Assembly: GCA_016930175.1 (NCBI GenBank)
Contig: JAFGHJ010000014.1
Coordinates: 1 to 55,110 of the forward strand
Length of the DNA stretch: 55,110 nucleotides
Origin: Caldifarciminota bacterium
GTDB taxonomy: Bacteria; Hydrothermota; UBA3072
Reading direction: 5' to 3'
The notes under the pieces are model-generated. The model had not been told where the DNA came from, did no database searches, and saw only the letters and a program-made list of their open reading frames with translations. Both the position numbers and the translations under genes were made by a program. Shown here in pieces: positions 1 through 55,110 of this stretch (position 1 is its first letter; each line of letters begins with the position of its first letter).

Positions 1-239
1 CACGAGATTTTTTATTTTATTTTTAACGAAATTCCAAATCTCCCATCCCATGTTCTAAGTATTGTTACAGCAGATTTACGCAGGTATAGTGAGGAAAATC
101 TGAGTTTTTTATTCGTGTTATTTGTCATGCCCCCTGGTGTTGGAAATTGTGGCTTAAGCAACAGTAAAAACAGGGTGTGGTTGGGTAATCTGGTGTAAAT
201 CCGTGAAATCTTGTGGTTATAATTTAAGGTTTTCAAATC

Positions 240-267
240 TTGACAATTTAAAAAATCACATTATTAT
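240..267 (+). promoter_or_regulatory. Sigma70-type promoter of tRNA-Ala
   Basis: The -35 box TTGACA lies at 240-245 and the -10 box TATTAT at 262-267, with a 16-bp spacer. Transcription is expected near 274, about 7 bases before the mature tRNA. The envelope operon that follows has no other obvious promoter, so it may be read through from here. Its spacing matches eight other promoters in the window. Confidence 0.7.
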
Positions 268-280
268 TAAAAATATAATA

Positions 281-353
281 GGGGCCGTAGCGCAGTTGGT
301 AGCGCGTCTGACTGGCAGTCAGGAGGGCACGGGTTCGAGTCCCGTCGGCTCCA
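281..353 (+). tRNA. tRNA-Ala, anticodon GGC
   Basis: A full cloverleaf can be folded by hand. The acceptor stem is 281-287 with 346-352, the D arm 290-305, the anticodon stem 307-311 with 319-323 and the T arm 329-345 with a normal TTCGAGT loop. The seven-base anticodon loop (312-318) puts GGC at 314-316. The acceptor stem carries the G3:U70 wobble pair, which is the classic alanine identity element, so the two signals agree. The discriminator base is A353. CCA is not encoded and must be added after transcription. Confidence 0.96.
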
Positions 354-378
354 AAGGCTGAATGGAGGGCTACTTTTT

Positions 379-1749
379 ATGAAGAAGTCTCTTATTTTAA
401 TAATATTAATGTTTACTTTGATTTTTATTTCATGTGGCGGAGAAGCTATTTTTGCCGGAAAAGCTTACCGTTTAAAAGCTGAGGCAGCGCTTAAGGAAAT
501 AAGGAACGCGCTGGCTAAGTATGTTATAAAGAACGGACAGTACCCTTCAGAAATGGAATGGGAAAAAGTTTTGGAACCTTATTTCAGGACAGAAATCAAT
601 CCGGATCCTGAATGGATAACAAGAAGAAAAATGTTTGTGATGAGAGCAAAGACCAAAATTACTCAGTGCGAAGGTATAGTCAAAGAAATAAAAAAGGACT
701 TATTTTTTGCGGATAGTTCTTTAGTCGAAAATATAACGAAGTATCTTTATCCTATTGATTCCGCATTGACTTTTGCCTCTTACGAGATTAAAGAAGCCAG
801 GGCTTATGATTATAGAAATATTGTACCCGAAATGAATGGTCTTATGGGTTTTGTTTCGAATCTTGATGTGGGAGAAGAAAAGACTAAAATAATAAATTCA
901 ATGGTACGGCAAAATGAAGAGCTCGGTTATATGGTTACGGAAATCGAAAATAGTCTTTTGCAAAGGGATTCTTTAATGAAAACCGATTTGATAGAAGAAG
1001 AAGCTGTTGAATCCCTTTTTAGTCATATAGAAAGGAAACTGGATGTGCCTCTTTTAGATATTCAGGGCCAAACTAGTCCGCCATCGGCAGATACGATTCC
1101 GCTCTATTCAAATGAGGTTCAAGATCAAATTAAGAAGATTACCAGCGTTCTTGATTCGGAAAAAGATTCGACTCTAATACGTCAATTAAAAGAGTTTGAC
1201 GATATGATGGTTTCTTATGTGAATGGTGGTGAAAATATAGATTTTGTTTTGAGTCTTATCGCACTTAAGAAGAAAATCCCTGTAGCAATAGAGCTTTTTC
1301 AATCTTTTTATTCGGAGAGAGATAAAGTTTTGAATGCTAATAAGGTACTCAACGGCTATTCTTCTCTTGGTAATCTTGTCTCTATGGTTAAACTTTACGA
1401 GGACGAAAACGATTCTCTGCCAGAGGGTAATCTATATGAAGTATTTAAGGAAGAAGAGGCGATGAAAGAAATGATACAGGATTTAGCGAGTGATCCTTAT
1501 TTAGAGGTTTTAGATAATGGTTATAGATTGACATCTGAAGCTCTGGATCAAGACAGGACTAAGTTAGTTATGGAAGTCGGTTTTATTAATGATTATAAGA
1601 AACTTGTCAGAGAATCTTTTAGTGAAGAAGGCGGTCCTTTTTATGAAACCAATGATGAAGGTTTAACTTATTTTGTCTGGGTTAGGGCAAAAGATGTTGA
1701 AAATACGATTCTTGCGACAATACCGAAATTTACTGCAAAGGAGGATTAA
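379..1749 (+). CDS. Hypothetical outer-envelope lipoprotein
   Basis: The 456-residue protein starts with a lipoprotein signal peptide: a Lys pair, a long hydrophobic stretch and Phe-Ile-Ser-Cys with Cys19 as the lipid-accepting residue. The ATG follows a GGAGG about 11 bases upstream and 25 bases after the tRNA. Residues 28-65 (Ala/Lys/Glu helix, then N-G-Q-Y-P-S) recall the periplasmic part of type IV pilin-like proteins, but there is no prepilin peptidase site, so this is only a resemblance. The rest is helical and charged with no known motif. It is followed within 3 bases by a TPR lipoprotein and then an Omp85 gene, so a role in outer-membrane assembly or a cell-surface complex is plausible. 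I do not recognise the family. Confidence 0.85.
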   Translation: MKKSLILIILMFTLIFISCGGEAIFAGKAYRLKAEAALKEIRNALAKYVIKNGQYPSEMEWEKVLEPYFRTEINPDPEWITRRKMFVMRAKTKITQCEGIVKEIKKDLFFADSSLVENITKYLYPIDSALTFASYEIKEARAYDYRNIVPEMNGLMGFVSNLDVGEEKTKIINSMVRQNEELGYMVTEIENSLLQRDSLMKTDLIEEEAVESLFSHIERKLDVPLLDIQGQTSPPSADTIPLYSNEVQDQIKKITSVLDSEKDSTLIRQLKEFDDMMVSYVNGGENIDFVLSLIALKKKIPVAIELFQSFYSERDKVLNANKVLNGYSSLGNLVSMVKLYEDENDSLPEGNLYEVFKEEEAMKEMIQDLASDPYLEVLDNGYRLTSEALDQDRTKLVMEVGFINDYKKLVRESFSEEGGPFYETNDEGLTYFVWVRAKDVENTILATIPKFTAKED

Positions 1750-1752
1750 AAG

Positions 1753-2913
1753 GTGAAAATTACAAGGATTTTTTTCCTTTTTTTTTCGATTGTTTTTGTA
1801 AGCTGTGCATCGGCTGCAGATAAAAAAGGAGAAACGGAATCTTCTCAAACACAGGAGGTTTCTGAAGCCGAAAGATATTACAGTTTTGCTTTCGAGTATA
1901 TGAAACAAAAGAATTATAAAGAAGCAGCTTCTTTGCTCGAGAAGTCTATTAAAGCGGATTCTACCTATGCGGATGCTTATCTTATGCTCCGACAGGTATA
2001 CTTAATCGTTGGAGATACTAATAAAGCACTTACGCTCTGTAAAAAAGGGTTCAGGTGTTTTTCCGATCCGGAAAGCAGTCGAAAGATGGCAAAAGCCATC
2101 GCTTCGCTGTACGCTAAGACAGGAGAGACCGAAAAGGCAGAGAAGATTTTTACTGATATAATAAAAGAATACCCGAAAGATGGCAATAGTTATGACCTGT
2201 ATGCGTATTTTCTTGAGTCGGAAGGCAGATATGACGAAGCTTTAGATAACTACAAAAAAGCTTATCAGCTAAATCCAGATGATGGGGGAGTGGCTTTCAG
2301 GTTGGGGAACGCTTATTTTGAACGCGGACGTTACCAGGAGGCAGTTGATTTTTTAGGTAAGGCTAAAGAAGTTTTTAGTGATGATATCGAAATAAGAAAA
2401 AAGCTCGCCGAAAGTTACAGTGAGCTTGAACAGTACAGTAAAGCTATTGAAGAATACAAATCCATAATTAAAATAATCCCCAAACATGTTTCCAGCAGGA
2501 TACAAATTGGTAATGTATATTTGAAAATGAAACAGTATCAGAAAGCTGAAAGTTACTATAAAGAAGCTTTAAAATTGGAGCCGGGCAATTTAAGTGTTTA
2601 CTATCAGTTAATTAATCTTGAACTTACCAGAAAGAATCTTTCGGGCGTTAAGGCTTATATAAATAAGGGTTTTTCTATTGATCCAAACGATTATATTCTA
2701 TTGGCTCTTCAAGGTGATTATTATTATCGTTTGGGATTAAATTATATGCAGGAAAAGAAATGGAATCCGTCAATAGAGAGCTTTGAAGAAGCTATAAGGG
2801 TATGGAGAAAGACAATGTCGAAAACAAGCGATCCGAAATGGATAGAGTTTGCCCAGAAAGGTATACGTAACGCACAAAAAGGTATAGAAGAAGCTAAAAA
2901 AGTAAGATGGTAA
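1753..2913 (+). CDS. TPR-repeat lipoprotein
   Basis: The 386-residue protein starts at GTG 1753, preceded by AAAGGAGG in the end of the previous gene. The signal peptide ends in Phe-Val-Ser-Cys (Cys18), a lipobox. From about residue 40 to 370 it is a run of tetratricopeptide repeats; typical units carry the Y-x-x-A-x-x-x-Y/L-x-K-A-L pattern and end in D/N-P, for example around residues 155-185 and 255-290. TPR lipoproteins act as protein-protein scaffolds in the periplasm, as with BamD in outer-membrane protein assembly. The adjacent Omp85-like gene makes a similar partnership possible, but BamD has about five TPRs and is shorter, so I do not call this BamD. Confidence 0.9.
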   Translation: MKITRIFFLFFSIVFVSCASAADKKGETESSQTQEVSEAERYYSFAFEYMKQKNYKEAASLLEKSIKADSTYADAYLMLRQVYLIVGDTNKALTLCKKGFRCFSDPESSRKMAKAIASLYAKTGETEKAEKIFTDIIKEYPKDGNSYDLYAYFLESEGRYDEALDNYKKAYQLNPDDGGVAFRLGNAYFERGRYQEAVDFLGKAKEVFSDDIEIRKKLAESYSELEQYSKAIEEYKSIIKIIPKHVSSRIQIGNVYLKMKQYQKAESYYKEALKLEPGNLSVYYQLINLELTRKNLSGVKAYINKGFSIDPNDYILLALQGDYYYRLGLNYMQEKKWNPSIESFEEAIRVWRKTMSKTSDPKWIEFAQKGIRNAQKGIEEAKKVRW

Positions 2914-2951
2914 TTTTCTTAAATTTTTAATTTCTGCGAGGGGTAAATTTT

Positions 2952-3305
2952 ATGGGGAAATTTTTTCTTTGGCTTGTTATTTTGTTTGTTATAGGTTGCT
3001 CTATTTATTTAAGTGTAAACTGGATTAAAATCCGTTTAGATTATTCCAGTTTAGAAAGTGAAGCGGAAAGGCTTTTTGGTCCTACTTCTGATTGTCCCTA
3101 CGAGCAGGTTCCCGAACTGTTACTAAAAATGGCTGATGAGAGAAATATACCTTTGAGGCAAGATGGTGTAAAAGTATATGTTGATGAATGGGATGGCTAT
3201 AGAGTTTTGCAGTTTGGATATGTAGATTCCATATTGATATTTAATTTTAAGGCTTTGTACTTTAGTTTTTCCTTTGTAGATACGGTTTTTTTTAATTCTA
3301 AGTAA
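2952..3305 (+). CDS. Small membrane-anchored protein, DUF4845-like
   Basis: The 117-residue protein has one N-terminal transmembrane helix (about residues 4-23). A short exported domain follows, with a helix carrying charged residues and two or three predicted strands. The ATG follows GAGGGG nine bases upstream. The layout (one helix, then a compact alpha/beta domain of about 90 residues) resembles DUF4845-type proteins, but that is a weak by-eye match. It lies between the TPR lipoprotein and the Omp85 gene with short gaps, so it is probably part of the same envelope operon. Confidence 0.75.
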   Translation: MGKFFLWLVILFVIGCSIYLSVNWIKIRLDYSSLESEAERLFGPTSDCPYEQVPELLLKMADERNIPLRQDGVKVYVDEWDGYRVLQFGYVDSILIFNFKALYFSFSFVDTVFFNSK

Positions 3306-3311
3306 AATTTG

Positions 3312-4607
3312 ATGCTTATAGCTCTTTTTGTTTTTTTCCTTCCCGGAGAAGTCGGCGGGTCTTCTTTTTCTGTTTTTGATACTTTTAAAGTTGGTGAGAT
3401 TACTCTCGAAGGAGATATTGTTTTTTCGGAAAAAGTAATCAAGAACTTATTGCCGAAGAGGGGTACAAAATTCAGTGAAGAATTGTTAAAGGAAGGTATA
3501 GAAAGAATTATAATTTTCTATTTGAATAAAGGCTTCCCTTTTGTAACGGTTATACCCGGTCAGTTTTCAATAGATTCTTCCTACCTCAGCTGGAAATTTC
3601 TTATTGAACCCGGTCAATTGCAAAGGATAAGTAACATTTTTTTAGAAGGTCTTTCCTATACGAGTTCTGATTTTTTGCAGAGAAAAATTTCGATTAAAAA
3701 GAATGATATTTATAATGAAAAGGAAATAAAAGAAGCTATTTCAAGGCTGGAAAAATTGGACTATATAGATGTTGACTCGTTTACAGTGGTTCCGGCGTCT
3801 GATAACGGTTTTGTTGATGTAATTATTTATTTAAATGAGCAAACAGGAGGCGATTTTAAAGGAGCGATTTCTTATTCAAATAACGGAGGATTTAGCGGGT
3901 TAGTTGCTTTTAGTAATACAAATCTTTTTGGGAGAGGCAGGAATGTCGAAATCGAGTTGGAAAAGGATAGGGATGAGTACCAAACCGAATTATTTGAATA
4001 TACAGAGCCTGATATACTGTCTTTGCCGGTAAATTTGAATTTTTCTTTGAACCATAAATATATTAAAGATAATTATAATTTGGTTTCTTTTTCTTCGGGA
4101 GCAGAATATCTTTTCCCCGACGCTTCTTTTTTGCTGCATGCGGGTTTCGAGATTATTTCGGGTCAAGATATGAGCGAAAGTTATCCTTTTTTGGATGCTG
4201 GTTTTTCTTATAAATCAAAGCCATTTGATATTTTTTATAAAGAAAGGTTTCGCAAAGGTAGAGGATGGGATATGGAAACTTCAGCCGATATATATTTTCT
4301 CGCATTCGTTCTTAAACTTGAGTATTTTAAGCTTTCTTTTGAGGGAAGTGATTTGATTTTCTATCGTTCGTTTCGAGGATATCCTGGAATGGTTGTCAAA
4401 GAAGGTGGGGTTGTTGGGCTTGAATTCAGAAGCAGATTTGGTGTTCTAACCGCATATCCTTTTGTGGATGCGAATTTTTTTCTGGATGAATGGAAATATT
4501 CTTACGGATTTGGCTTAAGTATTAAAAGATTTTGTTTGGAATATGCCGTACCTAAGGGTATTTCCCTGGATGAGGGAAGAATATATTTCCGTTTTGACGG
4601 AAAATGA
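3312..4607 (+). CDS. Omp85/BamA-superfamily outer-membrane protein
   Basis: A protein of about 431 residues. An in-frame TTG at 3309 is directly followed by ATG at 3312; I take the ATG. The Shine-Dalgarno is weak, so translation may be coupled to the gene ending at 3305. After a signal peptide come one or two POTRA-like units (about 30-180, including G-E-I-T-L-E-G-D and G-F-P-F-V-T-V). A beta-barrel then begins with the typical N-L-F-G-R-G-R motif. Near residue 335 the R-S-F-R-G-Y segment matches the conserved (V/F)-R-G-(F/Y) loop-6 signature of Omp85 barrels. It is far shorter than BamA (about 800) and closer to small one- or two-POTRA Omp85 or TamA-like proteins. Probable role: insertion or export of envelope proteins together with the upstream lipoproteins. 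Confidence 0.85.
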   Translation: MLIALFVFFLPGEVGGSSFSVFDTFKVGEITLEGDIVFSEKVIKNLLPKRGTKFSEELLKEGIERIIIFYLNKGFPFVTVIPGQFSIDSSYLSWKFLIEPGQLQRISNIFLEGLSYTSSDFLQRKISIKKNDIYNEKEIKEAISRLEKLDYIDVDSFTVVPASDNGFVDVIIYLNEQTGGDFKGAISYSNNGGFSGLVAFSNTNLFGRGRNVEIELEKDRDEYQTELFEYTEPDILSLPVNLNFSLNHKYIKDNYNLVSFSSGAEYLFPDASFLLHAGFEIISGQDMSESYPFLDAGFSYKSKPFDIFYKERFRKGRGWDMETSADIYFLAFVLKLEYFKLSFEGSDLIFYRSFRGYPGMVVKEGGVVGLEFRSRFGVLTAYPFVDANFFLDEWKYSYGFGLSIKRFCLEYAVPKGISLDEGRIYFRFDGK

Positions 4608-4612
4608 AGAAT

Positions 4613-4840
4613 TCACCGCAGCGGCGCAAAGAACGCAGAGAAAGCTGAGGAAATTTGTGTTATTTTTCCATCCCCAATAATAGAATACGGTAGGAGGGAT
4701 TTCCTAATCCTGGTAAACTCACCGCAGGGGTGTAAAGGACGCAAAGAAATTTGATGCCTAATTTGAGTTTTTAATGAATAAAATTAAAATATATTTTGTG
4801 GTGGTGGTAGGGCTCTGCGATCTCTGCGTCTTTGCGGTGA
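4613..4840. repeat. Intergenic inverted-repeat element (CACCGCA type)
   Basis: A left arm at 4613-4640 begins TCACCGCAGCGGCGCAAAG and a right arm at 4812-4840 ends TGCGTCTTTGCGGTGA, its imperfect reverse complement. A third, direct copy lies at 4719-4748. The element fills the whole gap between the convergent Omp85 and rhodanese genes. Related arms recur in at least six other gaps in this window. There is no ORF, no transposase and no clear target-site duplication. Confidence 0.7.
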
Positions 4841-4850
4841 GCCTTGTTAT

Positions 4851-5255
4851 CTATTTCACCAGTTCATATTCCCACGAATTAGTACCGCCGAAGTTTATTA
4901 CATTTTCATAGCCCAATTCTATAAGTTTCTTCCTTGCCGTTTCTGCTCTTTCTCCGAATTTACAGTAAACAATTATTAATTTATCCTTTGGGATTTCTTC
5001 CGATTGTTCATGAATTCTTGTATAAGGTACATTTATTGCCGTTGGTATATATCCGGAATTGTATTCACTCTCGCTTCGTACATCTATGAGGATATACCCC
5101 GTATCCTTTTTATCTATAAGTTCTTTAAGTTCAGACGAACTTAATTTTTGCTCTTCTATGATATTTTCTATTTGTTTGGAAAATCCTCTACTAGCACAGT
5201 TAAGCTGAGTTAGCATCAGAGCAATAAAAATTAAAACAGTAATTTTTTTTGTCAT
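4851..5255 (-). CDS. Rhodanese-like lipoprotein
   Basis: The 134-residue protein has a lipoprotein signal peptide with Leu-Asn-Cys (Cys20). A single rhodanese domain spans about residues 35-133. It shows the entry motif I-L-I-D-V-R-S-E-S-E-Y and the active-site loop C-K-F-G-E-R-A with catalytic Cys98 and Arg103. The C-x-x-G-x-R loop is intact, so sulfur transfer (thiosulfate or persulfide) in the periplasm is plausible. The natural substrate cannot be read from the sequence. It is the distal gene of a two-gene unit with a Cys-rich protein upstream (8-base gap) and ends inside the gap filled by an inverted-repeat element. Confidence 0.88.
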   Translation of the reverse strand: MTKKITVLIFIALMLTQLNCASRGFSKQIENIIEEQKLSSSELKELIDKKDTGYILIDVRSESEYNSGYIPTAINVPYTRIHEQSEEIPKDKLIIVYCKFGERAETARKKLIELGYENVINFGGTNSWEYELVK

Positions 5256-5263
5256 TGAACCTC

Positions 5264-5467
5264 CTATATTTTTCCTTCTCTTACCAATTCCGCAAACTTT
5301 TCAAAGGATCTGTTGAAAGTTTTTTCAATATCATCAGGGAAAACACAAGCCGGAAGCTCCCTCATTCTTAGGTGATATTGAATACATAAACAACACCGTC
5401 CTTTTCTGGAACAGGGTTCGTAAGTACAATTACAATTTTCTAGATTCTTATCACTTATACATTCCAT
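5264..5467 (-). CDS. Small cysteine-rich protein (DUF6485-like)
   Basis: I place the start at ATG 5467, not at a possible upstream start at 5497, because GGAGG lies just before it. The product has 67 residues. Seven Cys are packed into the first 30 residues in the order C-x8-C-x-C-x4-C-x5-C-C-x2-C, followed by a short helical tail. The pattern E-N-C-N-C-T-Y-E-P-C-S-R-K-G matches a small family known to me as DUF6485, thought to bind metal or an Fe-S centre; its function is unknown. It is followed directly by the rhodanese gene, which suggests a sulfur or metal-related role. Confidence 0.75.
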   Translation of the reverse strand: MECISDKNLENCNCTYEPCSRKGRCCLCIQYHLRMRELPACVFPDDIEKTFNRSFEKFAELVREGKI

Positions 5468-5484
5468 ATTTCCTCCATTTAATT

Positions 5485-5562
5485 GCCACAAAGACACAAA
5501 TTCTCGAAGAAGCTAGTATTTAAACAACAATTTTATTCTTAGTGTCTTGGCGCCTTAGTGGC
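5485..5562. repeat. Intergenic inverted-repeat element (GCCACAAAG type)
   Basis: The left arm GCCACAAAGACACAAA (5485-5500) is complementary, with a few mismatches and a short insertion, to the right arm at 5540-5562, which ends CTTAGTGGC. This 78-bp element fills the gap between hisD and the Cys-rich gene. The arms are closely related to those at 46049-46176. On the hisD strand it could form a long hairpin just after the hisD stop, but no U tract follows, so I do not call it a terminator. Confidence 0.65.
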
Positions 5563-5567
5563 TAGTA

Positions 5568-6836
5568 TCATTTTTCGTATCGTTTCCTGATTGATTCGCC
5601 GTGCGCGTGTAGTCCCTCTATTTCGGAAAGTTTTTCCGCCAAAGGACCTATTTCTTTCAAACCTTCCTCTGTTACTTTTAATGTAGTCTGAAGTTTTAGA
5701 AAGTCTTTGACACTTAAACCCCCGGTGTACCTTGATGTTGTGTTCGTTGGAAGTGTATGATTCAATCCGGATGAGTAATCACCAAGAGCCTCAGCAGAAT
5801 ATTTTCCGATGAAGAGCGAACCGTAATTGCGAAGTTCTTTTGAGTATTTTTCCGACTCTCTAATATGAATCTCCAGGTGCTCGGGACCTCTTTTGTTCGC
5901 CAGCTCGATTCCCTCTTCAATATTGTTCAACAGAATTATTAACCCTTGTTTGTTAAGTGACGATTGAGCAATAGACTTAGTCTTCAATGGTTCAAGTTGT
6001 GCTTTAATTTCATTTAGGACTAATTTTGCGAGTCGTTCGGAGGTTGTAGCCAGAATAGGTACTGCGTCTATATCGTGTTCAGCCTGCGAAAGCAGGTCCG
6101 AAGCTACTATTTTCGCTTCTGCTGTTTCGTCTGCTATTATCATTATTTCTGTCTGTCCCGCTATGAAATCAATACCTGTATTACCGAAAACTTCTTTTTT
6201 TGCGAATTGTACGAATTTGTTTCCGGGTCCGACAATCTTATCCACTTTTTTTACGGTTTCTGTTCCGTAAGCCAGTGCGGCTATTGCCTGTGCGCCACCC
6301 AATTTATAAATCTCTGTGATTTTTAGCAGGTAAGCAACGCTGAGGATTAAAGGGTGTATGCTGCCCTCAAAAGTCGGGGGAGAAGCAACTGCTATTTCAT
6401 GAACGCCTGCTACCTGTGCCGGTATTGCGCACATAAGGAATGTTGATATTAGAGGAAAGTTACCTCCCGGAACATAAACGCCTACTCTGTTAATAGGGTT
6501 TATTGTCTGACCTGTTATTACTCCTTTTTTGATTTCAAATTCAAAATTCCTAAATTGGTTTTTTTGTTTTTTGGAAAATTTTTTTATATTTTCTGATGCT
6601 TTTTCGATAGTCTCTGTTTCGTCTTTTGAGGCTTCCCTGTATGCGGTTTCTATTTCTATACCGCTTATTTTGATTTGATCGAGTTCGACATTATCGAATT
6701 GTTTGGTATATTTCTTGAGTGCTTTATCGCCATTTTTTCGAACATCATTTATTATTTTTCTTGATACTTTTATTTCTTCTATTTCTTTATATTTGAAGAA
6801 ATCCTCTTCGATTTTATTATACTTTATAACCTTCAA
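5568..6836 (-). CDS. hisD: Histidinol dehydrogenase
   Basis: The 422-residue enzyme does the last two steps of histidine synthesis, L-histidinol to L-histidine, with two NAD+ and one Zn2+. Full length. The Zn ligands appear as Gln251, His254, Asp353 and His412 and the catalytic pair as Glu319-His320 (R-G-P-E-H). The NAD-binding glycine motif V-G-P-G-N-K is at 202-207. It is the most distal gene of the 21-kb supraoperon and its ATG overlaps the trpG stop by four bases. It sits apart from the other his genes, which are at the promoter-proximal end, so histidine functions bracket the aromatic genes. Confidence 0.97.
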   Translation of the reverse strand: MKVIKYNKIEEDFFKYKEIEEIKVSRKIINDVRKNGDKALKKYTKQFDNVELDQIKISGIEIETAYREASKDETETIEKASENIKKFSKKQKNQFRNFEFEIKKGVITGQTINPINRVGVYVPGGNFPLISTFLMCAIPAQVAGVHEIAVASPPTFEGSIHPLILSVAYLLKITEIYKLGGAQAIAALAYGTETVKKVDKIVGPGNKFVQFAKKEVFGNTGIDFIAGQTEIMIIADETAEAKIVASDLLSQAEHDIDAVPILATTSERLAKLVLNEIKAQLEPLKTKSIAQSSLNKQGLIILLNNIEEGIELANKRGPEHLEIHIRESEKYSKELRNYGSLFIGKYSAEALGDYSSGLNHTLPTNTTSRYTGGLSVKDFLKLQTTLKVTEEGLKEIGPLAEKLSEIEGLHAHGESIRKRYEK

Positions 6837-7408
6837 TCTATTTCCCTTCCTTTAATAAAGTTTTTTAGTATTTCCATTCCTACATTAGTTAATACTGACT
6901 CCGGATGGAACTGAACTCCTTCGATATTGTATTCTTTGTGTCTTATTGCCATTACGGTTTCGTCTTCTGTCCATGCCGATAGGGTGAAACAATCCGGCAA
7001 AGTTTTCCTTTCCACTATTAAAGAGTGATAACGCGTTGCGGTGAAAGGGTTCTCTATGTTTTCGAATATTGTTTTACCGTCATGATATATTTTGGAAGTT
7101 TTGCCATGTAATATTTTATCCGCCCTTATAACTTTGCCGCCAAAAACTTCTCCTATTGTCTGGTGACCAAGGCAAACACCCATCATTGGAATCCTGCCTT
7201 TAAAATGGAGCAAAACTTCCGGACTTATACCAGAGTCTTTTGGAGTACCGGGACCTGGCGAAATCATTATTGTTGTCGGTGCCAGATGCTCGATTTCTTC
7301 AATTGAAATTTTATCGTTTCTTCTCACCCGTATTTCCGCTCCGAGTTCTCCTAAAAATTGAGCAAGATTGTAAACGAAGGAATCGTAATTATCAATCAGT
7401 AAAATCAT
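6833..7408 (-). CDS. trpG: Anthranilate synthase glutaminase subunit
   Basis: The 191-residue class I glutamine amidotransferase supplies ammonia from glutamine to TrpE for anthranilate formation. The triad is complete: nucleophile Cys79 in G-V-C-L-G-H-Q, His168 and Glu170 in Q-F-H-P-E-S. The oxyanion segment P-G-P-G-T-P is at 51-56. It overlaps trpE and hisD by four bases on either side. As no separate pabA is in the window, it could also serve p-aminobenzoate synthase, as its B. subtilis counterpart does; that is inference. Confidence 0.95.
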   Translation of the reverse strand: MILLIDNYDSFVYNLAQFLGELGAEIRVRRNDKISIEEIEHLAPTTIMISPGPGTPKDSGISPEVLLHFKGRIPMMGVCLGHQTIGEVFGGKVIRADKILHGKTSKIYHDGKTIFENIENPFTATRYHSLIVERKTLPDCFTLSAWTEDETVMAIRHKEYNIEGVQFHPESVLTNVGMEILKNFIKGREID

Positions 7409-8805
7409 TGCGATATCTCTATTGCTTTTTTTAGGGCACTCATTTTGTTTATCGTTTCCTTGTATTCGAGTTCGGGCACTGAGTCGGCTACAACCCCTCC
7501 TCCCGCCTGAAAGTAAATTATTCCCTTATTGATTACGATTGTTCTTATGGCTATGCAGAGATCCATGATGCCCGCGAAGCCGAAGTAGCCTAAGGCGCCC
7601 GCATAAATTCCCCTTCTAACAGGTTCCAGTTCATCGATTATTTCCATTGCTCTTATTTTTGGTGCTCCTGAAACTGTTCCTGCGGGGAAGGTAGCTTCGA
7701 CAAGATCAAACGCATCTTTGTTTGCGAGTAAATTACCGTTTACAACTGATATATTATGCATAACTTTTGCGTATTTTTCTATCCGCATAAAGTCTGAAAC
7801 TCTTATACTTCCGTATTCGCAAACTCTCCCAATATCGTTTCGCGCAAGATCAACAAGCATAACGTGTTCCGCGAGTTCTTTTTCGTCACTCAAGAGTTCT
7901 TTCGCGAACTTTTTGTCCTCTTCTTCGTCTTTTCCTCTTCTTCTTGTTCCTGCGATTGGATTACTTGTTACAAGCCCTCCCGCTTCCAGTTTAATCAATG
8001 TTTCGGGTGATGACCCCAATATATAAAGATCGTTGAATCTGAGATAATACATATACGGAGAAGGGTTTGTAAGTCGGAGTGCCTTGTATATATTGATCGG
8101 TTCTTTTTCTATTTGACCTTTGAATCTTTGGGAGGGAACAACCTGGAATATATCTCCCGCATAAATATATTCTTTAGCTTTTTCTACGGCGCTGCAATAT
8201 TCTTCTTTTGTAAAGTTGCCGATAAATTCAACTTCTTTCCCTTCGGATAATTGATAATCGACTTCTTCGGAAGTTTTTATTATCTTCGTAAGCTCTTCAA
8301 TTCTTTTTGTTTCTCCGTTATCATTGTATATGATTATATCCACTGTATCGTCCTTGTGGTCGAAAAGAATTATTTCCGAAGGAAACATAAAGTAGGTTTC
8401 CGGCGCTTTGATTTCGTCGGGATTTTTGTCCGGAATTTTTTCGAAAAATCTAACTGCATCATAAGAAAGATAGCCGACCGCTCCCCCTGAGAAACCGGGT
8501 ATATAGGGGTAGCTATCCACTAACGACATGAGTTCGCGGAGTTTAATGAAGGGATTCCCTTTTTCTTTATATTTTTTCCCGAAAATTTCAATATCTATAT
8601 TCTCTCCTGTATTTTTTAATAAAATAAAGGGTCTTCCTCCTAAAAATGAGTATCTTCCTCTTTTCTTTATATGTATCATAGATTCTAAAATAAAGCTGAA
8701 GGGTTCTTCCTTGTAAGCTTTCTCGAATAGCTCTTCGGGAGAGGACTTTGCCTTAATTTTTTTATGTTGGAATTTAATTTGTTTCGTAGACGTGATCTGC
8801 TCCAC
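7405..8805 (-). CDS. trpE: Anthranilate synthase component I
   Basis: I place the start at GTG 8805 because AGGAGG lies four bases upstream (8810-8815). A start at 8847 would lengthen the overlap with aroA and has no such site. The result is 466 residues. The enzyme turns chorismate plus ammonia from TrpG into anthranilate. The N-terminal L-E-S (40-42) and R-Y-S-F-L-G (51-56) motifs form the tryptophan-binding feedback site in known TrpE proteins, so feedback control by Trp is likely kept. Chorismate-site motifs are present: N-P-S-P-Y-M, S-S-P-E, P-I-A-G-T-R-R-R-G, D-L-A-R-N-D and G-T-V-S-G-A-P-K. It overlaps the aroA end by 32 bases. Confidence 0.95.
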   Translation of the reverse strand: MEQITSTKQIKFQHKKIKAKSSPEELFEKAYKEEPFSFILESMIHIKKRGRYSFLGGRPFILLKNTGENIDIEIFGKKYKEKGNPFIKLRELMSLVDSYPYIPGFSGGAVGYLSYDAVRFFEKIPDKNPDEIKAPETYFMFPSEIILFDHKDDTVDIIIYNDNGETKRIEELTKIIKTSEEVDYQLSEGKEVEFIGNFTKEEYCSAVEKAKEYIYAGDIFQVVPSQRFKGQIEKEPINIYKALRLTNPSPYMYYLRFNDLYILGSSPETLIKLEAGGLVTSNPIAGTRRRGKDEEEDKKFAKELLSDEKELAEHVMLVDLARNDIGRVCEYGSIRVSDFMRIEKYAKVMHNISVVNGNLLANKDAFDLVEATFPAGTVSGAPKIRAMEIIDELEPVRRGIYAGALGYFGFAGIMDLCIAIRTIVINKGIIYFQAGGGVVADSVPELEYKETINKMSALKKAIEISQ

Positions 8806-10081
8806 ATAGCCTCCTGAGTATCGAGGTAAATTCCGGGAAAGAAACATCGATGCATTCGGACTCCAGCAGCTGCGTTTTCCCTTCTGCTAAAACTCCCGCT
8901 ATAGCCAGAGCCATTCCGATTCTATGATCATTGAAACTTTCGCAAATGTTTCCTTTTAGTGTGCTAGGACCCTCTATTATAAGTCCGTCAGGTTTTTCCT
9001 CTATTTTTGCTCCCATTTTTTTAAGCCCTGCAGCTATCGCGTAAATTCTGTCAGTTTCTTTTACTCGCAATTCATGCGCATCTTTGATTTCCGTAACTCC
9101 TTCTGCTTGAGTCGCGGCTACGGCTAATATGGGAAGTTCATCTATTACTTTTGGTATTACTTCCCCGAATATCTTTATGCTTTTTAGTTTACTCGCTTTC
9201 ACAATTAAATCTGCTACCGGTTCATAATTTTTATTCCGCTCAATTTTAATAGATATATCAGCGCCCATGGTTTTTAACACTTCTAATATGCCTGTTCTTG
9301 TCGGATTTATGCCTACATTCTTAATTAGTAGCCTTGAACCTTTAATTATACTTGCAAGAACGAGAAAAAAAGCTGCGGATGATATATCTCCCGGGATTGA
9401 TATTTCTTTTCCTTTTAACTTATTTTTATCTTTAAGTGTAATTTTATCTTTTGATGATTCTATTTTTGCTCCATATAAGTTTAAAATTCTTTCTGTATGA
9501 TCTCGACTTTGAGAGGGTTCCGTAACAGAAGTATTTCCTTCGACGTAGAGAGACGCAAGTAGTATGGCAGATTTGACCTGGGCACTTGCTACTTTTAATT
9601 TGTAATCTATTGCTTTTAAATTTCCCCCTTTTATTGTAAGCGGTGCGTATTGGTCATTCTCTCGACCGGATATTTTTGCTCCCATTAGACGCAGAGGTTC
9701 TATGATTCTTTTCATAGGACGTTTAAGTAGAGAACTGTCACCTGTTAGCACTGAAAAGAAGTTTTGTCCCGAAAGCAGACCTGATAATAATCTCATAGAA
9801 GTGCCTGAATTTTTACAGTCTAATATATCGTCTGGTTCTTTAAGTCCATGTAAGCCCTTGCCTTCAATTCTGATAGTGGCTTTATTCTTTAAAATATTTG
9901 TACCAAGCTTTTTCATGATTTCCATGGTTGCCATACAATCATCGCATGTTGAATAGTCCTTTAAAATAGTTATTCCTTCGGCAATAGAACCAACTATTAA
10001 GCCTCTGTGTGTAATTGATTTATCTCCGGAAACTTTTATCTCGCCCCTTATTTTAGAAGCTTTTGATAAAATCAGTTTCAC
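8774..10081 (-). CDS. aroA: EPSP synthase (3-phosphoshikimate 1-carboxyvinyltransferase)
   Basis: The 435-residue enzyme joins PEP and shikimate-3-phosphate, the sixth shikimate step. Lys21-Ser22 and Arg26 (G-D-K-S-I-T-H-R), N-S-G-T-S-M-R (91-97), R-P-M-K-R, D-E-L-P and the late N-D-H-R-I-G-M are all visible. The N-S-G-T-S-M-R and R-P-M-K-R-I-x-E-P-L motifs follow the Bacillus-like class rather than the enteric class, so sensitivity to glyphosate may differ from E. coli AroA (inference). Its start overlaps the pheA stop by four bases. Confidence 0.96.
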   Translation of the reverse strand: MKLILSKASKIRGEIKVSGDKSITHRGLIVGSIAEGITILKDYSTCDDCMATMEIMKKLGTNILKNKATIRIEGKGLHGLKEPDDILDCKNSGTSMRLLSGLLSGQNFFSVLTGDSSLLKRPMKRIIEPLRLMGAKISGRENDQYAPLTIKGGNLKAIDYKLKVASAQVKSAILLASLYVEGNTSVTEPSQSRDHTERILNLYGAKIESSKDKITLKDKNKLKGKEISIPGDISSAAFFLVLASIIKGSRLLIKNVGINPTRTGILEVLKTMGADISIKIERNKNYEPVADLIVKASKLKSIKIFGEVIPKVIDELPILAVAATQAEGVTEIKDAHELRVKETDRIYAIAAGLKKMGAKIEEKPDGLIIEGPSTLKGNICESFNDHRIGMALAIAGVLAEGKTQLLESECIDVSFPEFTSILRRLCGADHVYETN

Positions 10082-10905
10082 TTCTTATCCTTTATTATAT
10101 AGCTGCCCAGAAGTTTGAAGTATGTTACTACTTCTTTTAAAGTTTTAACCGCATGGTTACAATTTTCGTCTTCCATACTGCCTTTAAAGTCAATATAAAA
10201 AAGATATTCGTATGGTCTTCCAACTACCGCTCTTGATTCCAATTTAGTTAAATCAATGTTTCGCAGAGCGAAAATACTCAGGCATCTGAAGAGTATGCCG
10301 GGTTCATTTTTTACGCCGAAAACAAACATAGTTCTGGCGTTTTCTCCCGTGTATACTTTCCTATCTTTCGATATAATAAGAAACCTTGTGAAATTATCGG
10401 GGTGTGATTCAATATTTTCTTTTAGTTTTTTAAAGCCGTATAGTTTTGCGACCTGTGGTCCTGCAATAATTGCCACATTCTTGATTTTCTGTTCTTTTAC
10501 AAGTTTTGCCGCACCTGCGGTATCATAGACTGATACAACTTTATATTCAGGATGAGCCGAAAGAAAGTCTCTGCACTGCGCGAGTGCCTCCGGGTGAGAC
10601 CAGACTTCCTTAATCGATTTTAAACTCGTGGCAGCGGGAGCCAGCAGATTATGTTCTATTCTTAGATTTACTGCTCCTATTACCCAGACGTCATACTCGA
10701 GCAGAAGGTCGTAATTCTGGTGTATGCTGCCGGTAAGCGAATTCTCTACCGGAACTACCCCGTGTGCGTCCTTTTTGGTTTTCACCATTTCGAATATATC
10801 TTTAAAGGTTCTTACTCCCGTTCTCTTTACGTTTTTTGGAAAAAATTTATTTGATGCGACGTCGCTGTTACAGCCTGGTTCTCCCTGATATATTATTTGT
10901 TTCAT
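10078..10905 (-). CDS. pheA: Prephenate dehydratase
   Basis: The 275-residue monofunctional enzyme converts prephenate to phenylpyruvate. The catalytic Thr-Arg-Phe triad is at 173-175 (D-N-F-T-R-F) and the substrate motif V-P-V-E-N-S at 51-56. A C-terminal ACT domain (about 195-270) carries [11 protein letters not shown] and Glu-Ser-Arg at 223-225, which bind phenylalanine in known enzymes; the usual Pro after E-S-R is Ala here. No chorismate mutase domain is attached. The mutase is fused to TyrA upstream in the same operon, so the Phe branch must use prephenate made there. Confidence 0.94.
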
Positions 10906-11918
10906 ATTTTCCTACCCACTACTTTTGCTATGTTTTTTATATCATCCATTAAATTTTGGAAAGTCTCAGGTGTAATGGACTGTTTTCCATCAGATAGGGC
11001 TTGAGACGGCTGAGTGTGAACTTCTATCAGTAAACCATCAGCTCCTGCTGCTATTGCTGCTCTTGCGAGTGATGGAACGTATTTATTGTTACCTGCCGGG
11101 TGACTCGGGTCTACGATTATAGGCAAGTGGCTCAGTTCTTTTATTACCGGTACTGTGCTTATGTCGAGAGTATATCTGGTGTAAGTTTCGAACGTCCTGA
11201 TGCCTCTTTCACATAATATCACATCGTGGTTTCCTTCGGCTTGTATATACTCGGCAGACATGAGCCATTCTTCGATAGTAGCGGAAATTCCTCTTTTCAA
11301 TAAAACGGGTTTATTAAACCTCCCGACGGTCTTTAATAGCTGGTAATTTTGCATGTTCCTGGCGCCTATCTGCAGAATATCTGCATATTTTGCAACAAGA
11401 GGAACATCGACTTCAGAGACAACCTCTGTTATTATCGAGAGACCAGTTTCTTCACGAGCTTCCGAGAGTATTTTTAATCCTTTTTCGCCCAGACCCTGAA
11501 AACTATAAGGCGAACTTCTGGGTTTGAATGCTCCGCCGCGGAGTATTTTTGCTCCTGCTTTTTTGACTTCTTTTGCAACCTGCAGTACAATTTTTTCGGA
11601 TTCCACGGAGCACGGCCCTGCCATTACTACTATCTCTTCGCCTCCGATCGTCTTACCGTTTACCTCAACAATTGTGTCTTCCGGGTGAAATTCTCTGCTG
11701 CCCATCTTAAATGGACTTAAAATAGGTGTGAGCCGCTCTACGCCGGGTAGTTGTTCAATTGATTGAGTTATTCTCTCTCTATCGGTTGCGCCTATTACGT
11801 GGATTACGGTCTTTTTTATTCCTTTGAAAATCTTAGCTTCGTAACCGAGTTCTTTTATTTTTTCTTTGACTCTGGTAATTTCTTTTTTTGTTGCGCTTGA
11901 AGACATCGTTATTATCAT
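10902..11918 (-). CDS. aroF: DAHP synthase with N-terminal ferredoxin-like domain
   Basis: The 338-residue enzyme condenses PEP and erythrose-4-phosphate, the first committed step of aromatic synthesis. I start at ATG 11918 because GGAGGG precedes it by a few bases and homologues begin M-I-I-x-M. An upstream in-frame start at 11963 lies in repeat DNA. Residues 1-68 form the ferredoxin-like regulatory domain seen in Thermotoga DAHP synthase, where tyrosine or phenylalanine binds. The barrel has G-P-C-S-V-E-S with metal ligand Cys103, then [19 protein letters not shown] and D-P-S-H-P. It follows trpA after a gap filled by an inverted-repeat element. Confidence 0.95.
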
Positions 11919-11940
11919 TTTCCCTCCACGGAATACTTGA

Positions 11941-12031
11941 ACCACAAAGTACACAAAGAGCACAAAGATTTAAAATATTTGTTTTTATTTTCTTCTTTTT
12001 TACGATTTATTGTTTTGTGATCTTGCGGTTG
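11941..12031. repeat. Inverted-repeat element between trpA and aroF
   Basis: The left arm ACCACAAAGTACACAAAG (from 11941) faces an imperfect, shorter right arm at 12013-12031 ending TCTTGCGGTTG. It is of the same degenerate family as the other gap elements. It sits inside the supraoperon, so transcription must pass through it or restart after it. I see no promoter of the TTGACA-N16 type here. Confidence 0.55.
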
Positions 12032-12036
12032 TATTT

Positions 12037-12822
12037 TCATTTTTGACGTTTTGTAGCTTCTTTAAAATTTGCTATGAGTTCTTTCAAATTTTCTTCGTTT
12101 TTGATGGCCTCGATTATGCGGCTTCCAATAATGACTCCATCAACTTTATCCCTGAGTGATTCGATTTGCTTCTGCGTTCCTATCCCGAATCCAAGTGCTA
12201 TTGGTGTTTCTGAATTTTTCTTTATGTCCTTTAAAAATTTATTGAGATACGCAGGCATTTTATTTCTTATACCTGTAGTTCCAAGGACAGAAACGCAGTA
12301 AACGAATCCTCGTGATTCTTGAATGATTTTTTTTCTTCTTTTTGGAGGTGTTGCAGGAGTGATTAGAAAAATTAGTTCTATATTGTAGTCTTTTGATAGT
12401 TCGATCCATTCGGATGCTTCCTCTATTGGTAAATCAGGTATAATTAGTCCGCTTACTCCGTTTTTATTCATGTCAAGTAGAACTTCTTCTTTGCCGTAAG
12501 CGAGTAATGGATTCAAATAACTCATGAAGACAACAGGAATTTTTATCTCGAGTTTTTTGAGATTGCCGATAATTCTTTTTAACGTGGTTCCTTTCATGAG
12601 TGAAACATGTGAAGATTCCTGTATGGTTGGTCCATCCGCTATAGGATCTGAAAAAGGTATTCCGATTTCAATGATATCGGCTCCGCTTTCTTCGAGCGTT
12701 TTTATAATTTTCAGAGATTCAGCGAGATTCGGAAAACCGCCCGTTGTATAAAGAATTAATGCGGTTTCATTTTTTTCTTTTAATTCCTGGAATTTCTCTG
12801 AAACGCTTATGGGGTTTAGCAT
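12037..12822 (-). CDS. trpA: Tryptophan synthase alpha subunit
   Basis: The 261-residue TIM barrel cleaves indole-3-glycerol phosphate to indole and glyceraldehyde-3-phosphate. The catalytic Glu52 ([10 protein letters not shown]) and Asp63 (I-A-D-G-P) match Glu49 and Asp60 of the Salmonella enzyme. It overlaps the end of trpB by seven bases, which fits translational coupling of the alpha2-beta2 complex. The gene order here is trpB then trpA, the usual one. Confidence 0.96.
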
Positions 12823-14018
12823 AAAACTCCTTCCACAATTTCCAGATCCTTATCTCCGCGCCCGGAAAGGTTAACAATAATTATAGATTCTCGTGACATA
12901 TCTTTTGCAATCTTTATTGCGTAGGCAACAGCATGTGAGCTTTCCAACGCAGGTATTATTCCTTCCGTTTGTGATAGTATGTTGAAAGCGTTTAAGGCTT
13001 CTTCGTCAGAAATTGCGGTGAATTCTACTATACCTTTGTCTTTAAGGTAAGAATGTTCCGGTCCTACCCCTGGATAATCGAGTCCCGGCGCAATAGAATG
13101 GGTTTCCGTAATTTGTCCGTCTTTATCCTGAAGAAGATAACTCATTGCCCCGTGAAGAGTTCCTATTCCTCCGGTGCACAGGCTTGCGGCGTGTTTTTTT
13201 GTATCGAGACCCAAACCTCCTGCTTCAACACCGACCATTTTAATATTATTTTCTTCTATGAAAGGATAAAAGATACCTATAGCATTGCTTCCTCCTCCTA
13301 CGCAGGCTGTAATTACGTCAGGCAACCTGTATTCCTTTTCTAAAATTTGCTTTTTAGTTTCTTTTCCTATAACAGATTGAAAATCTCTAATCATCATAGG
13401 ATAGGGATGCGGTCCCACGACAGAACCGATGCAGTAGTGAGTGGTTTCCACATTGGTAACCCAATCTCTGATAGCCGCGTTGATTGCGTCTTTAAGAGTC
13501 TTTGAGCCCGAATCTACAGGTATTACTTCTGTGCCGAGAAGTTCCATTCTAAAAAGATTCATTTTTTGCCTTTTTGTATCTTCCGTCCCCATGTACACAT
13601 GGCATTCAAGGTCTAAAAGAGCGCAGGCTGTTGCTGTTGCCACTCCGTGTTGTCCCGCTCCTGTTTCGGCAATTATTCTTTGTTTTCCCATTTTCTTTGC
13701 AAGGAGTACCTGGCCGAGAGTATTGTTTATTTTATGGGCTCCCGTGTGCATCATATCTTCTCTTTTAAGGTATATTTTAGCGCCGCCTATTTTGTCGGTA
13801 AGTCTTTCTGCAAAATATAAAAGAGAGGGTCTTCCTGCGTACTCTTTGAGTAAGAAGTTTAATTCTTCTTTGAAATTTTTATCATCTTTAAGTGATAAAT
13901 ATGCTTTTTCTAATTCGTAAATTGCGTTCATTAGTACTTCGGGGACAAATCTGCCTCCGAATCTTCCGAAATAGCCTTTTTCGTCGGGTAAATTATATTT
14001 TGCCTTGTTTTTATCCAT
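12816..14018 (-). CDS. trpB: Tryptophan synthase beta subunit
   Basis: The 400-residue PLP enzyme joins indole and serine. Lys96 in H-T-G-A-H-K-I-N-N is the Schiff-base lysine; the phosphate loop G-G-G-S-N-A and the E-T-G-A-G-Q-H-G substrate loop are intact. Length and motifs are those of the TrpB1 type that works with TrpA, which follows directly. The ATG lies after a repeat-filled gap and has only a weak Shine-Dalgarno, unlike most genes in the operon. Confidence 0.97.
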
Positions 14019-14047
14019 TTTTTAGTTCACAACCCCCAACCTTTTTT

Positions 14048-14156
14048 AACAACAAATAGCACGAATATCACAAATGTGTTAATAATGTAATTGTCCTGAA
14101 CATGAAAAATAACAAATCTTTTTACTTTATTTGTGCTATTCGTGTGATTAGTTGTT
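14048..14156. repeat. Inverted-repeat element between aroQ and trpB
   Basis: The left arm at 14048-14075 (AACAACAAATAGCACGAAT at its start) and the right arm at 14129-14156 (TTTGTGCTATTCGTGTGAT region) are imperfect reverse complements around a 53-bp centre. Together they account for most of the 178-bp gap. Short open frames across it are made of the repeat arms and are not convincing genes. Confidence 0.6.
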
Positions 14157-14196
14157 TCTTTTACTTTTTTTATTTTCATAACTGAGCCCTTCGTTT

Positions 14197-14625
14197 TTAA
14201 TCTTTCCTCATTAAATACTCTAAAGCCAGTATGTAGCCATACCATCCGAGACCGCTGATTTGTCCTTCGCAAACGGGTGCGCTCATACTTATGTGTCTAA
14301 AATCTTCTCTTGCGTATATATTGCTCAAGTGAACTTCAACGGTAGGTATCTCCACTGCTTCAATTGCGTCCCTTATTGCAACGGAAGTGTGAGTGTATCC
14401 GCCAGGATTTATTACTATTGCGGCGTAGCTTTGGGCTTTCTGAATCGCGTCTACTATTTCCCCTTCTTCATTCGACTGTACTATTTCGACGTTTATATTG
14501 TTTTTTTCTGCGAATTTTTTTATCTCTTCGTTTATTTTCTCGAGGTTCATATTACCGTAAACTTCCACTTTTCTTTTTCCCAGAAGGTTGAGATTTGGTC
14601 CGTGAATCACAAGAAATTTTTGCAT
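14197..14625 (-). CDS. aroQ: Type II 3-dehydroquinate dehydratase
   Basis: The 142-residue enzyme dehydrates 3-dehydroquinate to 3-dehydroshikimate, the third shikimate step. The start motif G-P-N-L-N-L-L-G, catalytic Tyr23, N-P-G-G-Y-T-H-T (73-80) and V-E-V-H-L-S-N-I (His99) are all those of the dodecameric type II enzyme. It begins inside the end of aroKB (19-base overlap) behind GGGAGGT. Confidence 0.96.
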   Translation of the reverse strand: MQKFLVIHGPNLNLLGKRKVEVYGNMNLEKINEEIKKFAEKNNINVEIVQSNEEGEIVDAIQKAQSYAAIVINPGGYTHTSVAIRDAIEAVEIPTVEVHLSNIYAREDFRHISMSAPVCEGQISGLGWYGYILALEYLMRKD

Positions 14626-16196
14626 TCTACCTCCCTCATTATAATTTTTCCTATTCCAGTGGGAACAGGTAGTCTTATTTTTCCTTTTCTTACTTTTTTA
14701 TCTTGAGCCACATATTTTCTCATTTTTTTAGAATTCATATTTTTAGGTATTGAGGTTGGCAACTCATATCTTCCGATTAGTTTTTTTATTCTCAAAAAGT
14801 CCTTCTCACTAAGCATTTTTTCTTCCGCTGCTAATTCTGCCTCTTTTACCATTCCCATTGCTACAGCTTCACCGTGAGAATATCGTGAATATCCGCTGAG
14901 TGCTTCAATGATGTGTCCAATTGTGTGTCCGTAGTTTAACACTTCTCTAATTCCTTTTTCTTCTTTTTCGTCTTTTTCGACGATTCCTTTCTTTATTTTT
15001 ACACATCTTGTGACTATTTCTTCTAACAACTTAATATCTCGATTTAGAATTTCTTTCTGTTTTTTCTCCAGTATATCGAATAGGGTTGCATCATTTGCTA
15101 TTCCATACTTAATAACTTCCGATAGCCCGTTTCTGAATTCTTTTTCAGGAAGGGTTAAAAGTTTTTTTGTGTCGATTAAAATCATATTAGGCTGGTAGAA
15201 TGTCCCTATCATATTTTTACCAAGAGGATGATCAAAGCCGGTTTTGCCGCCTATAGAAGAGTCCACCTGTGCTATCAAAGAAGTTGGAACGTGTATAAGA
15301 GAAACACCTCTTTTTAATGTTGATGCAACGAATCCGGTAAGGTCTCCTACTACTCCTCCTCCCAGAGCTATTATACTTGCCGATCTGTCCATTTTTTCTT
15401 TTAAAAGAATATCGAAAATCTTTTTAATAGTATCGAATGTTTTATATTTTTCTCCGTCGGGAATTATACAAATTGTTGGCTTAACTCCTTGTTTTAATAG
15501 TATTTTTTCTAATTCGCTTATATATAAAGAACCGACCAATGGATTTGATATTATTGCCGCTTTGTCGGATTTAAATTCTAAATTAATTGTTGAATTATTC
15601 TTCCGTAAAATATCGTACCCAATATATATTGGATATACTTTGGATTCTGTTTTAACTATAAGTCTTTCAACGGTTTGTTTCTTAGTTTGTGTTTTAACTT
15701 CAAGATTTCTAATTATATTTTCCGATACTTGTTCGGGTGTAATTTCTGATGTATCTATTTTTAGATCGGCGGATTCGTAAATTCCTTTTTTCATTCTTTC
15801 GTTATATATCTTTAAGATATTGTTCTTTTTCTTTATTAAAGGCCGCGTTTTATCTTTTTTTAATCTGTTTTTTACTGCGTCTAAGTTAGTATAAAGGTAA
15901 ACGACTTTTCCTATCTGAGATAAAGTTTTTCTGTTTTCTTTATCTTTTACAACACCACCGCCAGTTGCAATGACGGCATTTTTGATATTTTTTATTTCTT
16001 TTAGTGTTTCTTTTTCTATTTTCCGAAAATATTTTTCACCAGATTTTTCAAATATGTCATTTATCGTCCTTTTTTCTTTAAGTACTATATAATCATCCAT
16101 AGAAAGAAAGGATAGGTTGGTTTTTTCCGCTATTTTTTGGCCAACGGAGTCTTTTCCCGACCCCATAAACCCTGTCAGCACAATGTTCTCAGGCAT
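14607..16196 (-). CDS. aroKB: Shikimate kinase / 3-dehydroquinate synthase fusion
   Basis: The 529-residue bifunctional protein covers two steps. Residues 1-170 are shikimate kinase, with P-loop G-F-M-G-S-G-K, D34/D35, Arg58, G-G-G at 79-81 and the R-P-L lid at 118-120. The P-loop residue after Lys15 is Asp16, where most shikimate kinases have Ser or Thr. Residues 178-529 are dehydroquinate synthase, with the NAD-site P-D-G-E-K (246-250), G-G-G-V-V-G-D and the metal motif N-Y-G-H-T-I-G-H. Thermotoga is known to carry the same fusion order. It overlaps the end of aroC by eight bases. Confidence 0.95.
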   Translation of the reverse strand: MPENIVLTGFMGSGKDSVGQKIAEKTNLSFLSMDDYIVLKEKRTINDIFEKSGEKYFRKIEKETLKEIKNIKNAVIATGGGVVKDKENRKTLSQIGKVVYLYTNLDAVKNRLKKDKTRPLIKKKNNILKIYNERMKKGIYESADLKIDTSEITPEQVSENIIRNLEVKTQTKKQTVERLIVKTESKVYPIYIGYDILRKNNSTINLEFKSDKAAIISNPLVGSLYISELEKILLKQGVKPTICIIPDGEKYKTFDTIKKIFDILLKEKMDRSASIIALGGGVVGDLTGFVASTLKRGVSLIHVPTSLIAQVDSSIGGKTGFDHPLGKNMIGTFYQPNMILIDTKKLLTLPEKEFRNGLSEVIKYGIANDATLFDILEKKQKEILNRDIKLLEEIVTRCVKIKKGIVEKDEKEEKGIREVLNYGHTIGHIIEALSGYSRYSHGEAVAMGMVKEAELAAEEKMLSEKDFLRIKKLIGRYELPTSIPKNMNSKKMRKYVAQDKKVRKGKIRLPVPTGIGKIIMREVECKNFL

Positions 16197-17331
16197 TTTT
16201 AATCCTTTCGATGTAAAAGTCGTAATTTGCTTTTATGTCTTTCATTACGTCTGAGCCGAATTTTTCGAGATATGCATTGGTTAATACATACGCCATCATA
16301 TTTTCGGCAATTACACCCGCAGCAGGTACAACACAAACATCTGCTCTTTCCTTTTGTGCTAAACTATGTTTTTTTGAAATTATATCTACCGACTCGAGGG
16401 GAGAGGATAGGGTAGGGATTGGTTTTAAATATATTCTTACCGTTATGTCTTCTCCGTTACTTATGCCTCCTTCTATTCCTCCCGCGCGGTTGGTGGACCG
16501 ATAGAATCCCTTTTTTCGAGAATAAAATATTTCATCCTGTACGTCTGAGCCGAATTTTTTCGCGTTTTTAACACCTTCTCCTATTTCTACTCCTTTAGCA
16601 GTTGGTATAGACATCATGGCACTTGCAAGGTAAGAGGTCAGGCGACGGTCAAAGTGTGCATGACTTCCAATACCCAGACATACTCCCTTCGCTATGATTT
16701 CACTTACACCGCCCAGAGAATCTCCTTTTTTCTTCGCTTCATCTATCAATTTGATCATTTCTTTTTCTGCAACCGGGTCGGTGCACCGTAAGGGACTATC
16801 TTCTATTTTGTCGAATGTTTTCACCGGTTTCTTTATACTGATTTTACCGATAGAGATGGTATGAGAGTAAATATTTATTCCAAATTCTGCCAGAAAGAGT
16901 TTGAAGATGGCTCCAGCTGCAACTCGCGCGGCGGTTTCTCTTGCGGAAGCTCTTTCGAGAATGTCTCTTATATCGGTACGGTCATATTTAAATATGCCCG
17001 GCAGGTCGGCGTGACCGGGTCTCGGCGAAGTAATTATTTTGTTCGGCGTGCCTTTTTCGGTTTTCATTAGATCTTTCCAGTTTTCAAAATCCTTATTTTT
17101 TATCTGTATTGAGATTGGTGAACCGATAGTTTCTCCGAATCGGACACCTGACAAAATTTCCACCTTATCGCTTTCGATTTTCATCCGGCTACCCCTTCCA
17201 TAGCCTTTCTGTCTGCGGGAGAGTTCTTTATCGATAAAGTCAGGATTGATTTGTAACCCTGCCGGGACACCTTCGACTATAAGGGAAAGAGCTTTACCGT
17301 GTGATTCTCCGGAAGTTATTAATCTAATCAT
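16189..17331 (-). CDS. aroC: Chorismate synthase
   Basis: The 380-residue FMN-dependent enzyme makes chorismate from EPSP, the branch compound for all three aromatic amino acids. Family motifs are clear: G-E-S-H-G-K-A near the start, the R-R-Q-x-G-Y-G-R-G block, R-P-G-H-A-D, E-R-A-S-A-R-E-T-A and the late N-R-A-G-G-I-E-G-G-I-S-N-G. The length fits the Bacillus-type enzymes of about 380-390 residues, which may need a separate flavin reductase. It overlaps aroE by four bases. Confidence 0.96.
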   Translation of the reverse strand: MIRLITSGESHGKALSLIVEGVPAGLQINPDFIDKELSRRQKGYGRGSRMKIESDKVEILSGVRFGETIGSPISIQIKNKDFENWKDLMKTEKGTPNKIITSPRPGHADLPGIFKYDRTDIRDILERASARETAARVAAGAIFKLFLAEFGINIYSHTISIGKISIKKPVKTFDKIEDSPLRCTDPVAEKEMIKLIDEAKKKGDSLGGVSEIIAKGVCLGIGSHAHFDRRLTSYLASAMMSIPTAKGVEIGEGVKNAKKFGSDVQDEIFYSRKKGFYRSTNRAGGIEGGISNGEDITVRIYLKPIPTLSSPLESVDIISKKHSLAQKERADVCVVPAAGVIAENMMAYVLTNAYLEKFGSDVMKDIKANYDFYIERIKNA

Positions 17332-18101
17332 ATCTCAAAACCTATTGCCTTTTTCATGACGTCGATGGGAGCATCCTGTCCCGTCCATATAGTAAAAGCA
17401 CGCGCACCCTGTAAAATGAGCATTAAGCTGCCATTTACCACTTTAACCCCCTTTTGTTTCTTTACCTGGAATTTATAATTTATATCATAGTAAACAGAAT
17501 TCTCTTTCATTAAGGTTAGAATTTTATCCTGGAGATCGACCGGTGTCGCGTTTAAGATGACGTCAGATTCCGAAGCCATCTTTTCAACGTCGTCAGAAAA
17601 GATTCTATCAGCCTGATAAATTACGCTGAGTTTTTTTGCTTTTTCTTCTACTATATCTGTTATTATAAATCTTGAGGGATTCTTCTGATTTATTATGTAT
17701 GAACATGCATACGCGACTCCGCCCGCTCCTATGAGCATAACTTTTTTTCCCTCGAGGTCGATTTCGTATTTGTTCAGAGACTCTTCGAAACCGTAGGTAT
17801 CTGTATTGAACCCTTTAAGTTTGTTTTCATCAATCAAGACAGTATTTACGGCGTCAATTGCGGTCGCATCTATAGAAATCTCATCGAGATATTCCATTAC
17901 TTTCTTTTTATAAGGAATTGTGATGTTGAACCCTCTAAAATTAAGAGCTGAAAGTCCAAATACCGCTTCTTTTAGTTTTTCTTCTTTTACGGGAAGAGCC
18001 ACATACATGCCGTCAATTCCCAACGCTTTGAAAGCCGCGTTATGCATTGGTGGAGAGAGAGTTATTTTCAAAGGATAACCTATTATTCCCGTGACTAACA
18101 A
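17328..18101 (-). CDS. aroE: Shikimate dehydrogenase
   Basis: The 257-residue enzyme reduces 3-dehydroshikimate to shikimate with NADPH. Substrate-site residues Ser16 (T-L-S-P-P-M-H-N), Lys65 (T-I-P-Y-K) and Asp101 (G-F-N-T-D) are present, with a Rossmann motif G-A-G-G-V-A at 125-130. The C-terminal Q-G-A-R-A-F-x-I-W-T-G is normal for AroE. Its start overlaps the end of trpF by seven bases. Confidence 0.95.
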   Translation of the reverse strand: MLVTGIIGYPLKITLSPPMHNAAFKALGIDGMYVALPVKEEKLKEAVFGLSALNFRGFNITIPYKKKVMEYLDEISIDATAIDAVNTVLIDENKLKGFNTDTYGFEESLNKYEIDLEGKKVMLIGAGGVAYACSYIINQKNPSRFIITDIVEEKAKKLSVIYQADRIFSDDVEKMASESDVILNATPVDLQDKILTLMKENSVYYDINYKFQVKKQKGVKVVNGSLMLILQGARAFTIWTGQDAPIDVMKKAIGFEI

Positions 18102-18709
18102 GATCTGACCTCCTCAATAAATCTTTTGACCTTTTCTTTATCCTTCTTGCCATAGTCTTTTTCAACGCCAGTAGAAACGTCTACTCCGTAAGGGTGTAAG
18201 TCTCTTATGACATGTTTTACGTTATCGGGAGTAAGTCCGCCGGCAATTATGAGAGGTTTATCGATTCCACGCGCTATATCCCAGTTGAATGTTTTTCCGC
18301 TTCCTCTTCCCGGATCGAGAATAAATGCAGAGACCGAGTAGTTTTGCATTTTTTCTATTAATGTTTCTTTTGTGTCGTTTTCGTTTACATGGATCCCTTT
18401 TATTACTTTTCTGTTAACCTTATCGCAATACTCGCAAGTTTCTTTGCCGTGAAGCTGGACTGTATCAATAAAAGCATATTCGGTAATTTCATTTACTTCA
18501 CTCAAGGCTGTGTTCATGAATATACCCACGGTAGTTATAAAAGGAGGCAGAATCCTAATTATTTCTCTAGCCTTATCGGGTGTAATTTTTCTTTTAGATT
18601 CTGCGAAGACAAAACCGATGGCGTCGGCTCCGAGATTCGAAACCATTATTGCGTCCTCTTTGTTTGTTACTCCGCAGATTTTTAATCTTGTTCTGAAGTG
18701 TCTATCCAT
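18095..18709 (-). CDS. trpF: Phosphoribosylanthranilate isomerase
   Basis: The 204-residue barrel enzyme isomerises N-(5-phosphoribosyl)anthranilate to CdRP in the Trp branch. The general base Cys12 lies in K-I-C-G-V-T; the general acid Asp is in I-L-D-P-G-R-G-S-G; the phosphate loops A-G-G-L-T and V-S-T-G-V-E are present. A true trpF and a separate hisA are both here, so no PriA-like dual enzyme is needed. It begins within the end of tyrA (28-base overlap). Confidence 0.95.
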   Translation of the reverse strand: MDRHFRTRLKICGVTNKEDAIMVSNLGADAIGFVFAESKRKITPDKAREIIRILPPFITTVGIFMNTALSEVNEITEYAFIDTVQLHGKETCEYCDKVNRKVIKGIHVNENDTKETLIEKMQNYSVSAFILDPGRGSGKTFNWDIARGIDKPLIIAGGLTPDNVKHVIRDLHPYGVDVSTGVEKDYGKKDKEKVKRFIEEVRSC

Positions 18710-19776
18710 CTTTTCCCATCTTTCATTATTTTGGTGAAGTCTTTTTTATTTCCTTTTAAAACTGATTCAATTACGTATTTCAAGGCCTGTTCCAATCTGT
18801 CGTATAAATCATTCTTAAAAGGATTGAATTTTTGTATCGCATAATAAAGGTCTGAATTCTCAGTTATCACTTCTTTTGTTGTCCCCATCTGGGAAACGAA
18901 AGTTGTACTCGCTACTTTTTTTAGCTCGGCGTAATCGTATTCACCGTCCATTAGTGCTTTCATAAATATTATATTTATTATATGAGATAAAGCTAAAACA
19001 TAGGAAATTATCCGGTCATGTTTTTTTAAAGGAATTTCTACTATTGTTGCGCTTGTGTCTTTAAAGAATGTTTTAACCTTTTCGGTCGCTTTTGTATTGC
19101 CGCAGTCACAAAGACATATTATTCTATCAGAAAGCGTGCTGACTTTTGGTCCAAACATGGGATGTATGCTTGTATAAGAAATACCGCACCTTAATGCTTT
19201 TTCAATAGCACTTTTTGAATTATCTTTCAGACTTGCAATGTCGAAAACCGTTCCTTTGAATTCTAGCTGTATAATTTTTTCGATAATTTCAGGCATAATT
19301 TCGAAAGGAACTGCGAGAAGAATACAGGAAGCTTCCTTAACTGCGTTAGCAAGGCTATCAAAGCTTTTAAAATGCTTTGATTTACCCTTAGTATCGTGAA
19401 TAAAAACATTATGTCCCTGGTTTGCGAAGAAATTAGCAAACCAAAGACCCATTTCTCCGAGACCTCCTATGATAAGAATATCTTCTTTATCGCCGCTGTA
19501 AGAGGAGTAGTGTAGAATTTCCTGCTGTATCTTTGATTCTGTTATTATATTCTGCATAATTGTTTTTATCAATTCTTGAGAAAGATTTTCTTCTGAAGCC
19601 ACTTCAAGTGCATTCTTTATCACTTCTTTTTCGACTTTCCAATCCTTCAAAGGTATTCCTTTCTTTTTCTTATTTCCGCCTATTTTTTTTGTTATGGAAA
19701 GTCTTTTGGCGATTAGTTTGATTATTTCTTTATCGACTTCTCTGACTTCTTTTCTGAGTTTTTCTATCTCGTTCAT
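18682..19776 (-). CDS. tyrA: Chorismate mutase / prephenate dehydrogenase fusion
   Basis: The 364-residue protein has an AroQ-type chorismate mutase at residues 1-88 (L-R-K-E-V-R-E-V-D-K-E-I-I near the start, K-x-I-G at 31-34). A prephenate dehydrogenase follows, about 92-364, with NAD motif G-G-L-G-E-M-G and H-P-M-F-G-P. This is the order of the enteric T-protein. It converts chorismate to prephenate and then to 4-hydroxyphenylpyruvate. It carries the only chorismate mutase in the window, so it must also feed PheA. A dedicated aromatic aminotransferase is absent; HisC may fill in. Confidence 0.94.
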   Translation of the reverse strand: MNEIEKLRKEVREVDKEIIKLIAKRLSITKKIGGNKKKKGIPLKDWKVEKEVIKNALEVASEENLSQELIKTIMQNIITESKIQQEILHYSSYSGDKEDILIIGGLGEMGLWFANFFANQGHNVFIHDTKGKSKHFKSFDSLANAVKEASCILLAVPFEIMPEIIEKIIQLEFKGTVFDIASLKDNSKSAIEKALRCGISYTSIHPMFGPKVSTLSDRIICLCDCGNTKATEKVKTFFKDTSATIVEIPLKKHDRIISYVLALSHIINIIFMKALMDGEYDYAELKKVASTTFVSQMGTTKEVITENSDLYYAIQKFNPFKNDLYDRLEQALKYVIESVLKGNKKDFTKIMKDGKRWIDTSEQD

Positions 19777-20552
19777 TTTCCGAGAAGTTCCTTTAGTTTA
19801 TTTCCTATATTTTGCTCTTTGATCAGAGTTTCACCCACAAGTACCGAATCAAAGCCTGCTTCTTCTAAAATATTTATATGTATTCTATTTTTAATGCCGC
19901 TTTCACTTACGGTTACATACTTTTCCGGAATGGATTTCTTTAAATCAGTAGAAATGTTGATGGAAGTCTGGAAGGTCTCTAAATTTCTATTGTTAATTCC
20001 AATTATTTCGGCCGAAGTCGCGAGGGCTTTTTGAAGTTCATTTTTTGAATCAATTTCAACAAGGCAATCCATCTTTAATTGGCGTGCCAGATTGATGAAT
20101 TTTTCTAACTGTACTAATTCAAGTATTTTTGCAATTAAAAGGATTGCGTCAGACCCAATATAGGCTGACTCATATATCTGGTATTCATCTATTATGAAAT
20201 CTTTTCTTAGTACCGGCAGATTTACTTCCTTTTTTACATCAGTCAGATGAGCATTACTTCCCCAGAAAAATTTTGAGTCGGTTAGAACTGAAATAGCGCT
20301 TGCGCCATTTTTTTCATATTCTTTCGCAATTTCTCTGTGGTCAAAATTTTCTCTGAGGAGTCCTCTGGACGGAGAATGTCTTTTTATTTCGGCTATGATA
20401 GAGATATCACCTTTTTTTAAAGCTGATTTAAAATCCCTTCTTTCTTTGGGTATCTTATCGTCGAAAGATTCAAGAGGAGTGAATTTTTTTCTCTTTTCTA
20501 TCTCTACTTTCTTAAAAGTTACTATCTTATCGAGAATAGTTTTTTGTCTCAT
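19773..20552 (-). CDS. trpC: Indole-3-glycerol phosphate synthase
   Basis: The 259-residue barrel closes the indole ring from CdRP. Catalytic motifs are I-A-E-I-K-R-x-S-P-S (Lys), L-R-K-D-F-I-I-D (second Lys), I-G-I-N-N-R-N-L and V-S-E-S-G-I. It is not fused to TrpF, unlike in enterics. It overlaps tyrA and trpD by four bases each, so a tyrosine gene sits inside the Trp block. Confidence 0.96.
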   Translation of the reverse strand: MRQKTILDKIVTFKKVEIEKRKKFTPLESFDDKIPKERRDFKSALKKGDISIIAEIKRHSPSRGLLRENFDHREIAKEYEKNGASAISVLTDSKFFWGSNAHLTDVKKEVNLPVLRKDFIIDEYQIYESAYIGSDAILLIAKILELVQLEKFINLARQLKMDCLVEIDSKNELQKALATSAEIIGINNRNLETFQTSINISTDLKKSIPEKYVTVSESGIKNRIHINILEEAGFDSVLVGETLIKEQNIGNKLKELLGK

Positions 20553-21559
20553 TTTGCTATTTCCACGAGTTTCTTAAGTGTTTTTAAAGCTTCTCCGGAA
20601 TCTATAGATTCTTTTGCTTTTTTTATTCCATCGGAGAGACTTTCGGCTTTTCCGGCAACATATATGGCAGCCCCTGAATTTAGTATCGTAACCTCTCTTT
20701 TTCCGCCAGTTCCGCCTTCCAGTAAATTCAAGGCTATTTCTGCATTCGTTTGCGGCGTTCCGCCTTTGAGGTCTTCTGGGTCTCTTTTAATCATTCCGAA
20801 ATCCTCAGGTGAAATTGTATATTCGGTTACTTTTCCGTCTTTTAATTCGCTCACGAATGTTTTTCCGGTTGTTGTGATTTCGTCGAGTCCGTCTTCGCCG
20901 TGAACTATCATACAATGTATAGAATCAAGATTGGAAAGTACATTAGCAATAGTGGTGGTCAGCTCTTTTGAATAAACCCCCAGTAGTTGTCTTTTTGCAT
21001 CCGCAGGATTTGTAAGGGGTCCGAGAATGTTGAATATAGTCCTTACAGCCATTTCTCTTCTTGGCCCTATCGCATATTTCATTGCCGGATGCAAAAGAGG
21101 CGCGAAAAGAAATCCGACTCCGGCTTCCTCTATGCATTTTTCGACTTTTTCCGGAGGATTTTCGATGTTTACGCCGAGTTGTTTAAGTAAATCGGCACTA
21201 CCGCAATTGCTTGAAACACTGCGGTTTCCATGTTTGGCTACCCTGCAGCCTGCTCCAGCCGCAACAATGGCGCTGATTGTCGAGATGTTAAAGGTACCTG
21301 CGCCATCACCGCCTGTTCCGCAGGTATCGATAAGATATTCCTGCGGGGCATTGATTTTCGTTACTTTGTCTCGCATCGCTTTAACGAATCCGGTAATTTC
21401 ATCTACCGTTTCACCTTTCATCCTGAGGGCAGTGAGTAAGGAAGCTATTTGGGCATCTGTTGTTTCTCCGCTCATAATATCAAGAGCAACTTTATACGCA
21501 TCGTCTTTATTTATATCTTCTTTGTTGATGGCTTTATTGATTGCTTCTTTAATGTTCAT
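20549..21559 (-). CDS. trpD: Anthranilate phosphoribosyltransferase
   Basis: The 336-residue enzyme transfers phosphoribose from PRPP to anthranilate. The signature G-T-G-G-D-G (about 85-90), K-H-G-N-R-S-V-S-S and the C-G-S-A-D segment are intact. It starts behind AAGGAGG placed in the last codons of the hisAIE fusion, giving an 11-base overlap. This is the junction where the his half of the supraoperon passes to the aromatic half. Confidence 0.97.
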   Translation of the reverse strand: MNIKEAINKAINKEDINKDDAYKVALDIMSGETTDAQIASLLTALRMKGETVDEITGFVKAMRDKVTKINAPQEYLIDTCGTGGDGAGTFNISTISAIVAAGAGCRVAKHGNRSVSSNCGSADLLKQLGVNIENPPEKVEKCIEEAGVGFLFAPLLHPAMKYAIGPRREMAVRTIFNILGPLTNPADAKRQLLGVYSKELTTTIANVLSNLDSIHCMIVHGEDGLDEITTTGKTFVSELKDGKVTEYTISPEDFGMIKRDPEDLKGGTPQTNAEIALNLLEGGTGGKREVTILNSGAAIYVAGKAESLSDGIKKAKESIDSGEALKTLKKLVEIAK

Positions 21560-22796
21560 CCCTTCGCCTCCTTAATTCTTCTATTACGTCACTTATTTTT
21601 ATATCATTTTTTGCAAGCATCACGGTTAAAAAGTATAATACGTCTGCTGCTTCCCAAATAATTTCATTTTTTTCTTTTGCTTCCACTATTTCTCCTGCTT
21701 CTTCTATTAGTTTTTTCTTTAGTTTCTTTGTGTTTAAAGTCGCAGTATATGAACCTTCAACCGGATTATTTATTCTATTTTTAACTACAACATATAGATC
21801 TTCTAATGAAAATTGCTTATCTCCGAAGCAGGAGTAATTGCCGAGGTGACAGGCAACGCCTTTTTGTTTGACAGTCGCAAGTAAGGTATCTTGGTCGCAG
21901 TCCGTCCTTATTTTAAGTAATTTTTGCGTATTTCTTGAAGTTTCGCCTTTCATCCAGAGTTTTTTCCTTGACCTTGAATAATAACACATATTTCCTGTTT
22001 CGAAAGCCTTTTTAAGAGATTCTTTATTCGAATATGCAAGCATTAAAACCTGACCGTTCTCATCTTCAGTTATTGTCGGAATTAATTCGTTTTTCCAATT
22101 CAATGACTCTATAAAACCTTCTATGAGAGATATTTTACCGGTGTAAAGAGCCATACCGAGCTGGACATCACAGCCCCATTGTGCTAATTTTCTTATCTCG
22201 GAAATTTTACTTACTCCTCCCGCGACAGTAACTTTATTGTCTGTTCTTTCCAAAAGTTTTTCTACGGTTTTAAAGTTAATTCCCTTAAGGGTGCCTTCTC
22301 TTTCTACGCAGGTAAATAAGTATTCTGAAGCGAAATTTTCTAATACCTCTGCTGCCCTGTAAAGAGAAATACCTGTAGGATGAGTCCAGCCTTTTGTTAC
22401 AATTTTTTCATTTAAAGCATCGATAGCTATTATAATGCTTTCTTTACCTATTTCTTTTTTTAAAGTTTTCAAGAAATTTTTATTTATTTTATCATTTTCA
22501 AAGGCTTTTGAGCCTATTATAACCTTTCTCGCTCCAAGAGAAATCATCTCTTTTGCTTTATCGACACTGCGGATTCCTCCTCCGACCCTGCATTCGGCTA
22601 TTTTCAATATCTCTTTGATGGTTTCGAGATTATCGCCCTTACCCATTGCGGCATCCAGGTCTATTACCGCTGTCTTGCCGTATTTGTTGAATTCTTCGGC
22701 AAGCTTTAACGGTTTATTATTTTCCAGCATTTTTTCTTTACCCTGCTTTAGCTGGACTGCTTTTCCTTTCATCAAATCAATTGATGCGACTATCAT
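21549..22796 (-). CDS. hisAIE: HisA-HisI-HisE trifunctional fusion
   Basis: One 415-residue frame holds three consecutive histidine enzymes. Residues 1-232 are HisA (ProFAR isomerase) with the two catalytic Asp at 7 and 126 and the E-G-T-L-K-G phosphate loop. Residues about 236-330 are HisI (PR-AMP cyclohydrolase) with the metal motif D299-C-D301-Q-D303 and Cys316/Cys323. Residues about 335-415 are HisE (PR-ATP pyrophosphohydrolase) with E365-E366, E369, E382 and D385. No stop or frameshift separates the parts and a short linker joins HisA to HisI. HisIE fusions are common, but HisA joined in front of HisIE is not an arrangement I know as standard. The protein would carry steps 2, 3 and 4, handing its product to HisF-HisH encoded just upstream. 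Confidence 0.94.
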   Translation of the reverse strand: MIVASIDLMKGKAVQLKQGKEKMLENNKPLKLAEEFNKYGKTAVIDLDAAMGKGDNLETIKEILKIAECRVGGGIRSVDKAKEMISLGARKVIIGSKAFENDKINKNFLKTLKKEIGKESIIIAIDALNEKIVTKGWTHPTGISLYRAAEVLENFASEYLFTCVEREGTLKGINFKTVEKLLERTDNKVTVAGGVSKISEIRKLAQWGCDVQLGMALYTGKISLIEGFIESLNWKNELIPTITEDENGQVLMLAYSNKESLKKAFETGNMCYYSRSRKKLWMKGETSRNTQKLLKIRTDCDQDTLLATVKQKGVACHLGNYSCFGDKQFSLEDLYVVVKNRINNPVEGSYTATLNTKKLKKKLIEEAGEIVEAKEKNEIIWEAADVLYFLTVMLAKNDIKISDVIEELRRRRDEH

Positions 22797-23545
22797 CGTA
22801 CACAGATCTCCTTTTTCTCGAGATATTCTTTTATCTCTTTAATTGTGTATTCGCCGTAGTGGAGAAGAGATGCAAGTAATACAGCATCAGCTTTTCCGTC
22901 TTTAACAGCATCGACCATTTGCTGTGGATTTCCTGCTCCGCCGGATGCAATGACCGGAATATTTACTATCTCGGATATTTTTGCGGTAAGTTCAAGGTCA
23001 TATCCTTCCTTTGTTCCGTCTTTATCTATAGAGTTGAGAAGAATTTCTCCTGCACCTAATTTTTCTCCTTCTTTTGCCCACTTAATTGCGTCTATTCCGG
23101 AATTATTTCTACCGCCGTGAGTGTATGCATACCAGGATCCATTGTGCTTTTTTGCGTCTATCGAAAGAACGATGCATTGTGAGCCGAAAATATTTGCCCC
23201 TTCGGTAATTAGCTCCGGATTCTCTATGGCTGAAGTACAAATAGCGACTTTATCGGCTCCCGAATTTAAAGCTTTTCTCATGTCTTCACTTGAACGCAAT
23301 CCTCCGCCGACGGTAAGAGGAATAAAAACTTCTTCAGACACTTTTTCGACCACTTCTATCAGGATTTCTCTGCTTTTGTACGATGCTCCTATATCGAGAA
23401 ATGTTAATTCATCAGCACCCTGTTCGTTATATTCTTTAGCCATTTCAACGGGGTCGCCTACATTATCCAGTTCTTTGAACTTAATTCCTTTTACAACTCT
23501 GCCAAAATCTACATCGAGGCAGGGAATAATTCTCGTTGCTAACAT
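22793..23545 (-). CDS. hisF: Imidazole glycerol phosphate synthase, cyclase subunit
   Basis: The 250-residue barrel takes ammonia from HisH and makes IGP and AICAR. Catalytic Asp11 (I-P-C-L-D-V) and the partner Asp in L-S-I-D-A-K are present, with Lys19 and the C-terminal phosphate loop A-S-G-G-A-G. The stop overlaps the hisAIE start by four bases and its own start overlaps the hisH end by seven, as expected for partner subunits. Confidence 0.97.
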
Positions 23546-24138
23546 GCTTCCGACCAGTTACTTAACATTTTTAGCCCGATTTTACCGCTTTTTTCCGGGT
23601 GAAATTGAACTCCAAAGATGTTCCCTTTTTCAATCATTGAAGTATATGTAATAAAGTAATCGGTTGTTCCCCTTATTATGTCGGTATCTGCGACTTCGAC
23701 ATAATATCCGTGCAGGAAATAGAAGAAAGATTTATCCTCAATTCCTTTTAATAGGGGGGACCCACTCACTATTTTTACCTGGTTCCAACCCATTTGGGGT
23801 ACTTTGCCTTCTACGAAGCGGGGGCATTTCCCTTTAAATATCCCGAAGCCCTTTGTGTTTTTAGATTCTAAACTTTCTTCGAAAAGCATTTGCATACCGA
23901 GACAGATACCGAGAAAAGGTTTATTTTCAAAAAGCCAATTGTAAGTAGCATCATAAAAGTTCGACTCTTTCAGTTTTTCTATAGCCGATCCGAAAGCTCC
24001 GACTCCAGGCAACACGATTTTATCGGCTCCGTTCAAGTCCTTGACTTCTTTTGCGATTATAGAGTCTTTTTTTAAATGATCGAAAGCTTTTTTTACCGAG
24101 TGCAGATTCCCAGCTCCGTAGTCAATTATCGCTATCAT
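23539..24138 (-). CDS. hisH: Imidazole glycerol phosphate synthase, glutaminase subunit
   Basis: The 199-residue class I amidotransferase delivers ammonia to HisF. The triad is Cys79 (G-I-C-L-G-M-Q), His180 and Glu182 (Q-F-H-P-E). The oxyanion P-G-V-G-A-F segment at 44-49 is the one typical of HisH rather than TrpG. It ends one base past the hisB stop in the tight his block. Confidence 0.97.
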   Translation of the reverse strand: MIAIIDYGAGNLHSVKKAFDHLKKDSIIAKEVKDLNGADKIVLPGVGAFGSAIEKLKESNFYDATYNWLFENKPFLGICLGMQMLFEESLESKNTKGFGIFKGKCPRFVEGKVPQMGWNQVKIVSGSPLLKGIEDKSFFYFLHGYYVEVADTDIIRGTTDYFITYTSMIEKGNIFGVQFHPEKSGKIGLKMLSNWSEAC

Positions 24139-24139
24139 T

Positions 24140-24727
24140 CTATATTTTTCCCTTTGTGCTTGGTATGTTTTCGGCTGCCTTTTTATCTTTTGAGCACGCC
24201 ATTTTCATAGCTTTACCGAAAGCCTTAAAAATAGCTTCTATTTTGTGGTGATCGCTTCTGCCGAAGGGCATTCTTACAACAATATTTGCGGAAAGAGCAG
24301 TCGCAAAACCCTGAAAAAAGTCTTCCAGAAGGTCGGTATCTAAATCTCCGCAAAATCTTCTTTTCAATTTTACGTCGAACTGAAGATAAGGACGTCCGCT
24401 GATATCAACTGCCACTACTGCGAGAGCTTCATCCATAGGATAAACGAAATATCCCGCTCTATTGATACCTTTCTTATTTCCCAGTGCTTTTTTGAAAGCT
24501 TCACCCAAAACGATACCGCAGTCCTCGACCAGATGGTGTTGATCTACCTCCAAATCTCCTTTTGCCTTCATCTTGATGTCGAAAAGCCCGTGTTTGGTGA
24601 AGTTTTCAATAGAGTGAGTCAAAAATCCAATCGGGTTTTTGATATCGTATTTGCCGCTGCCTTCGATTTCAAGGTCGAGTGTTATGTCGGTTTCTTTTGT
24701 TTTTCTTTCAATTTTAGCTTTTCTCAT
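24140..24727 (-). CDS. hisB: Imidazoleglycerol-phosphate dehydratase
   Basis: The 195-residue monofunctional enzyme dehydrates IGP. The two metal-binding H-H-x-x-E/D motifs are Q-H-H-L-V-E-D and D-H-H-K-I-E, with a central D-E-A-L-A. It lacks the N-terminal HAD phosphatase domain of enteric HisB, so histidinol-phosphate phosphatase must come from elsewhere; none is found in this window. Confidence 0.96.
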   Translation of the reverse strand: MRKAKIERKTKETDITLDLEIEGSGKYDIKNPIGFLTHSIENFTKHGLFDIKMKAKGDLEVDQHHLVEDCGIVLGEAFKKALGNKKGINRAGYFVYPMDEALAVVAVDISGRPYLQFDVKLKRRFCGDLDTDLLEDFFQGFATALSANIVVRMPFGRSDHHKIEAIFKAFGKAMKMACSKDKKAAENIPSTKGKI

Positions 24728-25775
24728 CCTGTAGTACCTCTTTTAATGTTTTAAGAAATATTTCATTCCCTTCGGGCTTTCCTATTGTTACTCGCAAAGT
24801 ATCTTTTAACCTCGGTGTATTGAAGAACCTTAATAGAACTCCTCTTCTATACATTTCTTCGAATAACTCTTTTCCGGAAATACTCTGTGTTTTGAAAAGA
24901 ATAAAGTTCGTGAAAGACGGTACGGGCTCAGTCGTTGGAATTCCTTTTAGTTCGGCGAAAACTTTTTCTTTTTCATCCAGAATTTTTTTAACAATGTTTT
25001 TTATATATTCGTTTTTCTTCAACAGTATTTCTCCGGCAATTTGCCCGAATATTCCCACCGAAAAAGGCAATTTTGCTTTCTGGACTGCGCTGGCTATTTC
25101 CGCATTGGTTAAAAGATACCCCAATCGGAGCCCGGCGAGTCCGAAGGCTTTTGATAATGTTCTAATTATGATGATATTATCGTATTTGTCCAGTAGGGAA
25201 ATTGCAGTTTTCTTAGAAAATTCATAATATGCTTCGTCTACGACGAGAATCCCATTTATGTTCTGCGCGATTTCTTCTATTTGTTCATTCGATATTGTGG
25301 TGCCGGTAGGATTGTTTGGGAGAGCAAGAACGACCAATTTTGCATCTTTGCCTTCTTTTATTATTGCCGCAACGTCGAATGAGAAATCTTCCAACAGCGG
25401 AACTTCGGCGAGGTTTAGATCCATAATTTGAGAAAGGTATGGATAGATTGCAAAGCCGGGTGAGATTGCAACAAGTTTATCACCTGAGTCGCAAATAGCC
25501 TGAAATATACCCTGAATTATTTCGTTTGATGCGTTTGCCGCTACAATTCCTTCCTTTGGAAAATTAGTATATTCTGAAATAGCTTCTACGAGCGGTATAG
25601 CGGTTCTGGACGGATACCTATTCCAATCTGTGTTCATCATTCGTTTAATAATTTCTTCTTTTAAGTCTTCCGGCACGTCATAAGGAGACTCGTTCTGATT
25701 CAGCTTTACTTTGTATTTATCCTGCGGCACGCTGTATTCTTTTAATTCTTGAATCGATTTTCTTATATATTTCAT
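24714..25775 (-). CDS. hisC: Histidinol-phosphate aminotransferase
   Basis: The 353-residue PLP enzyme transfers an amino group from glutamate to imidazole acetol phosphate. Family motifs include L-N-Q-N-E-S-P near the start, N-P-N-N-P-T-G, D-E-A-Y-Y-E-F and the PLP lysine in R-T-L-S-K-A-F-G-L-A-G. Since no tyrosine/phenylalanine aminotransferase is in the supraoperon, it may also act on the aromatic keto acids, as is known for the Bacillus enzyme; that is inference. Confidence 0.95.
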   Translation of the reverse strand: MKYIRKSIQELKEYSVPQDKYKVKLNQNESPYDVPEDLKEEIIKRMMNTDWNRYPSRTAIPLVEAISEYTNFPKEGIVAANASNEIIQGIFQAICDSGDKLVAISPGFAIYPYLSQIMDLNLAEVPLLEDFSFDVAAIIKEGKDAKLVVLALPNNPTGTTISNEQIEEIAQNINGILVVDEAYYEFSKKTAISLLDKYDNIIIIRTLSKAFGLAGLRLGYLLTNAEIASAVQKAKLPFSVGIFGQIAGEILLKKNEYIKNIVKKILDEKEKVFAELKGIPTTEPVPSFTNFILFKTQSISGKELFEEMYRRGVLLRFFNTPRLKDTLRVTIGKPEGNEIFLKTLKEVLQDEKS

Positions 25776-26620
25776 AACACCACCTTACTTATTTCGTATT
25801 CCAGTATATCTCTTGCCCCGTATTTCTTCAACTTAGGTATTAAATCAAGGACTTCCGATTTATCGACTGCGATTTTAACGGCATATCCTTCTTCTTTATA
25901 GAGTGGTGCGACTGTAGGTGAGCGCATACAGGGAAGAAATTTCACCAAACTTGTCAATTTTTCTGCCGGAACGTTCATTTCCAGCAGTACTTTCTTTCTT
26001 GCGTCCAGAACTGCTTTGAAAAGTATTTTTAGTTTATCTATCTCTTTTTTCCTCTTTTTCATAGATTCTTTATTGGCGATAAACCTTGTTGATGATTCCA
26101 TAACCGTATCTACTATTTTTAAATTGTGCTCGGTAAGTGTTAAACCTGTTGAAGTATTATCTATAATCATATCCGCGTCGTCGGGCGGAAAGACTTCTGT
26201 TGCTCCGTAAGTCCGCAGAAGGTCAAATTTGTATTTTTTCTTTTTTAGAAAGTCTCTGGATATATTTTCGTATTCGGATGCAACGATAATTTTTCTTTTT
26301 TGCAAATCTTTTATCGAATATTTCGACGGAATCGCGCTGACTATTTTTACAGGGTCTAATCCAAGATCCATGACCTCTACTACGTTGGCTTTTTCTTCTT
26401 TTATCCAATCGTACCCCGTAAAACCGATATCGCGGGCTCCCATTTCCACAAGTTTAGGAATATTTTGAGGTTTCATTATTTTTATATCGATTTCTTTATT
26501 GCTTACCTCCGGACGATAATTTCTGCTATCGGCTTTAAAATATATACCTGCGGAAACCAATAAATCCGCGACATTATCGTAAATTCTTCCCTTTGGAATG
26601 ACGATTTTTAATTTTTCCAT
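25772..26620 (-). CDS. hisG: ATP phosphoribosyltransferase, long form
   Basis: The 282-residue first enzyme of histidine synthesis joins PRPP and ATP. The length and the C-terminal region (about 205-282, ending in an ACT-like domain) mark the long form, which is feedback-inhibited by histidine and needs no HisZ. The phosphate motif in the D-x-I-I-D-N-T-S-T-G segment is present. It is the first structural gene of the 21-kb supraoperon. Its ribosome-binding site GGTGAG five bases before the ATG comes from the end of a dispersed repeat arm, and a 409-base leader separates it from the promoter. Confidence 0.96.
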   Translation of the reverse strand: MEKLKIVIPKGRIYDNVADLLVSAGIYFKADSRNYRPEVSNKEIDIKIMKPQNIPKLVEMGARDIGFTGYDWIKEEKANVVEVMDLGLDPVKIVSAIPSKYSIKDLQKRKIIVASEYENISRDFLKKKKYKFDLLRTYGATEVFPPDDADMIIDNTSTGLTLTEHNLKIVDTVMESSTRFIANKESMKKRKKEIDKLKILFKAVLDARKKVLLEMNVPAEKLTSLVKFLPCMRSPTVAPLYKEEGYAVKIAVDKSEVLDLIPKLKKYGARDILEYEISKVVL

Positions 26621-26625
26621 TTTTT

Positions 26626-26658
26626 CTCACCGCAAAGGCGCAAAGAGCGCAGAGGAAT
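26626..26658. repeat. Single CACCGCAAAG repeat arm supplying the hisG RBS
   Basis: One arm of the CACCGCA repeat family (CTCACCGCAAAGGCGCAAAG from 26626) abuts hisG. Read on the minus strand it ends GCGGTGAG, and GGTGAG (26631-26626) stands five bases before the hisG ATG. The arm contains its own small inverted repeat (GCGC..GCGC). Confidence 0.6.
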
Positions 26659-26820
26659 TTTTTGTTTTAATTTTTTTTGTCATCCCTGAATCGGAAAGAG
26701 AGAAGAAGATTTCCATCGTTTCTTTTTTGACGAAATTCTTCGTTTCACTGAAATTCAGCGTGGCTCTTTTATCTGGTTTTGTGTAATAGTTAAATACAGA
26801 AAAAAACATTTTTCTTACTC

Positions 26821-26876
26821 TCCGAGTTTCTAAATTTGCCCTTTCGTTAATTCTAACTTTAGGCTGTGAACTCGGA
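26821..26876 (-). promoter_or_regulatory. Hairpin overlapping the end of the leader peptide
   Basis: On the minus strand TCCGAGTT (26876-26869) can pair perfectly with AACTCGGA (26828-26821). Smaller nested pairings (GCC/GGC and GTTA/TAAC) are possible in the loop. The 5' arm lies in leader codons 52-54, just after the Tyr/Trp/His codons. A ribosome halted there would leave the arm free; one at the leader stop would cover it. Such an arrangement is that of an attenuator 2:3 helix. I found no matching terminator; the only T run is at 26806-26800, 14 bases past the stem. Confidence 0.55.
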
Positions 26877-27029
26877 TGTATTTTTGTTTTTGTGCCACCA
26901 GGAATAATAAAATATGTAGGGATAAACGTAATAACGACCTGCTCTTTGTGAAGGACTAAAAAATGACCTCCTGAGAGATTTTTGGATGCTCTTATTTATT
27001 GAATTAATTTTTGTATCGTTATTATTCAT
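26859..27029 (-). CDS. Aromatic/histidine leader peptide of the his-aro-trp supraoperon
   Basis: A 56-codon frame runs from ATG 27029 to TAA 26859 between the operon promoter and hisG. Residues 33-46 read Y-Y-V-Y-P-Y-I-F-Y-Y-S-W-W-H, so ten of fourteen codons specify Tyr, Phe, Trp or His, the four amino acids whose synthesis the operon encodes. Three further Phe lie at 23, 24 and 54. The start is 7 bases past the -10 box, so the mRNA would begin at or next to the ATG; no Shine-Dalgarno precedes it. Codons 20-21 (AGG AGG) make an internal Shine-Dalgarno-like sequence with no NTG start behind it. A hairpin arm overlaps codons 52-54. By analogy with the trp, his and phe leaders of enterics it should sense charged tRNAs by ribosome stalling. 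The composition is direct observation; the control is inference. Confidence 0.82.
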   Translation of the reverse strand: MNNNDTKINSINKSIQKSLRRSFFSPSQRAGRYYVYPYIFYYSWWHKNKNTSEFTA

Positions 27030-27035
27030 GACAGT

Positions 27036-27063
27036 AATATAGACAAAAGTTAGGACATGTCAA
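27036..27063 (-). promoter_or_regulatory. Promoter of the his-aro-trp supraoperon
   Basis: Reading on the minus strand, the -35 box TTGACA is at 27063-27058 and the -10 box TATATT at 27041-27036, with a 16-bp spacer. The predicted start is near 27029, the A of the leader-peptide ATG. The same -35, spacing and -10 occur before asnA (47248-47221), both preceded by CCCC. Confidence 0.75.
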
Positions 27064-27071
27064 GGGGTTTA

Positions 27072-27086
27072 ATTGCCTGCGGCAAT
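27072..27086. promoter_or_regulatory. Short perfect palindrome upstream of the supraoperon promoter
   Basis: ATTGCC TGC GGCAAT is a perfect 6-bp dyad with a 3-base centre, 9 bp upstream of the -35 box of the supraoperon. It could be an operator or a small hairpin at the end of a repeat; no regulator is known. Confidence 0.35.
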
Positions 27087-27208
27087 AGTTAATTGGTTGA
27101 TTAGTTGATTGGTAAATTTGTAAAAACAAAAAAAACTTTAAGTTTTGTTTCTATTTGTGAAATATTCTTTTTGACTAATTAACTAATTTCCCAATTTGCT
27201 AATATACT

Positions 27209-27228
27209 ATTTCCGCTATCGCGGAAAT
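27209..27228. promoter_or_regulatory. 8-bp dyad upstream of the beta-helix gene promoter
   Basis: ATTTCCGC TATC GCGGAAAT is a perfect dyad 6 bp upstream of the -35 box at 27234. It could be an operator for the divergent lipoprotein gene, or a hairpin with no T tract. The surrounding 27087-27208 holds degenerate TTGATTAGT/ACTAATTAA words and no gene. Confidence 0.4.
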
Positions 27229-27233
27229 TTATC

Positions 27234-27261
27234 TTGACTAATTTTTAATAATCTCTATATT
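27234..27261 (+). promoter_or_regulatory. Promoter of the beta-helix lipoprotein gene
   Basis: TTGACT at 27234-27239, 16-bp spacer and TATATT at 27256-27261. The Shine-Dalgarno AAGGAG at 27272-27277 follows and the ATG is at 27288, so the 5' UTR is about 20 bases. Confidence 0.7.
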
Positions 27262-27287
27262 TTTTATAAAAAAGGAGCAATTATAAA

Positions 27288-28517
27288 ATGTTTAAAGGAA
27301 AATTTTTTATTATTTTTGTTCTTATCATATTGATGATTGTATTTCAATCATGCAAGTTGAACTCCGGTCCGGCTTACGATATTTTAGCGCGTAGTACTGA
27401 TTTTGAAGATGTTCAGGCAGCGGTTGATTCCGCTTTAAGCGGAGATATTGTACGAATTCCACGCGGCAATAGTACCTGGATTTCCAGACTTGAAATTCCC
27501 GATGATAAAAAGATAACGTTGTCGGGCAGCGGACAGGAAGAAACCGTTATTTCGTCGGATACATCAGAGCCCGGCAGTTTAATCAATATGGGCAGTTCGG
27601 GCTCGCGTGTTACAAATATGGGATTTAAGCTTGCTAACGATAACGGAAATGGTATTACGGTCAGGGGAGAAGGCTGGCGTATCGATCACTGCCGATTTGA
27701 TAATAATATTGGAAACATTATTGAAGGCGTCAGCGCTCGAGGATATCCATCTGATGGAGGATGTCCCGTAGGATTGGTCGACCATTGTGAATTCAATAAT
27801 ACCAGGGCGTTGGTTGTGGGTGATGCAAGCCTTATGGCTAATAGTATCTGGGCTGAGCCTCTGGGGCTTGGAACTAATAATGCCGTTTTTATTGAAGACT
27901 GCATATTTAATTATACGCAATTTAGTAACGCGATAGATGCTAATTACGGAGGCAGATATGTATTTAGGTATAATATTATAAATGATGCCTATATCGAAGC
28001 GCACTCTCTGCAGGGGACACACAGGGCTACCCGAAGCTGGGAGGTTTACGAAAATACAATTAATCAGGTAGAGAGAGCTATGTGGGCGCCTTTTTTCCTC
28101 CGCGGTGGAACCGGAGTCGTTTTTAATAATACTATAACCGGAGACTGGTCCTCTGGTCCGGCAATTGTTGTGGATAACCGAAGAACTTTTGAGGCTCTGG
28201 GCGATGGTGGGTTAGCTGACGGTACTTCGCCCTGGGACGGCAATGAAGACTCGACAGGATATCCGGCCCGGGACCAGATTGGACGGTCTACGGACGAGTG
28301 GTTATGGACTGATGAAAATCCCTACCCGCCGCAGGAACTGGATCCTTTCTATCAATGGAATAATACACATGAGGGAAGTAATATTGAGGTTTATGTACAC
28401 AACAATTGCGGTGCTCACATAAAGGAAAACAGAGATTATTATAACAACTTAGAAAAACCGGGCTATACTCCTTATACATATCCGCATCCGTTGATAGAAG
28501 AGTGGGAAGGTGAGTGA
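27288..28517 (+). CDS. Lipoprotein with right-handed parallel beta-helix
   Basis: The 409-residue protein has a lipoprotein signal peptide ending Phe-Gln-Ser-Cys (Cys22). It then shows repeated short strands with stacked Asn and Gly turns (for example I-D-H-C-R-F-D-N-N, V-D-H-C-E-F-N-N-T, V-F-N-N-T-I-T-G), typical of pectate-lyase-like beta-helices. The opening D-F-E-D-V-Q-A-A-V-D-S-A-L-S-G-D-I-V is the usual first turn of this fold. Many such proteins bind or cut polysaccharides, but I see no sure catalytic set. It is a single-gene unit with its own promoter, divergent from the his supraoperon. Its repeats suggest the same kind of carbohydrate contact as the GH5/cohesin genes at the window's right end. 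Confidence 0.85.
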   Translation: MFKGKFFIIFVLIILMIVFQSCKLNSGPAYDILARSTDFEDVQAAVDSALSGDIVRIPRGNSTWISRLEIPDDKKITLSGSGQEETVISSDTSEPGSLINMGSSGSRVTNMGFKLANDNGNGITVRGEGWRIDHCRFDNNIGNIIEGVSARGYPSDGGCPVGLVDHCEFNNTRALVVGDASLMANSIWAEPLGLGTNNAVFIEDCIFNYTQFSNAIDANYGGRYVFRYNIINDAYIEAHSLQGTHRATRSWEVYENTINQVERAMWAPFFLRGGTGVVFNNTITGDWSSGPAIVVDNRRTFEALGDGGLADGTSPWDGNEDSTGYPARDQIGRSTDEWLWTDENPYPPQELDPFYQWNNTHEGSNIEVYVHNNCGAHIKENRDYYNNLEKPGYTPYTYPHPLIEEWEGE

Positions 28518-28599
28518 TTAAGTGTTAGAAAATTCAATGAGCAAGATTTTCGAGCCGAAAGTAAAATTTTGAATAAGAAAGAAAGACAATCTTAATCTC

Positions 28600-28627
28600 T
28601 TGACAAATATTGAGATATTCATATCAT
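28600..28627 (+). promoter_or_regulatory. Promoter of the small acidic lipoprotein gene
   Basis: TTGACA at 28600-28605, 16-bp spacer, TATCAT at 28622-28627; GGAGGG follows at 28643-28648. Confidence 0.7.
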
Positions 28628-28651
28628 ATTTGTAAAAGAAAGGGAGGGTTT

Positions 28652-28858
28652 ATGTTTAAAAGATTTTTACTTTTAGGCTGTGTAGTTTTATTAATGGTTT
28701 GTTTTTTCGGATGCAAGAAGTCTTCTGAGGCGGAAAAGGCTCCTGAACTTACACCTGTAGAGGAAACCACAGAAGAAGAGACAATGGTAGAAGAAATTGA
28801 CACAACTGAAGAGATAACCCCAGTCGAAGATACTACAGGCGAAGTAGTGCCAGAGTAG
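28652..28858 (+). CDS. Tiny acidic Thr/Glu-rich lipoprotein
   Basis: The start is ATG 28652, behind AGGGAGGG. An in-frame TTG at 28610 lies inside the promoter and is not used. The 68-residue product has a hydrophobic signal peptide with Phe-Phe-Gly-Cys (Cys21). The mature part is only about 48 residues, nearly all Glu, Thr, Val and Pro with several T-P-V-E-(E/D)-T-T repeats, so it is disordered and strongly acidic. It is a lone unit with its own promoter and a strong terminator, which suggests high expression. Its function is unknown; a surface or periplasmic spacer is possible. Confidence 0.8.
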   Translation: MFKRFLLLGCVVLLMVCFFGCKKSSEAEKAPELTPVEETTEEETMVEEIDTTEEITPVEDTTGEVVPE

Positions 28859-28903
28859 TAAAGTAAAAAGAGTATCCGAACCGACTGGAAGTTAAAAAAT
28901 TAG

Positions 28904-28934
28904 AGGGCAATATTTTCAAATATTGCCCTTTTTT
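28904..28934 (+). terminator. Rho-independent terminator
   Basis: AGGGCAATATT (28904-28914) pairs perfectly with AATATTGCCCT (28919-28929) around a TTCA loop and is followed by a run of T. It closes the small lipoprotein gene. Confidence 0.9.
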
Positions 28935-29058
28935 ATTTTTGAAATTCGCTCTATCTTCTATATAACTTTGCTCTTTACGTATTGACTTAAAAACAGAAAA
29001 TTTTTTGTTTCAAATGGTTTTTTAATGTGTTTAGTGTGTTGCGTGGTTAAAAATGAGC

Positions 29059-29086
29059 TTGACTTTTAAATTAAAACTTTTAAATT
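29059..29086 (+). promoter_or_regulatory. Promoter of the ddl operon
   Basis: TTGACT at 29059-29064, 16-bp spacer, TAAATT at 29081-29086. The ddl start follows at 29125. It should drive ddl and the five tightly spaced genes after it up to 34523. Confidence 0.6.
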
Positions 29087-29124
29087 CACATAGGAAACAA
29101 ATTGGATAACCGGAGGTTCTTAAT

Positions 29125-30225
29125 TTGAAGGAGAAAATCAAAGTTGCAATTATTTTTGGCGGAAAATCAGCAGAACATGAAATATCTATAATTTCAGCAA
29201 AGAACGTTATCGATGCAATAGATAAAGAAAAATATGAAACCATACCAATCGGGATAGATAAAGATGGAAGCTGGTATCTTAACGAACAATCAAAGTTTAT
29301 TTTAGAGAGTAGCAATCCAAGACTAGCGAAGATAAATAAGGCAAAAGAGAAAGTGGCGCTTGTGCCAACAAATAATTCAAATGAATTAGTATGTATTACA
29401 GATAATAAAAATAAAGGGAAAATTGATGTCGCTTTTCCTATTTTACACGGTCCTTACGGTGAAGATGGTTCTATTCAAGGTCTATTTAGAATGGCTAATA
29501 TACCATACGTTGGTGCGGATGTACTTGGTTCCGCCGTAGGTATGGATAAAGATGTTTTAAAGCGGCTTCTTCGCGATGCTGGGATACCAACTCCAAAATT
29601 TGGAGTTTTTAATAAGGAAACCATAAAAGATAAGAGTTTTGATAAATTAGCTAAAAAACTTGGAAAGAAAATGTTTGTAAAACCTGCAAACTTAGGCTCT
29701 TCAGTAGGGATCAGCAAAGTAGAAAACAAAGGAGAATTTAAAAAAGCAATAGAATACGCTTTTAAATACGACATGAAAATAATTGTTGAAGAAGCAGTAA
29801 CAGGCAGAGAAATAGAATGTTCGGTGCTCGGTAACGAAAAACCAATAGTCTCTTTACCGGGAGAGATAGTCGTGAGCAGTGGATTTTATTCTTATGAAAC
29901 AAAATATTTAGACGAAGAAGCTGCCAAATTGGAAGTTCCAGCTAAATTGTCGGAAAAGACCGTCAAAAAAATTCAGGAATTAGCTGTTAAAGCCTTTAAG
30001 GCCTTGTGTTGTAGTGGAATGGCAAGGGTAGACTTCTTCCTGCGTGATAATAATGAGATTTTAGTGAACGAGATAAATACTATCCCCGGTTTTACAAAAA
30101 TCAGTATGTATCCAAAATTATGGGAAGCAAGCGGTATACCGTATACCGAATTAATCGATAGGCTTATCCAACTCGCGATCGACCGTTTTAATAAAGAACA
30201 AAAATTAAAGACATCTTTTGAGTGA
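29125..30225 (+). CDS. ddl: D-alanine-D-alanine ligase
   Basis: The 366-residue ATP-grasp enzyme makes the D-Ala-D-Ala dipeptide for peptidoglycan. The start is TTG 29125, eight bases after CGGAGG. Motifs are F-G-G-K-S-A-E-H-E-I-S (10-20), G-P-Y-G-E-D-G-S-I-Q-G (substrate loop), K-P-A-N-L-G-S-S-V-G (ATP-grasp) and N-E-I-N-T-I-P-G-F-T (metal and substrate). It is complete and leads an operon of mixed genes. Its presence shows a cell wall with conventional peptidoglycan. Confidence 0.95.
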   Translation: MKEKIKVAIIFGGKSAEHEISIISAKNVIDAIDKEKYETIPIGIDKDGSWYLNEQSKFILESSNPRLAKINKAKEKVALVPTNNSNELVCITDNKNKGKIDVAFPILHGPYGEDGSIQGLFRMANIPYVGADVLGSAVGMDKDVLKRLLRDAGIPTPKFGVFNKETIKDKSFDKLAKKLGKKMFVKPANLGSSVGISKVENKGEFKKAIEYAFKYDMKIIVEEAVTGREIECSVLGNEKPIVSLPGEIVVSSGFYSYETKYLDEEAAKLEVPAKLSEKTVKKIQELAVKAFKALCCSGMARVDFFLRDNNEILVNEINTIPGFTKISMYPKLWEASGIPYTELIDRLIQLAIDRFNKEQKLKTSFE

Positions 30226-30261
30226 TAGTCTGATTTTACTGTCATTTGATAAGTAATTCCT

Positions 30262-30924
30262 ATGAAAATTAAATTCGGGTGCGATTTAATAGAATTAAAA
30301 CCCACTAAAATTCTCGCAGTCGCGAAGAATTACGTAAAGCATATAAATGAACTTAAATTATCCATGCCGAGTGAGCCGAAGATTTTTTTGAAACCTCCTT
30401 CATCTTTAGTCGGCAATAACGGTGTTGTTATTATACCCGGAGCCTCAAAACAGGTAGATTATGAGGTTGAGCTTGCGGCAATCATAAGAGAACGATGCTG
30501 GAAAGTATCAAAAGAAGAAGCTCTTGATTATGTGCTCGGTTTTACTGTTTTTAATGATATTACCGCAAGAGATATTCAGGCAAGAGAGATGAAAGAGGGG
30601 ATGCCCTGGGATATTGCGAAGGGTTTTAATACTTTTGCTCCTATAGGTCCTGAAATTATTACTGTGGAAAATGTTGATTGTAATAACTTGAATATATGGT
30701 TGAAGGTAAATGGAGAAATGAAACAAAATAGTAATACAAAAAATATGATATTCTCGGTTGAAGACCTTATTTCCTATCTTTCCAACATTATGACGCTTGA
30801 ACCGCTGGATATAATTGCAACCGGTACACCGGAAGGTGTTGGTTCGATTAAAGCGGGAGATTCTATCGAGTCCGGTATCGAAGGTATTGGAATTTTAAAA
30901 TTTAAAATTGAAGATGAAAAATAA
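30262..30924 (+). CDS. Fumarylacetoacetate hydrolase family protein
   Basis: The 220-residue protein has the FAH fold used by hydrolases and decarboxylases of small keto acids. The L-A-V-A-K-N-Y start, F-L-K-P-P-S-S-L, the metal-binding pair in Y-E-V-E-L-A, the loop D-I-T-A-R-D-I-Q and the G-T-P-E-G-V-G end are all present. Length and motifs suit a short acylpyruvase/oxaloacetate decarboxylase-like member, not true FahA, which has about 420 residues. The actual substrate cannot be told. Confidence 0.88.
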   Translation: MKIKFGCDLIELKPTKILAVAKNYVKHINELKLSMPSEPKIFLKPPSSLVGNNGVVIIPGASKQVDYEVELAAIIRERCWKVSKEEALDYVLGFTVFNDITARDIQAREMKEGMPWDIAKGFNTFAPIGPEIITVENVDCNNLNIWLKVNGEMKQNSNTKNMIFSVEDLISYLSNIMTLEPLDIIATGTPEGVGSIKAGDSIESGIEGIGILKFKIEDEK

Positions 30925-30932
30925 TTTTTAAT

Positions 30933-31865
30933 ATGGATGTATTATTTTCTGCTTTCCAGGCTGTCGCGATGCTTCTTTTTATAGGTGTGATTGGCGCCTG
31001 GATGATTACGAGAAAGATGGTAAAAGAGAATTTTTTCTCGCTTCTTTCTCCTCTTGCGCTCGAAATAGCTCTCCCGGCTCTTATATTTACAAATATAATA
31101 AATAATTTTAATCCTTACTTAAAAACGCACTGGTGGAAATTACCGTTTTGGTGGGGTTTCTTTACGGTTATTGCTTTTACTGTAACTTTGATTGGTATTA
31201 TTTTTGCAAAAAAAGAAAACAAACGGGAATTTGGAATTTCACTTTTTTACCAGAACGGGATATTTTTTCCGCTTGCTATATTGGCAGGCATGTTTGGAAG
31301 GAATTCGGAATATATAGTCGATTTATTCTTGTTTATGATATTTTATGCTTCTTTCTTTTTTTCGACTTCTTTTTTGTTTTTTTCGAAAAAAGGGAAAATT
31401 GAATGGAAGAAGATTTTTCATCCCGTTTTTATTGTTACTGTTCTGGCGGTTATTCTAAAGCTTACAGGATTTAATGCATATATTCCTTCTTTTATTATTT
31501 CTGCGATTGAGATGGTGGGAGCAATGAGTATTCCACTCCTTATGATAATATTGGGGGGTAATATATTGACCGATTTTAGGAAGATAGGAAAATTATATGT
31601 TGGGGAGATTGTTAAATTCTTGATTTTTAAGAACTTGATTGTACCTTTTGTTATACTTGGTTTAATAATTTTGATTAGACCTTCTTACAATATTGCTTTA
31701 ATCTTAATGATTGAAAGCGCCGTGCCTCCTGTTACAGCAATTCCGCTTGTAACTGATAGGAATGGAGGTAACCGTACAATTGTGAATCAGTTTTTACTTT
31801 CGAGTTTTCTTTTTTCTTTAATATCTATACCCTTAATGATGTATTTGTTTAACCGCTTGACGTAG
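30933..31865 (+). CDS. AEC-family (auxin efflux carrier type) transporter
   Basis: The 310-residue protein has about ten hydrophobic segments in two halves, with the family-typical P-L-A-L-E-I-A-L-P-A-L-I-F near the start and a S-A-V-P-P-V-T-A in the second half. Members of this family move dicarboxylates such as malate, or small organic acids. It lies 8 bases after the FAH gene, so it may carry that enzyme's substrate or product. It has no clear Shine-Dalgarno and may be coupled to the previous gene. Confidence 0.85.
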   Translation: MDVLFSAFQAVAMLLFIGVIGAWMITRKMVKENFFSLLSPLALEIALPALIFTNIINNFNPYLKTHWWKLPFWWGFFTVIAFTVTLIGIIFAKKENKREFGISLFYQNGIFFPLAILAGMFGRNSEYIVDLFLFMIFYASFFFSTSFLFFSKKGKIEWKKIFHPVFIVTVLAVILKLTGFNAYIPSFIISAIEMVGAMSIPLLMIILGGNILTDFRKIGKLYVGEIVKFLIFKNLIVPFVILGLIILIRPSYNIALILMIESAVPPVTAIPLVTDRNGGNRTIVNQFLLSSFLFSLISIPLMMYLFNRLT

Positions 31866-31903
31866 ATGTTAAAATAAATAATATGATATGCTGGAGGTGA
31901 GCA

Positions 31904-32443
31904 TTGGAAGAGTTTAAAGACAGACGTATAAGGAAACATGCAGGAAGGGAAGACCTGATTGGTGAAAACCATTTAGCTGATATAGGGCAAATTCTTTTTT
32001 ACATTATTTTTATGGCTGTCTGGATAACGGATGCTTTTTTCTTTAAATATTCAACTTTTTCGAGCGAAAAATTTTTTCCGGTTGTTAGAATTCCTTTAGG
32101 AATAATTATATTGTTGATATCAGCATATCTTGCAGTGACAGGGCTTTTAATCGTATTTATCGAGAAGAGAGAAGTGCCCTGTGTGATAAGAAAAAATGTC
32201 TTTAGCGTTGTTCGACATCCTATATATCTCAGTGAAATTTTGCTTTATCTTGGACTTTTGATGCTCCGTATGTCGCTGGTTGCAGCGGTTGTCTGGATTT
32301 TCGCTATAGCTTTTTTACATTACATTTCACGTTACGAAGAAAAACTTTTACTTTCTTACTTTGGGGACGAATACAAGGAATATATGAATGAAGTTCCGAT
32401 GTGGATTCCGTTAATTCGAAAAAAGAATAAAACTGATAATTAA
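31904..32443 (+). CDS. Integral membrane methyltransferase-like protein (ICMT/PEMT type)
   Basis: The 179-residue protein starts at TTG 31904 behind GGAGG. After a hydrophilic N-terminus it has four or so membrane segments. The C-terminal signature V-R-H-P-I-Y-L-S-E-I-L, then E-E-K-L-L, F-G-D-E-Y-K-E-Y and V-P-M-W-I-P is the S-adenosylmethionine-binding region of isoprenylcysteine carboxyl methyltransferase-like proteins. Bacterial members are common and mostly of unknown substrate, probably lipids or small membrane compounds. Confidence 0.85.
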   Translation: MEEFKDRRIRKHAGREDLIGENHLADIGQILFYIIFMAVWITDAFFFKYSTFSSEKFFPVVRIPLGIIILLISAYLAVTGLLIVFIEKREVPCVIRKNVFSVVRHPIYLSEILLYLGLLMLRMSLVAAVVWIFAIAFLHYISRYEEKLLLSYFGDEYKEYMNEVPMWIPLIRKKNKTDN

Positions 32444-32455
32444 AATGGAGGTACA

Positions 32456-33427
32456 ATGCCTCAAATAACAGATGTTCCTCCCGGGGAAGTTGTAGAAGAG
32501 CTTAAAGAACTTCGCGATTCACTTGACATAGTTATTCCGGTGAAAGCTCTTGATAAAAATTTACTTATAGCGACCTGGAATCTCCGGGCTTTTGGAGATA
32601 TTACAGAAAAATGGAAAGCCGGTGATAGTGACAATCCCAAAAGAGATTTTCATGCTTTGCGGTGCATTGCTGAGATAATTTCCAGATTCGATGTAATAGC
32701 CATACAGGAAGCAAAATCAAATCTAAAAGCTTTGCGTTATTTGGTAAAGGTTTTGGGTGAAAGTTGGGGTCTTATTTTATCGGATGTAACCAAAGGAGCA
32801 CCGGGTAATGATGAAAGGCTGGCATTTTTATTCGATACCAGAAGATTGAGACTTTCCGGTTTAGCCTGCGAGTTAGTCGTTCCGAGAGAAAAACTATCTA
32901 AAATATCACAGGATTCTTTAGACAAACAATTTGCGCGTACACCTTATGCTGTAAGTTTTCAATCCGGCAAGAAAACATTTATACTTGTTACTTTGCATGT
33001 ACTTTATGGAAAGAAGGCGGATGATAGGGTTCCGGAACTCAAATCTATTGCCGAGTGGCTGGCGGAGTGGGCAAAGGATGCGAATGCCTGGGATCAAAAC
33101 TTAATCGCTCTGGGTGATTTTAACATCGATAGGCATGGAGATAAGTTATACGACGCCTTTGTTTCTACAGGACTTTATGTCCCAGATGATATGAATGAAA
33201 TTCCCCGTACTATTTTTGGTTCGCCTAAAGAAAATAAATTTTACGATCAAATTGCATGGTTTACCGGTAAAGACGGAACACCCGCATTGTCTTTGGAATA
33301 CTTGCGCGGCGGCAGCTTTGATTTTACGAAAATCGCCTTAAAGTCATTGAATGTTACTAAAAATCAATTATCATGGCGTATTTCAGATCATTACCCTTTA
33401 TGGGCTGAGTTCGCAATGCGTGATTAA
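32456..33427 (+). CDS. Endonuclease/exonuclease/phosphatase-fold protein
   Basis: The 323-residue protein starts with a clear GGAGG five bases upstream. The metal-site motifs of the EEP superfamily appear in order: A-T-W-N-L-R (Asn), A-I-Q-E-A (Glu), T-L-H-V (His), L-G-D-F-N-I-D (Asp and Asn) and S-D-H-Y-P (Asp-His). The catalytic set is complete, so it should be a Mg-dependent phosphodiesterase. It has no signal peptide and no DNA-specific extra domain, so whether it cuts nucleic acid or a phospholipid-like substrate is open. Confidence 0.87.
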   Translation: MPQITDVPPGEVVEELKELRDSLDIVIPVKALDKNLLIATWNLRAFGDITEKWKAGDSDNPKRDFHALRCIAEIISRFDVIAIQEAKSNLKALRYLVKVLGESWGLILSDVTKGAPGNDERLAFLFDTRRLRLSGLACELVVPREKLSKISQDSLDKQFARTPYAVSFQSGKKTFILVTLHVLYGKKADDRVPELKSIAEWLAEWAKDANAWDQNLIALGDFNIDRHGDKLYDAFVSTGLYVPDDMNEIPRTIFGSPKENKFYDQIAWFTGKDGTPALSLEYLRGGSFDFTKIALKSLNVTKNQLSWRISDHYPLWAEFAMRD

Positions 33428-33428
33428 T

Positions 33429-34523
33429 ATGGGTGATGTGATTTTTGCTCCGGTTTCAGATAAATCTCCGCCTGAAGTTATAAAAAGTCTTATCAAGGCA
33501 GAAGATTATCTCGGCGATGTTAAAAAGGGAGACTATGCGGGAATAAAGCTTCATGTTGGAGAATTGGGCAATAAGTCTCATATCAAGCCTGAAATTGTAA
33601 AAGTCATAGTAGCTGAATTAAAAAGGCGCGGGGCAAAACCATTTCTTTTCGATTGTAATTCACTTTATAGAGGAAAAAGGTGGAATGCTGTTGACCATCA
33701 TGAAAATGCTTATAAAAACGGTTTTACGTACGAAGTTGTTGGCGCTCCTTTTATGGTGGGTGATGGTATTCGCGGTATGGATGAAACGGATGTTGAGATT
33801 AAAGACTTACGGTACGAGTCTGCTCATTTAGGTAAAATAATTGAAGATATAGATTATCTGTTTGTTTTAACTCATTTCAAGTTTCACGAATTGTTCGGGT
33901 ACGGTGGTGCTATAAAGAACATAGGTATGGGAATGGCTTCCCGCAGGGGAAAATTGTTTCTCCATTCTGATATAAAGCCGGATATTTTAGCTTCCAAGTG
34001 TACTGCGTGCGGAGCATGTGCGGTAACCTGTCCAATTAACGCAATAACAGTTGGCGAGGTCGCTAATATAGATAAGGATACCTGTATTGGTTGTGGTATG
34101 TGTGTTGTAGCCTGTAAATATGGCGCGATTGAGTTTGAATGGTCGAATACGAGAGAATGCGTAATAAAGACTCTGCATTACGCGAAAGCAGTGATTGGTA
34201 AGATAAAGAGATGTGTTTATTTGAATGTTTTAACAGATATAACTCCCCACTGCGATTGTTATGGGTATACTAAGGATTTTGTAGTCGAGGATATAGGATT
34301 TTTATATTCTAACGATATTGTATCAATCGATGCGGCTTCTGCCGATTTGGTCGACAAAGCGGAACCGCTTGAAGGTTCTAGATTTAAAAGAAAAGAACTC
34401 GCAAAGACAGATAAAGTAAAGGCAATATTCGATATTGATATGAATATGGATGAATTTTTTGAAACAGCTCAAAAAATAGGTCTCGGCAGCCGCAGTTATA
34501 ATCTTGTTGAGAAGAAATTCTAG
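33429..34523 (+). CDS. DUF362 protein with two [4Fe-4S] ferredoxin motifs
   Basis: I place the start at ATG 33429, two bases after the previous stop; an earlier in-frame start would overlap the previous gene. The 364-residue protein has a DUF362 domain in its first 185 residues. Then come two ferredoxin clusters, C-T-A-C-G-A-C-A-V-T-C-P and C-I-G-C-G-M-C-V-V-A-C, followed by a domain with D-C-Y-G-Y. Related proteins are annotated as iron-sulfur proteins of unknown role. It ends the ddl-led operon. Confidence 0.88.
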   Translation: MGDVIFAPVSDKSPPEVIKSLIKAEDYLGDVKKGDYAGIKLHVGELGNKSHIKPEIVKVIVAELKRRGAKPFLFDCNSLYRGKRWNAVDHHENAYKNGFTYEVVGAPFMVGDGIRGMDETDVEIKDLRYESAHLGKIIEDIDYLFVLTHFKFHELFGYGGAIKNIGMGMASRRGKLFLHSDIKPDILASKCTACGACAVTCPINAITVGEVANIDKDTCIGCGMCVVACKYGAIEFEWSNTRECVIKTLHYAKAVIGKIKRCVYLNVLTDITPHCDCYGYTKDFVVEDIGFLYSNDIVSIDAASADLVDKAEPLEGSRFKRKELAKTDKVKAIFDIDMNMDEFFETAQKIGLGSRSYNLVEKKF

Positions 34524-34568
34524 ATTGTAATCTAAAAAATACTTTATGCCTTACTGGAAGATTATTTC

Positions 34569-34596
34569 TTGACAGGTCAATTGAAGTAATTATTAT
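34569..34596 (+). promoter_or_regulatory. Promoter of the 34639 gene
   Basis: TTGACA at 34569-34574 and TATTAT at 34591-34596, 16-bp spacer. A TATAAT at 34594-34599 (spacer 19) is an alternative -10. Confidence 0.7.
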
Positions 34597-34638
34597 AATC
34601 TTTAAAAGCCTAATAATAAGGGTTATGGAGGTAATAGA

Positions 34639-35154
34639 TTGAGTAAAGGAAAGATTTTAACTATTTTATTATTGCTTATATTTCTTACGATTACTTATTT
34701 ATCGTTTAATTTTTATAACCAAAAAAAACAGGTCGTACGGTTGCTGGCTGAAATTGAGAGAATAAAAAAGGAAAACCAGAGCCTAAATGATTCCTTAAAG
34801 GAAGTCAGGTATGTCCCATTTGGCAACTATTTTTTAGAAAAATCGAAAAAAGATAGTCTAACAAATCTAATAAATAGTATTATTTCGGATATCGGAACTC
34901 GAGAATTTGTAAACAGTATTAATTTTCCGTATCCCGGAATACACGGAAGCGTTCCTGTTTTCTACACCGATCCAATAATCTTGGTTAACGAAAAATGGAT
35001 TTTAGCGAAATTTACAGACGGACATTATGAGGGTTTTGCCTTGCTCGAATACAGGGTAGAAAACGGCAAAATTAATTGGAAGGTAATAAATAGTTGTATA
35101 GATGGAATGACAGATGAAGAATTTTTTGAGTCGTTAAAAGATTTTGAGAACTAA
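34639..35154 (+). CDS. Membrane-anchored coiled-coil protein of unknown function
   Basis: The 171-residue protein starts at TTG 34639 behind GGAGG. A transmembrane helix (about residues 6-24) is followed by a charged helix with Leu/Ile every seventh position (about 29-58, coiled coil). A compact globular domain rich in Tyr, Trp and Gly follows (about 95-165). The arrangement (anchor, coiled coil, small domain) puts the domain in the periplasm. I do not recognise the family. It has its own promoter and no close neighbours. Confidence 0.75.
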   Translation: MSKGKILTILLLLIFLTITYLSFNFYNQKKQVVRLLAEIERIKKENQSLNDSLKEVRYVPFGNYFLEKSKKDSLTNLINSIISDIGTREFVNSINFPYPGIHGSVPVFYTDPIILVNEKWILAKFTDGHYEGFALLEYRVENGKINWKVINSCIDGMTDEEFFESLKDFEN

Positions 35155-35553
35155 AATAAACGTTTCAGGTAAAATTCTGTAAGATAGTTGGAATGCTAGA
35201 GCTTTAAGAGGTTAGGAAGAGGAAAAACAAAACTATTCGTGTAATTCGCGTTATTCGTTGTTACTCTTTCTAGTAGTGGGATGAGGTATTTAACAAACAT
35301 GTATTTTTTGTTGTTTTCCTCTGTGCTCTCCGTGTCTCGGTGTGAAAACCTATTTAAAAATATTGTGACAATCTGCCTGTCCTGTGTAATAGAAGCTCAT
35401 CATACAGTAAATGCTATTCCATTGGGCCTGCCCTGTAGGTAGGATCGACCGTTCAGGGTGAAATCTGTGGTTAAATTTTTTTCGTGTGTTTTTGAAGTAA
35501 ATTTAAAAGTGGGTTGGGTTTAGTGTATTTTGTGTGTTTCGTGGTTTATATTA
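35155..35553. repeat. Gap with four degenerate GTG-type repeat arms
   Basis: This 399-bp stretch between convergent genes has no convincing ORF. It holds several arms related to the other gap repeats, all in one orientation: around 35237-35262 (ATTCGTGTAATTCGCG), 35318-35345 (CTCTGTGCTCTCCGTG), 35463-35490 and 35520-35548 (GTGTGTTTCGTGGTTTA). No terminator with a T tract could be seen for either flanking gene. Confidence 0.5.
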
Positions 35554-36975
35554 TTAAATGTTTTTACACCCGCGGGCGGCTTCGATACGAGCGACTTCTT
35601 CTTTATCAGCCTTTATGGGATACTCTCCCGTGAAACAAGCGGTACAAAAATTTTTAACCTTTTGATTCGAAACAGCGTCTATAAGCCCCTTTATTGATTG
35701 ATAGGTAAGAGAATCAACATCAATGGCTTCCGTTATTTCTTCTAAAGCTCTTTTACAAGCAATAAATTCTCCCCTGGTTTGCATATCGATGCCGTAATAG
35801 CATGGAAATTTAAGGGGCGGACTCGAGGAAGCAAAATGAACTTCTTTTGCGCCCGCGTCTTTGATTAATTGTACGATCTTTTTTGATGTTGTCCCTCGGA
35901 CGATAGAGTCGTCGACTAGAAGAACTTTTTTCCCTTTTATTATTTCCTTTACAGGAGAAAGTTTTATTCTTATTAGTTCTTCTCTTTTGCTCTGGTGGGG
36001 CATTATGAAGGTTCTGCCTATGTATCGATTCTTCATTAACCCTTCTCTATACTTTATATCTAATTCCTCTGCAAGGGATATGGCGACGGGTCTTGATGTG
36101 TCGGGTACAGGTACTACTATATCTATTTTTATTCCCTTTTTCTTTATTTCTTTCGCGAGATTTTTGCCCAGATTCAATCTTGCTTCGTAAACGGATATGC
36201 CGTCGATTGTCGAATCCGGTCTGGCAAAATATACATATTCAAAGATACAGGGGCAGTGTTTTTCTTCGGAGATTTTTTTTGTATATAGTTTACCTTCTGT
36301 GCCGAAGAATACCGCTTCGCCTGGCTGTACATCACGCTCTATTTTATAACCGAGGGTATCAAGTGCAACGCTTTCCGAAACCACACAAAAATTATTGTCC
36401 TTTTGTCCGAATATTAGGGGTTTGATACCGTAAGGGTCTCTAAAAGCAAGGATTCCCTTGTCTTTAATCAGGGCAACTACTGAATAGCTTCCCTTTATCT
36501 TTTCGAAAATTCCTTTTACCGCTTCAAAAAGAAAATCAGGAGAAAACGCCGGCTTCTTTTCCATTTCCGCTGAGAGAAGATTTAAAAGGAGTTCTGCGTC
36601 CGAAGTCGAGATGATTATTCTCCTGCTGTCATTTTCCAGTTTTTCTTTGAGAGAGTCGAAATTGATTATATTGCCGTTAAAAGCAAGAGCTATACCGTAA
36701 GGTGTATTGGAAATAAAAGGCTGGGCGTTTTCGACTCCCATTCCGCCGAGTGTCGGGTATCTTACATGACCGATGCCTGCATTGCCTTTCAGGAAGTTAA
36801 GATTTTCTTCCTGGAATGCGTCTCTTACTAAACCTTCACCCTTCTTAATGTTAAATCTATCCGAGTAGGTTACTATTCCTGCAGCGTCCTGTCCTCTGTG
36901 TTGTATTATAAGTAGTGAATCGTATATATTACCTGCCACTTCTTTATTGCCGATTACTCCTACTATTCCGCACAT
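35554..36975 (-). CDS. purF: Amidophosphoribosyltransferase (glutamine PRPP amidotransferase)
   Basis: The 473-residue enzyme makes phosphoribosylamine, the first step of purine synthesis. The protein begins M-C-G-I-V-G: Cys2 becomes the glutaminase nucleophile after Met removal. There is no propeptide as in Bacillus. The PRPP motif V-L-L-V-D-D-S-I-V-R-G-T-T is present. Cysteines in C-P-C-I-F-E-Y-V, L-K-F-P-C-Y-Y-G and F-C-T-A-C-F-T-G match the [4Fe-4S] ligands of the Bacillus type. It is the last gene of the ammonium and glutamine operon, 20 bases after gltD, so a main glutamine user is co-expressed with glutamine supply. Confidence 0.96.
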   Translation of the reverse strand: MCGIVGVIGNKEVAGNIYDSLLIIQHRGQDAAGIVTYSDRFNIKKGEGLVRDAFQEENLNFLKGNAGIGHVRYPTLGGMGVENAQPFISNTPYGIALAFNGNIINFDSLKEKLENDSRRIIISTSDAELLLNLLSAEMEKKPAFSPDFLFEAVKGIFEKIKGSYSVVALIKDKGILAFRDPYGIKPLIFGQKDNNFCVVSESVALDTLGYKIERDVQPGEAVFFGTEGKLYTKKISEEKHCPCIFEYVYFARPDSTIDGISVYEARLNLGKNLAKEIKKKGIKIDIVVPVPDTSRPVAISLAEELDIKYREGLMKNRYIGRTFIMPHQSKREELIRIKLSPVKEIIKGKKVLLVDDSIVRGTTSKKIVQLIKDAGAKEVHFASSSPPLKFPCYYGIDMQTRGEFIACKRALEEITEAIDVDSLTYQSIKGLIDAVSNQKVKNFCTACFTGEYPIKADKEEVARIEAARGCKNI

Positions 36976-36995
36976 TTAATAAATTACTTCCTTTT

Positions 36996-38438
36996 TTACA
37001 AAACAGGTAAATTTGATTTACCCATCAGATATTTATCTATTTGATGTGCCGCTTTTCTGCCCTCGGATATAGCCCATACTATTAGAGACTGTCCTCTGTG
37101 CATATCACCTGCGGAGAATATTCCTTTTTTAGATGTCATAAAATTTTCGTCTGTTTTTACGTTACCGTTGGTTAATTCGAGATTTAAATCTCTGACTAAT
37201 CCTTTGTGTTCGGGATGCAAAAAACCAACAGCAAGGATTACTAAGTCAGCATTTATTTCGAATTCGCTTCCTGATATTTCTTTCATAACAGGACAACTTT
37301 TTTCGGTGTTTTGCGAGAATTCGACTTCAACACATTGTAATTTTTCTATTTTTCCGTTTTTGCCGATAAATCTTTTTGTTAAAAGAGACCAGTGGCGTTC
37401 ACACCCTTCTTCATGACTGCTTGAATTTTTTAGTATTGAGGGATAGTAAGGCCAGGGTTCATTTGAGGTTCTGCATTCGGGTGGTTTTTCCAATATTTCT
37501 ATCTGTGTTATACGTTTTGCGCCCTGTCTCTTTGCAACACCGACACAGTCCGCTCCCGTATCGCCGCCGCCGATTATTATTACTGCTTTATTTTTCGCGT
37601 CTATTATTTCTTCTTCAGGTATTTTTTCTCCCCAGACCCTTTTATTTGCCTGTATCAGAAAATCCATGGCGAAATGTATACCTTTTAATTCCCTTCCGGG
37701 AATTTTTAAGTCTCTCGGAACTCCGGAGCCGCACGCGAGACAGACCGCGTCGAAGTTTTTCAGTAACTCTTTAGCTGGAATATCCATACCGATAAATTTA
37801 TTCACTTTGAATTTTATTCCTTCTTTTTCCATCAAGTCCAATCGTCTGTCGAGGATTTCTTTTTCTAATTTAAAGTCTGGAATGCCGTAACGAAGGATTC
37901 CACCGGTTTTTTTGTTTCGCTCAAAAACGGTTACTGAGTGACCTGCTTTATTTAATTGGTCGGCAGCCGCAAGTCCCGCGGGACCGGAACCGACTACAGC
38001 AATCTTTTTTCCGGTTCTTTTTACGGGCGGATTCGCTTTAATTAATACAGACTTAAATGCATGTTCAATAATGGCAAGTTCGTTTTCTCTTATTGTAATT
38101 GCGTCGTCGTTTATAGATAAAACGCAGGAGTGTTCACATGGCGCCGGGCATATTCTTCCTGTTATTTCCGGAAAATTGTTTGTAGCGGAAAGTAATTCAT
38201 AAGCTTTTTCCCATTGGTTATTAAACATGAAATCATTCCATTCCGGGATATAATTTCCGATTGGACAGCCCCAGTGGCAAAAAGGAGTTCCGCAGTCCAT
38301 GCATCGTGCAGCCTGTTCCCGGGATTTATCGTCCTTTCGTCGGATTGTAACATCTTTATAATCCTTTATTCTTTCTTCAATTGGTCTTTGTTTCGAAACT
38401 TCTCTTTTTATTTCTAAAAATCCGTTTATCTTACCCAT
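36996..38438 (-). CDS. gltD: Glutamate synthase small subunit
   Basis: The 480-residue NADPH-linked beta subunit passes electrons to GltB. The N-terminal Fe-S region has C-M-D-C-G-T-P-F-C and C-P-A-P-C-E-H-S-C. The FAD motif G-S-G-P-A-G-L-A-A-A and NADPH motif G-G-G-D-T-G-A-D-C follow. It follows gltB with one base between them, the normal order, so the two subunits are made together. Confidence 0.96.
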   Translation of the reverse strand: MGKINGFLEIKREVSKQRPIEERIKDYKDVTIRRKDDKSREQAARCMDCGTPFCHWGCPIGNYIPEWNDFMFNNQWEKAYELLSATNNFPEITGRICPAPCEHSCVLSINDDAITIRENELAIIEHAFKSVLIKANPPVKRTGKKIAVVGSGPAGLAAADQLNKAGHSVTVFERNKKTGGILRYGIPDFKLEKEILDRRLDLMEKEGIKFKVNKFIGMDIPAKELLKNFDAVCLACGSGVPRDLKIPGRELKGIHFAMDFLIQANKRVWGEKIPEEEIIDAKNKAVIIIGGGDTGADCVGVAKRQGAKRITQIEILEKPPECRTSNEPWPYYPSILKNSSSHEEGCERHWSLLTKRFIGKNGKIEKLQCVEVEFSQNTEKSCPVMKEISGSEFEINADLVILAVGFLHPEHKGLVRDLNLELTNGNVKTDENFMTSKKGIFSAGDMHRGQSLIVWAISEGRKAAHQIDKYLMGKSNLPVL

Positions 38439-38439
38439 T

Positions 38440-41400
38440 CTATTCTACTATCGATTTTACCCATTTCTTTAAGTTTTCTTTTCTTTCCGTTTTCAAGATG
38501 TGTTCATATTCCAGAGGAATTACTTTTATAAAGTCTTTTATTTTATTATTAAAGTCATCAAGAATTTCTTTAGCTTTTACGCTTTCTGTATATCGAAAAT
38601 GATTGGTTATAAGGGTATTTATTATTTCTATATCATGTTCGTTTAATTCTTTTAATTTTACCATCTCAAGATTACATTTAGATTTAAAATCACCTTCCGT
38701 ATCATAAATGTAAGCTATACCTCCAGACATACCAGCAGCAAAGTTTCGACCGGTTTTTCCGATTATTACAACTCTACCTCCGGTCATATATTCGCACCCA
38801 TGGTCGCCTACCCCTTCAACGACCGCGTTTAGTCCTGAATTTCTTATACAAAATCTTTCTCCAGCGATACCTCTTATATAAGCTTCACCTTTGGTAGCAC
38901 CGTAAAAAGAGGTGTTTCCGATTATAATATTTTCTTCTGCCGGATAAGTCGATTTTTTATCAGGATATATTATTATTTTGCCGCCAAATATTCCTTTACC
39001 GATATAGTCGTTAGACATACCTTCCAGTTCAAAGGTTATACCTTTAGCAAGGAAGGCACCAAAACTTTGACCTGCGACTCCTTTGAATTTAAAATGTATA
39101 GTATCGTCGGGAAGGCCTCTTTCTCCATAGACATAACAAACTTCTCCGCTCAGGCGAGCTCCTACCGTGCGATCAGTGTTCTTTATTGTGATTTTATGTT
39201 TTATTTTTTCTTCCTTTAAGATTGCATTTTTTGCAAGGTCTATAAGCTGATTATCCAATATGTTATCTAAATCATGCTTTTCCGTTTTTGAATATGAGAC
39301 TCCAGAATTATTTTTTGTTTCCGGCTTATAAAGAATCTTGCTGAAATCGATGCCTTTTGATTTCCAGTCAAGAATTTCTTCGTTAACTTCTAAAAGTTCG
39401 GTTTTCCCGATCAGTTCGGTTATTTTTCTAATTCCAAGACTTGCCATAATTTCACGTAACTCTTCCGCTACGAAGTTAAAATAGTTAACCAGGTATTCTA
39501 CTTTTCCGTTAAATCTCTGCCGCAAGATTTCATTTTGGGTAGCCACACCTACCGAACAGTTACCAAGATTGCAGTGCCGTAGCATTACGCACCCGAGGAC
39601 TATTAATGCCGCTGTGGCAAATCCGTATTCTTCCGCGCCGAGTATCGCGGCAATCGCGATATCTCTCCCGGTTCTGATTTGTCCGTCGGTCTGCAGGCGT
39701 ACTCTGCTGCGGAGGTTATTCAGCACCAGAGTTTGATGGGTTTCTGATAGACCCAATTCCCAGGGTAAGCCGGCATGATGTATCGAACTTAAAGGGGCTG
39801 CACCGGTGCCGCCGTCTCCGCCTGAAATTAGGATCATGTCAGCATGCCCTTTTGCAACTCCTGCTGCAACTGTCCCTACGCCGACTTCTGAAACAAGCTT
39901 AACACTTATTCTTGCTTTCGGATTTACGTTTCTGAGGTCGAAAATCAGCTGGTTTAAATCTTCTATAGAGTAAATATCATGATGAGGCGGGGGAGAAATA
40001 AGTGTGACTCCAGGCGTGGTATGGCGTGTCTTTGCTATAATTTCACTAACTTTATGCCCTGGTAAATGTCCGCCTTCGCCCGGTTTTGCTCCTTGAGCAA
40101 TTTTTATCTGTATCTCATCGGCATGAACAAGATAATTCGTTGTTACCCCGAACCGTCCCGAAGCAACCTGTTTGACCTTACTTGAAAACGAAGCTCCATT
40201 TGAGAGTCTTTTAAAACGTGAAGGGTCTTCGCCTCCTTCTCCGGTATTAGACATGCCGCCGAGCTTGTTCATAGCCATAGCTATAGTTTCATGTGCTTCT
40301 CTGCTTATAGAGCCAAAGCTCATAGCTCCAATTGCAAAACGTTTTACTATCAGAGAAGCATCTTCTACTTCGGATAGCGGAATCGGATACTTAGAATGGT
40401 TGAACTTTAATAAACTTCGCAAGGTTGTTGGATTCTCTGGCTGATTATTTATAATTTCGGCAAATTTTTTGTATTCTTCATAGCCTCCTTTCCTGCTTGA
40501 ATCTTGGAGGTAAGCAATGCTCTGTGGATTCCATAAATGATATTCTCCGTCTTTTTTCCACTTATAAAAACCGCCTGAGGGAAGAATTTTATTCATCAAA
40601 GGAGAATCAGGGAAAGCTTCTTTATGTCGTAATATTGTTTCTTTTGCAAGTGTTAAGAGGTCGACCCCTCCTATACGTGAAGTTGTACCCGCAAAACATT
40701 TTTCGATAACTTCGCTGCCAAGACCTAATGCTTCGAATATTTGAGCTCCCCTATAGCTCTGAAGGGTCGAAATACCCATTTTGGATAATATCTTAAGAAT
40801 TCCTTTGTTAATAGCTTTTTTGTAGTTGCTTATTGCGTCACTTAAATCAAGCTCGATTTCACCTTCGTCTGATAAATATTTTATTGCTTCAAAAGCAAGA
40901 TATGGATTTATGCAATCCGCCCCGTAACCTAAAAGTAGTGTAAAATTCTGGACTTCTTTTGCATCCGCGCATTCCAACAATATATTTACCTGTGTACGTA
41001 ATTCACTTTTAATAAGGGCGTGATGAACTGCGCCGGTTGCCATTAGTGAAGGTAAGCAGGCGTTTTCCTTATTTATTCCTTTGTCGCTGAGGAGTATAAA
41101 TGAATATCCGGCTAGAGCGGCTTCCTTTGCTTCCTTTGTAATTCTATCCAGTGCTTTTATGAAGTTTTTTTCGCTTTTAGGGTTAAAAAGCAGAGATATG
41201 GTTTTAGTTGAAAAACCATTTACATTAATGTTCTTAAGCTTTTCAAAATCCTCGTTTGTAAGTATTGGTTCGCCTGCCTCCAATTTATGCGCATGATCAG
41301 GGACTTCTTCTAAGATGTTGTCTTTTGGTCCCAGAAAACTTACCATGCTCATAACTATTCTTTCTCTGATAGAATCTATGGGCGGATTAGTTACCTGAGC

Positions 41401-43002
41401 AAATAATTGTTTAAAATAATTAAAAATAAGTTGAGGTTTTTTCGATAAAATAGCGTGGGGATGGTCGTTGCCCATCGAGCCTATAGGTTCTTTTCCTTCT
41501 ATTGCTTTTTGTTTGATTATAGTTTTTAAATCTTCTCTGGTATAACCATTCGCTTTCAGATAAGAGAGAAGTTCTTTTTTTTTGATATTTGATTTCTTGT
41601 TTTTCGACTTTGAAGGCTTAATGGAATCAAATTCCAGTAAATGTTTTTTTAGCCATTCGGAATAGGGCTTTTTATTTGATAGGTTTCTTTTGATTTCGTC
41701 ATCCTGGACTATTTTTCCTTTTTCTGTATCAACAAAGAATATCTTTCCCGGTTCGAGTCTTCCGGATTGTAAAATATCTTTCCCTTTAATATCGAGAACG
41801 CCTACTTCCGAAGCCATCATGACCTGGCCGTCTTTTGTGATAAGATAACGGGCAGGGCGTAACCCGTTACGGTCGAGTATAGTGCCTACACGTTTACCAT
41901 CTGTGAAAGATATTGCAGCAGGTCCATCCCATGGTTCGGAAATACAGGCGTGATATTTATAGAAGCTTCTTAAGTTTTTATTCAGTGAATCATCGTTTTC
42001 CCAGGCTGTCGGAATGAGCATTATGATGGAGTGGGGTAGAGTTCGCCCCGAAAGAGTTAAAAGTTCAAATACATTGTCTAATATAGCCGAGTCACTTTTC
42101 GAGGAATCTATAATTGGTTTTATTTTTTCTATGTCCTTTCCGAATAAAGGACTTTTAAGTAGCCCTTCTCTTGCCTTCATCCAGTTAACATTTCCTCTTA
42201 GCGTATTTATTTCTCCGTTATGAGCTAGAAATCTAAAAGGCTGAGCTAGGTCCCAGGTTGGGAAGGTATTTGTGCTGTATCGCGAATGAATCATAGCTAT
42301 AGCGCTTTTTATAGATTTGTCTTTCAAATCGGTATAAAAACCTTCTACCTGTTTTGCCATAAGAAGACCTTTATAGGTTATGGTTCTGCTTGAGATATTA
42401 GTTATATAAAAGAAAGATTTCTGTTTTATATCGGAGAAATTTATGATGCTTTCAGCTTTTTTTCTGATTACGTAAAGAATTCGCTCAAAGTGAAGGCTGT
42501 CGTCAGATCCTCTTGGAGGAATATCAGGGTTTCTCCCGATAAAAATTTGTTCTATTGATGGTTGGCTTTCTTTTGCGCTCGTTCCTATATTCGAATTATC
42601 GACGGGTACTTTTCTCCATCCAAGCAATATTTGTTTTTCTTCTTCAATTACTTTTCCAAGAACATCCCTGCAAAATAATCTTTCATTTACATCCTGAGGT
42701 AGGAAAACTATACCCGTTCCATACTCTCCGGGAGAGGGCAATTCGATTTTTTCTTTTTCCGTGGCTTTCGATAGGAATTCATGCGGAAGTTGTATTAAAA
42801 TACCGGCTCCGTCGCCCGTTTTTGGGTCAGCTCCCACAGCTCCTCTGTGGGCAAGTCTTTTTAGTATTTTTAAGCCTTTTTTTACGATGTCGTTAGACTT
42901 ATCTCCGTTAATATTGCATACAAAGCCCACTCCGCAAGAGTCATGCTCATTCTCAGGGTTATATAATCCCTGTTCTCTTGGAAATCCGTTGTTATTTAGC
43001 AT
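38440..43002 (-). CDS. gltB: Glutamate synthase large subunit
   Basis: The 1520-residue enzyme makes two glutamates from glutamine and 2-oxoglutarate. The glutaminase domain starts at Cys23 (H-D-S-C-G-V-G-F), so 22 N-terminal residues should be cleaved as a propeptide. The synthase domain carries the FMN site and the [3Fe-4S] ligands C-V-M-L-R-H-C-N-L-G-N-C. The C-terminal beta-helix has the usual G-x-x-G repeats and ends in G-M-S-G-G-x-A-Y. The length is normal (about 1500). It lies between glnA and gltD. Confidence 0.97.
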   Translation of the reverse strand: MLNNNGFPREQGLYNPENEHDSCGVGFVCNINGDKSNDIVKKGLKILKRLAHRGAVGADPKTGDGAGILIQLPHEFLSKATEKEKIELPSPGEYGTGIVFLPQDVNERLFCRDVLGKVIEEEKQILLGWRKVPVDNSNIGTSAKESQPSIEQIFIGRNPDIPPRGSDDSLHFERILYVIRKKAESIINFSDIKQKSFFYITNISSRTITYKGLLMAKQVEGFYTDLKDKSIKSAIAMIHSRYSTNTFPTWDLAQPFRFLAHNGEINTLRGNVNWMKAREGLLKSPLFGKDIEKIKPIIDSSKSDSAILDNVFELLTLSGRTLPHSIIMLIPTAWENDDSLNKNLRSFYKYHACISEPWDGPAAISFTDGKRVGTILDRNGLRPARYLITKDGQVMMASEVGVLDIKGKDILQSGRLEPGKIFFVDTEKGKIVQDDEIKRNLSNKKPYSEWLKKHLLEFDSIKPSKSKNKKSNIKKKELLSYLKANGYTREDLKTIIKQKAIEGKEPIGSMGNDHPHAILSKKPQLIFNYFKQLFAQVTNPPIDSIRERIVMSMVSFLGPKDNILEEVPDHAHKLEAGEPILTNEDFEKLKNINVNGFSTKTISLLFNPKSEKNFIKALDRITKEAKEAALAGYSFILLSDKGINKENACLPSLMATGAVHHALIKSELRTQVNILLECADAKEVQNFTLLLGYGADCINPYLAFEAIKYLSDEGEIELDLSDAISNYKKAINKGILKILSKMGISTLQSYRGAQIFEALGLGSEVIEKCFAGTTSRIGGVDLLTLAKETILRHKEAFPDSPLMNKILPSGGFYKWKKDGEYHLWNPQSIAYLQDSSRKGGYEEYKKFAEIINNQPENPTTLRSLLKFNHSKYPIPLSEVEDASLIVKRFAIGAMSFGSISREAHETIAMAMNKLGGMSNTGEGGEDPSRFKRLSNGASFSSKVKQVASGRFGVTTNYLVHADEIQIKIAQGAKPGEGGHLPGHKVSEIIAKTRHTTPGVTLISPPPHHDIYSIEDLNQLIFDLRNVNPKARISVKLVSEVGVGTVAAGVAKGHADMILISGGDGGTGAAPLSSIHHAGLPWELGLSETHQTLVLNNLRSRVRLQTDGQIRTGRDIAIAAILGAEEYGFATAALIVLGCVMLRHCNLGNCSVGVATQNEILRQRFNGKVEYLVNYFNFVAEELREIMASLGIRKITELIGKTELLEVNEEILDWKSKGIDFSKILYKPETKNNSGVSYSKTEKHDLDNILDNQLIDLAKNAILKEEKIKHKITIKNTDRTVGARLSGEVCYVYGERGLPDDTIHFKFKGVAGQSFGAFLAKGITFELEGMSNDYIGKGIFGGKIIIYPDKKSTYPAEENIIIGNTSFYGATKGEAYIRGIAGERFCIRNSGLNAVVEGVGDHGCEYMTGGRVVIIGKTGRNFAAGMSGGIAYIYDTEGDFKSKCNLEMVKLKELNEHDIEIINTLITNHFRYTESVKAKEILDDFNNKIKDFIKVIPLEYEHILKTERKENLKKWVKSIVE

Positions 43003-43056
43003 TTTTTATGCCATTTTTTAACCCACCAACGCACTAACTGACTAACTCACCAACCA

Positions 43057-44388
43057 TTATAATGTCGGCAGGTATTTATCTAGTTCGTATTCGGATACCT
43101 GTATTCGGTAATCGTCCCATTCTTTCTTTTTAAGCATAATAAATCTCGGGAAGATGTGTTCGCCAAGTATTTTTCTTACGAGCAGGCTGTTTTCCGTTAT
43201 AGAAATTGCCTGACCGAGGCTGTCTGGGAGCGTTTCAATGCCCTTTTCTTTTCGTTCTATTGGCGTAAGATGATAAAGGTTTTGTTCCATTGGAATCGGA
43301 GCTTTATATTTCTTCTCGATACCTTCCAGTCCGGCGTGAAGCATAGCGGCGAAAGTAAGATATGGGTTGCAGGCAGGATCTGCGGCTCGGAATTCACAGC
43401 GGGTTGCTTTTTCCTGACCCGGTTGATACATGGGCACACGGATCAAAGCGCTTCGGTTTCTCTGGCTCCAGGCTATATATACCGGTGCTTCGTAACCCGG
43501 TACAAGACGCTTGTAAGAGTTTGTCGTTTGCGCAAATATTGAACAGATTTCCTTTGAATGTTTTAAAAGACCGGCAATGTATGAAAGAGCAATATCCGAT
43601 AGATTGTTACTTGATTTTTTATCAAAGAAAGCATTTTTGTCCCCCTTGAACAGAGATTGATGCGTATGCATACCGGAACCGTTTTCTCCGAAAATAGGTT
43701 TCGGCATAAATGTAGCATAAACTCCGAATTTTGTGGCGATTTCCTTTACGACCACCCGGTAAGTTATAACATCATCAGCCATTTTTAGAGCATCCGCATA
43801 TCGCATATCCACTTCATGCTGCGAAGGCGCTACTTCATGATGGGAATATTCGACATGAATGCCCATTTCTTGAAGTGCAAAAACGGTTTCTCTTCTTAGG
43901 TCACTGGCAACGTCTAAAGTAGTTAAGTCGAAGTATCCTCCTCTGTCGAGCACCTCTGTTCCTTTATCGTCTTTAAAATAGAAGTATTCCAGTTCCGGAC
44001 CAATATAAAAGTGGTCAAAACCCATTTCTTTAGCACGGCTTAACGCTCTTTTTAAAACGTATCTCGGGTCACCTTCATAAGGTGTTCTATCTGGATTTAA
44101 AATATCGCATATCATACGTGCAACTTTTTTCTCATTTGGTCTCCATGGTAAGATTACGAAGGTATTTGGGTCCGGCATTGCAATCATATCCGATTCTTCG
44201 ATATCCTGATAACCCGTTATTGATGAGCCGTCAAATCCCATTCCATTTGTAAGAGCACCTTCGAGTTCGTTTACGGTTATCGCAAAACTTTTAACCTGTC
44301 CAAGAACATCCGTAAACCATAAGCGAATAAATTTTACATCTTCATCCTTTACGATTTTTAAAATATCTGCTTTTGTTTTTTTAGGCAT
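43057..44388 (-). CDS. glnA: Glutamine synthetase type I
   Basis: I take ATG 44388, behind AAGGAG, rather than an upstream GTG/ATG; the product has 443 residues. It makes glutamine from glutamate, ammonia and ATP. Motifs G-F-D-G-S-S-I-x-G, E-L-E-Y-F, N-G-S-G-M-H and R-x-P at the active site are present. The length (about 443, not 470) and the N-L-Y-H-L-T segment fit the GSI-alpha subclass, which in known cases is controlled by feedback and not by adenylylation. It lies 13 bases after glnK. The order amt-glnK-glnA is classic for ammonium-limited growth. Confidence 0.96.
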   Translation of the reverse strand: MPKKTKADILKIVKDEDVKFIRLWFTDVLGQVKSFAITVNELEGALTNGMGFDGSSITGYQDIEESDMIAMPDPNTFVILPWRPNEKKVARMICDILNPDRTPYEGDPRYVLKRALSRAKEMGFDHFYIGPELEYFYFKDDKGTEVLDRGGYFDLTTLDVASDLRRETVFALQEMGIHVEYSHHEVAPSQHEVDMRYADALKMADDVITYRVVVKEIATKFGVYATFMPKPIFGENGSGMHTHQSLFKGDKNAFFDKKSSNNLSDIALSYIAGLLKHSKEICSIFAQTTNSYKRLVPGYEAPVYIAWSQRNRSALIRVPMYQPGQEKATRCEFRAADPACNPYLTFAAMLHAGLEGIEKKYKAPIPMEQNLYHLTPIERKEKGIETLPDSLGQAISITENSLLVRKILGEHIFPRFIMLKKKEWDDYRIQVSEYELDKYLPTL

Positions 44389-44401
44389 TTCTAACTCCTT
44401 T

Positions 44402-44743
44402 TTAACCAATTGCGTTATTACCCCGTTCTCCGGTTCGTATTCTTATACACTCTGGAAGGTCAATAACAAATATCTTTCCGTCTCCTATTTTTCCGGTTTG
44501 AGCACCTTTAACTATTGCTGCTATGGTAGGTTCTACGAATTCCTCATTGACTGCTATCTCCAAACGTAGTTTCTTAAGTAAATTTACTTCCTGAAGGACG
44601 CCGCGATAAGTTTCGGTATATCCTTTTTGTTGTCCGCTGCCGAGAGCATTGGTGACAGTCATTTTGTAGACTTCAGCTTCATAGAGAGCTTTTTTTACGT
44701 CAGGTAATTTATGCGGTTGGATTAAAGCTACTATAAGTTTCAT
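44402..44743 (-). CDS. glnK: PII nitrogen regulatory protein with Gln51
   Basis: The 113-residue PII protein follows amt by 16 bases. ATP/2-oxoglutarate residues are kept: Gly37, Gln39, Lys58, the G-K-I-G-D-G-K-I-F loop and R-I-R-T-G-E-R. The T-loop reads Y-R-G-V-L-Q, so residue 51, the tyrosine that GlnD uridylylates in enterics, is Gln. Uridylylation at the usual site is therefore not possible. It most likely acts by binding Amt (and perhaps GlnA) according to ADP/ATP/2-oxoglutarate. The adjacency to amt marks it as the GlnK type. Confidence 0.95.
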
Positions 44744-44759
44744 TTTTTACCTCCATTAT

Positions 44760-46022
44760 CTATTCGGTTGTAAATATCTGGAAGCCTCCGTATGCTTCCA
44801 TTCCATGTTCTCCGATGTCGAGACCTTTTAATTCTTCATCTCGAGAAACCCGTAGTCCAATAGTAACATTTATAAGCTTAAAAACAATACTCATACTTAT
44901 AGCGATGAATACAATTACCGATGAAACACCAATAAGCTGAATTCCGAGTTGTTTTAATCCGCCGCCATAGAAAAGTCCATTGTAAGCTAGCCCTAAGCTT
45001 TCTTTTCCGAAAAGTCCTACGGCAATAGTTCCCCAGAAACCATTCATTCCGTGAACAGGAATCGCGCCCACCGGGTCATCGATTTGTAGTTTGTCCAGTA
45101 AGATTACTCCCAAAACAACAATTACACCGCCTATAGTGCCTATTGATATTGCCGCCCATGGGTCTACGAAAGCGCATGGGGCTGTTATCGCGACCAATCC
45201 TGCAAGAGCGCCGTTCATAGCCATTGATAAGTCTGGTTTTCCAAACATCTTCCATACCATGATCATTGCCGATATACCGCCTGCTGCGGCAGCAAGGTTG
45301 GTATTAATCGCTACGAGTGCGATTAAGCTTCCGTCTCCTACACTTAAGGAGGAGCCGGGGTTGAATCCGAACCAACCAAACCATAGTATGAAAACACCTA
45401 GTGAAGCAAGGGGAATCGAGTGTCCCGCGATAACGTTTGGTTTTCCGTCCGGCCCATATTTTCCGATACGCGGTTTTAACATTATTGTCCCGACCAGTGC
45501 GGCGGTGCCCCCAACAGTGTGAACGACAGATGAGCCGGCGAAATCCGCAAAGTTAAGTGCAGATAACCAGCCGCCGCCCCATATCCAGTGACCTACTATC
45601 GGATATATAAGAGCTGAAATTATGAATGAATATATAAGATAAGCATTGAATTTCATTCTTTCTGCCATGCCGCCGGCGACGATAGTCGCTGCAGCGCCGC
45701 AGAAAGCGGCTTGGAATAGCCAGAAAGCGTATAATGGAATGTTAGCTCCAGATTCAGCGTTTACTAAAAACCATCCCTTTAATCCTATAAGAGCGTTTCC
45801 ATCTCCGAACATTATAGCATATCCGAACATAAAGAATCCTATCGAAGCCATACTAAAATCGAGAAAGTTCTTAGTAAGAATGTTGCAGGTGTTTTTTGCG
45901 CGGATAAAACCTGCTTCAACCATTCCAAATCCTGCCTGCATAAAGAAAACAAGAAATGCTGCCAGAAGTACCCATAGGGTATCTAATCCGATTGTACTTA
46001 TTTGTATAACTTCTTGAGTCAT
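44760..46022 (-). CDS. amt: Ammonium transporter (Amt family)
   Basis: The 420-residue protein has eleven membrane segments. The conduction-pore twin histidines lie in S-V-V-H-T-V-G-G and I-P-V-H-G-M-N-G, with the Asp in N-F-A-D-F-A-G. The C-terminal tail contains D-x-x-x-H-G-M-x-A-Y-G, where PII proteins dock. It is the first gene of the amt-glnK-glnA-gltBD-purF operon and follows asnA after an inverted-repeat element. I see no separate promoter, so it may be read from the asnA promoter. Confidence 0.96.
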   Translation of the reverse strand: MTQEVIQISTIGLDTLWVLLAAFLVFFMQAGFGMVEAGFIRAKNTCNILTKNFLDFSMASIGFFMFGYAIMFGDGNALIGLKGWFLVNAESGANIPLYAFWLFQAAFCGAAATIVAGGMAERMKFNAYLIYSFIISALIYPIVGHWIWGGGWLSALNFADFAGSSVVHTVGGTAALVGTIMLKPRIGKYGPDGKPNVIAGHSIPLASLGVFILWFGWFGFNPGSSLSVGDGSLIALVAINTNLAAAAGGISAMIMVWKMFGKPDLSMAMNGALAGLVAITAPCAFVDPWAAISIGTIGGVIVVLGVILLDKLQIDDPVGAIPVHGMNGFWGTIAVGLFGKESLGLAYNGLFYGGGLKQLGIQLIGVSSVIVFIAISMSIVFKLINVTIGLRVSRDEELKGLDIGEHGMEAYGGFQIFTTE

Positions 46023-46048
46023 TTTTATCTCCTTATATAACTATTTTT

Positions 46049-46176
46049 GCCACAAAGGCACCAAGGCTCTAAGATATATAAACAGAATAGACTGTTTAAT
46101 AATTTCTTTGTTTTTTTCTTTTTTTTGCATTAATTTAAAATACATATTTTCCTTTGTGTCTTCGTGTCTTAGTGGC
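46049..46176. repeat. Inverted-repeat element between asnA and amt
   Basis: The left arm GCCACAAAGGCACCAAGG (from 46049) and the right arm 46151-46176, ending TCTTAGTGGC, are imperfect reverse complements around a 77-bp centre. It is the clearest sister of the element at 5485-5562 and fills nearly all of the 171-bp gap. Confidence 0.65.
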
Positions 46177-46193
46177 TATATATATTCGTTATT

Positions 46194-47153
46194 TTATAAA
46201 CTCAACTCGCCCGGGATTTTTGGAAATAATGTAGCATCTTTGACGTGTTTGAGACCACAAATGTAGCGAGTTATTCGCTCGATACCAATTCCAAAACCTC
46301 CGGAGGGTGGGAGCCCCAATTTTGCAAGTTCGAGATAAAGCTTATAATCATTAGGGTCGAGTTTCTGACGAATTATTCTCTCCTTTATTTTTTCGTATTC
46401 ATTTTCTCTCATACCACCGGAGAGTCCTTCTCCGAAACCTTGGGGGTAAATTAGATCCATGTCGAGTAAAATTTTCGGTCTTTTCGGGTCTTCCTTATCG
46501 TAGAATTCTCTCTTCCAGTCAGGTATATCAATTAGCCAGAATGGCTCTTCCATTTTTTCGGAAAGAATGACTTCAAAGTTTTTACCGAATTTATCCATTG
46601 CTTCTTCAAAGGTAATTCTTTTAAATGGAGTTTCCGGTATTTTTAGTTCACGATTAAAAAAATCAAGCTGTTTTTTGCAGTTTTTCTTGATTTCCGTGAA
46701 AACATGAATATAGATTTCCTCTCCGAGTTTAAGTAAATCATCTCTGTGTGCATCTTTTACTTCCAAATCAAGCTGCGTAAATTCGAAAAGATGGCGCCCT
46801 GAATCTGCGGTTTCTTTTTCTTCTAACCGTAGGTTGGGTGAGAAGCAAAAAAACTTATCTATTCCGCTTACTGCGATCATTTTATGCAAAATCATACTTT
46901 TTGTGGGCGTGTAAGTTTCTCCGTAATACTCAAAATCAGTAGAAAAAACATCGTGACAGAGAGGATCTGTTTCCGGAGATATCATAACAGCGGATATTTC
47001 AAGGAAGCTATTATTATAGAGATAATTAGCCATTGCTTTCCTGATTTGTGTTTTTACGATGAGCATCTCTTTGATCGCAGGATTGCGGAACCTCTCGTAG
47101 TATTTCCGTGCTAACAATTCCTCTCTACTTTTTACAACTTTCACTTTAGCCAT
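46194..47153 (-). CDS. asnA: Archaeal-type asparagine synthetase A (AsnRS paralogue)
   Basis: The 319-residue protein is a class II aminoacyl-tRNA synthetase core without the N-terminal anticodon-binding domain. Motif 2 is around 100-131 (R-L-E-E-K, F-E-F-T-Q-L-D) and motif 3 around 285-300 (G-F-G-I-G-I-E-R-I). Such short AsnRS relatives in archaea (Pyrococcus) are known to make asparagine from aspartate, ammonia or glutamine and ATP. The neighbouring ammonium and glutamine operon supports that role here. It is not the AsnA of E. coli, and could also be a stand-alone GenX-like protein, but the motifs and context favour asparagine synthesis. Promoter at 47248-47221; AGGAGG precedes the ATG. 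Confidence 0.75.
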   Translation of the reverse strand: MAKVKVVKSREELLARKYYERFRNPAIKEMLIVKTQIRKAMANYLYNNSFLEISAVMISPETDPLCHDVFSTDFEYYGETYTPTKSMILHKMIAVSGIDKFFCFSPNLRLEEKETADSGRHLFEFTQLDLEVKDAHRDDLLKLGEEIYIHVFTEIKKNCKKQLDFFNRELKIPETPFKRITFEEAMDKFGKNFEVILSEKMEEPFWLIDIPDWKREFYDKEDPKRPKILLDMDLIYPQGFGEGLSGGMRENEYEKIKERIIRQKLDPNDYKLYLELAKLGLPPSGGFGIGIERITRYICGLKHVKDATLFPKIPGELSL

Positions 47154-47220
47154 AATAGCCTCCTTTGGTTATGAATGATTATTCGTTAACATTGAATATT
47201 TATTCAAAATCAACGAAAGG

Positions 47221-47248
47221 AATATATTTAATATTTTTGGTTTGTCAA
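47221..47248 (-). promoter_or_regulatory. Promoter of asnA (and perhaps the nitrogen operon)
   Basis: On the minus strand TTGACA (47248-47243), 16-bp spacer, TATATT (47226-47221). The leader to the asnA ATG is about 60 bases. Same boxes and spacing as the his supraoperon promoter. Confidence 0.75.
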
Positions 47249-47362
47249 GGGGTAATTGTAATTTGCCTTCCCCTCAAAATTTTCATCTTAATACACTTAA
47301 AGGCAGTTATTGCATTGTACATAATGAATTATACGCACGGAAAAGTTATTCTTGAATATTTG

Positions 47363-47645
47363 CAAAATCAGAGGAATTACTGTTCGAGAAAGACGTGGTC
47401 AATTTCCCCGATGATTGTCGTTCGGGGTACTACTCCGAAAAACCGCAGTCAGTTTCCCCGGCGAGGAAATTGCTGCTTGTCTCTCAACCTCGCTCCTTTT
47501 GACTTCGTCAAAAGCCCATGCCCGCTCGGTTTCCGAGGCATTTTTCTTGAGCAGTACCCACTCACTTCCTGATATTTAAAAATTAAAAAACCGTGTCCGT
47601 TCGATCTGCGAGGTATTTTCCTGAACAATAATTCCTCTGATTTTT
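47363..47645. repeat. Structured palindromic repeat element, about 280 bp
   Basis: The ends (47364-47391 and 47617-47644) are imperfect inverted repeats (about 25 of 28 positions), beginning AAAATCAGAGGAATTA. Inside are four copies of one unit: two direct copies on the plus strand (from 47378 and 47428, 25 of 37 positions identical) and two on the minus strand (around 47515-47556 and 47591-47631). Hairpins include CCCCGA..TCGGGG (47406-47426), CTTTTGAC TTC GTCAAAAG (47496-47514) and CTCGG TTT CCGAG (47525-47537). Most differences between copies are transitions. An open frame of 135 codons across it is a by-product. It lies between asnA and the putP end and has no transposase. It could be a MITE-like element or a structured RNA. 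Confidence 0.6.
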
Positions 47646-47803
47646 ATCTGTGGCATTATTAAAAAAATGGGAGGTTGTTAGGTAATTGTAATTTTATGAA
47701 GTTTGCTTTTCGGTTAACGGAATTTGCAATAAAATTCGTTTTTATGATTTGTCTGGCTATCCGGGGGTAGAGCCTATTTCTTGCGGATAGTTTATATTTT
47801 TTT

Positions 47804-49204
47804 TTATTTTTTTCGTGTCAAGAGGCTTACTACAATAACTGCAATTGTAGCGAGTGCGAAGGCGGCTACCCTTACGGAAATGAAATTGTCGAGAGTTTCT
47901 ATATTTGCCCAAATCATTGTACTTATAGCGCCCGTTAGCATTCCCGCCATAACTCCATATTTTGTAGTTTTCTTCCATTTTAACGAGAAGAGAAGCGCGG
48001 GTCCGAACGAAGCGCCGAGTCCGCACCATGCGTAGGAAACCATTGTATATATAAGTTTTTGTGATTTGATTGCAAGAATAAAGGCAGATATCCCTACAAG
48101 TAAGGTGATTATTCTCGAAGCCATTAGTTGTGTTTTCTCGGAAATCTTTCTTCTGAATAAGTTGTGATATACGTCTTCGGATAAAGCGGAGGACGCGACA
48201 AGGAGTTGTGAATCGGCTGTAGACATCATTGCGGCTATTGCTCCTGAAATCAGGATTCCTGCAAGCCAGAGGGGAAGAAGGGTGGTTGCGAGGTGGGGCA
48301 TAAGATATTCGGAATCGGAAAGTGTTCCCGGAGTTACAAGTCCTTTTCCGACTACGCCTATAAAGAACGCTCCAAAAAATGCGGGTATGCTCCATACAAT
48401 TGCGATATTTCTGCTGATTCTTATTTTTTCAGGGTCTTTTATCGACATATATCTTACGATTGTGTGCGGTTGACCGAAGTATCCGAGTCCCCAGCTTAAG
48501 CCTCCTATTACTCCTGCAATGGCGGGCCATCCTTTAAGATTTCCTACGAGTGAGGAGAGGGTGAAATTTATATTGTGTCCACCCTTTAATATTGTTATGA
48601 AACCTACTATAGGGAGTGCAACGAGCGTAATAATCATGAGTATTGCCTGCAGGAAATCCGTCCAAGCTACGGCAAAAAAACCTCCCATCAGAGTATAAAA
48701 TAAAATAACCAGAGCGCCTATCATTATTCCGTTAAAGTGAGGAATTCCAAAAGTAGTGTGAAGGGTTTTCCCGGCTCCGTTAAATTGCGCAGATACGTAT
48801 AACGAATAAAAAAATATGATGATAAATGTTGCTATAATTTCATTTATTTTGTTTTCCTGCCCAAAATTCTTTGACAAAAATCCCGGTAATGTAATAGCGT
48901 TCAGCTTTTCTGTTTTGATTCGGAGGTCTTTCGCGATTATAAACCATGCAGCGATAATTCCGGCTACGCAACCGATGGCGGTCCAGAGCTCAATAAGTCC
49001 CGCAGTTAGTACCATCGCGGGTAAACCTAAAAGCAGCCATGATGATTCTCCTGATGCTCTCTCTGAGAACGCGGCAACTACTGGATTTAATCTTCTTCCA
49101 GCTATAATAAAATCTTCCTGTGTTTTTGTAAGACGGTAAGTCCATATACCAATGCCTAAGATAACGATTAGATAAACGAAGAAACCTATTAGAATCGGAT
49201 CCAT
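47804..49204 (-). CDS. putP: Sodium/solute symporter, proline-type (SSS family)
   Basis: The 466-residue protein has about 13 membrane segments. It carries the SSS motifs: D-F-I-I-A-G-R-R-L-N near residue 40, S-G-E-S-S-W-L-L-L-G-L-P-A in segment 2 (part of the Na+ and substrate sites), W-G-L-G-Y-F-G-Q-P-H in the middle and A-A-M-M-S-T-A-D-S-Q-L-L in segment 8 (Na+ site). These fit the PutP proline branch best; other solutes such as pantothenate or sugars are less likely. AAGGAGG precedes its ATG. It is divergent from the purine permease, with its own promoter. Confidence 0.88.
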   Translation of the reverse strand: MDPILIGFFVYLIVILGIGIWTYRLTKTQEDFIIAGRRLNPVVAAFSERASGESSWLLLGLPAMVLTAGLIELWTAIGCVAGIIAAWFIIAKDLRIKTEKLNAITLPGFLSKNFGQENKINEIIATFIIIFFYSLYVSAQFNGAGKTLHTTFGIPHFNGIMIGALVILFYTLMGGFFAVAWTDFLQAILMIITLVALPIVGFITILKGGHNINFTLSSLVGNLKGWPAIAGVIGGLSWGLGYFGQPHTIVRYMSIKDPEKIRISRNIAIVWSIPAFFGAFFIGVVGKGLVTPGTLSDSEYLMPHLATTLLPLWLAGILISGAIAAMMSTADSQLLVASSALSEDVYHNLFRRKISEKTQLMASRIITLLVGISAFILAIKSQKLIYTMVSYAWCGLGASFGPALLFSLKWKKTTKYGVMAGMLTGAISTMIWANIETLDNFISVRVAAFALATIAVIVVSLLTRKK

Positions 49205-49226
49205 TAATACCTCCTTAATTTTTTAA

Positions 49227-49254
49227 ATATTAATTTTTAACGGATATGTGTCAA
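49227..49254 (-). promoter_or_regulatory. Promoter of the putP-like gene
   Basis: On the minus strand TTGACA (49254-49249), 16-bp spacer, TAATAT (49232-49227). The 5' UTR is about 15-20 bases and includes AAGGAGG. Confidence 0.7.
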
Positions 49255-49350
49255 GACCCAAGGTGGATTCTCCGAACCCTAGTTGAATAGTCAAATTTTA
49301 GAATTTGGGATTTGGGGTTTGGGATTTAGGGTAAAACTATAATAAAAATT

Positions 49351-49411
49351 TAGTGTATTTCGTGTGTTTCGTGGTTTAATAAATGGTTTTTTTTGTGTTC
49401 TCTGTGGTTAA
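49351..49411. repeat. Repeat arms between putP and the purine permease
   Basis: TAGTGTATTTCGTGTGTTTC (from 49351) is almost identical to the arm at 35520-35548, and TTTGTGTTCTCTGTGGTTAA (from 49391) is a second arm. A short G/T-rich run with GGGATTTGGGGTTTGGGA lies at about 49309-49326. None looks coding. Confidence 0.5.
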
Positions 49412-49416
49412 ATAAC

Positions 49417-49444
49417 TTGACAATATTTTTAGAATTCGTATTTT
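49417..49444 (+). promoter_or_regulatory. Promoter of the purine permease gene
   Basis: TTGACA at 49417-49422, 16-bp spacer, TATTTT at 49439-49444. AGAGGAGG follows before the ATG at 49482. Confidence 0.6.
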
Positions 49445-49481
49445 TATTTTAATATTATTGGTATTTAAAGAGGAGGTTTAA

Positions 49482-50804
49482 ATGGATTTTTTCAAGCTCA
49501 AAGAACACAATACTTCGGTGAAGACTGAAGCAATCAGCGGCGTTACTACGTTTATGACCATGGCTTATATAATTTTTGTTCAGCCGGTTATTCTTTCTCA
49601 GGCGGGTATGGATTTTGGTGCGGTTATGATGGCGACGATAGTTTCTTCCGTTATTGCTATGCTAATTATGGGTTTCTACGCAAATTATCCCATAGCTCTT
49701 GCTCCCGGTATGGGAGAAAACTTCTTCTTTGCATTTACAATTGTCGTTGGAATGGGAGTGGTCTGGGAAAAAGCGCTTGGGATCGTTTTTGTTTCCGGCA
49801 TTTTATTCGTAATATTGACTATTTTTAAAGTGAGGGAATCGGTTGTCAACACGGTTCCTGAAAGTCTGAAGAGAGCAATTGCTGCAGGTATAGGAATTTT
49901 CATTACCTTTATCGGGCTTCAGTGGGCGGGAGTTATCCAGGATAGTCCGGGGACTTTAGTTACCCTTGGCAGTCTAAATACTAATTATACATTATTATTC
50001 TTTATCGGGCTTATTGTTTTATTTTTCTTATACGCGAGAAAAATAAAGGGTGCAATCCTGTGGGGGATACTTATTACTGCTACTATCGGTATTCCAATGG
50101 GTGTGGTTAAATTTGGAGGAATAGTTTCCAGGCCTCCTTCCTTAGCTCCGACATTTTTTAAGCTTGATATTCTAGGAGCTTTTCACTGGGAATACATTGT
50201 TCCGATTCTGGTTCTTTTCTTGCTGGATTTCTTCGATACGGTCGGGACTTTGATAGGTGTCAGCTCACACGCGGATTTGCTCGATAAAAAAGGCAATTTA
50301 CCGAGAGCAGGTAGAGCTTTGATGGCTGACGCAATAGGAACGGTCGCAGGAAGCCTGTTTGGAACTTCTACAGTTACAAGTTATATTGAAAGCGCCACAG
50401 GGGTAAGCGAGGGAGGACGAACCGGTTTATCCAATGTTTTTACGTCTGCCTGTTTCCTGCTGGCAATATTCTTCTATCCATTAGTAAAAGCAATTGGCGG
50501 AGGTTATCAGGTTGGCAGTAGTACATTTTATCCTGTTACAGCACCTGCACTTGTTCTCGTGGGGGCTCTCATGATTAAAAGTGTTGCAAAAATAAAATGG
50601 GATGATGTAACCGAAGCAATACCTGCGTTTCTGGTTTTGATCGGTATTCCGTTGACTTATAATATATCTCACGGTATGGCTTTAGGATTCGTTTCTTATC
50701 CTATAATGAAGCTTTTTTCCGGAAGGGTTAAGGAAGTTCACCCGATTATGTGGGTTCTGGCAGCCGTTTTTGCGGTAAGCCTTGTTTTGTCGACGAGATA
50801 CTGA
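49482..50804 (+). CDS. Guanine/hypoxanthine permease (NCS2, AzgA-like)
   Basis: The 440-residue permease has about 12-14 membrane segments. The AzgA/PbuG motifs are L-A-P-G-M-G-E-N-F-F (residues about 72-81), L-D-F-F-D-T-V-G-T-L-I-G and G-T-S-T-V-T-S-Y-I-E-S-A-T-G-V-S-E-G-G-R. It probably imports purine bases with protons. AzgA proteins usually have Asn-Ala-Tyr after G-M-G; here it is Glu-Asn-Phe, so the base preferred could differ. It has its own promoter and is divergent from putP. Confidence 0.9.
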   Translation: MDFFKLKEHNTSVKTEAISGVTTFMTMAYIIFVQPVILSQAGMDFGAVMMATIVSSVIAMLIMGFYANYPIALAPGMGENFFFAFTIVVGMGVVWEKALGIVFVSGILFVILTIFKVRESVVNTVPESLKRAIAAGIGIFITFIGLQWAGVIQDSPGTLVTLGSLNTNYTLLFFIGLIVLFFLYARKIKGAILWGILITATIGIPMGVVKFGGIVSRPPSLAPTFFKLDILGAFHWEYIVPILVLFLLDFFDTVGTLIGVSSHADLLDKKGNLPRAGRALMADAIGTVAGSLFGTSTVTSYIESATGVSEGGRTGLSNVFTSACFLLAIFFYPLVKAIGGGYQVGSSTFYPVTAPALVLVGALMIKSVAKIKWDDVTEAIPAFLVLIGIPLTYNISHGMALGFVSYPIMKLFSGRVKEVHPIMWVLAAVFAVSLVLSTRY

Positions 50805-51277
50805 GAATATCTCACACAGAGAGCGCTGAGTTCTTTTAGCCGTCAGCCGTCGGCGATCAGCTGTCAGCTTTTTTAACTTACACAAAGACACGAAGAACGC
50901 CGAGAAAATAGTATATGGGTATATGAGTTGAGGAGTAAATGGGTAAAAAACAGTTATCCCATCCACCCATACACTCATTATCTCATTCACTCAGACACAT
51001 GTAGAGCGTGTAGTTCTTGTAGTTTTTGTTTTGACACAAGACACTCGACTCATGATTCAGTTAACCGTATAACCGCCTTTAAATCGCATCATTAGGATTC
51101 ATTTTATTTGGTAATTATATGAATATGAGCAAATATAGCTAAACAAATATTTTTATTCAAGGGGGAAAATAGAAAAAATTATCTAAAAATACTATAAATT
51201 TATATAGTAAAAATAAAAAAGGCTGTCCACCTTTATGAAGACAGCCTTTTTATGAATATACCTTTTAAATATTCAAA
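50805..51277. other. Non-coding gap with degenerate repeats
   Basis: This 473-bp stretch has no supported gene. It holds two arms of the gap-repeat family (50808-50832 and 50880-50906), a block of GCCGTCAGC-like words at 50838-50870, short CACCCATACACTCAT-like words at 50958-50995 and AT-rich DNA. The bidirectional terminator at 51216-51251 closes it. Confidence 0.5.
51216..51251 (-). terminator. Rho-independent terminator of the GH5 operon
   Basis: A 12-bp perfect stem, AAAAAGGCTGTC with GACAGCCTTTTT, around a 12-base loop. It has T-rich tails in both directions, so it ends the GH5 gene (stop at 51278) and could also stop transcription from the left. Confidence 0.9.
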
Positions 51278-53047
51278 TTAATTTTGAATCTTATCTAATG
51301 CCCATTCTCCTGTTACAGTAAAATCTATCACAGGATCCCATGGTACAATTGTCTTGTTTTCCACATCTGGATGTCCGGACAAACCTGTCCTTAAGACCAG
51401 CATTCTCTTTCCTCTTGTGCTTTTATTTGTAAACTCACCATATACCCAGCTTAAGTTATTATCTGCCATCCATGAATGCCAGAGTTCTGCTTCTTCAAGG
51501 TCGTATAGACCAATATCTTTTGGATCTTCAGGATCATTGGCCTTACTATTTCCAGCAGCATCATGCGCTGTCCACTCGGACACAAATATTGGAAGATCAT
51601 TTCCAAGCGCTATGTCTGCCGTATCCCTTAATTCCTGGTCATCATCATAAGCTGCAAAATGCAGCCCATACATGACGTTTGTCTGGCCAGTTATTGGATC
51701 GCGTGAGGCAATATGCGGTTCCTTGCTTTGTGATGGGGTTCCAACAATAATTATATTATCAGGATCATTAGCTCTTATTACAGGGATAACCTCTTCCGCG
51801 TATGACTTAACATTTTCCCATGAAACTTTGGGTTCATCGCAGATCTCATAGATCACATTAGGTAAATCTCCGTATTTCTCACTCATTTCATCAAAGAATT
51901 CTATTGCTTCCTCTGTGTATAAATCGGGATCCCCCTCCTTCACAATATTCCAGTCTATAATTACATATATACCAGCTTCGATTGCATCATCTATATAGGA
52001 GACTAAATGACTATGCATTAGTGCTGTCAGATCTGGTGCCAGATATCCATGATCATTTGGAGTGACAAATAGTGTTATACGGAATAACTCGATTCCAAGA
52101 TTATAAGCTAACCTCTGAATCGTATGACCTTTTCCATAATAGTTCCAACGTATTGTTTCTGTTGTAACTCCTTTAAGCTGTATAGGGTCACCATCAGAAT
52201 TACACAAATTTGTACCAATAACCTGTAAATTCCCGTATTTATCAACCGGTTTAACATAACCTCCCGGAGCTTGTATTGTTCTTGCAGGGGGCCCGTTTTC
52301 TTCTTTAGTCAGGTAGATATAATCTAAATTGGCACCTCCAGAAGGATCTGTATATTCTAATTTTACAGTGTTCACACCCTGCCTTAGATTATAAGAGCCG
52401 ACATATTCACTTATCCATGTTTGCCAGTTTCCAGGTGGATGGGGAACTCCAAATGGATCGGTATTTTCTACGTTAACTGTATCTCCTACTAACTCTGAAT
52501 TTATAATCACCCGGCAGGGGAGCGGAAATTCATTATCATGAGCAACACGAATCCAGACATTACACTCATCAGATGGTTCTGTAAGAATCAGGTCCCATTC
52601 TAACCATTCACCTCCGGATACCCAGCATGTATTAAAACCTCCTTCCCAACAATCTTCCACATCTAACCCACTATCATATATACGCTCTCCATTATTAACT
52701 GCATCGTTATCACTTACTCTGTCATAAAACTCGGCTTCAAGATGTATCCCTCCTGTCTCCGGCATTGTAATTGTCGGTAAGGGTAATGAATCTATAAGAC
52801 CCGCAAAGAATTGAGCAATCATTATAGCATCTACAGCTTGTATCTCATCATCTAAATTCACATCTCCTGCCTCAACCGGTGCTGTAAATTCTGGCGTCGG
52901 AAGTGATAAATGGTGTCGAGCAACTAAAAGCGCGTCCAGAATAGTGATCTCTCCATCTTCATCCACATCTCCCGCTGAAGTCTGGGCGAACAAGCCAATA
53001 CTCAGCAACAGAATAAAAACTAAAATAAATTTTGGCAAGCACTTCAT
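51278..53047 (-). CDS. Secreted dockerin-CBM6-GH5 glycoside hydrolase
   Basis: The 589-residue exported enzyme has a signal peptide at residues 1-21. Next comes a type I-like dockerin (26-90) with two perfect calcium loops of the D-x-(D/N)-x-D form: D27, D29, D31, D38 and D62, N64, D66, D73. A CBM6-like module follows (about 100-248; E-A-E-F-Y start, G-E-W-L-E-W-D, A-N-L-D-Y-I-Y-L). Then a GH5 barrel (about 265-545) has acid/base Glu405 in Y-E-I-C-D-E-P and nucleophile Glu491 in F-V-S-E-W. The usual GH5 motif is N-E-P; here Asp404 replaces that Asn. Likely substrate: cellulose or another beta-glucan or mannan. It has no C-terminal sorting tail, unlike the two genes upstream, so it probably attaches through dockerin to their cohesins. 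AAGGAGG precedes the ATG; terminator at 51216-51251. Confidence 0.9.
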   Translation of the reverse strand: MKCLPKFILVFILLLSIGLFAQTSAGDVDEDGEITILDALLVARHHLSLPTPEFTAPVEAGDVNLDDEIQAVDAIMIAQFFAGLIDSLPLPTITMPETGGIHLEAEFYDRVSDNDAVNNGERIYDSGLDVEDCWEGGFNTCWVSGGEWLEWDLILTEPSDECNVWIRVAHDNEFPLPCRVIINSELVGDTVNVENTDPFGVPHPPGNWQTWISEYVGSYNLRQGVNTVKLEYTDPSGGANLDYIYLTKEENGPPARTIQAPGGYVKPVDKYGNLQVIGTNLCNSDGDPIQLKGVTTETIRWNYYGKGHTIQRLAYNLGIELFRITLFVTPNDHGYLAPDLTALMHSHLVSYIDDAIEAGIYVIIDWNIVKEGDPDLYTEEAIEFFDEMSEKYGDLPNVIYEICDEPKVSWENVKSYAEEVIPVIRANDPDNIIIVGTPSQSKEPHIASRDPITGQTNVMYGLHFAAYDDDQELRDTADIALGNDLPIFVSEWTAHDAAGNSKANDPEDPKDIGLYDLEEAELWHSWMADNNLSWVYGEFTNKSTRGKRMLVLRTGLSGHPDVENKTIVPWDPVIDFTVTGEWALDKIQN

Positions 53048-53078
53048 TATTAAACCTCCTTTTTTTAAATATTAGTAA

Positions 53079-53840
53079 TTACCTTATGATAATCGCTTTC
53101 TCTTTGTAAACTTTGTTTCCTATTTCCACTCTGGCAAAGTAAATACCGGGAGAGCCGTTCCAGGTGAGGTTGTATTTTCCCGAAGGGCTGACGCCGTCCG
53201 CAAGCCCTGCGAGTTTCTGACCGAGAATGTTGTATATTTCCACCTTCACCTTTTCTCTTTTTTCGAGAGTGTATTGAATGTTAATTCCCGGGTTGAGACT
53301 GCCGACGGAAACTCCCGTTTTTAAAACCTCGTTTTCTTCAATCGCGCCAAGGACGACCTCTATATATCCATCATTGGCTGTGGGTGTTCCTGCTGGTACT
53401 AGCATTTCATCAGTCATATGACTTACTGTCATTCCCAGTTTTGTGAATTCCGTCTTCTCTTTTACTGCCCATGTAATTGTTAATAAATGAAGGTCCTCTG
53501 AGGGATCTTTACCCACGGCGTCGAATCCGGTTGTTATTAGTGATTCTGGTTGGGGATTGTACGCTGTGAGGAATCCATCATCGCCCTCTACACAGGAAAG
53601 ATACTCAACAACACTGCTGTCAAAAGAGATGTTTATGCCGTAAGCGGCAAGGTTCTGTGTGCCTGTGTTCACGTGCACTTCAGTTGTGAATTCTTCACCA
53701 GTGTTACACTCTTGAAGATACGGACTAATCCACACGGCGCCGGCGAATGATGTATCCGGCGGATCAGGCTCTTCCTGGGCATTCAACCCAATACTCAACA
53801 GCAAACTAAAAACTAAAACAAATCTTGATAAATACTTCAT
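53079..53840 (-). CDS. Single-cohesin protein with type IX-like sorting domain
   Basis: The 253-residue protein has a signal peptide (1-21) nearly identical in style to that of the GH5 gene. One cohesin-like module follows (about 33-165, with A-A-Y-G-I-N-I-S-F-D-S-S-V-V, G-F-D-A-V-G-K and L-H-L-L-T-I-T-W). The C-terminal domain (180-253) has V-E-I-Y-N-I-L-G-Q-K, G-K-Y-N-L-T-W-N-G and G-I-Y-F-A-R-V and ends in I-I-I-R. That tail resembles type IX secretion sorting domains (or FlgD-like Ig domains), which deliver proteins to the outer surface in Bacteroidetes-like bacteria. Its likely role: a surface adaptor that holds one dockerin enzyme. It lies 31 bases upstream of the GH5 gene, behind AAGGAGG. 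Confidence 0.8.
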   Translation of the reverse strand: MKYLSRFVLVFSLLLSIGLNAQEEPDPPDTSFAGAVWISPYLQECNTGEEFTTEVHVNTGTQNLAAYGINISFDSSVVEYLSCVEGDDGFLTAYNPQPESLITTGFDAVGKDPSEDLHLLTITWAVKEKTEFTKLGMTVSHMTDEMLVPAGTPTANDGYIEVVLGAIEENEVLKTGVSVGSLNPGINIQYTLEKREKVKVEIYNILGQKLAGLADGVSPSGKYNLTWNGSPGIYFARVEIGNKVYKEKAIIIR

Positions 53841-53901
53841 AAGCTTCCTCCTTTTCTTATTTTTGCATATGAATATTTTACAATATCAAGTACCTCAATA
53901 A

Positions 53902-55110
53902 TTATCTTATAATAAGCGCTTTTTTTCTGTAAACCTTATTTCCTATTTCTACTCTGACGAAGTAAATGCCCGGTTGTCCGTTCCACGTGAGGTTATATTT
54001 GCCCGAGGGGCTCGTTCCATCTTTTAGTTTGGCTAATCTCTGACCGAGAATATTGTGTATCTCCACTTTCACCCTTTCTTTTTCTTCGATATTATACTTA
54101 ATATTAATACCTGAGTGAAAATAGGGAACAGAAATGACTTTTACTGAAGTCCCGTTTTCTTCAATTCCGCCAGAAGTTACATTTATTATACCGTCATGGG
54201 CTGTGGGTGTTCCTATCGGTACTGACAATTCATCTGTCAAATCATTTACTGTCATATCTAATTGTGACGCCCCAGTATCTACGGCTATCCATTTGATTGT
54301 TAATAAATGAAGACTATTTCCGGGACCTTTACCCGCAGCATCAAATCCGTCTATTATCAGGTTTCCTGGTAAAGGATTTATTGCGGCGATGAATCCATCA
54401 GTGCCAGCTATAGTAGTATCGTACTTAATAACACTGGTATCATAAGCGACCTCTATACCATAAGCACTTACTAACTGTTCGCCCGAGTTCATTCGCACTT
54501 CAGTTGAAACAGTATCGTTCACGGTACAATTTTGACTATCTGGTTGAAACCATACAGAACCTATTGTTGAGTCCGATAAAGTATCCTCTACAATTATTAT
54601 ACCGTCATTCGATGTGGGTGTTCCTATTGGGAATAACATATCATCTGACAAATCATTTATTGTCATCTCTAATTGTGACGTACCTTCACCTACAGCTATC
54701 CATTTGACTGTTAATAAATGAAGACTATCTCCGGGACCTTTACCTACAGCATCAAATCCACTTGTTATAAGTTTTCCCGCTGTAGGATTTACCGCTGAAA
54801 CAAAACCCTCAGTACCAGCTTCAATGGAAACATAATCAATAACGTTAGTATCATAAGCGATGTCTATACCATAACAAGCTACTAACTGTTCGCCTGAGTT
54901 CACGAGTATTTCAGTTGTTACCGTGTCATTCTTGTAGCAATCTTGACTATCTGGTTTAAACCATACAGAGCCTACTGTTATTGTGGATTCCGAAGAAGTA
55001 TCCTCTACAATTATTATACCGTCATTCGATGTGGGTGTTCCTATTGTCAATCCCATCTTATTTTCTAAAGAGTCAATCGTTAATTCTAGTGGGGATGTTC
55101 CTTTTTTAAC
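53902..55110 (-). CDS. Multi-cohesin scaffold protein, 5' end outside the window
   Basis: The frame is open to the right edge; an in-frame ATG at 55056 is internal to a module and not the start. The visible 402 residues hold the tail of one cohesin-like module, two complete ones (about 139 residues each) and a C-terminal type IX-like sorting domain (Y-N-I-E-E-K onward, ending L-I-I-R). Each module shows C-Y/A-Y-G-I-x-x-A-Y-D, G-F-D-A-(V/A)-G-K-G-P-G and L-H-L-L-T-x-K-W, and modules are joined by Thr/Ser/Asp-rich linkers. The modules repeat at DNA level with a period of 417 bp. With a dockerin enzyme two genes away this looks like a scaffoldin. Cohesin assignment is by eye and needs a profile check. 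Confidence 0.8.
   Translation of the reverse strand, partial: VKKGTSPLELTIDSLENKMGLTIGTPTSNDGIIIVEDTSSESTITVGSVWFKPDSQDCYKNDTVTTEILVNSGEQLVACYGIDIAYDTNVIDYVSIEAGTEGFVSAVNPTAGKLITSGFDAVGKGPGDSLHLLTVKWIAVGEGTSQLEMTINDLSDDMLFPIGTPTSNDGIIIVEDTLSDSTIGSVWFQPDSQNCTVNDTVSTEVRMNSGEQLVSAYGIEVAYDTSVIKYDTTIAGTDGFIAAINPLPGNLIIDGFDAAGKGPGNSLHLLTIKWIAVDTGASQLDMTVNDLTDELSVPIGTPTAHDGIINVTSGGIEENGTSVKVISVPYFHSGINIKYNIEEKERVKVEIHNILGQRLAKLKDGTSPSGKYNLTWNGQPGIYFVRVEIGNKVYRKKALIIR

Follow-up and report, generated by a model that had tools for sequence, protein, structure and literature searches.

The pathways for histidine and for the three aromatic amino acids are separate and usually controlled apart, and the locus described here raises the question of whether one short leader peptide can report on both and regulate them as a unit. 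Within the window, by which we mean the whole 55,110-nucleotide stretch that was analyzed, the minus strand carries a predicted leaderless open reading frame (ORF) of 56 codons plus a stop (26859–27029), present as a single copy in its own genome. Its frame, coordinates, and sequence were re-derived, and its translation is MNNNDTKINSINKSIQKSLRRSFFSPSQRAGRYYVYPYIFYYSWWHKNKNTSEFTA, followed by the stop. Ten of the fourteen residues at positions 33–46 (YYVYPYIFYYSWWH; 26892–26933, minus strand) are Tyr (six), Phe (one), Trp (two), or His (one), exactly as an earlier note on this DNA had counted them, and these control codons have counterparts in relatives. As that note also placed it, the ORF lies between a sigma-70-like promoter (TTGACA-16-TATATT, 11 of 12 matches; 27036–27063, minus strand) and hisG (25772–26620, minus strand; TIGR00070), and the clustered codons specify the end products of the genes below, which NCBIfam names as histidine and aromatic genes. 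Histidine is represented by only one codon in this run, and we infer His sensing by the window copy mainly from the leaders of its relatives.

Below the leader, hisG opens a run of 22 his, trp, aro, tyr, and phe genes, 20 of which were scanned against NCBIfam, all matching the named families. The run continues on the minus strand with hisC, hisB, hisH, hisF, and a hisA-IE fusion (21549–25775; NCBIfam), followed by trpD, trpC, tyrA, trpF, aroE, aroC, an aroKB fusion, aroQ, trpB, and trpA (12037–21559; NCBIfam), and closes with DAHP synthase, pheA, aroA, trpE, trpG, and hisD (5568–11963). In this last block, the first four genes were assigned by NCBIfam, and trpG and hisD were named by ORF sequence and by synteny in relatives. 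Neighboring genes mostly overlap or almost touch; the longest gap, of ~180 nt between aroQ and trpB, may contain an internal promoter.

Taken alone, the composition of the window leader is suggestive. In composition-matched Markov intergenic DNA, 14-residue windows with at least ten Y/F/W/H residues occurred 32 times per 2.29 million, and eight of these held all four residues; for the window's own intergenic stretch, with ~500 such 14-residue windows, the chance is roughly 0.5–1%. Comparable Y/F-rich stretches are also present in other reading frames of the window. Composition, strict promoter, and leaderless start are jointly far rarer than composition by itself: 3 Mb of random DNA yielded four cases of the strict promoter with a leaderless start, none of them with a comparable aromatic/His ORF.

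The spacing of the promoter is informative about how the leader would be translated. Given that the leader ATG stands exactly 6 nt past the −10 hexamer, transcription is predicted to begin at the start codon itself, at or adjoining its A at position 27029. Among the ten leaders considered (that of the window, eight further ones described below, and a reduced one in the sister species G001), all ten have a 16-nt spacer between TTGACA-like and TATAAT-like hexamers, and nine have a −10-to-start distance of 6 nt, with either ATG or GTG as the start, the distance in G001 being 9 nt. When the WOR-3 loci were scanned on both strands, the strict promoter–start pattern was found at seven sites, all of which were leaders. 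These peptides are thus predicted to be translated from leaderless mRNA.

A comparison with 147 genomes supplies the evidence that carries the argument; the window is judged, by two matching contigs (those of G118 and G123 named below), to come from an uncultured bacterium of the phylum WOR-3. hisG of the window type or of a remote form was present in only 10 of the 147, and trpD in 10 genomes. The supraoperon order is shared with G074, G076, and G118 (up to the contig end; contig MUKB01000005.1), occurs in pieces in G117 and G123 (contig JAFGPO01), and is kept without hisG in G001; the contigs of G128 and G059 begin within the operon and were left out of the leader comparison. Eight further leaders were identified in five other WOR-3 genomes, two each in G074, G076, and G117 and one each in G118 and G123. 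All eight stand before his/aromatic genes, and seven of them end in HYWYW(H/R)F. The earlier note had proposed conservation of the aromatic/His codon cluster upstream of hisG as a test, and the cluster passed it in these five genomes, where the leaders end in NHNHPTFSFNHYWYWHFRAQ (G076), NHNHTTFHFNHYWYWHFRAQ (G074 and G117), PFVYFFNYFWHPGHCLGCH (G118), and NHFEHHYWYWRFRT (G123). Most of the leaders found belong to one genus.

Three genomes (G074, G076, and G117) have the operon in two halves, each with its own leader ahead of it. The second unit consists of DAHP synthase, pheA, aroA, trpE, trpG, and hisD, and the leaders of both halves in this genus (g51) end in FNHYWYW(H/R)FRAQ. A degenerate version of this ending, allowing up to two mismatches, was searched for in all 147 genomes and retrieved the six split-operon leaders, that of G123, and one match in G037 that carries two mismatches. 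The strongest single result of the analysis is that a second, separate transcription unit serving these four end products carries the same predicted sensor. Furthermore, the control codons are kept and the remainder of the peptide diverges: among the six leaders of genus g51, pairwise identity is 0–32% over codons 4–22 and 86–100% over the last 14 codons. The free third positions that the earlier note had anticipated are seen outside the hairpin arm described below, where the residue is fixed and the codon varies (CAC/CAT for His, TAT/TAC for Tyr), over two codon columns only. Inside the arm, two leaders have changed His to Arg (CAC to CGC) with retention of a G-U pair, so that this codon follows the hairpin more than it follows His.

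The leader of G001 is a point against reading these elements as attenuators, since the operon is kept (without hisG) and yet the leader, MINSIFLLKSKNLERRSLFIPPKREFFYLHFQ... (operon start, reverse strand of L118+L119), is reduced, with no Trp, one Tyr, and one His. Its reduction coincides with the operon that lacks hisG. A second, remote HisG-family protein is encoded in both sister genomes (L007 966–1959, minus strand, contig 27 of G000; L006 963–1971, minus strand, contig 1 of G001); the G001 copy matches PF01634 and may be used there in place of the operon hisG.

Operons of other content extend the comparison. In G050, also of WOR-3, an aromatic-only trpEGDCFBA-DAHP operon is preceded by two tandem leaders, MKTLRLLKIYYWYFRKSGGLGVEI and MMMPGSLPLYYYWFIRRGGGPGIMG, located before trpE (L126:8814–9057, contig 11, minus strand). 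Both contain Tyr, Trp, and Phe codons and no His, each is followed by an intrinsic terminator, and the first can also form an alternative pairing, GGGGGTCTGGG:CCCAGACCCCC. The region upstream of hisG in G050 yielded no His leader. Pure His leaders, such as MKRIFVSFHHHHHHTNSAGKG, precede the his operons of many Spirochaetes and one Calditrichia genome. In Treponema and relatives, these poly-His leaders mostly have 4–7 His codons and leaders of this kind lie upstream of hisG at L059, L073, L084, L045, L026, and many other Spirochaete or Calditrichia loci. Family f34 (G099, G102, and G104) showed no leader before its his operons. As read from these sequences, the codons of the predicted leaders follow the content of the operon, with Y/W/F before aromatic-only operons, poly-His before His-only operons, and all four in the combined ones, so that a single leader contains control codons matching several end products of its operon.

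Folding predicts two hairpins in the window leader, the second of which, like the leaderless start, was missing from the earlier note. The first, H1 (26929–27024, minus strand), pairs leader bases 6–15 (27024–27015) with 26938–26929, and its 3′ side corresponds to codons 31–34, where the control run begins. An equivalent pairing of the start codon region comprises 11–13 bp in five g51 leaders, in which the partner is the segment directly before the control codons; that of the window comprises 10 bp and uses different bases, and H1 as a leader element is suggestive only. The second hairpin, H2 (26821–26876, minus strand), pairs TCCGAGTT (26876–26869) with AACTCGGA (26828–26821) in the window; reaching up to 23 pairs among the leaders compared, it is the strongest structural element of the leader. 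Its predicted energy in the window is −17 kcal/mol (z −3.2); z ranges from −3.2 to −7.2 across four leaders, with −4.6 in G118, and the equivalents in G118, G123, and g51 are stronger than that of the window. H2 encloses the leader stop codon in g51, G123, and the window, where the stop lies in the loop, and ends just upstream of the stop in G118. Over a small set of seven sequences, six of them from one genus, the pairing is kept in 95.5% of cells, compared with 36–59% in slid controls, and G123 shows two compensatory changes from G-C to A-U.

Considering these features together, we regard a multivalent, leaderless ribosome-stalling attenuator as the best reading of the locus, and one that we hold with good confidence; very probably, the leader acts as a sensor by ribosome stalling and joins the two pathways. 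The ORF, the promoter spacing, the conserved control codons, H2, the presence of a leader for each transcription unit, and the match in content can be read in the DNA, and by analogy with known attenuators we infer stalling, the direction of the response, and an output step. Transcription would begin at the leader start codon, and the ribosome would load at the 5′ end of the mRNA and traverse the clustered codons for Tyr, Phe, Trp, and His. A shortage of any of the four charged tRNAs would stall it on the control codons, on or beside the 5′ arm of H2, and expression of hisG and the 22-gene run would rise. With all four amino acids plentiful, the ribosome would release at the stop within H2, H2 would fold, and downstream expression would be low.

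The position of H2 relative to a stalled ribosome is compatible with this scheme to differing degrees. In g51, G123, and G118, the 5′ start of H2 falls inside the last control codons, and a ribosome on these codons would cover the 5′ arm. In the window, the hairpin is weaker and more distant. The last control codon is separated from its start by ~18 nt, and only late stalls would contact it; a ribosome halted at the first Tyr codons would have no direct contact with it. Constrained folding with a modeled stalled ribosome indicates that late stalls cost about 20–30 kcal/mol of structure, and the long Tyr run of the window may act through H1 or another pairing.

How the folding of H2 would lower expression is the part of the scheme on which the alternatives differ, and that H2 mostly lacks a U-tract and reveals no consistent switch at the Shine–Dalgarno (SD) sequence also counts against the attenuator reading, whose output step is a predicted one. 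Rho-dependent premature termination is tentatively favored, since H2 has no U-tract behind it, the spacers of the relatives are C-rich and G-poor, and Rho is encoded in all seven genomes. Between H2 and the first gene, eight leaders of relatives have a C:G count of 103:33 versus 431:435 in controls (p about 1e-4, uncorrected for relatedness); the window spacer has 34 C and 28 G, and a C-rich bias is not clear there. The more specific proposal, that one leaderless peptide reads the four ring-bearing amino acids Tyr, Phe, Trp, and His and controls both full pathways as a unit through a start-codon hairpin and a stop-enclosing hairpin, without an intrinsic terminator, is one for and against which we find the balance even. 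To our knowledge, a layout of this type is undescribed among known attenuators.

Classical transcription attenuation, in which H2 or a later hairpin would serve as an intrinsic terminator opposed by an antiterminator as in the enteric trp and his operons, is doubtful for these leaders. It has a precedent within the phylum in the terminators of G050, and T-runs lie 4–14 nt past H2 in G076a, G074a, G117a, G118, and the window. However, no such T-run is found right past H2 in G074b, G076b, G117b, and G123, the T-run of a canonical terminator located at another site of the window directly abuts the stem, and a scan for intrinsic terminators on the minus strand of the window leader region was empty. 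Only in G050 was a hairpin with a U-tract directly behind it found ahead of the first gene. Since in most leaders no U-tract abuts H2, intrinsic termination was dropped as the general output. The idea of a four-amino-acid leader for the combined supraoperon, which the earlier note had advanced, is strongly supported by the five genomes, the duplicate leaders, and the match in content, whereas textbook terminator/antiterminator attenuation has no such support here, no canonical intrinsic terminator following the leader.

The chief alternative to Rho as the output is control of the first gene at the level of translation. As a full explanation, modeled on the leaderless poly-Cys leaders of mycobacteria, it holds that stalling exposes a hidden SD of the next gene, and we give it the same low standing as classical attenuation. 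It draws on a second small ORF of 60 codons (26627–26809, minus strand; MFFSVFNYYTKPDKRAT...), whose SD, GGAGAG, adjoins the 3′ arm of H2 and whose stop codon lies 6 nt before the hisG ATG; in G118, moreover, the SD of hisG pairs with a segment just past the leader stop. Against it, the 3′ arm of H2 contains no SD of the following gene in g51 and G123, and modeled stalling frees the SD of the first gene inconsistently across leaders; a uniform SD-masking switch was dropped for this reason.

The second small ORF begins with MFFSVFNYY, and five aromatic/His codons among the first nine have a probability of about 0.25% per ATG. It has no Pfam family above the cut-off, and no counterpart was seen in relatives; it may serve as a further leader, comparable to the tandem pair in G050, or else as a coupling ORF. 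A short dispersed repeat of the CTCTGCGCTCTTTGCGCCTTTGCGG type, present at several genomic sites including 26627–26654 and 4813–4841 of the window, supplies the segment just upstream of hisG.

It is very improbable that the ORF is incidental and that H1 and H2 form a protein- or tRNA-binding RNA element, such as a riboswitch, a T-box, or a TRAP-like site. H2 is indeed well conserved in g51 and G123, with pairing kept by compensatory changes, but the H2 sequences of G118 and the window are unrelated, although similarly placed, while the Tyr/Trp/Phe/His codons stay, and codon content differs predictably by operon type. Additionally, a comparison of the leader region with Rfam at gathering and relaxed thresholds returned no leader family and no T-box match. 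Finally, the view that AT-rich DNA merely yields Tyr/Phe-rich ORFs and that the leader is non-functional, to which the modest single-sequence odds and the Y/F-rich stretches in other frames lend some color, is untenable given that the leaders are conserved at the same place in five other genomes, are duplicated in each genome with a split operon, and have identical promoter spacing.

The preferred reading, a multivalent stalling attenuator, can be set against known systems. The earlier note held that known leaders each read one amino acid, which is incorrect: the enteric ilvGMEDA, ilvBN, and thrABC attenuators each have one leader with codons for several end products. The WOR-3 leader resembles these in being a multivalent leader for the operon below, and differs in that they serve one branched pathway, are SD-led, and have intrinsic terminators, whereas it joins histidine and three aromatic amino acids from separate pathways. 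If the reading is true, multivalent attenuation would no longer be confined to a single branched pathway but would span two separate ones, and cross-pathway control of histidine and the aromatic amino acids would have a simple basis at the RNA level. The natural series of His-only, aromatic-only, combined, and split operons makes the rule that codons follow operon content directly testable, leaderless leader peptides are indicated in WOR-3, and operon control in uncultured phyla becomes readable from sequence.

The aro-trp-hisC-tyrA-aroE supraoperon of B. subtilis is under TRAP control. Aromatic supraoperons with hisHb and predicted attenuators have also been described (PMC1173090, Table 7). 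Both resemble the WOR-3 locus in uniting aromatic genes and a his-type aminotransferase, and differ in having no full his operon and, in the sources consulted, no four-amino-acid leader. The ilvBNC leader of C. glutamicum, another multivalent one, comes close in form, with a start one nt from the transcription start, codons for several amino acids, and a 5′ hairpin shielding the start (PMC11857589). It shares with the WOR-3 leaders the leaderless, multivalent character and the hairpin at the start, and differs in responding to branched-chain amino acids, in its terminator hairpin, and in its unrelated peptide (PMC11857589). In S. meliloti, a trp gene is likewise preceded by a leader peptide, trpL (peTrpL), with a leaderless mRNA (PMC7298713); it belongs to a classical attenuator for a single pathway. 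Leaderless poly-Cys short ORFs of mycobacteria regulate the genes below them (Canestrari et al. 2020, cited in PMC9031893); as that citing account presents them, they resemble the WOR-3 leaders as leaderless short ORFs in which control codons are clustered, and differ in reading Cys only, in their translational output, and in phylum and operon. His leaders occur in Firmicutes as well, outside Proteobacteria (PMC9413887); these and the proteobacterial ones (Rfam His_leader) also place His codons before his operons, but they read His only, and the WOR-3 leader has no Rfam match. No leader joining His and aromatic codons was found in the open literature, most subscription papers lying outside the search. 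The general kind of leader is already known; the novelty lies in joining His to all three aromatic amino acids, in the reach across pathways, and in the absence of a canonical terminator.

Follow-up and report, generated by a model that had tools for sequence, protein, structure and literature searches.

A probably horizontally assembled, minimal set of T9SS-tailed cohesin proteins and a dockerin-GH5 protein in a Caldifarciminota genome

We describe a real, minimal, and probably horizontally assembled gene set that combines T9SS-tailed cohesin proteins with a dockerin-bearing protein of the GH5 family. The reading that we favor, and that we consider fairly likely, is a minimal surface-anchored dockerin-cohesin display in an outer-membraned bacterium, in which modules of a spirochaete lineage carry T9SS tails in place of lipoprotein anchors. 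T9SS-tailed cohesin scaffolds are already known (PMC8542988), and the present set is a minimal variant of them.

Results

The window, that is, the whole stretch of 55,110 nucleotides analyzed here, is the entire contig C18. In the frame listing, three open frames lie on its minus strand (51278-53047, 53079-53840, and 53902-55110), and the contig end cuts off the 5' part of the multi-cohesin gene. With Cohesin, Dockerin_1, and Cellulase matches over their cut-offs, these frames confirm what an earlier note on this DNA had read from the letters, namely, adjacent multi-cohesin, one-cohesin, and dockerin-GH5 genes on one strand. The features are as follows.

53902..55110, minus strand: multi-cohesin protein, 5' end missing; one cohesin end, two complete cohesins, and a C-terminal T9SS tail
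54583..54975, minus strand: complete cohesin module within the multi-cohesin protein (Pfam Cohesin and own HMM)
54172..54561, minus strand: complete cohesin module within the multi-cohesin protein (own cohesin HMM)
53917..54114, minus strand: T9SS type A sorting tail of the multi-cohesin protein (TIGR04183, residues 333-398)
53079..53840, minus strand: one-cohesin protein; signal peptide by eye, cohesin, and T9SS tail
53355..53741, minus strand: cohesin module of the one-cohesin protein (modelled, pLDDT 93.7)
53088..53294, minus strand: T9SS type A sorting tail of the one-cohesin protein (TIGR04183)
51278..53047, minus strand: dockerin-CBM6-GH5 protein lacking a T9SS tail; signal peptide by eye
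52811..52975, minus strand: dockerin with two calcium-loop repeats, DVDEDGEITILD and DVNLDDEIQAVD (PF00404, 37.5 bits)
52304..52675, minus strand: CBM6/CBM35-like module, under both curated cut-offs (PDB CBM6 chains, 2.6e-6)
51425..52204, minus strand: GH5 domain (Pfam Cellulase, PDB and homolog alignments)
51216..51251, minus strand: hairpin followed by a T run, likely the intrinsic terminator that closes the gene set

The terminator hairpin folds at -22.1 kcal/mol (RNA fold of 51195-51275; z -4.37, with 0 of 200 shuffles as low), and it is absent from the list returned by a terminator pattern scan.

The cohesins are recognized by Pfam in both the one-cohesin protein (27.7 bits) and the multi-cohesin protein (36.4 bits; cut-off 24.1), and a cohesin HMM built for this analysis matches the latter at 3.3e-30 and 1.5e-29. 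A sequence profile made from the five own cohesins retrieved no solved cohesin from the PDB at E<=1. The modelled module is predicted with confidence to be type I-like, with cohesins as its top structural matches (Z up to 16.6). Because these top matches are cohesins, the doubt that the modules might have another Ig-like fold is removed. The model of the whole one-cohesin protein is poor (pLDDT 63.8), and its Foldseek list consists mostly of unspecific Ig-like domains; the C-terminal domain of the gingipain RgpB (5ag8) stands at rank 3 in that list. As in the non-catalytic scaffold that defines a cellulosome, both window scaffold proteins carry cohesins without a catalytic module. Pfam identified no carbohydrate-binding module in the two scaffold parts scanned, the multi-cohesin protein being incomplete.

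Both cohesin proteins end in the same sorting domain and the GH5 protein lacks it, as the earlier note had proposed: TIGR04183 (Por_Secre_tail, cut-off 23) scores 39.5 bits on the one-cohesin protein and 40.3 bits on the multi-cohesin protein, and it has no match on the GH5 protein. The Pfam tail model PF18962 stays slightly under its cut-off of 27 on the two cohesin proteins (25.1 and 26.4). Parts of the type IX system that such tails call for are likewise encoded in the genome, namely, PorU (462.5 bits; cut-off 420), SprA (249.9; cut-off 200), and seven PorV-family proteins over cut-off, together with 68 T9SS tails over cut-off. In a comparison that used 28 of the own-genome tails and contained one mistranslated row (L013), both window tails matched one of these (L010) best, at 33-35% identity. 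This weakly suggests that the window tails are host-derived, weakly because tails from the host's phylum score nearly as high as L010.

The GH5 protein is matched by Pfam Dockerin_1 at 37.5 bits, over a cut-off of 22.9, and by Pfam Cellulase at 131 bits, over one of 23.5, and both calcium loops of its dockerin read as intact. Its proposed CBM6 is borne out by PDB CBM6 chains (2.6e-6) and not by Pfam, in which CBM_6 reaches 22 bits, below its cut-off of 28.9. At E<=10, the PF00404 model has one match in the own genome (94.33% complete), the dockerin of the GH5 protein itself, whereas in two spirochaetes it has 127 and at least 150. With only one dockerin gene detected at this completeness, the genome lacks the mixture of different dockerin-bearing enzymes that characterizes a cellulosome. 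Within the GH5 domain, the catalytic residues E405 and E491 are kept, and four of the eight canonical active-site residues are replaced, N367, D404, A465, and G537 standing for the H, N, Y, and W of homologs. In the spirochaete GH5 homologs, the H, N, and Y are kept in 11 of 11 sequences and the W in 10 of 11, with one gap. Given these four replacements, a working cellulase should not be assumed; cleavage of cellulose by this domain is doubtful, and the protein may be a binder, or an altered enzyme or one acting on another substrate. The description "cellulosome-like" in the earlier note is supported by the true cohesins, the intact dockerin, and the T9SS-tailed scaffolds and weakened by the lone dockerin gene and the altered GH5 site.

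The genome has another contig, C5, that terminates in a cohesin array of this type, and exact repeats of up to 68 bases are common to the two array ends. Since no exact end-to-end overlap of at least 5 bases was found between C5 and C18, we infer rather than observe that C5 holds the other end of the window's array within one joined gene. Together, the two contigs carry at least six cohesin modules against one dockerin gene. An assembly or binning error behind the array keeps some slight probability, since each half abuts a contig end and the genome is a draft; against such an error stand the other genes that both contigs carry and the neighboring permease, which is 81% identical to its counterpart in the one other same-genus genome searched.

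The remnant of a decayed scaffold gene at C5:17784-18146 indicates that the array may be decaying. A gene set that was acquired, duplicated, and is now losing function would account for this remnant, for the changed GH5 site, for the CBM6 score under its cut-off, and for the lack of cohesins in the other genomes of the host's class (none in nine). We nevertheless regard this explanation as unlikely: each of the three window genes has a long open frame, the cohesins and the calcium loops of the dockerin are well preserved, and the GH5 domain retains its two catalytic glutamates.

All eight confirmed relatives among the genome contigs searched come from two Spirochaetales MAGs, and the best outside match is spirochaetal for each of the five own cohesins, at about 40-50% identity. 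In the cohesin tree, the 5 own and 20 spirochaete modules stand apart from 50 modules of the host's phylum with 100/99 support, in a reconstruction that carries a long-branch warning and left out modules with E >1e-4 or of insufficient length as well as four antisense artefact frames. The own dockerin shares 50% of its residues with a spirochaete dockerin and no more than 34% with those of the phylum; GH5 domain matches at 1e-10 occur in both spirochaetes and in none of the 36 phylum relatives searched. By sequence, then, the cohesins, dockerin, and GH5 domain resemble those of the Spirochaetales MAGs and not those of the host's phylum. In the spirochaetes, dockerins likewise directly follow the signal peptide in a GH43 protein (L050), a Cel124-like protein (L056), and two GH5 proteins (L186 and L189).

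Within the host's phylum, cohesin and tail share a single frame in 14 of 21 cohesin-bearing genomes. Many proteins of the phylum combine a cohesin, a dockerin, and a tail on a single polypeptide.

Such single-chain proteins, and the existence of cohesins outside cellulosomes (the non-cellulosomal cohesin 2xdh is one of the top fold matches), would suit a reading in which the window's cohesin proteins are common T9SS surface proteins, their cohesin-like domains working in adhesion or self-association with no binding to the neighboring gene's dockerin. We hold this to be very unlikely, since here the cohesins and the dockerin are encoded by separate adjacent genes and trace to one foreign lineage.

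The excess of cohesins raises another option, a capture platform whose T9SS-anchored cohesins chiefly bind dockerin enzymes that neighboring spirochaetes release, the own dockerin protein being a minor or non-catalytic client. It would fit the ratio of at least six cohesins to one dockerin gene, the spirochaete-type placement of the cohesins, the wealth of dockerins in the spirochaetes, and the altered GH5 site. However, no observation made here speaks for cohabitation of the two organisms, and cross-binding is uncertain because the cohesins are only about 40-50% identical to the spirochaete modules. We give this option a small chance.

Discussion

According to the display model that we favor, the cohesin proteins would cross into the periplasm by Sec and be exported by the T9SS via their C-terminal tails, consistent with the tails and machinery found, and PorU would fix them on the outer surface. 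The GH5-family protein, in which a putative signal peptide and an N-terminal dockerin are not accompanied by a tail, would be held there by dockerin-cohesin binding, as the matching modules within one gene set suggest; it may pass the outer membrane together with the scaffold by way of the T9SS or take another route. The cohesin, dockerin, and GH5 modules would have been acquired, together or stepwise, from the lineage behind the spirochaete cellulosomes, with T9SS tails standing where spirochaetes have lipoprotein anchors. The array would then have been enlarged by tandem duplication, given the exact repeats between its ends. A bolder extension, which we consider quite improbable, is that a spirochaete-cellulosome docking set, re-anchored through T9SS tails on its cohesins, exports the tail-less dockerin protein piggyback and that spare cohesins capture dockerin enzymes of other species, giving the host a borrowed cellulosome on its surface.

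If the display model is correct, the cohesin-dockerin plug is portable across bacterial phyla whose envelopes differ, and it is the anchor that gets exchanged, a lipid in spirochaetes and a T9SS tail here. The set would also offer a small system for asking whether signal-less cargo is exported via a T9SS-tailed partner, as well as a natural design for surface display in T9SS bacteria.

The earlier note had taken a T9SS-anchored version to be new; this is weakened by its recurrence in the host's phylum and by the precedent in "Ca. Stygibacter" (Cloacimonadota). In PMC8542988, which refers to a T9SS review on this point, a T9SS-type C-terminal domain is described on a cohesin scaffoldin, for attachment to the cell's own surface; this scaffoldin has 3,755 residues with CBM2/CBM3, and several enzymes (GH18, GH57, S8, and C25) bear C-terminal dockerins. 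Both systems thus pair a tandem-cohesin scaffold bearing a surface-attachment C-terminal domain with a dockerin on a separate protein. Unlike that system as described there, the window has short scaffolds, a single GH5 protein with an N-terminal dockerin, and spirochaete-type modules. With clostridial cellulosomes of the CipA/CipC type, the set shares the type I-like cohesin fold, the two-calcium-loop dockerin, and the multi-cohesin scaffold; it differs in its lack of an S-layer or sortase anchor, in its lone dockerin gene, and in the absence of CBM3 from the scaffold parts scanned. Its nearest cohesins, dockerins, and GH5 domains are those of the Spirochaetales MAGs Zod_Metabat.749 and Zod_Metabat.855, which also place the dockerin after the signal peptide. 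Their one-cohesin proteins look lipoprotein-like (lipobox by eye) and their scaffoldins combine seven or eight cohesins with CBM3 and a dockerin, whereas the window's one-cohesin and scaffold proteins carry T9SS tails. In "Ca. Paraporphyromonas polyenzymogenes," cellulase-family enzymes likewise reach the cell surface by way of the T9SS; there, the tail is on the cellulases themselves, and according to PMC5831590 the genome is without cohesins and dockerins.

The permease-bearing relatives define no clean empty site or insertion point for the set. The neighboring permease is present in three of six relatives searched, and none of these three carries a C5 gene next to it. The permease is 81% identical to that in the one other same-genus genome searched, which is also the only one of the three to match the window's next frame (47804-49204) and which carries different genes after the permease.

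Gene set and array

The gene architecture at the right end of the window (contig C18, 55,110 bases) is real and well supported. Three same-strand genes, which the earlier note had read as multi-cohesin, one-cohesin and dockerin-GH5 genes, are borne out by their frames and domain matches. As that note had it, both cohesin proteins end in the C-terminal sorting tail of the type IX secretion system (T9SS; TIGR04183), which is absent from the GH5 protein.

53902-55110, minus strand: multi-cohesin frame running off the contig; it holds two complete cohesins, the last part of another and a T9SS tail
53079-53840, minus strand: one-cohesin protein, T9SS tail of the same kind
51278-53047, minus strand: dockerin-CBM6-like-GH5 protein

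The last gene, dockerin-GH5, is followed by a stable hairpin and a run of T (z -4.37), a likely terminator, so that no further tail is hidden behind it. More cohesin genes, which the earlier note proposed to look for beyond the contig's right end, stand at the end of contig C5 of the same draft genome (2.34 Mb, 48 contigs, 94.33% complete):

C5:17784-18146: scaffold gene remnant keeping the signal-peptide start and the last tail residues
C5:18151-18942, plus strand: one-cohesin and tail gene
C5:19004 on, plus strand: start of a further scaffold gene that reaches the contig end; one cohesin is complete, and of the next just the first residues are present

The remnant DNA is 81-88% identical to the intact genes. 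The ends of C5 and C18 have common repeats of up to 68 bases, and no overlap was found between them. The simplest reading is a single array whose assembly broke at a repeat, in the order remnant, one-cohesin, multi-cohesin, one-cohesin and dockerin-GH5; if the two parts are joined, the multi-cohesin gene would hold at least four modules. The genome total is five complete and two partial cohesins, and since the partial ones could be one module, the count is at least six.

Cohesin identity

The cohesin modules score barely above the Pfam cut-off, and their sequence profile found no cohesin among solved structures. The module at 53355-53741, modeled with 25 related modules, gave a pLDDT of 93.7; its best Foldseek matches are cohesins, with E-values down to 1.7e-9. 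A second structure aligner placed it on a Clostridium acetobutylicum cohesin (Z 16.6; 124 residues aligned at an rmsd of 1.6) and ranked type I cohesins above type II. The earlier cohesin call is thus supported by the Pfam match and by a predicted fold nearest to known cohesins.

Proposed surface anchoring by type IX secretion

PorU, PorV and SprA, which the earlier note wished to see elsewhere in the genome, all have matches above cut-off: PorU (equivalog) at 462.5 bits (cut-off 420), SprA at 249.9 bits (cut-off 200) and the PorV family with 7 of 15 matches. TIGR04183 tails pass in 68 of 79 matches, one of them only together with neighboring matches in its frame, and three C25 peptidases occur besides PorU. 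By its PorU, SprA, PorV-family and tail matches, this genome has a T9SS.

Since both tails and machinery are present, the scaffolds would enter the periplasm side by Sec export, be exported by the T9SS and then be fixed at the cell surface. The GH5 protein would dock on them, because cohesin and dockerin modules are paired. Without a tail of its own, it would cross the outer membrane either together with the scaffold that it binds or in some other way. This passage is the weak step of the model; a folded client might conceivably pass the T9SS pore.

The earlier note took a version anchored in this way to be new, yet it has a precedent: PMC8542988, citing a T9SS review, describes in Ca. Stygibacter a scaffoldin of tandem cohesins whose conserved C-terminal domain serves to attach it directly to the cell's own surface. 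In the literature searched, no other paper was found that joins a cohesin scaffold to this type of tail; in PMC5831590, T9SS-linked cellulases are reported with neither cohesins nor dockerins.

The dockerin-GH5 client

The client of the set is odd. PF00404 (Dockerin_1) gives a single match at E ≤ 10 in this genome, about 6% of which is missing. Two spirochaete genomes yield 127 and at least 150 matches, with 150 candidates scored per genome; PF00404 is therefore sensitive to this dockerin type. At the positions of the canonical GH5 active-site set, the window domain was compared with PDB chains of the family (three alignments) and with 11 spirochaete homologs. It retains the catalytic glutamates E405 and E491, plus R323 and H463, and four residues are replaced: H by N367, N by D404, Y by A465 and W by G537. 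The homologs retain H, N and Y in 11 of 11 and W in 10 (one gap). The window GH5 domain may have lost its activity, have an altered one or act as a binder.

Origin of the modules

When genome_contigs was scanned with the five cohesins of this genome, 64 pattern matches came up and 8 loci were confirmed; these 8 lie in two Spirochaetales MAGs. In a tree of 75 modules, in which the program flags long branches, the five cohesins group with 20 spirochaete modules, apart from 50 of the host phylum (support 100/99). The best dockerin match is spirochaetal (50% identity; best phylum match, 34%). GH5 matches at 1e-10 occur in 0 of 36 phylum relatives (class members and chosen genomes with cohesin or dockerin matches, from 146) versus 2 of 2 spirochaetes (7 and 14 matches, identity up to 49%). 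In the phylum, cohesins (E ≤ 0.001) match in 21 of 147 genomes, this one included, and dockerins in 21 of 147; the nine other genomes of the class give 0 and 1, respectively. All three module kinds point to one foreign lineage, which makes horizontal transfer across phyla the likely source of the cohesin, dockerin and GH5 modules. The far larger sets of the spirochaetes suggest that the transfer ran from that lineage to this genome.

The predicted anchors differ. With the same cohesin type, the window has a T9SS tail after the cohesin, whereas one-cohesin proteins of the spirochaetes begin like lipoproteins, their signal peptide ending in a cysteine as judged by eye (L050, L052, L053, L199, L201, L204). 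The best matches of the window tails point weakly to a host origin.

Related proteins in other genomes

Cohesin and T9SS tail share one frame in 14 of 21 cohesin-matching phylum genomes, this one included, as counted with HMMs built from matches of this analysis. Many of these also carry a dockerin in the same protein as cohesin and tail, whereas in the window scaffold and client are separate. Four such proteins (L110, L113, L115, L117; G143, G131, G132, G146) run cohesin, dockerin, cohesin, T9SS tail, making self-docking or chain formation possible. Relatives G022, G056 and G021 (L104-L106, L131-L134, L139, L140) have 25, 18 and 9 dockerin matches; G022 also encodes a protein with three cohesins that is truncated where its contig stops, and G056 shows no cohesin match at E ≤ 0.001. 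At L107, L108 and L127 (G028, G031, G030), a dockerin-protein gene, at L107 that of an S8 subtilase, adjoins one for a 246-residue cohesin protein without T9SS tail; these gene pairs are a peptidase version of the dockerin-cohesin pair.

Four of 26 Spirochaetales genomes (G147, G148, G163, G165) have 25, 63, 31 and 43 cohesin matches, and two have the 127 and at least 150 dockerin matches given above. Scaffoldins (L049:3249-8942, L054:3228-8411) combine seven or eight cohesins, a CBM3 and a dockerin, and the one-cohesin lipoproteins (L050, L052, L053) are likely anchors. By gene content, these genomes seem to encode large cellulosomes, of which no description was found in the literature consulted, PMC9040765 included. 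In two spirochaete GH5 proteins (L186:165-2204, L189:1483-3555), the dockerin is separated from the GH5 domain by a rhodanese-like domain, an unusual partner for a secreted protein.
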